DNA of 41,035 nt from Gemmatimonadales bacterium (lineage in GTDB: Bacteria; Gemmatimonadota; Glassbacteria; GWA2-58-10): contig JAJRTS010000006.1 in the NCBI GenBank assembly GCA_024278175.1, positions 1 to 41,035 of the forward strand, written 5' to 3'. Under the pieces are notes generated by a model. That model was not told the origin of the DNA, ran no database searches, and saw only the letters and a program-made list of their open reading frames with translations. Positions 1 to 41,035 of this stretch are shown piece after piece (the stretch's first letter is position 1; the number at the start of each line of letters is the position of its first letter). Made by a program: the position numbers and the translations under genes.

Positions 1-236
1 TCAAACTTGTTATTTTCCTGTTGACTGCCGGGCCGGATGCGGTTTGCGCGGCCTGGAGGTGAAACCCGTGGGGTGTTAGTGTTACTGGCAGAGTAACAAG
101 ATACAAGGCAAGACTAAAAGCAGGCTAATCGTAAAGCGTTAAGAATGAAGAAGATATGTATTCCTGTCAACGCTGTGAGTTCTGGCACAGTTATTGACTA
201 TATCTTTTATAGACCAAAATACCTACAGGGGGAAGT

Positions 237-3200
237 GTGTCCTTTTTTAAAGTTTCGAGATTTGCAACGTTGATGGTTCTTGCCGCCGCCTCTATGCTGT
301 CCGGCGCCGGTGAAGAAGTGTATAACTGGACGCTCAGCGGCTCGTTATATGCTGACCGGGATACTAGCTATATCTATATCAACGTTAACAATTTGGTCGA
401 TGTGACCGGGGTCACTGTAGAACTGCATTATGATACCTCTTTTGTTGAGCGCCTCTCTGATCAACTTATAGGTCGCGCCTCTGATATGAGTTATACGACT
501 AATTCGACTGCGACAGCCCCTTTTCGCAGGTTTGTGATTTACGACCTTGCAGATGACGTAATTGAAGCCGGTTCGGATAGCATCGTCCAGGTTGGATTCA
601 GAGTTAAAGAGAGTGTCGCGCTGGGTAGTCCGATTGCTATGTACCTTACTACCACCCAAAACAGGGCTACAACCTGGGATACGTTGGTAGTGCCTACTGA
701 TTTCCTGGTCACCGGCGTGCCCAATTTCGCACCGGCGTTCACCGCCCCCGGCGCACTGACCGGCAAGATGGGTACCCGTTTCAGCCTGCAGCTGATAGCT
801 GTCGACCAGGAGGCCGACTCCCTGGTTTACCGTCTGCTGGAGTCCCCGGAAACCGGCGCTACGCTGGATTCGCTTACCGGCCTGTTCAGCTGGACGCCGC
901 GCCAGAGCGGCCTGTTCACGGCCGTTTTCGAGGTCTCAGACGGGACGGGCGCCGATACGCTGAGCGTTCAGATCGACGTGGCCCAGGGTAATGTGGCCCC
1001 GGTCTGGCCCGCGCTGACGGCGGACACGCTTTATCTTCAGGAAGGCAGTGTTTTTACCCATACTTTCTCTCAACCCACCGATGACAACCTCGGCGATCTG
1101 CTCACGGTCGGTACGGGCACCCTGCCCGGCGCGGCCGCGTTCGATCCGCTGAGCCTTACCTTGAGCTGGACTCCCGGATTCGACGACGCCGGTGTCTACG
1201 AGCTGCTGCTTAGCGCAGCCGATGATGCCGGGCTGAAAGCCTACCAGACGGTTTATCTGAGGGTGGACAATGTCAACCGGGGGCCTGCGGTCAGTCTGAC
1301 CGGCGAGTCCATCGAGGTCGAGGAAGGCGAGCCTGTAAGTTTCTCTATTTCCGCCAGCGACCCGGACCGCGAGGCCGTTACCCTCTCCTGGAGCATTACA
1401 CCCCAGGTTTCCGGGGCCACCCTGGCTAACAATGTGTTCAACTGGACCGCCGCGGTAGCCGGCACATATACTGTCGAGGTCACGGTTACCGATCCATCAG
1501 GGCTCCAGGCCAGCGTATCGCTGATAATTACGGTCAGTGCGGTGAACGAGGCCCCGGTGTTTGCGCCGCTGGCCGATGTGAGTGTCGAGGCGGGCACGGC
1601 CGTGCAGGTGGAGCTTGCGGCGACGGACCCGGATGGCGACCAGTTGACTTATTCGATTATTCTGGCGGACTCTACTGAAAATATTCTCACGCGCGGCGCG
1701 CAGCTTGTCGCCAACGTGTTTAGCTGGACGCCGGCCACAACCGATGTCGGGCCTAACCTGGTTTCCGTGCGGGTTGTCGACCCCGAGGGTCTTGCCGGTG
1801 AGGTGCACTTCACGATTACGGTAACGGCCGATAACGTGAGTGCACCGGTGTCGTTCGCTGTTTTTCAGTCCCTGAGTGTCGAGGAAGGCGCGGAGTTGGT
1901 TTTCGAGCTGCCGCTGGCCGATTCGACCTCTTTTGTGCGCGACTCGCTCTCCTTCTGGGCCAGTGGACTACCCGATGGCGCGGTGTGGGACGGGGTGTCG
2001 GGGACGATTACGTGGACGCCGACTCTGCTGCAATCCGGGATCTACACCCTGGACTGTGGTGTGAGCGATGGTAGTTTCGAGGACATTCAGCAACTCGTGA
2101 TAGCGGTGCTGGAGAAAGAGGTCGCTCCGGTGATCGACCCGGTGGGCAACGTTGAGGTGGACGAGGGCGAGTTGCTTTCGCTCAGCCTGAACGCGGTCGA
2201 TTCCTCCAGCGGGGGACAGGTGCTGTTTTCCGCCGTGGATATTCCCGCCGGAGCGGAGTTGTTCGAGGGCGGTCTGCTCTACTACGCGCCCGGCTACGAT
2301 GCTTCCGGCAGCTACGAGGTTACCGTTACCGCCACCGATGGCGCGGGCAACACGGACAGCGCCACTTTTACCCTGACCGTGAACGATGTCAACCGGCCGG
2401 TGGAGCTCGAGCTGGCCAATTTCGCCGGTGGCGAAGTCGGTCAGTTGCTGGTGGTGGAAGTGAGCGCCAGCGACCCGGACGGCGATGACGTGACCCTCAG
2501 CGCAGAGAACCTTCCCACCGGTGCGGTTTTTGAGCCCACTGGCGGGGTAATGAGCTGGACGCCAACGGCAAGCGGTCTCTGGACCGTGCTGTTCATCGGT
2601 GATGATGGGAAAGCGGGGGGAGCGGACAGCGCGGAGATCATTATCTATGTAGGTGATGTCAACCGTCCCCCGGTGCTCGATCCGCTGAGCGCGGTGCTGG
2701 TCCGCGAGGGTGAGCAGGTGACAATCTCTATTACCGCCAGCGACCCGGATGAAAACGACAAGGTTACGATTACGGCTCCCAATCTGCCCGCCGGCGCCTC
2801 GTTGAGCCAGAGCGGCGACAACCCCGTGACCGCCACCATTTCCTACCTGCCCGGTTACACCCGGCAGGGTGTATTCGAGATTAAGATTGAGGCCGCGGAC
2901 GATGCCTCCACGCCACTGACTGTCAGTCGGCGGTTCAAGCTGCGGGTCGAGGACGTGGATGTGGCGCCCCTGTTCACCGGCGATCTGGCCGGAACGGGAA
3001 CGTTGGAAATCGAAGTTAGCGAGGGCGATACTCTCTCCTTGCGGCTTACCGCCACCGATGCGGGTGGTGACGCCTTGACTTACAGTGTGCTTAATCTTCC
3101 CCGTGGGGCCGGGATTGTGTCCGGTTCGCCGGACAGGCTGGTATACACGCCCGGCTATGACGTTGTGGGCCACGGCGGCACGTCCACCAGCAAGCGGATC

Positions 3201-4673
3201 AATCTCGAGGTGACAGTCAGTGACGGCAGCCAGGTTGTGAGCCGCGGCGTTACCCTGGTGGTCAACGACGCCAACCGTCCGCCCCGGATCCCGGCGCTGG
3301 AGGACCAGGTGGTTGACGAGGGCAATCTGGTCATTTTCCAGGTCAACGCCATCGATCCGGACGGCGACGGGGTCCGGATTTCCACGGCTGGCAGGGTGCC
3401 CTACCTTACCGCCGGCGATCCGCCCCCTGCCCGTATCCGCGATGGTAACGTGTTTATTTTCGATACCGGCCTTCTGTCCCGGGACTCGCTTATCCGTTCG
3501 GCGGTGTTCAAGTTCTGGGCCACGGACAGCCGCGAGTTGAGCAGTGACACGGTGCAGGTGGAGATTGCAATCAGGCGCGACACCACTTTTCAGTTGCCTG
3601 ACCTGGCCGCCGGCGGTTCTTTCACTTTCGGGCCTCAGGACAGCAGTTACGGTTTGAACGTCGTCAACAACGGCTCCGGCAGCCTGGGGGCGGGCAGCGG
3701 GCACGGCGCCAGCCTGTCGGGGTTCGCCAATCTGCTGGTCGGTGGTGGCGGCCAGAGTTTGCTGGCATCCTACGACGGGGGGCGGGAAAAGCAGAAGGGC
3801 GTGGTGGCGTTCACGTTCCTCGCCGGAGGTCTGGAAAGCCAGTTCTACGGTATCCGTCGCGGCTGGCAACTGGACCTGACCGCGCTGGCGGCGGCGGCGG
3901 GCGCGGACTCGCTGACCCCGGGAGCCAATGTGGAGGTCAGCCTTCAATATAATGATGAAGACCTGCCCAGCGAGATTCCCAATTTCACCGAGGACCGGGT
4001 CAAGGTATTCGGCTATGACGGCGTGCTGGGAACCTGGGTGCTGGCCGACAGCCAGTCGGTGGATACCACGACCAACGTGGCCACGTTCAAGCTGACCAAT
4101 CCTCAGTTGATCGATTATACGATCGGTGCGGTGCTGGACGTTATCGCCCCGATAATTTCAAACCTTCAGGTAACGGGCGGCAACTGGACGATTAACGTGG
4201 AGAGTGTCGATACGCTCTACTCTCTGGAGGGCAACTACACGTTCCGGGCCAATGTTACCGATGACGAGGTTGTTTCCAGTACCGGGGTGACACTCTATTA
4301 TGCGGTGGGCGGAGAAACTTTCAACTCGTTGCAGATGGAGCGCACCGGAGTCAACTTATTTACGGCCTCGCTGGCAGAGGGAACATTGGAGAGCGGGACG
4401 GTTATCAGTTATTATATCGAGGCGCGCGATGAGATGAACACGGTGCTTTCACCGGCCGGCGCTCCCGGTTCATTCTATCAGCTGGTCGTGGCCGAATACA
4501 CCGGTACTCCGGGCGACCTGGACGGCAATACCACAATCAACATTTTTGATCTGCTGGAATTGCTCAAAGTGCTGAGCGGCAGCGCACAACCCGGCGTCCT
4601 GTCGGATGTCGATCAGAACGGCACAACCAATATTTTTGACTTGCTGGAGTTGTTGAAATTACTGGCAAAATAA
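237..4673 (+). CDS. Large secreted protein: cohesin-like module, ~10 Ig/cadherin-like repeats, C-terminal dockerin pair
   Basis: GTG start at 237 follows a purine-rich GGGGGAAG. A signal peptide (about residues 1-25) precedes a cohesin-like beta module (about 30-150, with VELHYDTSFV resembling the cohesin LxYDPxxL strand). About ten putative-Ig/cadherin-like repeats of roughly 90 residues follow (about 163-1100), each opening with an N-x-x-P linker and carrying a DPDGD-type calcium-binding or W-T-P motif. A unique beta-rich region covers about 1105-1420. The last 54 residues are two dockerin EF-hand repeats, DLDGNTTINIFDLLELLK and DVDQNGTTNIFDLLELLK, with D1, D3, N5, N9 and D12 calcium ligands. 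Unlike the three genes downstream it has no PNPFNPSTT sorting domain. The likely role is a cell-surface or matrix structural protein that docks to cohesins. Domain families are clear; the binding partner is inferred. Confidence 0.85.
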   Translation: MSFFKVSRFATLMVLAAASMLSGAGEEVYNWTLSGSLYADRDTSYIYINVNNLVDVTGVTVELHYDTSFVERLSDQLIGRASDMSYTTNSTATAPFRRFVIYDLADDVIEAGSDSIVQVGFRVKESVALGSPIAMYLTTTQNRATTWDTLVVPTDFLVTGVPNFAPAFTAPGALTGKMGTRFSLQLIAVDQEADSLVYRLLESPETGATLDSLTGLFSWTPRQSGLFTAVFEVSDGTGADTLSVQIDVAQGNVAPVWPALTADTLYLQEGSVFTHTFSQPTDDNLGDLLTVGTGTLPGAAAFDPLSLTLSWTPGFDDAGVYELLLSAADDAGLKAYQTVYLRVDNVNRGPAVSLTGESIEVEEGEPVSFSISASDPDREAVTLSWSITPQVSGATLANNVFNWTAAVAGTYTVEVTVTDPSGLQASVSLIITVSAVNEAPVFAPLADVSVEAGTAVQVELAATDPDGDQLTYSIILADSTENILTRGAQLVANVFSWTPATTDVGPNLVSVRVVDPEGLAGEVHFTITVTADNVSAPVSFAVFQSLSVEEGAELVFELPLADSTSFVRDSLSFWASGLPDGAVWDGVSGTITWTPTLLQSGIYTLDCGVSDGSFEDIQQLVIAVLEKEVAPVIDPVGNVEVDEGELLSLSLNAVDSSSGGQVLFSAVDIPAGAELFEGGLLYYAPGYDASGSYEVTVTATDGAGNTDSATFTLTVNDVNRPVELELANFAGGEVGQLLVVEVSASDPDGDDVTLSAENLPTGAVFEPTGGVMSWTPTASGLWTVLFIGDDGKAGGADSAEIIIYVGDVNRPPVLDPLSAVLVREGEQVTISITASDPDENDKVTITAPNLPAGASLSQSGDNPVTATISYLPGYTRQGVFEIKIEAADDASTPLTVSRRFKLRVEDVDVAPLFTGDLAGTGTLEIEVSEGDTLSLRLTATDAGGDALTYSVLNLPRGAGIVSGSPDRLVYTPGYDVVGHGGTSTSKRINLEVTVSDGSQVVSRGVTLVVNDANRPPRIPALEDQVVDEGNLVIFQVNAIDPDGDGVRISTAGRVPYLTAGDPPPARIRDGNVFIFDTGLLSRDSLIRSAVFKFWATDSRELSSDTVQVEIAIRRDTTFQLPDLAAGGSFTFGPQDSSYGLNVVNNGSGSLGAGSGHGASLSGFANLLVGGGGQSLLASYDGGREKQKGVVAFTFLAGGLESQFYGIRRGWQLDLTALAAAAGADSLTPGANVEVSLQYNDEDLPSEIPNFTEDRVKVFGYDGVLGTWVLADSQSVDTTTNVATFKLTNPQLIDYTIGAVLDVIAPIISNLQVTGGNWTINVESVDTLYSLEGNYTFRANVTDDEVVSSTGVTLYYAVGGETFNSLQMERTGVNLFTASLAEGTLESGTVISYYIEARDEMNTVLSPAGAPGSFYQLVVAEYTGTPGDLDGNTTINIFDLLELLKVLSGSAQPGVLSDVDQNGTTNIFDLLELLKLLAK

Positions 4674-4803
4674 TAGCCGGGTTTAATAAAATGAGATATC
4701 TATAAAGATTGTGCGAACCCGAGCCTATAAGGAGGTAGATTGAAACCGTGACTGTAACTGGTTTTGGCGGTGTTTTACTAACTGCTAATTTGACAGAATG
4801 TTC

Positions 4804-4832
4804 TTGACATGAGAGATGCGTGGCAGTATAAT
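4804..4832 (+). promoter_or_regulatory. Perfect-consensus sigma70-type promoter
   Basis: TTGACA at 4804-4809 and TATAAT at 4827-4832 are separated by exactly 17 bp, so both hexamers match consensus. Transcription would start near 4839. This leaves an unusually long leader of about 300 nt before the start codon at 5136. It is the strongest promoter visible in the window and suits an abundant surface protein. Confidence 0.75.
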
Positions 4833-5135
4833 TTAGAGTATTTGGGGTTCCATGGGTGTAATGTATTTTAGTACCTGCCAAGGCAAAGCATTGTCGTTAA
4901 AAGAGTTACAGTTGAACGGGCGTTAAGCGCATACCCTGTGGGGGAGTGCGTGCAGCGCCTGCTGTTGTGGTTTGCGACCAAAGATTCAAACGGAATTCAA
5001 ACGGAGGTTTTGCAAAGGCACTAGCTGATGGTAATTCACGAAACGCACAAAGGAGGAGCGTATATGGAACAAACCGGACTGACTTTGCAGGAAGGCACCA
5101 CTTCTTTCTCTAACCTTCAAAGGAGGACAACTCTT
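4833..5135 (+). other. Long 5' leader with tandem in-frame ribosome binding sites
   Basis: No independent gene is visible here. An ATG at 5064 has its own strong AAAGGAGGAG site just upstream and is in frame with the downstream gene. A second site, AAAGGAGGA at 5118-5126, serves the ATG at 5136, which begins a textbook signal peptide. Starting at 5064 would add 24 residues in front of that signal peptide. Before the promoter, between the preceding stop and 4804, a perfect orphan TAAGGAGGT lies at about 4728-4736 and leads only to very short frames (three codons from TTG, or a 19-residue frame from the GTG at 4747). Confidence 0.55.
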
Positions 5136-8100
5136 ATGAAGTCACGCCTTCTGTCCACAGCAGCAGCTCTGTTTCTGCTGCTTGGGTTGGTAAGCACTAG
5201 CGCTTTCGCTCAGGTTAGCAGCAGCGATGCGGTTGATTTTTTCATTCGGACATACCAGAGCGATGGCGATCTGATCAGTACTGGCTGGCACAACACAGCA
5301 ACGACGGAAGATACTGTCGGCCGTAAGATGGATGTGCGCGCCGAGTGGGAGACAGCCGCTCAGTCGTTGTCATCCGTCAATTACACGGTTACGCTACCAG
5401 TTGGTACCGTGCTGATGGCCGATGCGGCGGACAGTGTTTTTCTGGTGATATACGATGGGTTTTCCACTGTCGGCACACCACAGACCATTTTGGTTAGTTC
5501 GTCTGACGTGACGCTGGTTCAGAATGACACTGCCAGTTACAGCGGCACCAAGAGGCCGTCGATAACTGTGACCAGTACTGTTCAGTTTGATACGGATAAA
5601 ACCTTACGGCTTGAAGTCTACAAGGGTGTGTATATCGGTAAATTGACTTCCCAGGTGAACTCTACAACTAACAACAAGATGCTGTTCACTCTGGCTCTCT
5701 CTTCACAGGCCGGAACGACGTTTGACGATTCATCCAGTATGGCCGCTATCAATGACCTGGTGGATGGTGTAGCATTCAACTCCAGTATCGGTGGCTACAT
5801 CGACGATGAGGACACCCCGTTCCCCAGTTCTGATACGGTCTTGTTTGTCGACCGTTTCGGTAACAACGTACCGGACTACCCGTCTGCCGCCGGCGACAGC
5901 ATCATAATCAGCGTCCCCTCCGGCGCAGGTTATTTTGGCGTCGATAGCGTTGATAACGCTATCACGGGTACAACCGCCAATACGTCTAGTATCATCGAGT
6001 ATCTGACTGCTACGGACAGCACCAAGGTTATCGTGCGTTATGATGCTAGCTTGATTAATACCACCGCGTCATTGACTGCTACTGATCTGTATCACCAGTT
6101 GAGCGGTGGTACAAGCACGACGCTGCTGCTTGGTATGCGCAGTCCTGCTTCGGTGACTGTTGGTGGCGCTGGTTTATCCTTCAATGGTACGGATGACCAG
6201 GATTCCACCACTTTTACGATTACCGTTTATGGTGAAGTTGCCTCAGGAACGGTGATCAACACCGCGGCAGCTAACAGCAGTTCTATCACCCGCGAGCGGC
6301 TGGCCAGTGGTGACAGCAAGAAGATCGGTTCGGTTAGTGTTGCCTGGACGCCTGCCGCTGCTAAGACCTATGTCGGTGACTTTCTCGGCGGTGGTCCAGG
6401 AAGCAGCCTGGCGATCACGCTGACGAACATTTTCGGCGAAAACTTTGCCAGCTCGTCCGTAATCGGTACCGACACCGATCCTGTTTCGTACAAGTTCCTG
6501 TACATGACATTCGGTACGGATACGACGATCAATACCGACAACACGACCGCCCTGCAGAGTGGCAAGCAGGTCAGCAGTGTTTACACAATGCCTGCTGCTA
6601 CCCTGGACTACACCACTGGCGGTACGGACGTAATTAACGGGTATAACATCGAGGCCACCATTGGTGCCTCCAGCACCGCAACAATCACCGGTGCCGCCAG
6701 CACACCTATCTATTTGGGGATGGCTTCGCACCCTGTCAACGACTCTATTATCGTTGTTGTCTACGCGGCAAACGATGCGGCCGTTAACGATACTTTCCGA
6801 GTCAAGGTTGAGCCGGGTTCGCCAGTTGCTTTCGACCTGGATACCCTGAAAGCCAACCTGGCCACAATTACCCCGACGCGTAACAGGTCCTTCCCGGTTG
6901 CGCTGCCGGCGTTCGCGCTGGATACGGCGTACAACAGGGTTGCGAACCTGGACTTGGGTAACGGAAACTCTGCTACCTGGCTTGATGCTATTACTGTCAG
7001 CGGTTACTCTGTCGGTAATGCCAGGGGAGCGGTGGAAGCAATCAACCTGCTCGTGGACGGACGGGATCCGCTCGGATACGGTGCGGCGACCGTTACGGAT
7101 TCGATTCTGGTCAAGGGCCTTGATTACGTGAACGGTTCCGTTGCCACAGACCGGAACGACCACGCTAACGTCAACGGTCTAATCCTGGCTGATAGCTCTT
7201 TTATTCTCGGCTTCAATAACAAGCGCCAGGACAGCTCGGTTGTTAATATCGGCGCCACGACTTATATCGACAGCGCTTCGGGCGACGCGATGGATGTCGT
7301 GCTGAACCTCGGTGGCGTCAACCGCGTGCTGAGCTTCGTCTGGAACCCCGCGCAGATAGGTAGCGGTTGGGATTGGGCCGAGCGCAGCCTGGATATCGCG
7401 TTGTTCTCACTGGCTGACACGACCAGCGTCGACAGCTCGGAGAACATCAGCGTTGTCTCGCCGACTGACCACAAAGCCGGTCAGGCTGTTGACACGATGG
7501 TTGTTCAGTTCGATCTGCCGCAGGGTAACACCATTGGGCCGAACGAGGCTGACAGCCTGATCTATGTCCGGTTCCAGAACATGTCCGGCTCCGGTGGTCT
7601 GCCGGTGGGCCTGACAGCAGACAAGGTCCAGGTTTCCTCGGATGGGGGCAGCAACTACTATGACGCCCTCGGTGTTTCGAGTATCACCAGCGAGGACGAG
7701 GACAGTGTCTGGTTGGCAACGCCGATCACGCTGAATGCATCCACCAGTGCCAAGACTGTACGGGTTCGGTTCCTGACCTTCGTCAACCCGACCGTGGCCA
7801 ACGTGGACAGCACCAAGATGTACCCGGTCACAGTCAAGAGCGAGGCCACGCCGGTTTCGGCTACCGATGAAACGGCAATGGATAACAAGGTTATTGCCGA
7901 TTCAACTGCGGCGCTGTTGGTTGTTACCGAGCAGGATACGCTCAGCAGAGCATATCCCCGCTGGTTGAGCGACGTTGTAAACGTCACGACAGCCCTGCCG
8001 ATGACCGCTGGTGTGGCCGGCAACAACTGGCGCATCCTGCAGGTCGATCAGTACGGTAACATCTATAACCAGGAAGCGGGCCTGACAGCCGGTGGCACCA

Positions 8101-9929
8101 AGAAGCTGATTGTCACCACCCTGGATTCCACGTCTACCGGTGATGCGACAGTTGTCACGCAGACCTACGACGCCGCGGTCACGACCAGTAGTGGTGCGAG
8201 CATGTACGATACCATTACCGTTACTATCGATACGTCCGGTACTAGGGCGTTGTACGCTGACAGCGTGGCTGTGACGCTGTACAACACCAACCTGGCTACC
8301 GACTACTACGTGATTGTTACCGATACGACGATGCTGGTGCGTGACTCCGTACTGGTATCGCTGCAAGCCGGCGCGGTTGCATCGCTGACGCTTGATCCGG
8401 ATTCCAACATGGTGGCTGGCCGCGGCGAATCACTGCCGACGTTGTCCGTTACCCTGAAGGATCAATACGATAACGTCGTTCCCGATTCGATCGTTTCGAT
8501 TGGTCGCATCTACGGTACCGATGGTTCGTTTACCGACACCAGCGGTGTCGCGGTACCTGATACGTCGGCGCTTGGCGATACTGTCAGCGTAGCAGCGGGC
8601 TCTAATGGCGTCGCTACGGCCGTGTTCAAGACCGGCGCGGTGCTGGACAGTGTTTCGCTGAAGGTCTGGACTGCTAATAGCGGAGTGACGGCCAAGTACT
8701 TCACTGCTAAGCTTGGTATCACGGTCTCCGGAGCCTCGTCGTTCACGTTCGTCAGCCCGGACACGACCGGTACTATCGAGCCGGATCTGGGTTGGGCGGT
8801 GGATTCGGTCAGTGCGAGCGGTGATACTGCCTGGGTCGCACAGGGCGCAGCCGCCACCATCACGGCTAATGTTACCGACGGTGACGATCTGAAGAAAGTG
8901 TATGTCAACGTCTGGCGCAGCGAATTGACTAAGGGAACAGACAATATTTTTACCGAGTCTGACCCTGTGTTGATCGCTGAGGCTGCTGACTCCGCGGGTA
9001 TTGCTACCGATTCAGTGACTGTCACGCTGGCAATCGGTGACTCGGCTAACGTGGATACGGCGGTTGTGATCAAATACCAGTTGGTTGCGATTGACGCCAA
9101 TGACGACACGACTTACAGCGACACCATAAAGTACACTGTCGCTCCGAAGCGTGGTAAGAGGGACATGACCAGCACAGCGGTCAACGTTGCCGACGTCATG
9201 CGTCTGGTTTACCTGATCGCGATCGATGAGATCGTGCCGAAGACCGTTGATTACCTGGGTCTGGATCTGGACTCGAGCGGCACCTTCGATACTCCTGACC
9301 TGACCGCCGAGTTGGCGATCTGGAAGGGTACGGGCACTCTGCTTGCCGGTGCTGAATCGCTTGAAAACGCAACCGCCAAGGCTGCTCTGAGCTACGAAGC
9401 CACCGACAAAGCCACTGCCAACCTGGCACTGAGCCTGGAAAGCAGCAACAACATGAACGTGGCTGTCTTCCGGATCAAGTACGATACGGAGAAGTTCGTC
9501 TTCGGTGATGCCAAGGCTACTGATCGTCTCAAGAATGTTTCGATCAAAACCGGCAACAACGAGAAGGACGGTGTCTTCACAATCGTTCTGGTCAACACCG
9601 AGGGTGGGAAGATTCTGCAGGGTAGCGGCGCGATCATGAACATCCAGATCAGCGCGGTCGGCGATAAGTTTGACGGCGTTGGCGACATCTCGCTGTTGAG
9701 CGCTGGCTTCGACGATGGTGTTACGGCTGAGCTCAGCCGCGAAGTTCTGTCGCCGAAGGCCTTGTTGCCGAAGGCTTTTGCTCTGAGCCAGAACTATCCT
9801 AACCCGTTCAACCCGTCGACGACGATCGCCTACGATGTTCCTGAGGGTGATAACGTCCAGGTTCAGCTGAACGTCTACAACATGCGCGGACAGCTGGTAC
9901 GGACACTGGTTAACGAGACTAAGAGCTAA
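5136..9929 (+). CDS. Giant secreted beta-rich protein with dockerin-like and cohesin-like modules; sorting domain truncated by an in-frame TAA
   Basis: The ATG at 5136 was chosen because AAAGGAGGA precedes it and it begins a canonical signal peptide (about residues 1-26, ending AFA-Q). The protein is 1,597 aa, rich in Thr, Ser, Asp and Val, and mostly unrecognised beta-sandwich sequence. An invasin/Big-like Ig segment lies around 1085-1190 ([13 protein letters not shown]). A dockerin-like pair follows at about 1343-1398; its second loop, [12 protein letters not shown], is complete and the first is degenerate. A cohesin-like module covers about 1400-1535. The start of the type A sorting/FlgD-like domain ([20 protein letters not shown]) begins near 1543. 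A TAA at 9927-9929 stops it after NETKS, although the same frame continues with 41 more codons of perfectly typical sorting domain. It is probably a surface protein; the effect of the stop on export is unknown. Confidence 0.85.
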
Positions 9930-10055
9930 GGCTCTTATCAGATCCAGTGGGACGGTTCGGACAACTACGGACGCAGGGCCTCCTCCGGTGTCTACTTCTA
10001 CCGGATCAAGGCTGGCGAGTTCAGCAAGACTCGCAAGATGGTGATCCTCAAGTAA
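9930..10055 (+). pseudogene. Detached C-terminal 41 codons of the sorting domain, in frame after the TAA
   Basis: Reading on in the same frame from 9930 gives GSYQIQWDGSDNYG, then SSGVYFYRIKAG and a terminal KMVILK before a second TAA at 10053-10055. These 41 residues align with the ends of the next two genes (SSGVYFYRMSAG...KMVIVK and SSGVYFYRFVSS...KMIMLK). The stop therefore sits inside a conserved domain, not at its natural end. In both relatives the interrupted position is a small residue before Gly (ESG, GAG). TCA to TAA is therefore the simplest single-base explanation. A real nonsense mutation, a sequencing error and readthrough cannot be separated here. Confidence 0.8.
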
Positions 10056-10073
10056 TTGAGGAACGGTCTTGGA

Positions 10074-10109
10074 GAGTGCCGGATTCTTCAAGAATCCGGC
10101 ACTCTTTTT
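10074..10109 (+). terminator. Strong Rho-independent terminator
   Basis: A 13-bp perfect stem (GAGTGCCGGATTC paired with GAATCCGGCACTC) with a TTCAA loop is followed by TTTTT. It lies 18 nt after the second TAA at 10053-10055, so the transcript covers the complete sorting domain even though translation stops earlier. Confidence 0.9.
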
Positions 10110-10235
10110 AGACGAAGAATTATCACTATTGTCCGTATTGTTACGAAACAACCTTATGGGAATTAGACAATGGGATAAGGCAGATGATTGATTCTGAAGT
10201 TGTATCTGCTCGTCACAAGACGGGGAGGTTAAGAT

Positions 10236-13200
10236 ATGAAACTTAAGAGGCTATCAAGCCTTGTGGGGTTGCTTGCCGCACTGCTCATTTTCTCTGCTGG
10301 CAGGGCTCTGGCTGTGGATGCGATCGCAGTGGCTGATGCACAGGCGTTTCCAGGGGGAAGCGATACGGTCGACGTTCTGGTTACAACAGACGCCGCCTAC
10401 CCTGGCGCCGAAGTAACGCTCAGCTACGATAAGACGAAGCTTTCCACAACGGAAGCCAGTGTCATCGTGAATGAGGCTGCATGGAACTCTAGTTGGGGCG
10501 CACCGCAGGTAGCTGTGGACACCGCCGCCGGAACCGTTAAAATTGGATTGCTTTCCTTCGATGGAGATTCTACGAAAGCAGTTCCGCAAAGCAGTTCAGC
10601 CCTGAAGCTGTTCTCAGTTATCTTCGAGGTTGACTCAACGGTTGCGGTTGGAAGTTACGCTGTTACGCCAAGCGGTGCATTTACATCTGTCGATAACAGT
10701 GACCCGACAGATCCGCAATTTAATGTAACTACGGTCACTAATCTGACCGCCGGTACGTTTGTTGTGCAGAGCCTGTACAACATGTCTGTTGATTCGGTTG
10801 ATGCCGGTCCGGGCGTATTGACTCCGGTGGGCGTCAATCTGTCCAACGGCCGGGCAGTGGCCAGTGTTGAGTTTACTGTCACCTACGACAGCTCTCAGGT
10901 TGTCTACGGAGATTCGATCGAAATCAACGACCTGTATGTGGGCGGAGTTGCAGCACCCGTTGAGGTTACAGATTTCGGTGACTCGGTTAAAGTGGCTATC
11001 TACACGGTTTCATCAGCCACGATTCCGGTTTCCAACACGTCGCGCTGGATTGCCAAGCTGTATTTTGTCTCGGCTGACAGCGCAACAGTGTCGGCGTCTA
11101 ATCCGCTGACTCTCAGTACCGGCACGACAGTTGCCACCGTGGATGCGGAGTGGAATTTGATAAACAACGCTCCGAATCTGGCGGTTGGTAATTTCGATAT
11201 CCAGAGCAAGTACAGCCTGCGGGTCGGTGATGCAACCGCGCCCAAGGGTGGCTCGGATACGGTTAACGTGTACCTCAGGGCTGCTGAGTCTGTCAACGCG
11301 GTTGAAGCCGTATTGACGTTCAACGATAGCAACTTCACGGTAACCGCCGACGATGTAATTTTCAACGGTGGTGTTTTCACCGGTGGTAACGCCAGTGTTT
11401 CGGTGACGCTTACCGACTCTACTGTGAAGATTATTGCTCTGCCTGCCGATCCGACAGATAGTATCGCGGCCGGCAACACGGAAAAGTTGCTGTTCAGTGT
11501 GATTCTGGGTGTCAAGGACAGCGCTGCCGTGGGGTATGATAGCGTGAGTGCGACAGGTATTCTGACCGTTCGCGACGCTGAGTACAACCCCACAGCGATA
11601 GCAATTCCCTCGGTTACCAAGGGTGCTTTCCGCGTGGTGGCCGCCTACGAGATCGAGATCAAGAGCCGTAATGCTTCGCCACAGGCCAAGAGCGTACCGG
11701 TCAGCGTATTGTTGACCAGCGAGGGCGATATCTACTCGGCCGAGGTTGTGGTCAAGTACGATACCACCAGGCTGGCGTACGTTGACGGTTCGGTTGCTCT
11801 TAACGATGAAGTCTGGACCGGGACAGCAGCACCGACTCCGGAAATCCTCGTTGCCGGTGACAGCATCAAGATCGGTCTTTTCGATCTTAATGACGTTAAT
11901 AACAAGATCGCGGGTGGTGGAGCAGGCCGGACATTGCTGAGTATCAGTTTCGATGTCACGGATTCGCTGGCTACTGGTGATTCGACGATGCTGACTCCCA
12001 GCGGGCTGGTGTTTGGCCGGGATAGTAACTACGATGCGGTGGAATATACCCCCAACGGTATCGTCGGTTATCTCAAGGTCACATCGGACATCATTCCTCC
12101 CTCTGCCGTGACCAACGCTTCTGCTACAGCCGGCACCAACTCGATTACCCTGAGTTGGAAGAACCCGACCGCGTCAGATCTGGACTATGTCAAGATCGTG
12201 CGTAACGATGGTGCGGATTCCGTGGTTGTAGTGACGCGTGATACTCCGGTTTCCGGTGCCACGGACACGTTCGAGGATGCGACTGTTACCGAAGGTGTCG
12301 TTTACTACTATACGATCATGGTTGCCGACGATAACGGCAACATGGGCGATAATGTGGTGCTCGGCCCGGTTAACATCGGTGTTTTGACGCAGACAGAGGT
12401 CAAAATCTCTTCCGCTACAGCTTTGGCGGGGGGAGTGGCGAAAGCGAAAATCAAGCTGAAGAACCCGGACAATAATATCTCCGGGATGATGTTCAAGCTG
12501 ACTTTCGACGTCACTAAGTTGCAGCTTACCGATATCGTTCCCGGACCGGATGCCGCGGGTGTGGCTCCTGTGTCCATGATCAATATCGATAGCGTAAACG
12601 CCTCCGGCGCGCTGCAGTTCGACGCGATCGACCTTTCGGGTAACCCGGTGCTGGCCGGTACTGGCGTCAAGACCGTGCTTGTGATTGAATTCAAGGTCGA
12701 CTCGTCCGTAGTCACGGGCGATTCAACCGCTCTGGCACTGAGTGACGTGTCGCTTAGCGATCCTGATGGGAGCGATATTGAGCTGGCCACAGCCGACGGT
12801 ACGGTCAGAATTACCGGCTCGATCGAAGTTGACCTGAACGGTGATGGTTCCATCAACCTCGGCGATATCTGGTTCTATTTTAACCGGGATGAGCTGGTTG
12901 TATTCGAATCGCTTGCCGATCTGATCTCGACTCTGCTCGCTCAGCCTTTGCCGACCAGCATGTTGGCTGCCGTGCAGGATGCGGTTGCCACAAGCTCCCG
13001 GGCGGTCGATGGCGCGGCGTTGATCAACCTCAAGACCAATTTCGAGATTGTTGCCGCCAGGTTCACTTTCAGCTATGATACCATGCAAGAGCTGAGTGGA
13101 GTGTACCTTAGCCAGTCGATGGCCGGTAAGGTGATGATCAAGAAAGTGGTTACCAATGGCCGGCTGTATGTCGACATCGTCAGCCTGGACGGTTTCATTC

Positions 13201-13631
13201 CGGCCGAGGTTGGCGAGTTGTTCAGTGTCGCTTTCCGTGATGTGGATCACGAGACCGCCGGCCTGACTCTCGACAAGGTCGAGGTGGCCGACCGCGATGG
13301 TAACGTGTACATCGAGGCCGCCAAGGCAGGCCGGATTGCCTTGCCAAAGGCCTTCGCACTGTCTCAGAACAGCCCGAACCCGTTCAACCCCTCGACCACC
13401 ATCAAGTATCAGGTGCCGGAGGGTAAGGCGGCCAAGGTGCAGATCGTTGTCTTCAATGTTCGCGGACAGAAGGTCATTACCCTGGTGGATGAGCTCAAGG
13501 AGTCCGGAGATTTCACGGTCAACTGGAACGGTACAAATACCAGCGGACAGCGTGTTTCTTCCGGTGTGTACTTCTACAGAATGAGCGCCGGTGATTTTTC
13601 GGCGGTGAGAAAGATGGTAATTGTGAAGTAA
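10236..13631 (+). CDS. Secreted scaffold-like protein with about six cohesin-like modules, FN3, dockerin EF-hand and type A sorting domain
   Basis: ATG at 10236 follows GGGGAGG. A signal peptide (about 1-26, ending ALA-V) is followed by four consecutive cohesin-like modules (about 28-165, 180-325, 328-470, 475-615). Each contains the VxVxLxYD-x-x-x-L strand and a TVKIGLLSFDG-like or SIKIGLFDLND-like second half. An FN3 domain (about 621-715), a fifth cohesin-like module (about 716-862), one complete dockerin-type loop DLNGDGSINLGD (about 867), a sixth divergent cohesin-like module (about 920-1030) and the [20 protein letters not shown] sorting/FlgD-like domain (about 1035-1131) complete it. 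The architecture resembles a scaffoldin, but no carbohydrate-binding module or enzyme was recognised. It probably displays or cross-links dockerin-bearing partners at the cell surface. Module boundaries are approximate. Confidence 0.88.
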   Translation: MKLKRLSSLVGLLAALLIFSAGRALAVDAIAVADAQAFPGGSDTVDVLVTTDAAYPGAEVTLSYDKTKLSTTEASVIVNEAAWNSSWGAPQVAVDTAAGTVKIGLLSFDGDSTKAVPQSSSALKLFSVIFEVDSTVAVGSYAVTPSGAFTSVDNSDPTDPQFNVTTVTNLTAGTFVVQSLYNMSVDSVDAGPGVLTPVGVNLSNGRAVASVEFTVTYDSSQVVYGDSIEINDLYVGGVAAPVEVTDFGDSVKVAIYTVSSATIPVSNTSRWIAKLYFVSADSATVSASNPLTLSTGTTVATVDAEWNLINNAPNLAVGNFDIQSKYSLRVGDATAPKGGSDTVNVYLRAAESVNAVEAVLTFNDSNFTVTADDVIFNGGVFTGGNASVSVTLTDSTVKIIALPADPTDSIAAGNTEKLLFSVILGVKDSAAVGYDSVSATGILTVRDAEYNPTAIAIPSVTKGAFRVVAAYEIEIKSRNASPQAKSVPVSVLLTSEGDIYSAEVVVKYDTTRLAYVDGSVALNDEVWTGTAAPTPEILVAGDSIKIGLFDLNDVNNKIAGGGAGRTLLSISFDVTDSLATGDSTMLTPSGLVFGRDSNYDAVEYTPNGIVGYLKVTSDIIPPSAVTNASATAGTNSITLSWKNPTASDLDYVKIVRNDGADSVVVVTRDTPVSGATDTFEDATVTEGVVYYYTIMVADDNGNMGDNVVLGPVNIGVLTQTEVKISSATALAGGVAKAKIKLKNPDNNISGMMFKLTFDVTKLQLTDIVPGPDAAGVAPVSMINIDSVNASGALQFDAIDLSGNPVLAGTGVKTVLVIEFKVDSSVVTGDSTALALSDVSLSDPDGSDIELATADGTVRITGSIEVDLNGDGSINLGDIWFYFNRDELVVFESLADLISTLLAQPLPTSMLAAVQDAVATSSRAVDGAALINLKTNFEIVAARFTFSYDTMQELSGVYLSQSMAGKVMIKKVVTNGRLYVDIVSLDGFIPAEVGELFSVAFRDVDHETAGLTLDKVEVADRDGNVYIEAAKAGRIALPKAFALSQNSPNPFNPSTTIKYQVPEGKAAKVQIVVFNVRGQKVITLVDELKESGDFTVNWNGTNTSGQRVSSGVYFYRMSAGDFSAVRKMVIVK

Positions 13632-13645
13632 ACGAGGCAAAGCAG

Positions 13646-13673
13646 GGGTCCCGCACCGCAAGGTGCGGGACCC
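13646..13673 (+). terminator. Stable hairpin with GCAA tetraloop, no U-tract
   Basis: A perfect 12-bp stem (GGGTCCCGCACC with GGTGCGGGACCC) is closed by a GCAA (GNRA) tetraloop, 15 nt after the stop of the preceding gene and 46 nt before the next ATG. There is no T-run, so it may stabilise or process the 3' end instead of terminating. Some transcription could continue into the next gene. Confidence 0.6.
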
Positions 13674-13718
13674 GAACCTGCCCCGTTTCCTAACATAGCT
13701 CATCAGGGGGAAAGTGAT

Positions 13719-15590
13719 ATGAAAATAATTAAGATACTATTCCTCGGAATAGTACTTGTAATGTTCAACATTGCCTACTTGGCAGCCCAGGATTTGCCCG
13801 ATTCGATAACGGTCAGTATGACGTCGGCAGATCCGGGTAGCGTCATGGAGATAACTGTTGACGTACGTTTCCAATCGGATAATACCGGCGGCCTGGTGCT
13901 TGTATTGACCGGATTCCCTACGAGTCTTGTCAGTACGGAAAGCGGAGTTAATCTGGCTGATGGTACCGCACCGACGGATGACGGGACTTGGTATTATCAG
14001 TGGACCGACGGCTACGGATTACCTCTGAAAAATGCGGCAAGCCTTGCATCGGATGTGCTGATGAGTCCTGGTGATCCAACAGCTACTGATAGCTCGGCAA
14101 CATTAGCGGTCACGCTTCTCGGCGCCAATGTTACCTCGTTGAAAACACTTCCAGTTGAATTTGGGGGATTCGATCCCACAAAGATCGGACCCATGCTGAA
14201 AGTGTGGATCAACACGCCGGCGGATTTACCTGAGGGTACGTATAATGTCCGGGTTGCAGAGGGCGGAGCCGTTATCGGTTCTTTCTCGCCTGCTGGAACC
14301 CTGGATGGTGTGCCTTACACCTCTGTGGATCAGTTGGTTGTGGCGATTATCCCTGATAACACCTACCTGGAAATGGTGGCGGATCAGGGTGTAACCAGCG
14401 GTGGAAGCGCCCAGATCAGCGTCAAGCTGGCCAACAAGGACACGGTTGCCTCGGGCAGCTTCGTGATTACCTACCCCGGCGCGTACATGATGCTGGATTC
14501 GGTAGCCGCGGGTGCCAACGCTGGTAGCGCTGCCTTCAGCTTCAGTGCTCCGGCTGATTCCGGTACTCTGCTGGCCGCCAGTCACATGCCCAAGACGACC
14601 ACGGTGTCGTTCACGGGCGCCACGATCGCTCCCAGCGGTCTGGGTGACTTGTGCAAGCTGTACTTCGATATTGCCCCGGTTGGCGCCGGTGTGACTGCTT
14701 CGGTTGCGCTGAGCTCGGTGGTCCTTAAGGATCCTGCGGGCGCGGACGTGATCGATCAGATCCCGCCCACGGTGTCGGCCACCGCACTCTCGTTCTCCTA
14801 CGGTGACACGCTGTCGCTGGCGGACATGATGGGTAAGGGCGTGGCAACCATTATCGAGGGTCAGCTTTACGTGCCGGTTATGTTGACGAATGCTTCGGCG
14901 GTGGCAGGTGTCGAATTCGTCATCATGGAGCCGGTCGGAAAAGACAGCATCCTTTCGCTCTCTTCCGATATCGTGAAGAACGTGGATCGCGCCACCGGCT
15001 GGATGGTTAATGCTGCTGACAGCGGCAGAGCCGTTCGTGTGGTTGCTTTCTCGCCTGTCGAGGGTGGTGCTATTGCCGCCGGCAGCGGCAAGTTGTTTGA
15101 TGTGGTGTTCGACATCAATACCGCCGCTTTCACGATACCCGTCGGCGATGCCACCGAGGACCTGATTCTCGGGCTCAGTGGTGTGAGGCTTACCGGTTCC
15201 GATGGTTCGATGCTTGGTGTCGAGGCCATGGGAGCTACGGCCAGCCTGGATTACCGTGTGCCCAACGAGGGCGAGGGCGTTGGTCCCGGAGCGACTCTGC
15301 CCAAGGCTTTCAGCCTCAAGCAGAACCATCCGAACCCGTTCAACCCGTCGACCACGATCAGTTACCAGATTCCCGATGATGCCGGCAGCGTTCGTTTTAC
15401 GCTGAACGTTTACGACATCCGCGGCAGGATGGTACGGACTCTGGACAGGGGCATGAAGGGTGCCGGTACCTATTCCGTGTTCTGGGATGGCACCGACAAC
15501 AACGGCCGCCAGGTCAGCAGTGGCGTTTACTTCTACCGCTTCGTCTCTTCCAAGTACAATGCTACTCGGAAGATGATCATGCTCAAGTAA
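13719..15590 (+). CDS. Secreted protein with three cohesin-like modules and type A sorting domain
   Basis: ATG at 13719 is preceded by GGGGGAAAG. A signal peptide (about 1-23, ending LAA-Q) is followed by three beta modules: about 28-205 (atypically long and divergent), about 215-355 (TSGGSAQISVKLANKD...SGSFVITYPG, cohesin-like) and about 375-515 (LYVPVMLTNASAVAGVEF, cohesin-like). The sorting/FlgD-like domain begins at about 527 ([20 protein letters not shown]) and ends KMIMLK. No dockerin loop was seen, so it could be a receptor-only partner for the dockerin-bearing neighbours. It follows the preceding scaffold-like gene by 87 bp with only the U-less hairpin between, so co-transcription is possible. 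Secretion through the type IX route is inferred from the tail; no secretion component is encoded nearby. Confidence 0.85.
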   Translation: MKIIKILFLGIVLVMFNIAYLAAQDLPDSITVSMTSADPGSVMEITVDVRFQSDNTGGLVLVLTGFPTSLVSTESGVNLADGTAPTDDGTWYYQWTDGYGLPLKNAASLASDVLMSPGDPTATDSSATLAVTLLGANVTSLKTLPVEFGGFDPTKIGPMLKVWINTPADLPEGTYNVRVAEGGAVIGSFSPAGTLDGVPYTSVDQLVVAIIPDNTYLEMVADQGVTSGGSAQISVKLANKDTVASGSFVITYPGAYMMLDSVAAGANAGSAAFSFSAPADSGTLLAASHMPKTTTVSFTGATIAPSGLGDLCKLYFDIAPVGAGVTASVALSSVVLKDPAGADVIDQIPPTVSATALSFSYGDTLSLADMMGKGVATIIEGQLYVPVMLTNASAVAGVEFVIMEPVGKDSILSLSSDIVKNVDRATGWMVNAADSGRAVRVVAFSPVEGGAIAAGSGKLFDVVFDINTAAFTIPVGDATEDLILGLSGVRLTGSDGSMLGVEAMGATASLDYRVPNEGEGVGPGATLPKAFSLKQNHPNPFNPSTTISYQIPDDAGSVRFTLNVYDIRGRMVRTLDRGMKGAGTYSVFWDGTDNNGRQVSSGVYFYRFVSSKYNATRKMIMLK

Positions 15591-15618
15591 GCGAAACTGT
15601 AAAAAGGCAGATAAAAAA

Positions 15619-15650
15619 GCCGCCGGAGCATTTGCTCCGGCGGCTTTTTT
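15619..15650 (+). terminator. Strong Rho-independent terminator
   Basis: An 11-bp stem (GCCGCCGGAGC with GCTCCGGCGGC) and an ATTT loop are followed by TTTTTT, 28 nt after the preceding stop. An A-run on the left arm pairs with the T-run, so it may also act on the opposite strand. It closes the block of giant secreted proteins. Confidence 0.92.
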
Positions 15651-15763
15651 GTTTGTTGGCAGTGGAATCCATGCTGTCGTGTTTCTCGAAAGTTTTGTCC
15701 TTTTGCAAAGGAAAGAAAATCCTGAGAATGGTACGGAAAAACTTCCGTTGTTCGTAGAATATT

Positions 15764-15842
15764 GTAGGGGCTTGCCCTTGTGTTCGCCCGTCAACCTGGT
15801 GCCCTGCTGTATTCTTTGCGGGCGAGGCATGGCTCGCCCATA
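15764..15842. repeat. Copy A of the GTAGGGGC dispersed palindromic repeat
   Basis: GTAGGGGC at 15764-15771 begins an element that ends in an imperfect palindrome, GGGCGAG (15820-15826) and CTCGCCC (15833-15839), separated by GCATGG. The GTAGGGGC opening and a GGGCG...CATGG...CGCCC hairpin recur in other gaps of the window. No coding signal is convincing in 15651-15907 beyond this element. Confidence 0.65.
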
Positions 15843-15907
15843 CGAGGGAAGTAACGGCCCTTCGAAGGATAATCAAAAGGACAATTGTTTAGAGAACCAC
15901 TTTATTT

Positions 15908-15940
15908 AAAAAAAAAGGCGACGCATACGCGTCGCCCCTA
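15908..15940 (-). terminator. Terminator of the minus-strand operon, formed by copy B of the GTAGGGGC-type repeat
   Basis: Read on the minus strand, the repeat-type end TAGGGGCGACGC leads into an 8-bp stem (GGCGACGC with GCGTCGCC, loop GTAT), followed by nine T. It lies 31 nt beyond the stop of the ytxH-like gene. The stem and the terminal CCCCTA match the dispersed repeat family, so one unit seems to serve as a terminator. Confidence 0.8.
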
Positions 15941-15970
15941 GAGCGATAACTTTGTTTGCGAGAGCCGCAG

Positions 15971-16393
15971 TCAGCTTTTTTTGCCGCGCTTGCCGGAAGA
16001 TTTTTTCTTACCGGCCAGTTCGTTTTCCAGGGCGGCCATCTCTTCCTTGACCGTCTTCTTCACCGTGTCCTTGCTCTCTTCGACAAACTTGACGATCTCC
16101 TCGCGGATGCTCTCGATCGACTTCTTGCCCTCGTCGACCACCTTGCTCATCTCGCCCTTGAGCGAGTCCACAGCCTTCTTGCCATCGTCAAACAGGTCCT
16201 GGCTTTTTTTAACCACCTGGTCGCTGTTGTCCTTTACGGTCTTCCAGGTTTCGTCGCCCTTCTCGGAAATTTTCTTGCGGGTTTCCTCGCCGGTTAAGGG
16301 GGCGAAAAGCAGGGCCACGCCCGCGCCGGTAATCGCACCCAGTAAAAAAGCCTTGATAGCCGAGCAAGGTCCGCAATCGTTGGCAGACATCAT
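15971..16393 (-). CDS. ytxH: YtxH-like membrane-associated stress protein
   Basis: This 140-aa protein has a short Cys-containing N-terminus, one hydrophobic segment at about 13-32 (AFLLGAITGAGVALLFAP) and the LTGEETRKK junction typical of YtxH (Pfam YtxH, formerly grouped with gas-vesicle-type proteins). The rest is a charged Lys/Glu amphipathic helix that probably forms a coiled coil, with a very basic tail. The start is an ATG-ATG pair (16393 or 16390) preceded by AAGGAGG. It lies 37 nt after the ytxG-like gene, as in the Bacillus ytxG-ytxH pair. In Bacillus this pair belongs to the general stress regulon; the biochemical role is unknown. The domain call is firm, the stress role is inferred. 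Confidence 0.82.
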   Translation of the reverse strand: MMSANDCGPCSAIKAFLLGAITGAGVALLFAPLTGEETRKKISEKGDETWKTVKDNSDQVVKKSQDLFDDGKKAVDSLKGEMSKVVDEGKKSIESIREEIVKFVEESKDTVKKTVKEEMAALENELAGKKKSSGKRGKKS

Positions 16394-16430
16394 GTACCTC
16401 CTTGTTGATTGAGAGTTGTCACGCCGGAAA

Positions 16431-16805
16431 TTACATCCAGCGGTTCATCTTGTCCGAAAACACCTTGAACGCTGAGACAATGTTCAACAGCGGGTTTCTC
16501 AGCTTTTCCTGCACGAGATCGAGCAGGTCGATAAGTTCCTGCATCTTATCGCGCAGCTCGGGCGGAATCCCGGTCAGGTCCTCCACCTTCTCAGCCGTAT
16601 TCTCCGCCACTTCCTCCATGCGCTCGCTGATACTGGTCAGGTGGTCAAGGCTGGTATCGAGCTTGTCGCGGACAACACTGCGTACGTAGCGCTCCAGAGC
16701 GCGAAATTTGAAATAGGCCGTTACGGCCAGAGCCGTGAGCAGCAGATAGTAGATAGCGATGATGGATACGGCCACCGCGATGACGACTTGTACTGTCGTG
16801 GACAT
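16431..16805 (-). CDS. DUF948/YtxG-like membrane-anchored coiled-coil protein
   Basis: This 124-aa protein has an N-terminal transmembrane segment at about 6-32 (VVIAVAVSIIAIYYLLLTAL) followed by an amphipathic helical region with heptad character (about 35-110), matching the layout of DUF948/YtxG proteins. GGTGAGG lies just upstream of the ATG. It sits between nadE (34-nt gap) and the ytxH-like gene (37-nt gap) in the same orientation, so all four minus-strand genes are probably one operon. Pairing with YtxH is the main support for the name, because sequence conservation in this family is low. The function is unknown, probably envelope-associated. Confidence 0.7.
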   Translation of the reverse strand: MSTTVQVVIAVAVSIIAIYYLLLTALAVTAYFKFRALERYVRSVVRDKLDTSLDHLTSISERMEEVAENTAEKVEDLTGIPPELRDKMQELIDLLDLVQEKLRNPLLNIVSAFKVFSDKMNRWM

Positions 16806-16839
16806 GAAATCCTCACCCCCTGGCCAGGTTGCCCGGTGC

Positions 16840-17682
16840 TCAGATTCCCCAGTCTCTGGGGAATCTGAAATCCCGGTTGATGGTCCTGTTGCTCAGTTTG
16901 GCGATCAGCGGAAGGTGGCGCTTGTACTGTGTCTGGCGCACCATCCGCATGATCCGGTTGATAAAATCACCGTCGAATCCGCGGGCGGAGAGCTGCTCGG
17001 GCTTTATCCGGCAATCGATAAGCTGCTCCAGCGCCTCGTCGGCTTGCTCATAGGTGAATCCAAGTTCTTCCTCATCGGTCTGGCCCGCCCACAGGTCGGC
17101 ACTGGGTTTTTTACTGACAATCCGCTCCGGAAGTTCCAGGTAGCGGGCCAGTTCCCATACCTGGGTCTTGTACAGGTCGCCCAAGGGGTTGAGCGCACAG
17201 GCGCTGTCTCCCCAGAGAGTGCTGTAGCCCAGCAGGTACTCGGTTTTATTGCTCGTGCCCAGCACCAGCGCATCTGTTTCCGCGCTAACGTCGTAGAGCA
17301 CGATCATTCGCTGGCGTGCCATCACGTTTCCCCGCCGCATGTTGCTTATCTCCGGGCAGGTCTCGAAATATGGATCGACCATCGGTGTGATTTCCACAGT
17401 CCGGCAGCCGATTCCCAGCTTTCCGGCCAGCACTTTGGCGTCTTCCAAGCTGTCCGGGTTCGAGCTGTGGTAGGGCATCATCACGCCCATCACGTTTCCC
17501 GCGCCCAGGGCCTCCACGGCCAGCGCGGCCGACAGGCTGGAGTCGATACCGCCCGAGAGGCCCAGCACCACTTTTTCAAAACCGGTCTTATGCACTTCGG
17601 TGCGGATGAACGTGCTCAGTACTTGCAGCACTTCGGGACAGTTAATCGCCAAAAGATTCTTTTTTGATTCGTTTGAGTTCAT
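16840..17682 (-). CDS. nadE: NAD+ synthetase, ATP-pyrophosphatase half
   Basis: It catalyses the ATP-dependent amidation of deamido-NAD+, the last step of NAD+ synthesis. The PP-loop SGGIDSS is at residues 43-49. Family motifs GTSNKTEYLLGY, ALNPLGDLYKTQV and KKPSADLWAGQTDEEELG follow in the expected order, and the C-terminus has the usual basic FPRDW end. Length is 280 aa. The ATG at 17682 has no good ribosome binding site and lies inside the end of the upstream nitrilase-domain gene (41-nt overlap, other frame). The two halves together match a glutamine-dependent NAD synthetase. Removing one base from the A6 run at about 17660-17665 (minus strand AAAAAAG) would join them into about 549 residues. 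So the start here may be an artefact of a frameshift. Confidence 0.92.
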   Translation of the reverse strand: MNSNESKKNLLAINCPEVLQVLSTFIRTEVHKTGFEKVVLGLSGGIDSSLSAALAVEALGAGNVMGVMMPYHSSNPDSLEDAKVLAGKLGIGCRTVEITPMVDPYFETCPEISNMRRGNVMARQRMIVLYDVSAETDALVLGTSNKTEYLLGYSTLWGDSACALNPLGDLYKTQVWELARYLELPERIVSKKPSADLWAGQTDEEELGFTYEQADEALEQLIDCRIKPEQLSARGFDGDFINRIMRMVRQTQYKRHLPLIAKLSNRTINRDFRFPRDWGI

Positions 17683-18490
17683 TCAGGCTCGTCAGAAATT
17701 TCTCGTCGCGCAGGACCGGCGATCCGATCCTGGCTCTCGAGAGTTCATCCAGGTCGATATTTACAGTAGCTTCCGCCGCTTCAAGAAACGGTAGCTCGGC
17801 GGTCAGCTCACCCTGGGGGTCCAGCACATGGGAGCTTCCGCTGAAACTGATCCCGTCCTCGCAGCCGGCGCGGTTCACGTAGAACACAAAATTTGAATAG
17901 AGCAGGGCGTAGCTGCTGGTGATACGCTGCCAGTTTTCCACGCTCTGGAACCTGCCGGATTCCCGCATGCCCCGCACGGGACTGTTGGAGATTACGAACA
18001 GCAACTCCGCGCCGTCCTGGCTGAGAATGTACGGGTTTACCGGGTGCCAGGCATCCTCGCAAATCATCACGCCCGCGCGGCCGAAGCTGGTGTCGAAAGC
18101 ACGTACACGGTTGCCGGGAGCGAAATAACGGCCCTCGTCGAACATGCCGTAGGTGGGCAGGTGCCCCTTGCGATGCCGTCCGGCCAGTCGGCCGTCCTCC
18201 AGGTAAAAGGCGCTGTTGTAATGAAAATGGTCGCGGCCGTGCTCCACCAGGCCGATCAGGATCGAGATATCACGGCTCAGATCTATCAGTTCCGTTATCT
18301 TCGGATCGTCATCGCGCAGCCCGGTGAGCGAAACCATGTCCTTGAGCAGATAGCCGGTCAGCGCCAGTTCCGGGAATACGATCAGGTCCGCGCCATCGCC
18401 GGCCGCCGAGCGAATCGACTCCAGGCATTGCTCAAAGTTATATTCTATGTCCCCCAGCCGGGGGTACGTCTGTGCCAGTCTTACAAGCAT
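17642..18490 (-). CDS. Nitrilase-fold glutaminase half of NAD+ synthetase
   Basis: This 282-aa carbon-nitrogen hydrolase has the full catalytic triad: Glu41 (FPELALTGY), Lys108 (RKGHLPTYG) and Cys144 (MICEDAWHP). The GMFDEGRYFAPG segment is characteristic of the amidase domain of glutamine-dependent NAD synthetases, so it probably supplies ammonia from glutamine to the synthetase half. The start at 18490 gives the family N-terminus (RLAQTYPRLGDIEYN) but has a weak ribosome binding site. The reading frame ends ELKRIKKESFGD, where the last six residues are not part of a conserved linker. The neighbouring frame continues naturally as KKNLLAINCPEVLQ. It is therefore likely one half of a frameshifted single gene, or a genuinely split, overlapping pair. 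Confidence 0.9.
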   Translation of the reverse strand: MLVRLAQTYPRLGDIEYNFEQCLESIRSAAGDGADLIVFPELALTGYLLKDMVSLTGLRDDDPKITELIDLSRDISILIGLVEHGRDHFHYNSAFYLEDGRLAGRHRKGHLPTYGMFDEGRYFAPGNRVRAFDTSFGRAGVMICEDAWHPVNPYILSQDGAELLFVISNSPVRGMRESGRFQSVENWQRITSSYALLYSNFVFYVNRAGCEDGISFSGSSHVLDPQGELTAELPFLEAAEATVNIDLDELSRARIGSPVLRDEKFLTSLNELKRIKKESFGD

Positions 18491-18697
18491 GTTTTCGCGT
18501 TTCCGCTCTGATTTACGGGAGGGCGCTGAAAAAGTCTTTTCACCCGCCTGGGTAGGAATGGATTGCCTTAATCGCCGCCCAGGGGCAAGGCAAGCCGTTC
18601 GAATTGTAACATATTGGCTATTAAATGTTATTCAACTTTCTCTAAGCTTTAAGAACGATTTCCCGATGCCCGGCCGCGGCCCTGACCCCGTATCTAT

Positions 18698-18727
18698 ATC
18701 ATAACAACGGCGCGATCTTTTTGTCAA
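18698..18727 (-). promoter_or_regulatory. Promoter for the NAD synthetase operon
   Basis: On the minus strand, TTGACA (18722-18727) and TATGAT (18698-18703) are spaced by 18 bp. Transcription would begin near 18691, giving a leader of about 200 nt (18491-18690). In that leader a CCTGGG...CCCAGG stem (about 18551-18586) and a small TGAAAA/TTTTCA hairpin (18529-18544) are visible. No known riboswitch could be recognised. Confidence 0.6.
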
Positions 18728-18768
18728 TGGCCGCATTGCCGCAAGTTCTTAATCGAGACAAGTTAGGA

Positions 18769-18797
18769 TTGCTTTTACCGGAGTGGTTTATTATAAT
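18769..18797 (+). promoter_or_regulatory. Promoter for the thioredoxin operon
   Basis: TTGCTT (18769-18774) and a perfect TATAAT (18792-18797) are separated by 17 bp. The start would be near 18804, about 94 nt before the thioredoxin ATG. It is divergent from, and about 40 bp away from, the NAD synthetase promoter. The 18491-18897 gap is thus a shared divergent regulatory region without a gene. Confidence 0.65.
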
Positions 18798-18897
18798 AAA
18801 TGTCTTACTTTGAGCGTGTAATCAAGTGAGAAATCACGGCTGTGCGTAATCTGCGGCGGTAGAATTCGCGCACAATGCAATCGAAAGGTGGTGGGTC

Positions 18898-19233
18898 ATG
18901 GCCGAGAATAAACCTCAGCCTGTTGGTGATGACGCTTTTGAGGAGAAAGTGACGAATAGCAAGGGGATTACGGTAGTGGATTTCTGGGCGCCGTGGTGCG
19001 GTCCGTGCCTGCACATGGCCCCTGCTCTTGATTCACTCGCGCAATCGAACGATGGCAAGGTGGTTGTATACAAGGTGGATGTGGACGAGAACCCGAAGAC
19101 CGCGCAGCAGTTCGATATTCGCAGCATCCCCACTGTGATCTTTTTCAAGGACGGACAGCCGGCCGACGTTTCGATCGGGGCCGTGAGCGAGTCCGCCCTA
19201 CAAGGTAAACTGGACGCCCTGCTCGAAGGCTGA
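18898..19233 (+). CDS. trxA: Thioredoxin
   Basis: The 111-aa single-domain thioredoxin has the redox motif WCGPC at residues 33-37 within VVDFWAPWCGPC, the structural VDVDENP segment and the cis-proline in SIPTVIFF (about residue 80). These match classical cytosolic TrxA. There is no signal peptide, so it acts in the cytoplasm as a disulfide reductant. AAAGGTGG precedes the ATG. The residue after the motif is Leu-His in place of the common Lys/Arg-Met, a modest deviation that may shift the redox potential or partner choice. It is first in a three-gene operon, 8 nt before the phosphatidyltransferase gene. Confidence 0.95.
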   Translation: MAENKPQPVGDDAFEEKVTNSKGITVVDFWAPWCGPCLHMAPALDSLAQSNDGKVVVYKVDVDENPKTAQQFDIRSIPTVIFFKDGQPADVSIGAVSESALQGKLDALLEG

Positions 19234-19241
19234 TTCGGACA

Positions 19242-19859
19242 ATGAGATTTGTTCCCAAGCTGATTAAGTACTGGTACATTGATCTGATCAGTCCGCTTAT
19301 CCGATTCTGCATCCGCCATCGCGTTTCGCCGAACCTGGTGACCACGGTAGGTTTTTTCTTCACTGGCGGCGCAGCGTTGGCGTTCGCGCTGGACCAGGTG
19401 CAGTGGGCGGGGGCGATTCTGCTCTTCAGCGGTACTTTCGATATTATCGACGGCAAGGTGGCGCGGGCCACGGGTTCCAGCAGCAAGTTCGGCGCGTTTT
19501 TCGATTCCACCATGGATCGCCTGTCGGACATGGTGGTGTTCATGGGCTTGCTCTACCTGTACCTGAGCACTGGCCGTACGGAGATGATCTGGGTGATTTT
19601 CGCGGCCGTTATCGGTTCGCTGATGGTCAGCTATTGCCGCTCCAAAGCCGAGGCACTGGGTATCACCTGCCACGTCGGTCTGTTCCAGCGTCCCGAGCGG
19701 GTGGTGTATCTGGGCTTCGGGGCCATCCTGGGCCATCTGATGCTCTATGTCGTGATCTGGTTCCTGGCCGTGGCTTCCATCCTGACAATGATCCAGCGCA
19801 TCATCCACGTCTACAATAATTCCCACGGCGTCCCGCTGGACGACTCCGCCAACGACTGA
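19242..19859 (+). CDS. CDP-alcohol phosphatidyltransferase, phosphatidylinositol-phosphate-synthase-like
   Basis: This membrane enzyme joins a CDP-linked lipid to an alcohol. The family signature DG-x2-AR-x8-G-x3-D-x3-D is complete (D70, G71, A74, R75, G84, D88, D92), and about six hydrophobic segments fill the 205 aa. Downstream motifs SYCRSKAEALGI, QRPERVVYLGFG and VASILTMIQRI resemble actinobacterial phosphatidylinositol-phosphate synthase (PgsA1) more than PgsA or Pss. The likely acceptor is therefore inositol-1-phosphate. A myo-inositol-1-phosphate synthase encoded at 37362-38489 would provide that substrate. It sits between thioredoxin (8-nt gap) and thymidylate kinase (35-nt gap). Superfamily membership is certain; the inositol specificity is inferred from these motifs from memory and from context. 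Confidence 0.85.
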   Translation: MRFVPKLIKYWYIDLISPLIRFCIRHRVSPNLVTTVGFFFTGGAALAFALDQVQWAGAILLFSGTFDIIDGKVARATGSSSKFGAFFDSTMDRLSDMVVFMGLLYLYLSTGRTEMIWVIFAAVIGSLMVSYCRSKAEALGITCHVGLFQRPERVVYLGFGAILGHLMLYVVIWFLAVASILTMIQRIIHVYNNSHGVPLDDSAND

Positions 19860-19894
19860 CAACCTTTCCCGGTAACCCGGCGGGGAGCGGCCAG

Positions 19895-20530
19895 ATGCGA
19901 CAGGGGCTGTTCGTGACAATCGAAGGCTGCGAGGGGGCGGGCAAGAGCACTCAGTGCACCCTGCTTGCCCTCGCTCTCGAACGGCACGGGTACCCCACTT
20001 ATACCGCCCGCGAGCCGGGTGGCACCCCAGTCAGCGAGAAAATCCGCGCCATCCTGCTCGACCCCGGTAACAACGAAATCACTCCTCGCGTGGAGCTACT
20101 TCTTTTCTTGGCCAGCCGGGCCCAACTGGTGCATCAGGTTATCCTGCCGGCCCTGGAGCGGGGTGCGGTGGTGATCAGCGACAGGTTTCACCACAGTACG
20201 CTGGCCTACCAGGGCGGAGCGCGGGGACTGGGCCTGGAGGACGTGGGACGGGTAAATGCGTTTGCCACCGGGGCGCTGCTGCCGGATATTACGTTTTTGC
20301 TAGATTTACCGCCTGAGGATGGTTTCCTGCGCAAGCAGGGTACTACCGCCGACAGGATGGAGGGGGCGGGGATCGAGTTCCATCGCCGGGTGCGCGAGGT
20401 CTTCCTGGAGCTTGCCGAACGTGAGCGTGAGCGGATTGTGGTGCTGGATGCCTGTGAGCCGGTGGAAAAAATCGCAGGCCAAATAGAAAGCCGCGTATTC
20501 CAACTGCTGGACCAACGGTCCGGGCAATAG
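19895..20530 (+). CDS. tmk: Thymidylate kinase
   Basis: It phosphorylates dTMP to dTDP for DNA synthesis. The 211-aa sequence has the P-loop GCEGAGKST (residues 11-19), the REPGGTPVSEKIR segment, the DRFHHSTLAYQGGARGL substrate loop and a LID-like KQGTTADRMEGAG followed by EFHRRVRE. It is of normal bacterial length. CGGGGAG precedes the ATG at 19895. It is the last gene of the thioredoxin operon and ends 39 nt from the convergent stop of the GspE-like gene. No obvious terminator hairpin lies between the two. The P-loop position usually Phe/Leu is Cys12, which is harmless. Confidence 0.95.
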   Translation: MRQGLFVTIEGCEGAGKSTQCTLLALALERHGYPTYTAREPGGTPVSEKIRAILLDPGNNEITPRVELLLFLASRAQLVHQVILPALERGAVVISDRFHHSTLAYQGGARGLGLEDVGRVNAFATGALLPDITFLLDLPPEDGFLRKQGTTADRMEGAGIEFHRRVREVFLELAERERERIVVLDACEPVEKIAGQIESRVFQLLDQRSGQ

Positions 20531-20568
20531 GATTTCGCGGCTGTTTTTTCCCAAATCAGATTAACCCC

Positions 20569-22749
20569 TCAGGTTCCGCGCACGGCCCTGAGCACTTCCT
20601 CGACAGATGTAATCCCCTTGGATGCTTTCTGCAGGCTGTCCTTGAATATCGGTATCATCCCGTTTTCCAGCGCCGCCTGGCGGATTTCCTCGCTCGATGC
20701 GCACCTGAGCACCATTTCCTTGATCGCCTCGTTCATCGTCAGGACTTCGTGCGTACCAATCCGGCCCTTGTAGCCTGTGCCGTTGCAGGCGTCGCAGCCC
20801 TTGGCCTTGAACAGTGTGGCGCCCTCGGCCAGTTCCTCGAGCAGCTTCAACTCGTCGTCCGGAGCCGAGTACTCTTCTTTGCACTTGGGACACAGCCGCC
20901 GCAGCAGGCGCTGGGCGCAGACCAGCAGCAGCGAGCTTGAGACCAGAAACGGCTGGATACCCATGTCCAGGAAACGGGTCACCGTGCCGGGCGCATCGTT
21001 GGTGTGCAGGGTGCTGAACAGCAAGTGGCCTGTGAGCGAGGCCTCGATCGCGATCTCGGCGGTTTCCAGATCGCGGATCTCACCGACCAGGATCACGTCG
21101 GGGTCCTGGCGAAGGTAGCAGCGCAGGGCGGAGGAGAAGGTGAGCCCGATTTCCCGCCTCATCTGCATCTGATTGATCCCGAACAGCTCGTACTCCACCG
21201 GGTCCTCGGCGGTCTGGATGTTAATTCCGGGATCGTTGATCTTGTTCAGCGCGGCGTACAACGTGGTGGTTTTTCCGCTGCCGGTGGGGCCCACGTGCAG
21301 GACCATTCCGTAGGGGCTCCTGATCAGCTTCTCGTAAATTTTCAGGTTGTAGTCGGAAAACCCCATCATGTCCAGCGAGACCGTTGTATTGGTTTTGTCC
21401 AGGAGACGCATAACCACCTTTTCCCCGTAAACCATCGGCCCGGTGGCCACGCGAAGGTCGACGTCTATCCCTGTGCGGGTGAACTCCTTGAACTTGATCC
21501 GGCCGTCCTGGGGCAGGCGCCGCTCGGCGATATTGAGCCCGGCCATGATTTTCAGCCTGCTCATCAGGGCCTTGAGCGAGTTTGGCGGCAGCTTGAGCGC
21601 CACCCGGCAGATTCCATCCTCCCTGTAGCGGACCAGCACTTCTTTTTCGAACGGCTCGATATGGATGTCGCTGGCTCCGCGCGTGTAGGCGTCCTCGATA
21701 ATCCGGTTGGCCAACTGAACAATCGGTGTGCTTTCCTCGTCCACGTCCTCGTCCAGCTCCACGGACTCGATACTGTCGGCTCCGTACTCGTTGCCCACCA
21801 GTGCCGCCACCTCGTCGATCCCCGAGGTGTCGTGCTGGAAGAAACCATCGATCACTTTCCTGATCCGTGCCTCGGCGCTGACCACGATTTTAGCTACTTC
21901 CAGCTTGGTGGCCCAGCGAAAATTGTCGATCCGCTCGAAATCCACCGGGTTGCTGATCGCGATCTCCACCGACTGGGTGCCGGCCTTTTTGATCGGCAGG
22001 ATCAGGAACTTCTTCAGGTTTTTTTCGCCCACCAGGTTCATCAGCTTGTCGTCGGGAACGAAATCGTCCTCGATCCTGAAATACTCGTGGTCGGTGAGCC
22101 GGCTAAGATAATAGGCCAACTCGGTGTCGGTCATCTTGATTTCCGGCCTGTGCACCTTCTGGATGATCTTGGCCGAGTAGTCGGCCACTTCCTCCAGGAG
22201 CTGACGGTCTCTTTCGGTAAAGAGCTCCGGTCCCTCGGGCGGGTTTTTGTTGATCATCTGCACCGCGCCGATCACCGAGTCTGTGATCAGCGGCACGGTA
22301 ATCATACTCTTGGTCTGGAAACTGGTTTCCTTGTCCACGCCGCTGAAGAAATTCGGGTCGTTCTGGGTGTCGAGCGAGATGTAGGTCTCGGCGGTTTCGA
22401 TCACCTTGCCGACAATCCCCTGGCCGCGCTTGAGGGTGAGCTTGCGAAGGTGGTCGGATTTCTTCTTGAACGCCTCCTTGAGCTTCTTGTTCTCGCTGTA
22501 GAGCATCTCGCTGAAATAGACGTGGGTGAAATGGATCAGGTTGTCCGCGCCCATGGTGTAGATCGTAATCGCCTGGGCCTGCACCAGCTCGACCAGTTTC
22601 CGGATTGTCAGCTCCAGGACGGTTTCGAGGTCTTTCTCGGTGATTTCCCGTTTCGAGACCAGGACCTTGAGCAAGTTGTTCAGCACCTGCTTCTCGTCCA
22701 CGGCGCTTTTATGCCGGCTACCGGCAACTTTGGCGGGGGAGTCGCTCAT
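20569..22749 (-). CDS. GAF-MshEN-GspE/PilB-type secretion ATPase
   Basis: This hexameric-type AAA+ motor would power type II secretion or type IV pilus assembly. From the ATG at 22749 (726 aa) it has an N-terminal GAF sensor domain (about 30-180), an MshEN/T2SSE-N domain (about 185-340, a known c-di-GMP-binding fold in relatives) and the T2SSE ATPase. The ATPase has Walker A GPTGSGKTT at about 487-495, Asp box AEDPVEYE, Walker B DPDVILVGEIRD, His box TGHLLFSTLHTND and a four-Cys zinc motif CPKC...CDAC at about 620-655. An upstream TTG at 22788 is possible, but AAGAAGGAC before 22749 and a promoter start near 22794 favour the ATG. GAF fusion is unusual for GspE. No GspF, pilin or secretin gene lies nearby. 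Confidence 0.92.
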   Translation of the reverse strand: MSDSPAKVAGSRHKSAVDEKQVLNNLLKVLVSKREITEKDLETVLELTIRKLVELVQAQAITIYTMGADNLIHFTHVYFSEMLYSENKKLKEAFKKKSDHLRKLTLKRGQGIVGKVIETAETYISLDTQNDPNFFSGVDKETSFQTKSMITVPLITDSVIGAVQMINKNPPEGPELFTERDRQLLEEVADYSAKIIQKVHRPEIKMTDTELAYYLSRLTDHEYFRIEDDFVPDDKLMNLVGEKNLKKFLILPIKKAGTQSVEIAISNPVDFERIDNFRWATKLEVAKIVVSAEARIRKVIDGFFQHDTSGIDEVAALVGNEYGADSIESVELDEDVDEESTPIVQLANRIIEDAYTRGASDIHIEPFEKEVLVRYREDGICRVALKLPPNSLKALMSRLKIMAGLNIAERRLPQDGRIKFKEFTRTGIDVDLRVATGPMVYGEKVVMRLLDKTNTTVSLDMMGFSDYNLKIYEKLIRSPYGMVLHVGPTGSGKTTTLYAALNKINDPGINIQTAEDPVEYELFGINQMQMRREIGLTFSSALRCYLRQDPDVILVGEIRDLETAEIAIEASLTGHLLFSTLHTNDAPGTVTRFLDMGIQPFLVSSSLLLVCAQRLLRRLCPKCKEEYSAPDDELKLLEELAEGATLFKAKGCDACNGTGYKGRIGTHEVLTMNEAIKEMVLRCASSEEIRQAALENGMIPIFKDSLQKASKGITSVEEVLRAVRGT

Positions 22750-22800
22750 TGAGTCCTTCTTGTTCAACGGTTTGGGCAAAGAATTCAACTTTGACGATTA

Positions 22801-22829
22801 ATTATAAACCCGGCGGGCGGTGGTTACAA
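22801..22829 (-). promoter_or_regulatory. Promoter for the GspE-like gene
   Basis: On the minus strand TTGTAA (22824-22829) and a perfect TATAAT (22801-22806) are spaced by exactly 17 bp. The predicted start near 22794 is about 45 nt before the ATG at 22749 and only about 6 nt before the alternative TTG. This decides the start. Confidence 0.7.
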
Positions 22830-22949
22830 GAGGATAAAGACCCGCCCCGGAGTTTCCGCCTGAACACTGATGCAAAAGCGATGCCATTATTGCCGATGGC
22901 ATGAAGATTGCAATTATCATCCAACCGAACCTTATATCAGGAGTACGAA

Positions 22950-23111
22950 ATGTCTTCGAACCCCGAAGTTTTACTCTCGTGCGTGCATCTGTTCTCCCTG
23001 CTGGGCGAACGAACCAGGTCAAGAGAATGCGACCGTCAGTTTGTAGAACGGATGCGCAGTTCGCTGGAAGCCGGCCAGCTTGACAGCAACCGCCACTCTG
23101 AGATAAAATAG
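22950..23111 (+). CDS. Small hypothetical protein, 53 aa
   Basis: A short frame begins at ATG 22950 with AGGAG (22939-22943) at good spacing and ends at TAG 23111. It would encode a soluble, charged, probably helical peptide (MSSNPEVLLSCVHLF...ERTRSRECDRQFVERMR). Two cysteines (C11, C27) and many Arg are visible, with no membrane segment and no recognised domain. It lies in the divergent gap between the GspE-like and ExeA-like genes. The promoter proposed for the ExeA-like operon overlaps its 3' end, so one of the two may be wrong. Only the ribosome binding site supports it being real; comparison in related genomes is needed. Confidence 0.35.
   Translation: MSSNPEVLLSCVHLFSLLGERTRSRECDRQFVERMRSSLEAGQLDSNRHSEIK
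23080..23109 (+). promoter_or_regulatory. Promoter for the ExeA-like operon
   Basis: A perfect TTGACA (23080-23085) is followed after 18 bp by TAAAAT (23104-23109). The start would be near 23116, about 80 nt before the ATG at 23195. It overlaps the 3' end of the small frame at 22950-23111. Confidence 0.5.
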
Positions 23112-23194
23112 CAAGATAAGCGGCGCTAACTGCAAATAATATTGTAAGTTGGCTGTAGCCGCATCCCGATTTACTACTGTATCTTGGCGGATCG

Positions 23195-25312
23195 ATGCTG
23201 CCGGAATATCTCAAATACTGGGGCCTGAGCCGCCCGCCGTTTTCACTGACGCCCGACCCGGAAATGCTCTACATGAGCCGCCAGCATCAGGAAGGGCTGA
23301 TCCGGCTCAAGTACGCTGTCGTATCCAACAAGGGTGGGGCATTACTGATCAGCGAAAACGCCGGAGACGGCAAAACCAGCCTGTTGGCCAGGTTGCGTAC
23401 CGAGCTGGCGCAGTATTACCGGGGCAACTGCCGGGTGGTGTTTATCGACCATCCTACCCTGACCGCCAACCAGATGGTCGGGGAAATCGCCCGTCAACTG
23501 GGCGTGGGAACGGCCACCACCGACAAGCTGGCGGTGCTTAACGCGTTGCGCTCATTTTTGCTGGAGAGTCACGAGCAGGGCGAGAAGTGCGTGGTGATGT
23601 TAGACGAGGGCCAGATGCTCTGTCATCGCCCGGACCTGCTGCAGGAGTTGCGAATCCTGCTTAATTTCTGTGTTTCCGACGCGTTCCTGCTCACGTTCAT
23701 CCTCTCGGGGCAGAAACCGCTCGATGGGGCGATTCGCGCGATGCCGGAATTTTATCAACGTCTGCCGGTCCGTTTTTTCCTGCGCAACCTCGATATGGAC
23801 GACACCCGCGAGTTGATCCGTTACCGTCTGCAGGTGGCCGGTTGTGAGCCGGGGCGTGATATTTTCGGCGAGGACGGCTACGCCGGGATTTTCAATCATT
23901 CCAAGGGATGCCCGCGGGTGATCTGCTCCGTGGCCGACCTCTCGCTGGTTATCGCTCACAGCCGTTTTGCCGATAAAGTCGACTTCGTTTCGGTAAGCCA
24001 GGCCACCAGCGACATGAACCGTACCGACGGGGCCTACCACTACTACCATTTTCTAAAGTCGTTTCAGGAGCCGGAGGCCGCAAGCGGCAAGCAAACCGGG
24101 CTTTCGCGGTTACCGGAGGCCTCCTGTCCGGCTTGCACCGGCGAGGTTACTCCGGAAGCGGTTTTCTGTCTTCACTGTGGCTACGCGCTCAAGGATAAGC
24201 CTGTTGCTGAGTCGGCCGTGCAGGAAGCCGCAATCGAGCCGCCAGCGCAAGCCGAGCCTGCTGAGCCCGGACCGGCGGAACAGGACCCACCGCCGGAACG
24301 GGGCCATCCCGTTGCCGGAGCCGGGGAAGTAACAGAACCGTCCGGCACGGCGATGTTCTCGTTTGATGAAGGCAGCGGCGAGGCTCCCGTAGAGAACCCT
24401 CAGCGTGCCATCCGCTTCGTCCTGGAGGGCGAGAGCGACAAGCCGGCCCCGGCGCAAGCCGGGCCGGAGCAGATGGACGGCCAACCGGCAGCCGATAATC
24501 CGGCGGAAGAAAATGCCGGTCTGGAACCGGATCCGGCTGAGAAAAAAATAGCGGAAAAGCAACCGGAAATCCTCACAGCGGAAGATGTGGAGTGCAAGCG
24601 GGACGGTGGGGAAGTACAAACAGAACATGGAACGGAGTCCTTTGCCGGGCAGGGTGAGGAGCCTGAGCCCGGCCAGGCATTGGAGCCCGAAACGATTAAA
24701 TGCGGTTTCTGCGGGCTGGAGCTTGTCCAGGAAACCCTCGAATGCCCGAACTGCGGCGAGACGCTGAGCAAAGGCCCTGCCGTGGTGAGCGAGGAAGATG
24801 ACGCGCGGGAATACGCAGCAGAGGAGCAGGCCCTTGAGAGAGACTTTCAGCAACCGGCCCCGGAGGAGCAGTTGCTTGCCGGGCTAAAGGACCTCAAACT
24901 GGAAGAACATATGATGGCGGGCAGGCAGAGCCCGGCCAGGGGCAACGGTGAGTTGCTCCGCCTGCCCCGCCGTTTTCGCTTTTTCGGCCGTTCGCCGGTG
25001 GTGCAGTTCGTGGCCCGCGATGCAGGTGATTTTTTTACCTCGCGCTGCGGTGTGCGGATCGGGCGCGATGAGATTCGTTTCGAGATGGACGGCGATACCA
25101 ACAGCCTGGCATACGGGATGGTCGAACAGGTCAGGACGGATACGGTTTCTAATCAGGGCGCCGTTTTACTCAGTCAGCTGGTGATAACAGCCACGGACGG
25201 CACCTATCGCCTGACCCTGCCGTTCAAGGCCGATACCGGTGGTCGTCTGGCCGCCCTGCTGCAAAACTATATCGGCGGCAGATTACCCGCAGCGGCCGGG
25301 AACACTGCCTGA
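23195..25312 (+). CDS. ExeA/GspA-like AAA ATPase with two zinc ribbons and unknown C-terminal domain
   Basis: The N-terminus (YWGLSRPPFSLTPDPEMLYMS) and AAA domain (about 1-280) match ExeA/GspA, which helps place the type II secretin through the cell wall. Walker A is SENAGDGKTS (53-62), lacking the usual leading Gly; Walker B is VVMLDEGQ (D137, E138). In place of ExeA's membrane segment and peptidoglycan-binding domain there is a CPAC...CLHC zinc ribbon (about 311-330) and an acidic Pro/Ala/Glu-rich linker (about 335-500). A second zinc ribbon CGFC...CPNC (about 502-523) and a beta-rich C-terminal domain (about 585-700) that I do not recognise complete it. It starts an operon with the next two genes (32-nt and about 9-nt gaps) and diverges from the GspE-like ATPase, which suggests a shared machine. 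The ATPase class is firm; the role is inferred. Confidence 0.82.
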   Translation: MLPEYLKYWGLSRPPFSLTPDPEMLYMSRQHQEGLIRLKYAVVSNKGGALLISENAGDGKTSLLARLRTELAQYYRGNCRVVFIDHPTLTANQMVGEIARQLGVGTATTDKLAVLNALRSFLLESHEQGEKCVVMLDEGQMLCHRPDLLQELRILLNFCVSDAFLLTFILSGQKPLDGAIRAMPEFYQRLPVRFFLRNLDMDDTRELIRYRLQVAGCEPGRDIFGEDGYAGIFNHSKGCPRVICSVADLSLVIAHSRFADKVDFVSVSQATSDMNRTDGAYHYYHFLKSFQEPEAASGKQTGLSRLPEASCPACTGEVTPEAVFCLHCGYALKDKPVAESAVQEAAIEPPAQAEPAEPGPAEQDPPPERGHPVAGAGEVTEPSGTAMFSFDEGSGEAPVENPQRAIRFVLEGESDKPAPAQAGPEQMDGQPAADNPAEENAGLEPDPAEKKIAEKQPEILTAEDVECKRDGGEVQTEHGTESFAGQGEEPEPGQALEPETIKCGFCGLELVQETLECPNCGETLSKGPAVVSEEDDAREYAAEEQALERDFQQPAPEEQLLAGLKDLKLEEHMMAGRQSPARGNGELLRLPRRFRFFGRSPVVQFVARDAGDFFTSRCGVRIGRDEIRFEMDGDTNSLAYGMVEQVRTDTVSNQGAVLLSQLVITATDGTYRLTLPFKADTGGRLAALLQNYIGGRLPAAAGNTA

Positions 25313-25344
25313 GCAGAGTACATCGGGGGGCGTGGAGGACGGTA

Positions 25345-26010
25345 ATGGCAACGGATACGGTTGAGCTGTGGAGTTCTGTCGCGCTGGTTGTCGTTTTGCT
25401 GGCGGGATACCTCTGGTTGCGTAGCCACCAGCATCGCAGGCGGCTGGAGCGGGAGCGCAAGCTGCGGTGCAAGGAGTTGATTCTCGACAACCGCCTGCCA
25501 CTGGCTCGCAGGAAAGTTGATTTCGACCTGCTGGTCGATCTGGTCAAGCTGGGTATCGATGCCGGGCAGTTGGAAAAAGTGGTCGAGCTGCTGACCGCCG
25601 TACCTGTGGAGCACCATGTCAGCGAGGATGGGCAGGGTAACGGCTTGAACGCGAAGCTCGATTTTGAAGGAGAGTTGTCTGATTCCGCAGCAGCAGCGCC
25701 CGGGACGGCGGACAGGGCAGGCGGCAGCGATGATCCCGCGGGCGAGGAAGCTGTCGAGGTTGTGGAGGGTATGCCTGTCGAGAAGGAAAAAGCCTGGTTT
25801 CGCATGGCGCACAACCGGTTTCGTCATGCGCTGGTGGACAAGGAAATTACCGAGCGTCAGGCACGGTTCAGGATGCTGGTCAGGATGGTGGAGCTGGGTA
25901 AAAAGGCAGTGCAGGATGACGGTGCCAAGCCGGTGAAACGCAAGGAATACGAGTTGGAACTCTGGGACAGGTTTTACGAAAACGAATACCTGGAACTCAA
26001 TAGCGAATAG
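25345..26010 (+). CDS. Single-pass membrane protein with helical cytoplasmic region, unknown function
   Basis: ATG at 25345 is preceded by GGAGG. The 221-aa product has one N-terminal transmembrane segment at about 8-26 (LWSSVALVVVLLAGYLWLR) followed by a basic stretch (RSHQHRRRLERERKLR), which points to a cytoplasmic body. Two predominantly helical blocks (about 35-95 and 140-221) flank a low-complexity Ala/Gly/Asp linker (about 105-140). No domain family was recognised. It lies in an operon between the ExeA-like ATPase and the exported TPR/SUMF protein, so it may link the cytoplasmic ATPase to the envelope. That is an inference from order only. Confidence 0.65.
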   Translation: MATDTVELWSSVALVVVLLAGYLWLRSHQHRRRLERERKLRCKELILDNRLPLARRKVDFDLLVDLVKLGIDAGQLEKVVELLTAVPVEHHVSEDGQGNGLNAKLDFEGELSDSAAAAPGTADRAGGSDDPAGEEAVEVVEGMPVEKEKAWFRMAHNRFRHALVDKEITERQARFRMLVRMVELGKKAVQDDGAKPVKRKEYELELWDRFYENEYLELNSE

Positions 26011-26019
26011 CGGATAGTG

Positions 26020-27855
26020 ATGATCAAGCGAGACCACATAATCAGAAACCTGCTGGTCGTGGTGTTGGCGATGACCCTGTTGATGCCCGGTAGCGCGGCC
26101 AGGGCCGGCAGCCGTCTGGGTAAGGTGACCGGAGTGATGGGCAAGGTGGTGGCGATCAACCTAGGCAGCCTGCATGGTGTGCGCCAGGGTCTCCGTGGGC
26201 GGGTGTTTAAGTTCGACGAGGAAAAGCAGACTGTCGATGTCGCCGAAATCCAGGTGATCGGTGTCGAGGACGAGAGCTGTCTGGCCAAAATAACATCTCT
26301 GCTTACCGACAGTGTCAGGATCGGGCAATTCGTTGATATCCAGGGTACGGTCAGTCCACGTACTCTGCAGCGCGTTGATCTGGTGGCGGAGCTGGAGGAA
26401 GCGGCGCGTAATTATTTTGCCGTACGGCAGTACACGGAGCCCGACAGCGCCAACTGCCTCAGCGTCTGCAACGAACTGCTCAGGCGCAATCCGGATAATC
26501 GCCTGGCTCTGGAGTTGAAGCGCCGGATGGTCAATAATTATTATACCTGGGCAGAGCGGGAAACCAACAACGGCTACTTTACTTATGCGTTGATCTACTA
26601 CGGCAGGATTCGTAAAATCAACCCGGCTCAGGAGCGAATCTACCCGCTGATGTGGGATTTGATCGACCTGATAGACGTGGAAAGCGAAGTTAAACTAGGC
26701 GACATAGTCCCGGGCCGTCCGCCTGACTACTACTATGCTGTCGGCCAACAATACTACCAGAACGGCCAGTTCGACAAGGCGATCCGCTATTACCGCTGGA
26801 TTCTGGACCATCACGCGCGTAGCGATCTGGCCGCCGGCGAGGGGATCGAAAGGTGTAACGAGATGAAAACGCTGCTGGCCGATCTGCGTAAAATCAGGCT
26901 CAGCCGGGTGACCATGGAAGCCGAGCAGGAGCGCAAGCGGGAGCAGGAAGTGCTGCAGCGCCGCAAAAAGTTGGAGCAGGCGCGCTACTATATCACCGTG
27001 GCCGAGGAAAAGTTCGGCAAGCGGGATTGGACCGGGGCGTTGGTTTACTACCTCAAGCTGCTCGATATTTTCCCCGACGATTCGATCGCCCAAAGCCGGC
27101 GGGAGTTTATCAGCAGTGTCGACATGATTATGATTCCCGCGGGCGAATTCAGCCGCGGCAGCAGCGAGAGGGAGATAGGCGAGGTGCGTTTCGATTTCGC
27201 CGGTAGCGGTATACTTAACCGCGAACTACCCAAAAACTGGGTCTATCTCGATTCCTTCTATCTCGATCGCTACGAGATCACCAATAAACAGTACAAGGAT
27301 TTCGTAGCCAGTACGGGCCACAGTCCGCCGCTGATGTGGCAGAACGGCGCCTACCCCGCGGGCAAGGGCGACCACCCGGTAGTCTATGTCTCCTGGCTCG
27401 ATGCGGTTGCTTACGCGCGCTGGATCGGCAAGCGTCTGCCCACCGAGCTGGAATGGGAAAAGGCCGCGCGCGGAGCCAACGGTTACCAGTGGCCCTGGGG
27501 CGACCAGTTCCACCGGTTCAGGGCCAATGTGAAAGAAAGCGGAAAGGGCGGCACGATGCCGGTGGGCAGCTACCTCAACGGCGCCAACGAATACGGTGTG
27601 TTGGACCTGGCGGGCAATGTTTGGGAATGGGTCCAGGATCGGCTCCGGCCCTACGATGGATACGGCAGAGAGCTGATCTATTTTCCCAAAGGCTATCTGA
27701 AATGCATGCGCGGCGGATCGTTTAAAACCACGGGTGAGTACGCACGTGGCGCGTTCCGTGGCGCGGGCGAAGTGGACCGGATTTACTCCGACGTGGGTTT
27801 CCGCTGTGCCCGCGACGTGGTGGTTACGCAGGAAATCCCCCAGGAAGCGGAATAA
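26020..27855 (+). CDS. Exported TPR protein with C-terminal cysteine-less SUMF1/FGE-like domain
   Basis: ATG at 26020 is preferred over the in-frame GTG at 26017, and only 9 nt follow the previous stop, so translation is probably coupled. A signal peptide (about 1-29, ending ARA-G) is followed by a small beta domain (about 30-105, GKVVAINLGSLHGVRQGLRGRVF) reminiscent of the FlgT C-terminal fold. A helical TPR-like region with a charged coiled coil covers about 115-360. The sulfatase-modifying-factor domain begins with MIMIPAGEFSRGS (about 369-611). Typical SUMF1 motifs are present: ITNKQYKDF, HPVVYVSWLDA, RLPTELEWEKAARG, YGVLDLAGNVWEW, RGGSF and VGFRCARD. The two catalytic cysteines of true formylglycine-generating enzymes (RGGSWLC...YC) are replaced by RGGSFKT...YA, so a binding or structural role is likely. 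Activity is not expected. Confidence 0.85.
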   Translation: MIKRDHIIRNLLVVVLAMTLLMPGSAARAGSRLGKVTGVMGKVVAINLGSLHGVRQGLRGRVFKFDEEKQTVDVAEIQVIGVEDESCLAKITSLLTDSVRIGQFVDIQGTVSPRTLQRVDLVAELEEAARNYFAVRQYTEPDSANCLSVCNELLRRNPDNRLALELKRRMVNNYYTWAERETNNGYFTYALIYYGRIRKINPAQERIYPLMWDLIDLIDVESEVKLGDIVPGRPPDYYYAVGQQYYQNGQFDKAIRYYRWILDHHARSDLAAGEGIERCNEMKTLLADLRKIRLSRVTMEAEQERKREQEVLQRRKKLEQARYYITVAEEKFGKRDWTGALVYYLKLLDIFPDDSIAQSRREFISSVDMIMIPAGEFSRGSSEREIGEVRFDFAGSGILNRELPKNWVYLDSFYLDRYEITNKQYKDFVASTGHSPPLMWQNGAYPAGKGDHPVVYVSWLDAVAYARWIGKRLPTELEWEKAARGANGYQWPWGDQFHRFRANVKESGKGGTMPVGSYLNGANEYGVLDLAGNVWEWVQDRLRPYDGYGRELIYFPKGYLKCMRGGSFKTTGEYARGAFRGAGEVDRIYSDVGFRCARDVVVTQEIPQEAE

Positions 27856-28126
27856 CCCCCTCAGCCGCCCTCCCGGGGCGGGAACAGTCCCCCCCCTGCC
27901 GGTGTATTTCAAACGTAGAGTGCGCCTCGGAAGCGGGCGGGCACGCCAGAGATGTAAACTGTTTTGTCGTGCCGTGCCGGTTGATCCTCTTTCTCTCTGT
28001 TGTGTTTTTCACCTGAACGTTTATTTTTCCATCAAGTGATAAAGTACCGCGCGGTTAGCCGCGAATTGACCGGCGGTTTCAGGTGAAAACAGGGACTATA
28101 TTCTGCGTTAACTTTCAGGAGACGAC

Positions 28127-29350
28127 ATGCCCCCCAGCAACTGGCGACGCTCTGCAACTGCCTCGGTGCGTAAGCGCCAGGGATACGGCGGGCGGTTGAT
28201 CTGGCCGGTGTTGCTGTGTGCGGCCATAGTGCTTATCACCACGGCGGACAGAATTCAGGCCGGGCCTTTTCTCGACCAGCGGATCAGCGAACTGGTCTGG
28301 CTCAATTGCAGTGGCCGGGCCGTGGAAAGTTTCGAGCGGGTCGGGGCGCTGATCTCCGAGCAGCCTGACAACTACGCCGCCTACCTGCTGCGGGCCAACT
28401 GCTATGGTTGGTTTATCGCCCGCAATCCCGACAACAGAATGTACGACAACCCGTTGATCGAGTCGTTAGATGCCTGTATCGAGCGCGCGGAGCAGGTGGA
28501 TGAGGATTCGCCGCAGTACGGCCAGGCCCTCTATTTCAGTGCGCTGGGCAGGGTAATGCTGGCCAGGTTCAAAGCCGTGCGAGGCTATCAGTTTTCCTCA
28601 CGATGGAGCACGCGCGGGGCCGCCGATGCCGCCGACGAGTTGATCAAGCGCTTCCCTGATGATCTCGATGCGCGCCTGGCCCGGGCCGTATTCGACGCCA
28701 CCTGGGGCGGAAGCTCGATCTGGCAGCGGATGGCGCTGTTCACGCTCACTATCCCCCGCGGCAACCGTGAGCGCGGTATCCGGACCCTGGAGGAGATAGC
28801 CGATAGCGATGGTGACTCGAAGTTCTGGGCGATGCTTGTGCTGCTGGACATCTACATGGCAGACCAGGCCACGGCCCAGCAGTATCTGGAAACGGCCGAG
28901 AAACTCAATACGCGGTTCCCGGATAATTCGGTGATCCAGCTTGAAATGGCGGACAGCTATCGCCGCCTGGAACGCTGGGTGCTGGCCGAGGCGGTTTATC
29001 GGAGTATCCTGACCAAGGTTAACAACCGGGTGCCGAGCTACGACGATGTGGTGTTCGAGATCAGCCGCCTGCGGGTTGTGGAATGCCAGGTCAACCTGCT
29101 CAAGATGGACGAGGCCTTTAAGCTGGTGCGCGAAATCCTGATCTCCAACCCGATCAACCCCGAATGGTTGGTGCCCTGGGCCCATTACTGGACAGCGCGG
29201 ATTTATGTCCACCGTGAGGAATTTCTGCGGGCCCGGCGCGCGCTGGAGTATGCCCGCGACGGGAAGGATTTCAACAAGCTGCACGAGCGCTCGGACAAGT
29301 TGAAAGACCGGGTGAAGAAGATGGTCGAGGAGAGGGAGAAGGGACGGTAG
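28127..29350 (+). CDS. TPR-like repeat protein, probably envelope-associated
   Basis: ATG at 28127 follows CAGGAGACGAC. The 407-aa product has a basic N-terminus, a hydrophobic segment at about 22-42 (LIWPVLLCAAIVLITTADR) that could be a signal anchor or signal peptide, and then an all-helical body of degenerate TPR-type repeats (for example EQPDNYAAYLLRANCYGWF, FPDDLDARLARAVFD, FPDNSVIQLEMADSYRRL). The C-terminus is strongly charged. No enzyme domain was recognised. It follows the SUMF-domain gene by 271 bp in the same orientation; that gap holds only short GC-rich hairpins such as CGCGG-TTAG-CCGCG at about 28051-28064. It may serve the same envelope assembly, but this rests only on position. 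Confidence 0.75.
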   Translation: MPPSNWRRSATASVRKRQGYGGRLIWPVLLCAAIVLITTADRIQAGPFLDQRISELVWLNCSGRAVESFERVGALISEQPDNYAAYLLRANCYGWFIARNPDNRMYDNPLIESLDACIERAEQVDEDSPQYGQALYFSALGRVMLARFKAVRGYQFSSRWSTRGAADAADELIKRFPDDLDARLARAVFDATWGGSSIWQRMALFTLTIPRGNRERGIRTLEEIADSDGDSKFWAMLVLLDIYMADQATAQQYLETAEKLNTRFPDNSVIQLEMADSYRRLERWVLAEAVYRSILTKVNNRVPSYDDVVFEISRLRVVECQVNLLKMDEAFKLVREILISNPINPEWLVPWAHYWTARIYVHREEFLRARRALEYARDGKDFNKLHERSDKLKDRVKKMVEEREKGR

Positions 29351-29415
29351 GGGGCAAGGGTGGATTATCAGGCAAAAGCGGGTGAGCACATGGGTGCGCT
29401 CCCGCCATGACAAGG

Positions 29416-29442
29416 TGTAGGGGCGGACACATGGGTCCGCCC
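29416..29442. repeat. Copy C of the GTAGGGGC dispersed palindromic repeat
   Basis: TGTAGGGGC followed by the nearly perfect palindrome GGGCGGAC-ACATGG-GTCCGCCC. It differs from copy E at 38742 by one base in this core. It lies 66 nt after the TPR-like gene's stop and may help end that transcript, although no T-run follows. Confidence 0.75.
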
Positions 29443-29547
29443 GGAAAGCTTACTAAGCTGTGCTGCTCTAAACTGCAAAAGTATTATTTTTCCCCCTTAG
29501 CAACATGCGGTCTTAACCGGTTCCTGATCCTTAGTACTGAATCAAAA

Positions 29548-29656
29548 AGTCCCCCTTAAGAAAGGGGGAGCCTGCCGTAGGCAGGCGGGGGTTGTCTTTG
29601 CCACAGGTTAAAGGCAAAAGCACAACCCCCCGTTTCCCCCTTTGCTAAGGGGGACT
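29548..29656. repeat. 109-bp nested inverted repeat, MITE/REP-like, no coding capacity
   Basis: The ends are perfect 11-bp inverted repeats, AGTCCCCCTTA and TAAGGGGGACT. Inside lie a CCCCCTT-AAGA-AAGGGGG hairpin (29551-29568) and a GCCTGCC-GTA-GGCAGGC hairpin (29570-29586). A further inner pair is GGGGGTTGT with ACAACCCCC and CTTTGCC with GGCAAAAG. The element therefore folds as one long structure on either strand. The 29351-29841 gap contains this, the GTAGGGGC copy upstream and a decayed relative downstream, and no gene. Confidence 0.75.
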
Positions 29657-29770
29657 AAAACCGTAAAACTCCATCCCTGCAGATAAAACCATGACTGTAC
29701 GGTTCGTCTTTGCCAATGGGAGTAAAACCCCCTGAATCTCAATCAGCGTACAGACAAAAACGGCGACCGA

Positions 29771-29820
29771 AAAAGTCTCTTAAAAAAAGAGTGCCTGCCG
29801 CAGGCAGGCCAGGGTTGTTA
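29771..29820 (-). terminator. Decayed copy of the preceding repeat, usable as terminator of the ABC exporter operon
   Basis: The order AAAAGTC, short hairpin (CTCTT/AAGAG), GCCTGCC-GCA-GGCAGGC hairpin (29793-29809) and GGGTTGTT repeats the left half of the 109-bp element. Read on the minus strand, the 7-bp GC-rich stem is followed by ACTC and seven T. It lies 33-49 nt beyond the stop of the ABC exporter gene. Function as a terminator is plausible but not a perfect model, because four bases separate stem and T-run. Confidence 0.55.
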
Positions 29821-29841
29821 TTCGTGGTTTGTCTTTCCACC

Positions 29842-31641
29842 TCACGCCTCCGGTGTCGCCGGTTCCTGGTCCTTGTACTGGAGCTGGTAGAGGTTGAAGT
29901 AAATCCCCCTCCGTGCCAGCAACTGCTCGTGGCTGCCTGTTTCCACTATCCGGCCGTGGTGCATCACCAGAATCCGGTCAACGTGGCGGATGGTTGAGAG
30001 CCGGTGGGCCACAACCAGGCTCGTCCGGCCGGCAATCAGCCGCTCCAGCGCCTGCTGGATAGCGTACTCGGTGTGGGTGTCCACGCTGCTGGTGGCCTCG
30101 TCCAGCACCAGAATCCGCGGGCTTTTGTACATCACGCGGGCGAACGAGAGCAACTGGCGCTGGCCCGTGCTCAGCGTGGAACCGCGCTCGGAGAGCACGT
30201 GGTCGTAGCCGCCGGGCAGCTTGCGGATAAACCCGTCCGCGCCGATAGCCCTGGCGCTCATAGCAACCCGCTCCATCGCCGGATCGTTCTCGCCCGGAGC
30301 GATATTGCTCTTGACCGTGCCGCTGAAGATGAACACGTCCTGCAGGGCCAGGCCGATGTTGCGGCGCAGGGCTTTTTTGCTCAGCTTGCGGATATCGGTC
30401 CCGTCGATGGTGATTTCTCCGCCCTGGATATCGTAGAAGCGCGAGAGCAGGTTGATAATCGTGGTCTTGCCCGCGCCAGTGGAGCCGACAATCGCGATCT
30501 TCTCCCCCGGCTCGGCCACGAAACTTACGCCCTTGAGCACCGGCTCGTCCTCGTTGTAACCGAAATGGACGTCGCGGAACTCCACGCGGCCCTCGACCCG
30601 GCCCGGCCGGACGGGGTTATCCGCTTCCGGGATAATCTGCCGGGTGTCCAGCAGCTCGAAGATGCGCTCGCTGCTGGCCGCGGCGGCCTGGAAAATGTTG
30701 TATTTCTCGCTCAGGTCGCTGATCGGCCGGAAAAACTTGGCCGTATACTGGATAAAGGCCACCAGCACGCCGAAAGTCAGCGTGCCTTCCATCACCTGCA
30801 ATCCTCCGTACCAGAGGATGATCGCCGTGGCCACCGCCCCGATCAGCTCCATCAGCGGATAGAACAGCGCGTAGTAGAACACGGTTTTCAGGTGGGCGTC
30901 CATGTTCTGTGTGTTAAGCACGGCGAACCTGGCGCTGGTTTTTTCCTGCTGGTTGAACAGTTGCACCACGCTCATCCCGCTCAGCGCCTCCTGCAGGAAC
31001 GCGGTGATCCTGGCGATCCGGGTGCGTACCAGCCGGAACGCCTCGCGAAGTTTACGGCGGAAAATGAACGTGAGCACCAGCAGCACGGGCAGGATGCTGA
31101 ACGTGAGCAGGGCCAGCTTCCAGTCCAGCAGCAGCATGGCCGCCATGATCCCCACGATCATCGCCAGATCACCGATCACGGTTACCAGCCCGGAGGAGAA
31201 CAACTGGTTGAGCACTTCAACGTCGCCGGTGGCGCGGGTAACGAGCCGGCCCACCGGGTTGCGGTCGAAATAGCGCAGGGAGAGGTGCTGAAGGTGGCCA
31301 AAAATGTCCATTCGCAGATCGTACATCGTGCGCTGGCCCAGGTAGTTGGTGATATACGCCTGGGCGAACCCGAACACGAAATCCCCCAGCGCCACGGCCA
31401 GGTAGATCCACAGCAGGCCCACCAGCCCCTCGACGTCGCCGGGCAGCATGTAGCGGTCAATCCCCACCTTGACCAGGTAGGGTTCGATAAGCTGGCAGCC
31501 GGAGCCGGCCAGCAGCGCCAGGCTGCCCAGCACCACGAGTTTCATGTTGGGCCGAAGGTACTTATACAGCCGGCGGGCCAGGCGGGAGTCGTAGGCCTTG
31601 CCGCTGAGCGTGTCTTCGCTGATGAACGAGTCGCCCCTCAA
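29842..31641 (-). CDS. ABC exporter half-transporter, catalytic-Glu subunit
   Basis: This 599-aa fused membrane/ATPase subunit resembles MsbA/MdlB-type multidrug or lipid exporters. Six membrane helices cover about 30-320. Walker A GSTGAGKTT is at about 385-393, the signature is LSTGQ (about 489-493, deviating from LSGGQ), Walker B ILVLDEATS carries the catalytic Glu, and the H-loop is VVAHRLST. The start is a TTG at 31641 preceded by GAGAGGA and overlapping the partner's stop by 4 nt, which indicates coupled translation. The non-canonical signature here and the non-canonical Walker B of the partner fall in the same composite ATP site if they dimerise. This is the pattern of asymmetric heterodimers such as TM287/288 and LmrCD. 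The substrate is unknown. Confidence 0.93.
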   Translation of the reverse strand: MRGDSFISEDTLSGKAYDSRLARRLYKYLRPNMKLVVLGSLALLAGSGCQLIEPYLVKVGIDRYMLPGDVEGLVGLLWIYLAVALGDFVFGFAQAYITNYLGQRTMYDLRMDIFGHLQHLSLRYFDRNPVGRLVTRATGDVEVLNQLFSSGLVTVIGDLAMIVGIMAAMLLLDWKLALLTFSILPVLLVLTFIFRRKLREAFRLVRTRIARITAFLQEALSGMSVVQLFNQQEKTSARFAVLNTQNMDAHLKTVFYYALFYPLMELIGAVATAIILWYGGLQVMEGTLTFGVLVAFIQYTAKFFRPISDLSEKYNIFQAAAASSERIFELLDTRQIIPEADNPVRPGRVEGRVEFRDVHFGYNEDEPVLKGVSFVAEPGEKIAIVGSTGAGKTTIINLLSRFYDIQGGEITIDGTDIRKLSKKALRRNIGLALQDVFIFSGTVKSNIAPGENDPAMERVAMSARAIGADGFIRKLPGGYDHVLSERGSTLSTGQRQLLSFARVMYKSPRILVLDEATSSVDTHTEYAIQQALERLIAGRTSLVVAHRLSTIRHVDRILVMHHGRIVETGSHEQLLARRGIYFNLYQLQYKDQEPATPEA

Positions 31642-33434
31642 TTGATCCTCTCGATCTGTTCCTGCAACAGTTGTTTCTCGTAGAGCGAAGCATAGTAGCC
31701 CTCCTGATCCAGCAACTGCTCGTGCGTGCCTTGCTGGGTGATCCGCCCGTCTTCAAGTACCACTATCTGATCCGCGTGCTTGATCGTGGAAATGCGGTGG
31801 CTGACAATCACCGAGGTACGCCCCTTTGAGTAGTTTCCCAGTGCGCGCAGAATCCGGTCCTCGGTGTGAGTGTCCACGCTGCTGAAACAGTCGTCCAGCA
31901 GCAGGATCGGCGCATCGAGCATCAGCGCCCTGCCGATCGCGGCGCGCTGCTTCTGTCCGCCGGAGAGGTTGATCCCCCGCTCGCCCAGCAGGGTTTCCAG
32001 CTTGTCGGGGAATTGCTCAATGTCTTCCTCCAGGGCCGCCATGCGCACCACAGTGCGGATTGTTTCCTGGCCGGGATCGTGTTCCAGGGCGTAAGTCAGG
32101 TTGTCATGGATGCTCACGGAAAAGAGAAAAGTATCCTGGGGCACGCAGGAGATCGAGTTGCGCAGAGCTTTCAGCGGCCAGTCCAGCACATCGGCCCCGT
32201 CGACAAACAGCGTACCGGGCGGCGGGTTGAACAGCCGGGGAATCAGGCCCAGCAGTGTGCTCTTGCCGCAGCCCACCGGTCCGATCACGGCCAGTGTGCC
32301 GTGGGCGGGAATGTGGAGGGAGATATTTTTCAGCACCGGCTGCCGGCTGCCGGGGTAGCTGAAAGTGAGGTTGCGGATCGAGATTTCACCCCGCACGGGT
32401 GTGTGATCTCCCACCAGCGGCGAGGGTACCGGCGGTTCGGTTATCTCGCTGGTGGTGGAGAACAGCTCCATGATCCGGCCCAGCGAGGCCCGTCCGCGCT
32501 GGATGATGTTGAGCACGAAACCGATCGCGACCATCGGCCAGTACATCATCCCCAGGTACATCAGGAACGCGGCGAAATCGCCGACCGTGATAGTCTTGCG
32601 AATTATCAGCAGGCCGCCGTAGCCCAGCACCACCAGCATCGAGAGCGCCGCCAGCAGACTCATCAGCGGCCGCAGCAGCCCGGCCACTTTGACCAGGCTC
32701 ATGTTGCGCTCCAGATACTCCCGGTTCAGCGCGCCAAAATCCTCGATTTCCCCTTCCTCGCGGGTGAAACTCTTGATCACCCTCATCCCGCCCAGGTTTT
32801 CCTGCACTTTGGCGGTTATTTCGCTCAACTGCTGCTGGACCGCCATGGAGCGGTCATGGATTATTGAGCCGATCCTGTTGTAAGTGAGCGCCACGAGCAC
32901 CAGGGGCAGGAAACTCAGCAGGGTCAGCCGCCAGTCGAGATAGAGCATCACCGGCATGGCGAACAGCACCGTGACGAATGTCTGGAAGGTGTACATGATG
33001 GCAGGGCCAAGCAGCATCCGGACTTCGTTCAGGTCGTTGGTGGCCCGGCTCAGCAGGTCGCCGATCCGCGAGCGTTGGTAGAACGCCATCGGCAGGGTCT
33101 GGAGATGGTCGAACAGGTCGCCGCGAATCCTGTACTCGATCCGGCGACTGATCCCGATCAGAATCCTGCGCATCAGGAAGCGAAACAGTCCCTGCACCGC
33201 CTTGAGCACCACCACCGCCGCCACCGCGATCAGCAACAGCCTGGTGCCCCGGTTACTCTCTATCGAATCGATTCCCAGCTTGATCGCCAGCGGCGGCAGC
33301 ATGCCCAGGGCATTGGTCACGAACGCGAACAGCAGCCCCACCATGAACCATTTGCGGTGCGGCTGAAGATAAACCCCCAGTGGCCTGACCGAGGCCCAGA
33401 ATCCGTTACTTTCCGGTTGTTTCATCCGTGGCAT
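31638..33434 (-). CDS. ABC exporter half-transporter, degenerate-site subunit
   Basis: This 598-aa partner is the first gene of the two-gene operon. Six membrane helices cover about 25-320, with Walker A GPVGCGKST at about 384-392 and a canonical LSGGQKQR signature (about 488-495). Walker B is ILLLDDCFSSVD, where Asp replaces the catalytic Glu. In heterodimeric exporters this marks the subunit contributing the Walker motifs of the degenerate ATP site. The H-loop IVSHRIST is intact. The start at 33434 (a second in-frame ATG lies nine bases further in) lacks an obvious ribosome binding site, so the exact N-terminus is uncertain. The closest relatives known to me are MdlA, YheI and TM287-type subunits. 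The substrate cannot be told from the sequence. Confidence 0.93.
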   Translation of the reverse strand: MPRMKQPESNGFWASVRPLGVYLQPHRKWFMVGLLFAFVTNALGMLPPLAIKLGIDSIESNRGTRLLLIAVAAVVVLKAVQGLFRFLMRRILIGISRRIEYRIRGDLFDHLQTLPMAFYQRSRIGDLLSRATNDLNEVRMLLGPAIMYTFQTFVTVLFAMPVMLYLDWRLTLLSFLPLVLVALTYNRIGSIIHDRSMAVQQQLSEITAKVQENLGGMRVIKSFTREEGEIEDFGALNREYLERNMSLVKVAGLLRPLMSLLAALSMLVVLGYGGLLIIRKTITVGDFAAFLMYLGMMYWPMVAIGFVLNIIQRGRASLGRIMELFSTTSEITEPPVPSPLVGDHTPVRGEISIRNLTFSYPGSRQPVLKNISLHIPAHGTLAVIGPVGCGKSTLLGLIPRLFNPPPGTLFVDGADVLDWPLKALRNSISCVPQDTFLFSVSIHDNLTYALEHDPGQETIRTVVRMAALEEDIEQFPDKLETLLGERGINLSGGQKQRAAIGRALMLDAPILLLDDCFSSVDTHTEDRILRALGNYSKGRTSVIVSHRISTIKHADQIVVLEDGRITQQGTHEQLLDQEGYYASLYEKQLLQEQIERIN

Positions 33435-33459
33435 GACAATGCTCGTATTTTGAAAATAA

Positions 33460-33772
33460 ATCCTGATGGCTTTGTGAAAAGTCCATCTGGTGTTGCGTCC
33501 TGGACGTTCGTTGGATTGAATTTATGCCCCCGAAACAGCGGACAACCATTTTGGTATTGATCATGAAACGCCCGTCCAGTAAAGGTCGTAGGGGCAGACC
33601 CATGTGCCTGCCCGTGGGCGCACACACGGGTGCGCCCCTACTGCAGATCTCGTCAGGTGCGGAGTACCTTTAAGTACACCTCTATTGCTCGATATTTGCG
33701 CGCCTCGTATCTGGAGCTTTTTACTCTGCCATCGGAAAATATGACTTTTACGAAATCATAAATCCTGATAAA
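33460..33772. repeat. Region bounded by imperfect inverted repeats, enclosing copy D
   Basis: Near 33462-33490 the sequence reads CCTGATGGCTTTGTGAAAAGTCCAT. Near 33740-33770 the reverse complement reads ATGATTTCGTAAAAGTCATA. These share the GATGGCTT-CGT-AAAAGTC pattern in opposite orientation, about 300 bp apart. Between them lie the copy D repeat and no convincing gene. The arrangement resembles a small non-autonomous element, but the ends are imperfect and no target duplication was identified. Confidence 0.4.
33588..33641. repeat. Copy D of the GTAGGGGC repeat, complete unit with terminal inverted repeats
   Basis: This 54-bp unit starts GTAGGGGC and ends GCCCCTAC (perfect 8-bp inverted ends). 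It contains two hairpins, an imperfect GGGCAG...CTGCCC and a strong GGGCGCAC-ACACG-GGTGCGCCC-type stem. It is the best delimited copy in the window and probably defines the full element. It sits upstream of the ABC exporter operon. Confidence 0.8.
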
Positions 33773-33828
33773 ATCACAGGGACAGCGGGGAAGCGGGCGT
33801 CTGGTGGGAATGGGCCGGCATGTTAAGT

Positions 33829-33858
33829 CCGGGCCGCGATAAAATGGTCACGGCCCGG
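33829..33858 (-). terminator. GC-rich hairpin beyond the methyltransferase gene, no T-run
   Basis: CCGGGCCG (33829-33836) pairs with CGGCCCGG (33851-33858) around a 14-nt AT-rich loop, 26 nt past the stop of the minus-strand gene. It lacks a T-run, so it may protect the 3' end or act with Rho. The remainder of 33642-33828 shows no gene. Confidence 0.4.
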
Positions 33859-33883
33859 CAATCCATATCTTTTCTTTCCGCGC

Positions 33884-34780
33884 TCAGAGGCCCAGCGTTT
33901 TACGGGCGGCACAGATGTATTCTGGGGTACTGCCGCAACACCCTCCCAGCAGCAGGACGCCGGCTTCCTTGAACCGCGGAGTGTAACCAGCCATCTGCTC
34001 CGCTGATTCCTGAAAGACGGTTGCGCCATCGATCACCTGGGGCGCGCCGGCGTTAGGCTGGGCCGCCACGGGAAGCTTGGTGGCCAGCGCCATCTCGGCC
34101 GTCACCAGCAGCATGTCTTCGCTGCCCATCCCACAGTTTGCCCCCACGGCCTGCACTCCCTCGGCTTCAAGCCGCCGGGCAACCTCGGTGGGAGAGATGC
34201 CCCACATGGTTTTCATTCCCCCGGGAGTTTTGTTGAAAGTCATCGATCCCAGCACCGGGATCTCACCCGCTACATCGCGCACCGCCTTCAGCGCGCAGAG
34301 CAACTCCTCTACGTCCATGAACGTCTCGAGCGCAACCATTCCCGCGCCGCCGCGCACCAGGCCCTCCACCTGTCTGGCATAGGCGTCAGTAATCACTTGC
34401 CGTGAAACGTTTCCACCCCACTCTTCCAGAATCTCCCCGCTGGGCCCCAGGTCACCGCAGACAACCGCCCGTCCGTCAGCGGCCTCCAGCGCGATTTCCA
34501 CCGCGGCCCGGTTAAGCTCCTCCGTCCGCCCTTCCAAACCGTAATGGGCCAACTTACGCGGATTGGAGCCGAATGTATTGGCAATGATGATATCGCTGCC
34601 GGCGGCCACGTTAGCGCGATGAATTTTAAGTATTGTCTTTCGCCCGTCGGGTTCAACGTTCCAGAGTTCGCCGCATTTTTCACTATCGGTAAGTCCCTCA
34701 CGCTGAAGCATCGTACCCATTGCGCTGTCAAGAAACAAGATGTTTTTCTCTGCCAGCTTATCGCGGATAAAGTTGTCCAT
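33884..34780 (-). CDS. Homocysteine S-methyltransferase domain protein (MetH N-terminal type)
   Basis: This 298-aa stand-alone zinc methyltransferase module transfers a methyl group to homocysteine. The sequence has the family start ILFLDSAMGTMLQREGL, ANTFGSNPRKL, GDLGPSGE and ALETFMDVEE. The zinc ligands are GANCG (about 215) and the Cys pair in GGCCGS (about 277-278). It corresponds to the first module of MetH and lacks folate, B12 and reactivation domains, so it needs a separate methyl donor (S-methylmethionine or a corrinoid protein). ATG at 34780 is preferred to the GTG at 34789, because GGTGA sits five bases before the ATG. It diverges from the adenosine-deaminase-family gene. Methionine-cycle involvement is inferred. 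Confidence 0.9.
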   Translation of the reverse strand: MDNFIRDKLAEKNILFLDSAMGTMLQREGLTDSEKCGELWNVEPDGRKTILKIHRANVAAGSDIIIANTFGSNPRKLAHYGLEGRTEELNRAAVEIALEAADGRAVVCGDLGPSGEILEEWGGNVSRQVITDAYARQVEGLVRGGAGMVALETFMDVEELLCALKAVRDVAGEIPVLGSMTFNKTPGGMKTMWGISPTEVARRLEAEGVQAVGANCGMGSEDMLLVTAEMALATKLPVAAQPNAGAPQVIDGATVFQESAEQMAGYTPRFKEAGVLLLGGCCGSTPEYICAARKTLGL

Positions 34781-35154
34781 CTCGGTCACCGGTCGCAGGG
34801 AGTTGAAAAGTGATATCTATAATCCTGAAAACCTAATATATTGGGCGGGCTAAAGCAAGGAGGGGCGGTATTGACAATGGAGGATGCGAAGGTGTTCGAA
34901 TCGTATGCGGGAACTAAATCCGGATTATTCACGAAGCCTGATTTGTGCGAGAGCAAGGAAGCGGGAACGCAGCTGTACAAATGTACCGCAAGTTCCGCGA
35001 TGACGCTGCTATTGCCGGCAAAGCAGGCGAGCCGAAGGTAAAAATATCGCGGCTTTTTACTTTGCGGGATTATGATCACAAATCAGGTCGAATTTTGAGC
35101 AATATTCCGGTAAGTTATAAGAATATTTACCGTAAAGAAGTGAGTGATATTTTT
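34781..35154. other. Divergent intergenic region with possible operator
   Basis: An inverted pair CGGTAA (35108-35113) and TTACCG (35127-35132) flanks a possible -10 box TATAAG (35116-35121), 34 nt before the ATG at 35155. A TTGAGC at 35095-35100 is 15 bp upstream of that box, which is tight. Translation of this stretch in the deaminase frame gives no family sequence, so it is treated as non-coding. A 55-codon frame from ATG 34877 has no support beyond being open. Confidence 0.35.
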
Positions 35155-36147
35155 ATGAATAATTCGGGTAAGATTGCAATCCCCAAAATAGAACTGCACG
35201 TGCATTTCGAGGGCTGTATCGGGCCGGAGCTGATGGCCCGGATGCGAGCCGGGGAAAAGATAAGCCGCCCGGAGCTGGACGCGCTCTACTCGTTCGACAA
35301 TTTCCCGGGATTTCTCAAGGCCTATGCCAGGGTTATGGCTGCGCTGGAGCAGCCGGGTGATTTTCGTGAGGCGGCCGGGTTTATCGCCGCCCGGCTGGCG
35401 GCCCGGGGCGTTGTCTATGTGGAATTCACGTTCACGCCTCTGCCCCACGTGCGGCGCGGACTGGAGCATGGCCGGGTGATTGAGGCGGTGCTGGCTGGTC
35501 TGGAGGACGCCCGCGCGGCAGGGGCAAAGCTTCAGGCGGCTTTCATCTACGATACGGTCAGGCAATGGGGAGGAGAGGCCGCCGAACAAAGCGCCCGGTT
35601 AGCCGTGGCCGATATGAAAGCGGGTCTGCCCGTGGTGGGGTTCGGTGTGGGCGGCGATGAGCTTGGTTGCCCGGCCACGGAGCTGCAGCCGGCATTCGAG
35701 ATGGCTGCCGCCGCCGGGCTGAAGCGCTATGTCCACGCCGGCGAGGTGGGAGGACCACAGAGCGTGCGCGAGGCCGTGGAAATCCTGGGAGCAAGCAGGA
35801 TCGGTCACGGAATCGCGGCCGCCGGGGACCCGGAGCTGCTGGCCGAGCTGGCCCGGAGGGGAGTGTGTCTGGACGTCTGCCCCACCAGCAACCTGTTCAC
35901 CCGCGCAGTGGACAGCTACGAAAAAAATCCCTGGCCAGCTATTGCCGCGGCGGGCGTGCCGGTAACTATCGGCAGCGATGACCCGGGGTTTTTCGGCGCG
36001 TGGCTGGACGAGGAACTGGAGCGCTGCGCCGCCGCTTGGCAGCTCGATCAGGCGGCCCTTCGCGGCCTGATGGTCACTGCCGCCCGGCACAGTTTCCAGC
36101 CGCGGGAGAAACGGGAAGAACTGGAAACCATCGTAGCCGGGATTTAG
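35155..36147 (+). CDS. Adenosine-deaminase-family nucleoside deaminase
   Basis: This is a TIM-barrel metal-dependent deaminase of 330 aa. The zinc ligands and catalytic residues are visible: HVHFEG near the N-terminus, HAGEVGG (with the proton-donor Glu), GHG and GSDDPGFF with the paired Asp. The frame is open up to 34945, but the upstream 70 codons do not resemble the family, and the ATG at 35155 gives the normal short lead-in before ELHVH. The SDDPxxF motif occurs in subgroups acting on adenosine and in aminodeoxyfutalosine deaminases of the futalosine menaquinone route. Substrate is therefore left open, and no menaquinone gene is in the window. It ends tail-to-tail with the LysR gene with a 4-nt stop-codon overlap. 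Confidence 0.88.
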   Translation: MNNSGKIAIPKIELHVHFEGCIGPELMARMRAGEKISRPELDALYSFDNFPGFLKAYARVMAALEQPGDFREAAGFIAARLAARGVVYVEFTFTPLPHVRRGLEHGRVIEAVLAGLEDARAAGAKLQAAFIYDTVRQWGGEAAEQSARLAVADMKAGLPVVGFGVGGDELGCPATELQPAFEMAAAAGLKRYVHAGEVGGPQSVREAVEILGASRIGHGIAAAGDPELLAELARRGVCLDVCPTSNLFTRAVDSYEKNPWPAIAAAGVPVTIGSDDPGFFGAWLDEELERCAAAWQLDQAALRGLMVTAARHSFQPREKREELETIVAGI

Positions 36148-37073
36148 CGCGGCTCCTGCATCCCGTCATATTCGGCAATCCACTCCGCCGGTTTGAGCTC
36201 CTCGCGCAGGATACTCAGGAACGCTCTCACCGAGGGGCTGAATACCTGCAACGGGCGGTAAATCAGCCCCAGTTGCCGCTCGAACGAGACATCCCCGGTG
36301 GGCAGCACCACCAGCGAACCTTCCTCCACCTCGCGCGCTATCGACATCTCCGGCATGATCGACACGCCCAGCCCGGCCTCCACCAGCTTCTTCATCGCCT
36401 CCGGGCGGTCGATTTCCATGTCCGGCTCCAGCTCGATTCCCGCCGAGCGGAATATCTGTTCGATAATGCCCCGGGTCACAGCTCCCCTTTTGTAAACGAT
36501 CATCGTGGTCTCGGCCAGCTCGGCAAGCGTAACCAGTTGCTTGCCCGCCAGCGGATGGCCCGCCGGAGCGATCGCCCGCATCACGTCGTTATAGACCGCA
36601 ATGCTCGTCAGGTTTGGTTCGCGCAGCGGCAGGGTGACGAACCCCAGGTCGTAGCGGCTCTCGCGCACTCCGCGGCTGATATTAGCCGTGTCGTCCACCT
36701 CGATGGAAATCTCCACCCGCGGAAACCGGCTGTGGAACACGCGGAATATGCGCGGCAGTACGTAGATACTCATCACGTCCACCGTGCCCAGGTACAGGCG
36801 GCCGGTCTGCAGGCTTTTCAGGTCCTCCAGAATGGCTGTCGCCTCGCGCACCTGCTGGAAAATCCGCCTGGTGTGGGTGTGGAGCACCTCGCCCGCACGG
36901 GTGAGCCGCACCGATCTGCCGGTCCGCTCGAACATGCGCTGGCCCAGCCCGTCCTCCAGCCTTTTTACCTGGTTACTCACCGCCGGTTGGGTCAGATGCA
37001 GCTCGCGGGCGGCGGCGGTGAAACTGCCGGTTTCGGCTACCGCGTGGAAATAGCGCAACTGTTCAAGGTACAT
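36144..37073 (-). CDS. LysR-family transcriptional regulator
   Basis: This 309-aa regulator has an N-terminal winged helix-turn-helix (about 1-60; LRYFHAVAETGSFTAAARELHLTQPAVSNQVKRLE truncated here to its core GSFTAAAREL and QPAVSNQVK) and a type 2 periplasmic-binding-like effector domain (about 90-295). GGGAGG lies immediately before the ATG at 37073. A TATAAT at 37118-37123 and an ATC-N9-GAT palindrome at 37140-37154 lie in the shared divergent gap with the inositol-phosphate synthase gene. It may therefore repress itself and control that gene. The effector is unknown. LysR genes often control the divergently transcribed neighbour, which supports but does not prove the link. Confidence 0.92.
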   Translation of the reverse strand: MYLEQLRYFHAVAETGSFTAAARELHLTQPAVSNQVKRLEDGLGQRMFERTGRSVRLTRAGEVLHTHTRRIFQQVREATAILEDLKSLQTGRLYLGTVDVMSIYVLPRIFRVFHSRFPRVEISIEVDDTANISRGVRESRYDLGFVTLPLREPNLTSIAVYNDVMRAIAPAGHPLAGKQLVTLAELAETTMIVYKRGAVTRGIIEQIFRSAGIELEPDMEIDRPEAMKKLVEAGLGVSIMPEMSIAREVEEGSLVVLPTGDVSFERQLGLIYRPLQVFSPSVRAFLSILREELKPAEWIAEYDGMQEPR

Positions 37074-37117
37074 CCCGCCTCCCTGGCAACAGCTTAAGCC
37101 CGGCGCTTCGCCGGCCG

Positions 37118-37123
37118 ATTATA
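37118..37123 (-). promoter_or_regulatory. -10 box of the LysR gene
   Basis: A perfect TATAAT on the minus strand lies 45 bp before the LysR start, with no good -35 hexamer. The LysR-type palindrome at 37140-37154 covers the -35 region, which is the usual autoregulatory arrangement. Confidence 0.5.
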
Positions 37124-37139
37124 ATTACAGTAAAGATGA

Positions 37140-37154
37140 ATCATAAGCCATGAT
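37140..37154. promoter_or_regulatory. LysR-type binding site, ATC-N9-GAT
   Basis: ATCATAAGCCATGAT has an exact ATC-N9-GAT (and T-N11-A) layout with four-base inverted arms ATCA/TGAT. It sits between the LysR start and the promoter of the divergent inositol-phosphate synthase gene. It lies about 26 bp upstream of that gene's -35 box. Confidence 0.5.
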
Positions 37155-37179
37155 TATAAGATATATAAGAATAATAGAT

Positions 37180-37207
37180 TTGACAAATGTTTATATTTTC
37201 GTAAGAT
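37180..37207 (+). promoter_or_regulatory. Promoter for myo-inositol-phosphate synthase
   Basis: A perfect TTGACA (37180-37185) is followed after 16 bp by TAAGAT (37202-37207). The start would be near 37214, leaving a leader of about 148 nt. The surrounding region (37130-37215) is very AT-rich compared with the rest of the window. Confidence 0.5.
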
Positions 37208-37361
37208 TATTCAAACGTGATTCTCACAGTCGGCTGTTATCTGGCGGTGAATTTGATAAACAGGTGGCGCGACCCGACACAACGGCTGCGGGACGGTCTG
37301 GTAGCGGGATCGGGAGAAAACGTGGCGGCGCAAATTAACCTGCAAATATGACGGAGGAACG

Positions 37362-38489
37362 ATGAGCAAGAAAATCAAGGTAACGATAGTCGGCGTGGGT
37401 AACTGTGCCAGTTCGCTGGTACAGGGAGTTGAATACTATAAGGAAGCCAGCGAAACCGAGCTGATTCCGGGCCTGATGCACACCAACCTGGGTGGTTACC
37501 ATATCGGCGAAGTCGAGTTCGTGGCCGCCGTGGATGTCAATGCCGCCAAGGTGGGCAAGGATCTCTCCGAGGCGATCTACACCGAGCCGAACAATACGTT
37601 CAAGTTCTGCGACGTTCCCCAAAGCGGCGTGAAGGTTGGCCGTGGGCGGTTGCTGGACGGGATCGGCAAGTACGTCGGCGAGGTTATCGACATCTCCGAC
37701 GAGCCGGAAGTCGACATGGTCAAACTGCTCAAGGACAGCCGGACCGACGTGCTGGTCAGCTATCTGCCCGTGGGCAGCGAGAAAGCGACCCGCTGGTACG
37801 CCGAGCAGGCGCTCGAGGCCGGTGTGGGTTTTGTCAACTGCATCCCTGTCTTTATCGCCAAGGACAAGCAGTGGGCCGAGCGTTTCCGCGCCAGGGGCCT
37901 GCCGATTGTGGGCGATGATATCAAGAGCCAGGTGGGAGCCACTATCGTCCATCGCGTGCTGACCCGCCTGTTCCTCGACCGCGGGGTCAAGCTGATGCGC
38001 ACCAGCCAGCTCAACGTGGGCGGCAACACCGATTTCCTCAACATGCTCGAGCGCGAGCGGCTGGAGAGCAAGAAAATCTCCAAGACCAACGCTGTCACCA
38101 GCCAGCTCGATTACGATATTGGCGCCCGTAACGTCCATGTCGGCCCCAGCGACTATGTCAGTTGGCTTGACGACCGCAAGTGGGCGCATATCCGCATGGA
38201 AGGCCAGACTTTCGGTGACGTGCCGCTCAATGTGGAGCTCAAGCTGGAGGTCTGGGACAGCCCCAACTCGGCCGGTGTGGTGATCGATGCGATCCGCTGC
38301 TGCAAGCTGGCGCTCGATAACGGCGTGGGCGGCCCGCTTTTGGGCCCCTCGGCCTATTTCATGAAAAGCCCGCCGTTCCAGTACCCGGACGATGAGTGCC
38401 ACCGGATGGTGGAGGATTTCATCGGTAACATGGCCCCCGGTCACGCTCCGGCCCGGGACAAGGAAGCCGAACTGGCGGCGGCCAAGTAA
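37362..38489 (+). CDS. ino1: myo-Inositol-1-phosphate synthase
   Basis: It converts glucose 6-phosphate to 1D-myo-inositol 3-phosphate using NAD+. The 375-aa length and sequence fit the short archaeal/actinobacterial type. The NAD-binding [12 protein letters not shown] motif is near residue 12. The conserved [49 protein letters not shown] and [17 protein letters not shown] segments follow in order, including the catalytic Lys/Asp-rich region. ACGGAGGAACG precedes the ATG. It stands alone, divergent from the LysR gene. With the phosphatidylinositol-phosphate-synthase-like enzyme encoded at 19242-19859 it would supply the head group for inositol phospholipids. A strong terminator follows. Confidence 0.95.
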
Positions 38490-38517
38490 GTTTACGACTA
38501 ATTTATGATAATGATAT

Positions 38518-38560
38518 CCCCCCGGCAGCGGCGCGAACCGCTACGGGGGGCTTTCTTTTT
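38518..38560 (+). terminator. Rho-independent terminator
   Basis: CCCCCCG pairs with CGGGGGG, and an inner AGCGG pairs with CCGCT (bulges GC and A, loop CGCGAA). The stem is followed by CTTTCTTTTT, 29 nt after the inositol-phosphate synthase stop. Confidence 0.9.
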
Positions 38561-38741
38561 GTAGCAGAGTTTCGCCGGATTTATTATCTTTCCCCCTGCC
38601 GGGAAGTATACTCCCGAGCCTTAATGAAAAGGAAACCTTTGATTGAATTTCAGTCCGGTTGTGAGAATTATTTATTGGCATCCTTAAATCGAAAGCTATG
38701 ATGACAAAAAGAGCTGTCAGCTCTAATTTACCAAATATTTT

Positions 38742-38790
38742 GTAGGGGCGGACCCATGGGTCCGCCCGCTGGCGAGTGACCGGTCGCCCT
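38742..38790. repeat. Copy E of the GTAGGGGC repeat with a perfect 22-bp palindrome
   Basis: GTAGGGGC at 38742-38749 overlaps a perfect 22-bp palindrome at 38746-38767 (arms GGGCGGACCCA). A weaker GGCGA...TCGCC hairpin follows (38771-38787). The gap 38561-38865 otherwise contains a short AGAGCT-GTC-AGCTCT hairpin (38711-38725) and no gene. Confidence 0.8.
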
Positions 38791-38865
38791 CAAGGGTTCT
38801 CGGAATTATTTTTTCAAAGGTCTCAAAAGATCAATTTACCCCTACCCCTTACCCCAGCGGAGATA

Positions 38866-41035
38866 ATGGTTCATCGCATAGAAGTAGGATTCGCCGACGG
38901 CATAGCCGATGCACGCGCTCAGAGCGTGGCCCGCTCGATGGCCGAGGACCTCGGCCTCACGGTGGAGCGTGTACGCACCGTGGAAGTCTATACCACCAAC
39001 GTGGAACTTTCGCCGGAGCAACTCGAGCGCTTGGGGGCTGAGCTGTTCGCCGACCCGGTGATCCAGCTCTACAGTGTCGATTCGCCCCTTCACGAGCAGG
39101 GTGATTTCGACTGGCTGATCGAGGTGGGCTTTCGCCCCGGAGTGACCGACAACGTAGGCCACTCGGCCGCCCAGGGCATGCAGGACATGCTGGGCGTGCA
39201 TCCGGCAGATGGCGAGGGCTTTTTTACCGGCCGCCAGTACCTGTTCGACGGCCGGCTCTCCCGCCGGGATGTCGAGCGGATCGTGTCCGGGCTGCTGGCC
39301 AACGACCTGATCGAGCGCAGCCGGATTATCAGCCGCGATCAGTGGAACAGCGGTGAGCGTGTTATGGCCCAGGCCCCGCTGGTCCCGGGCGGTGCGCCGC
39401 CGCCGGTGGCCGAGTATGATCTTGAGATTGACGACGACAAGTTGCTGCGCATCAGCGAGGACGGCGTGCTCTCGCTCACGCTGGAGGAGATGAAGGCTGT
39501 CCAGGCCCACTACCGTGGCGAGCAGGTCCGCAAGCGGCGCGCGGAGTTCGGCCTGGGGCCTAACCCCACCGATGTGGAGCTCGAATGTATCGCCCAGACC
39601 TGGAGCGAGCATTGCAAGCACAAGATTTTCAGCGCCGCTATCGACTATACCGACCACAACGGCCACACCGAGCGGATCGACAGCGTGTTCAAGAGCTTCA
39701 TCCGCCGCTCCACGATGGAGATCGGCGAGCGGGTGGACTGGCTGATCTCGGTGTTCCACGACAATGCTGGCCTGGTGGCGTTCGATGACGAGTGGGCGCT
39801 GGCGATGAAAGTCGAGACCCACAACTCGCCCTCGGCGCTGGATCCCTATGGCGGAGCGATGACCGGGATTGTCGGGGTCAACCGCGACATCCTCGGCACC
39901 GGGATCGGCTGCCGGATGATTTTCAATACCGATGTTTTCTGTTTCGCCCGCCCGGACTACGACAAGCCCCTCGAGGGCAAGCTCCTGCATCCCAAGCGTA
40001 TCTTCAAGGGCGTGCACCGTGGTGTGCGCGACGGCGGCAACCAGAGCGGAATCCCCACGGTCAACGGGGCGATCGTGTTCGACGACCGCTACCGTGGCAA
40101 GCCGCTGGTGTTTTGCGGTACCGGTGGCCTGATCCCGCGCGAGGTGTGCGGCAGGCCCAGCCACGAGAAGCCTATCGCCCACGGCGACCGGATCGTGATG
40201 GTCGGCGGGCGGATCGGCAAGGACGGGATCCACGGCGCCACGTTCAGCAGCCTGGAGCTGGATGAGTCCAGCCCGGCGAGCGCGGTGCAGATCGGCGATC
40301 CGATTACCCAGAAAAAAATGGCGGATTGTCTGATCGAGGCCCGCGACAGCGGACTGATCCGCACCCTGACAGATAACGGCGCGGGTGGCCTGAGCAGCTC
40401 CGTGGGCGAGATGGCCGAGCTGGCGGGCGGCGCGGAACTTCACCTGGAGCGCGCCCCGCTCAAGTATCCCGGTCTGGCGCCGTGGGAGATCCTGCTCAGC
40501 GAGGCCCAGGAGCGGATGTCCGTGGTGGTGACCCCCGGGGACATCGACGCGTTCATGGCCCTCTGTGCCCGTCACGAGGTGGAAGCCACCGATCTTGGCC
40601 AGTTCACCGGCAGCGGTCTGCTGCACGTGCTCTACGACGGCCGCACCGTGGCCGCGCTGGACCTGAAGTTTCTCCACGACGGCCTTCCGCGTCTGGAGCT
40701 TAAAGCCCGGTGGACCCCGCCCACGCTGGCCGGGCCGTCACTGCCCGCCGAGGATGCCGGCTGCGGCGAAGCGCTGCTGAAGCTGATGGGCCGGTTCAAC
40801 GTGTGCAGCAAGGAAGCGATTGTCCGCCAGTACGACCACGAGGTGCAGGCCGCCACCATGATCAAGCCGTTCTGCGGCTCCCGCGCCGATGGCCCCTCCG
40901 ACGCCGCCGTTGTCCGGCCCGTGCCCGACAGCAAGCGCGGTGTGGTGGTGGGCTGCGGGATTGTCCCGCGCTACAGCGATCTGGACGCCTACAGCATGGC
41001 CGCCTGCGCTATCGATGAGGCGGTGCGCAACGTGG
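38866..41035 (+). CDS. purL: Phosphoribosylformylglycinamidine synthase with duplicated PurS-like N-terminus, partial
   Basis: It catalyses the ATP-dependent amidation of FGAR in purine synthesis. The frame begins with ATG 38866 (GGAG at 38859-38862, close to the start) and stays open to the window end, 723 codons, so the 3' end is missing. The N-terminus has two PurS-like halves: HRIEVGFADGIADARAQ (about 3-70) and WLIEVGFRPGVTDNVGHS (about 82-160). This matches long PurSL-type enzymes whose N-terminal domain mimics a PurS dimer. The synthetase core follows, with TWSEHCKHKIF, VETHNSPSALDPYGGA, GVRDGGNQSGIP, DNGAGGLSSSVGEMA and LSEAQERM. Whether a PurQ glutaminase domain is fused cannot be seen. 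The large minus-strand open frame opposite it is not a gene. Confidence 0.95.
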   Translation, partial: MVHRIEVGFADGIADARAQSVARSMAEDLGLTVERVRTVEVYTTNVELSPEQLERLGAELFADPVIQLYSVDSPLHEQGDFDWLIEVGFRPGVTDNVGHSAAQGMQDMLGVHPADGEGFFTGRQYLFDGRLSRRDVERIVSGLLANDLIERSRIISRDQWNSGERVMAQAPLVPGGAPPPVAEYDLEIDDDKLLRISEDGVLSLTLEEMKAVQAHYRGEQVRKRRAEFGLGPNPTDVELECIAQTWSEHCKHKIFSAAIDYTDHNGHTERIDSVFKSFIRRSTMEIGERVDWLISVFHDNAGLVAFDDEWALAMKVETHNSPSALDPYGGAMTGIVGVNRDILGTGIGCRMIFNTDVFCFARPDYDKPLEGKLLHPKRIFKGVHRGVRDGGNQSGIPTVNGAIVFDDRYRGKPLVFCGTGGLIPREVCGRPSHEKPIAHGDRIVMVGGRIGKDGIHGATFSSLELDESSPASAVQIGDPITQKKMADCLIEARDSGLIRTLTDNGAGGLSSSVGEMAELAGGAELHLERAPLKYPGLAPWEILLSEAQERMSVVVTPGDIDAFMALCARHEVEATDLGQFTGSGLLHVLYDGRTVAALDLKFLHDGLPRLELKARWTPPTLAGPSLPAEDAGCGEALLKLMGRFNVCSKEAIVRQYDHEVQAATMIKPFCGSRADGPSDAAVVRPVPDSKRGVVVGCGIVPRYSDLDAYSMAACAIDEAVRNV

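Follow-up and report, generated by a model that had tools for sequence, protein, structure and literature searches.

The window analysed here, a stretch of 41,035 nucleotides, comes from a Candidatus Glassbacteria genome (Gemmatimonadota) and holds a gene for a pilus-type motor ATPase that diverges from an operon encoding an ExeA-like ATPase, a membrane protein and exported TPR proteins. The features of the two arms and of the region between them are:

20569–22749 (−): GAF-PilB of 726 aa, identified as the extension ATPase of a type IVa pilus (Pfam T2SSE and GAF, nearest solved structures, tree)
22171–22632 (−): GAF domain of PilB (Pfam; NK...F...D motif invariant in 6/6 genomes)
21826–22068 (−): MshEN/N1 remnant of PilB, neither c-di-GMP motif kept (Pfam MshEN, residues 241–321; motif tests)
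20587–21738 (−): T2SSE/PilB motor core, including Walker boxes and a zinc motif of four cysteines
22829–22801 (−): sigma-70-like promoter towards pilB, TTGTAA-17-TATAAT (consensus match only)
22897–22911 (+): predicted sigma-54 promoter TGGCATGAAGATTGC, kept as TGGCATGAANNTTGC in 6/6 genomes
22950–23111 (+): small ORF, 53 aa, overlooked initially (conservation, purifying selection)
23080–23109 (+): sigma-70 promoter, TTGACA-18-TAAAAT, lying over the 3′ end of the small ORF (kept in 6/6 genomes)
23195–25312 (+): ExeA/GspA-like AAA ATPase with two zinc ribbons and a predicted C-terminal PH-like domain
24836–25309 (+): C-terminal stretch of the ExeA-like protein as modelled, holding the predicted PH-like domain (AlphaFold, Foldseek)
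25345–26010 (+): single-pass membrane linker, 221 aa, of no known family (single TM)
26020–27855 (+): exported TPR protein with a C-terminal FGE-like (SUMF) domain that lacks the catalytic cysteine pair
28166–29350 (+): fifth gene of the cluster, conserved, encoding an exported TPR protein (ATG 28127 is an alternative start)

This content agrees with the initial annotation as to the GAF and T2SSE motor gene, the zinc-ribbon ExeA-like ATPase, the single-pass membrane protein, the secreted TPR protein with a SUMF domain and the presence of a promoter for each arm. The three operon genes it described stand, but its list was incomplete, as the fifth gene (to 29350), the small ORF and the sigma-54 promoter were missing from it.

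The motor gene probably starts at ATG 22749 rather than at TTG 22788, and its product matches the Pfam GAF (E=9e-13) and T2SSE (E=6e-126) models. Among solved structures PilBs are the best matches (448 bits), with the best GspE at 398 bits, and the protein has the N2D/CTD motor core, Walker boxes and zinc motif in common with the PilBs of M. xanthus (3jc8) and G. metallireducens (5tsg/5zfr). The Walker A motif GPTGSGKT and the zinc cysteines C620, C623, C652 and C655 (alignment numbering) are invariant in all six GAF-PilBs. Against the curated PilB model TIGR02538 the protein scores 580.9 bits and does not reach the cut-off of 675.65, which is a scoring convention and not a functional feature; such a shortfall is to be expected if the N-terminus has been replaced. 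All six Glassbacteria PilBs have a GAF domain in place of the tandem MshEN motif, the 24-residue c-di-GMP motif pair (NF053729) being present in 18 of the 18 PilBs from pilus operons and in the second PilB of this genome (on contig C50), and in none of the GAF-PilBs. MshE and other MshEN proteins are pilus ATPases gated by c-di-GMP (PMC5013675; review PMC11656802). GAF-PilB resembles these in carrying an N-terminal ligand-binding module ahead of the pilus motor, but differs from them in that the module is a GAF domain and both 24-residue motifs are gone. The GAF domain shows likeness to the cGMP-binding GAFs of PDE5/PDE6. When contigs were scanned with the GAF region, the only matches were three Glassbacteria records; the patterns were narrow, and other phyla may have GAF-PilBs too. 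We found no GAF-PilB described in open papers.

In the tree, the six GAF-PilBs are sister to the PilBs of pilBTC(SR) operons of the same phylum (pilB-pilT-pilC-pilS-pilR; support 96/91), while the C50 PilB falls outside the group that these two sets form. The stem branch of the GAF-PilBs is long (1.68), so their position is possibly affected by rate. The initial annotation had itself named the clustering of its GspE-like gene with a complete pilus operon as an observation that would speak against its reading, and this is essentially what the tree returned. On sequence grounds we identify the "GspE" at 20569–22749 as PilB, the extension ATPase of type IVa pili, and as the predicted extension motor. 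It shares with type IVa PilBs its phylogenetic position and a genome that encodes PilC, PilT, PilMNOPQ, pilins and PilSR, but departs from them in having a GAF domain for the N-terminal c-di-GMP motif pair, a gene outside a pilBTC operon and a score below the model cut-off.

As first reported, no secretin, platform protein or pilin lies beside the cluster; the pilus parts are found on other contigs, which like that of GAF-PilB are separate and unordered. Contig C99 carries PilT-PilT-PilC-PilS-PilR, C16 carries PilMNOPQ and C6 carries pilins, each without pilB, and the pilB-less PilT-PilT-PilC-PilS(-PilR) arrangement is found in G000, G001 and G004. In all, the genome encodes no more than two ATPases of the PilB type and two PilTs, and its secretins are on C50 and C16. 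PilC of C99 is 57–60% identical to the operon PilCs, compared with about 32–36% for PilC of C50. Furthermore, lptF/G-sprA-comEA is followed by pilB in relatives, and in the host this run is intact and pilB is absent from it. These pilB-less loci, together with the gap after lptF/G-sprA-comEA, point to a scattered pilus rather than to a secretion system without a secretin.

In the divergent operon, the ExeA-like protein has an AAA domain at residues 50–177 (AAA_22, E=3.4e-14) and zinc ribbons at residues 308–330 and about 499–521. Its C-terminal stretch is modelled with a mean pLDDT of 83 by AlphaFold and matches PH/PTB folds in Foldseek, so that a PH-like domain is predicted to close the protein. 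ExeA/GspA is a secretin-assembly ATPase (PMC4098917, PMC9239104). The AAA_22 domain is common to ExeA/GspA, to the genome's own ExeA-like protein on C50 and to the protein of the cluster, but the latter lacks the TM helix and the periplasmic peptidoglycan-binding part of ExeA/GspA and has the zinc ribbons and the predicted PH-like domain instead. No convincing TM helix was seen in it, none at all outside the AAA domain, and no periplasmic part, whereas the C50 homologue has a TM helix and a SPOR domain. Unlike GspA/ExeA, its gene is not adjoined by GspB or a secretin. A related AAA domain, aligned over 266 residues, is that of the XrtA/PEP-CTERM system-associated ATPase (TIGR03015), although the score of 148.3 bits does not reach the cut-off of 324.5 and the cluster has no exosortase or EPS genes.

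The membrane linker is absent from, and dispensable in, G003; it had no relatives in viral contigs, and its assignment as CcmD was rejected (15 bits, under the cut-off). The TPR/SUMF protein resembles formylglycine-generating enzyme and FGE-like proteins (PorK/GldK, EgtB, PvdO) in its C-terminal FGE-fold domain, but the domain follows a TPR region to which it is fused, a lipobox was not seen, and the catalytic cysteine pair is missing. Following RGGS, the bacterial FGEs 6muj/2q17 read LCHDSYC and this protein reads FKTTGEY, and from these residues we predict that the domain is catalytically dead. An identity as GldK/PorK was rejected, since the score of 70 bits falls short of the cut-off (350) and is below those to other FGE-type families. 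An AlphaFold model of the TPR/SUMF protein, made with four sequences, reached a mean pLDDT of 51, with the TPR part alone usable.

Between the arms, the predicted sigma-54 promoter follows the pattern TGGCAY-N5-TTGC, with its GG and GC elements, exactly in 6/6 genomes, all of which have rpoN. Across the whole genome the pattern gave 20 matches against 7 with the reversed control, several of them upstream of flagellar genes, whereas the pilus loci of C99, C16 and C50 showed no sigma-54 site. A second candidate site facing pilB (22886–22872, one mismatch) was rejected, as it is not kept in the genome alignment. The small ORF encodes 51–53 residues (44 in one genome) without a TM helix and with the conserved core CVHLYSLLGxRxKSRxYDRLF. 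Its third codon positions are the most variable and, of 15 pairs, 14 have a pN/pS below 1, the pattern of a gene under purifying selection. The TTGACA-18-TAAAAT promoter is retained even in one genome whose small ORF stops upstream.

Co-occurrence of the cluster, which the initial annotation had proposed as a check, holds in 6/6 Glassbacteria genomes (5/6 for the linker), and in phylum samples of 200–298 the operon marker genes occur in these six genomes only. However, the whole neighbourhood is syntenic in them, including the housekeeping flanks (thioredoxin, pgsA-like, tmk, ABC transporters), so this co-occurrence argues only weakly that the genes are functionally linked, and synteny was rejected as proof of function. 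No pilus gene adjoins GAF-PilB or the divergent operon, so what ties the operon to the pilus is its position.

We consider it likely that the locus is a relocated type IVa pilus extension motor with an altered regulatory front end and an accessory divergent operon. The identity, phylogeny and domain swap of the motor, the lack of pilB elsewhere, and the conserved promoters and small ORF make up the established part of this reading. PilB hexamers, acting on an inner-membrane base of PilC/PilT/PilT (C99) and PilMNOPQ (C16), would polymerise the C6-encoded pilins. In relatives PilB is gated by an MshEN module that binds c-di-GMP, which the GAF domain replaces here; given this replacement and the resemblance of the domain to cyclic-nucleotide GAFs, extension is most likely licensed by a small molecule or a redox cue that the GAF binds. 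Transcription of the divergent arm would come from the sigma-70 promoter and also from the sigma-54 promoter, which would take in the small ORF as well and is plausibly served by PilS/PilR. The operon, lineage-specific, probably helps to build or control the pilus: its accessory set would be the cytosolic ExeA-like AAA/zinc-ribbon/PH protein, the membrane linker and the exported TPR and TPR/dead-FGE proteins, the exported pair perhaps assembling or anchoring the pilus base or secretin on the periplasmic side. The most specific form of this idea we hold only tentatively and think rather unlikely: an extension motor gated by a GAF ligand (e.g., a mononucleotide second messenger) and not c-di-GMP, with a base or secretin built by an undescribed sigma-54-switched set of a 53-aa protein, an AAA/zinc-ribbon/PH ATPase, a linker, a TPR and a TPR/dead-FGE protein.

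It is plausible, though somewhat doubtful, that pilB, as part of the pilus, and the operon are mere neighbours and that the operon has another task, for example in exopolysaccharide export, in type IX secretion or in assembly of the envelope generally. Adjacency counts for little here, the flanks being equally syntenic. The AAA domain shows a distant likeness to the XrtA/EPS-associated ATPase (148 bits), and the genome has a SprA-type translocon, with T9SS-like C-terminal domains on proteins of the window. FGE-like domains are found in PorK/GldK. However, the cluster has no gld/por or EPS genes, and in G004 four other genes lie between pilB and tmk, but none between pilB and the operon.

The initial proposal of a new secretion or envelope-assembly machine, in which a GAF-GspE works with the ExeA-like ATPase, the linker and the TPR/SUMF protein apart from any type IV pilus, would fit the conservation of the cluster in 6/6 Glassbacteria, the absence of its marker genes from the rest of the phylum samples and the differences of its ExeA-like protein from the secretin-linked ExeA of C50. 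We find it improbable, as the cluster lacks a platform protein, a secretin and a pilin, the tree places the GspE as a PilB, sister to those of complete pilBTCSR operons, and the type IVa pilus of the genome would otherwise be without its own extension motor. Signal control survives from that proposal in another form, as the GAF swap and the sigma-54 promoter between the arms; the dedicated system finds no support. Alternatively, the C50 PilB, which keeps its full N-terminal c-di-GMP module, could power both pilus systems, leaving GAF-PilB, with its long stem branch, as a paralogue that has given up pilus extension for a regulatory or moonlighting role. This is highly improbable, given the invariant Walker motifs and zinc cysteines of the GAF-PilBs; C50, moreover, comes with a PilC and an ExeA/secretin of its own, and its PilB lies outside the operon PilBs.

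Taken as a relocated extension motor, the locus also illustrates that a scattered pilus can mimic an unfamiliar secretion system when a single locus is read. Among the points at which a cell controls when to extend a pilus is the PilB front end, where c-di-GMP makes the decision in several bacteria (PMC11656802). The exchange of MshEN for GAF is a natural experiment, which would show that the motor takes other allosteric inputs via the same joint.

The motor gene and the genes diverging from it are arranged as follows.

20569-22749, minus strand: GAF-PilB, the motor ATPase
22950-23111, plus strand: small ORF
23195-25312, plus strand: AAA/zinc-ribbon protein
25345-26010, plus strand: linker
26020-27855, plus strand: TPR/SUMF protein
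28166-29350, plus strand: TPR protein

The four genes of the initial annotation are all present: the motor carries GAF and T2SSE domains; AAA_22 and zinc ribbons occur in the ExeA-like protein, a single hydrophobic helix in the linker, and TPR and FGE domains in the last product. The source genome (4.18 Mb, 113 contigs) has as its closest named kin Candidatus Glassbacteria, which current taxonomy places within Gemmatimonadota.

Across the 61 genomes searched, full-length GAF forms turned up in the six Glassbacteria genomes alone, and the best matches outside Glassbacteria begin downstream of the GAF region, at ~48% identity. Among the relatives whose surroundings were read, these matches open a pilB-pilT-pilC run, which in several continues with pilS-pilR. 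Maximum-likelihood analysis of 49 ATPases places the six GAF proteins in a single clade sister to these operon PilBs (support 96/91), so the GspE-like gene groups with pilus operon members; the other PilB-type ATPase of the same genome, on contig C50, falls outside this grouping. The GAF clade sits on a long stem, and rate effects may have influenced this position. The closest solved structures are the M. xanthus and Geobacter PilBs (448-443 bits), with GspE at 398 bits, and tree and structures thus agree in identifying the motor, from its sequence, as a PilB.

MshE-type ATPases bind c-di-GMP through the MshEN module, 53 residues comprising two 24-residue motifs and a 5-residue spacer (PMC5013675; review PMC11656802). 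The curated model NF053729 matches all 18 operon PilBs as well as the C50 PilB, whereas the six GAF-PilBs give no match. In the alignment the GAF domain occupies the place of both MshEN motifs of the relatives, and an MshEN-fold remnant persists downstream of it. The best solved-structure matches of the GAF domain are the GAFs of cyclic-nucleotide phosphodiesterases. NKFDE is a GAF motif; here the N-K...F...D residues are invariant and R replaces the last E. As judged from these comparisons, the front end of this PilB has been exchanged, GAF for the c-di-GMP module.

The gene also lies away from its pilus genes. The genome encodes only four T2SSE proteins, namely GAF-PilB, the C50 PilB-type ATPase and two PilTs. 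On contig C99 PilT-PilT-PilC-PilS-PilR stand together without a pilB, which is likewise missing from the corresponding loci of two other Glassbacteria (G001, G004), as far as these were read; the C99 PilC shares 57-60% identity with operon PilCs, against about 32-36% for that of C50. PilM-PilN-PilO-PilP-PilQ lies on C16 (PilN, PilO and PilP named from position and size) and a pilin cluster on C6. Gene order in relatives runs lptF/G, sprA, an M28 peptidase (some), a helix-hairpin-helix ComEA-like gene (most) and pilB; Glassbacteria contig C92 retains lptF/G-sprA-ComEA-like with a sigma-54 activator next in place of pilB, and the window gene makes up for this absence. The motor with a sensory domain and no secretin alongside, as initially described, is real, but a separate secretin-less system is not supported: the secretin is absent here because the genes of an ordinary pilus are scattered. 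What is unusual is the sensor swap and an unexplained operon.

In four stretches from other Gemmatimonadota (L075, L076, L080, L082), the T9SS translocon gene sprA (SprA identity tested in two) is flanked by lptF/G and usually the ComEA-like gene, with pilB-pilT-pilC(-pilS-pilR) directly after; some also have an M28 peptidase. The arrangement amounts to a standing link between type IX secretion genes and those of the type IV pilus. A SprA homologue of ~2080 aa occurs elsewhere in the source genome (listed with C92:34815-36233). Within the window, 5136-15590 encodes large exported proteins that bear cohesin, FlgD-like and T9SS-like C-terminal domains (Por_Secre_tail matches partly under cut-off). 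An exported Ig/PKD-repeat protein at 273-4673, with a dockerin-like end stretch just below the Pfam cut-off, lies near a cohesin-bearing protein (10764-13631). A second pilus/T2SS-like system occupies C50:35160-48020 (L064, L072), comprising a PilB with c-di-GMP module, PilC, a pilin-like protein, a secretin, an ExeA-like ATPase with SPOR domain and a TPR protein.

The divergent operon is lineage-specific, with conserved sigma-54 and sigma-70 promoters. The sigma-54 promoter TGGCATGAANNTTGC lies between the arms in all six genomes, followed by a Shine-Dalgarno and the small ORF (44-53 codons). With pN/pS < 1 in 14 of 15 pairs and 231/151/353 differences at codon positions 1/2/3, this ORF evolves as a protein; it is present in 6 of 200 phylum genomes, every one Glassbacteria. 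The sigma-70-type promoters initially reported for both arms were both located; TTGACA-TAAAAT overlaps the ORF end in five genomes and is retained in the sixth despite an earlier end. RpoN is encoded in 6/6 Glassbacteria genomes, and the sigma-54 pattern has 20 matches genome-wide, versus 7 for its reverse. Several lie upstream of genes reading like flagellar genes, among them rod/hook and cap proteins (stretches L117, L118, L119), and the organism appears to be flagellated.

Unlike GspA/ExeA, the AAA protein lacks membrane and peptidoglycan-binding parts, and it differs likewise from the C50 ExeA-like protein, which adjoins a secretin and has a TM and SPOR domain. Its C-terminus is a predicted PH-like domain (good confidence, pLDDT 83), with PH, PTB and related folds as top Foldseek matches at modest TM-scores of around 0.4. 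The linker matches no known family and is missing from the otherwise intact locus of G003, another Glassbacteria genome. The TPR/SUMF protein has an FGE-fold domain without the catalytic cysteine pair; among 298 phylum genomes its N-terminal region has strong matches only in the six Glassbacteria and marginal TPR-type matches in four more. Next comes another exported TPR protein. G002 has a gene of ~252 aa, reading like a PHP-domain protein, inserted between linker and TPR/SUMF gene (L068:4754-5512).

TPR pilotins are familiar from secretin assembly, and so are ExeA-like ATPases (PMC4098917). Position is weak evidence for tying operon to pilus, since synteny is just as well kept for the neighbouring thioredoxin, pgsA-like, tmk and ABC-transporter genes; G004 has intervening genes on the tmk side only. 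Given the kinds of proteins encoded and the gene position, the divergent operon may help to assemble or anchor the pilus base. PilS/PilR would act on the sigma-54 site, and a ligand bound by the GAF domain would gate pilus extension.
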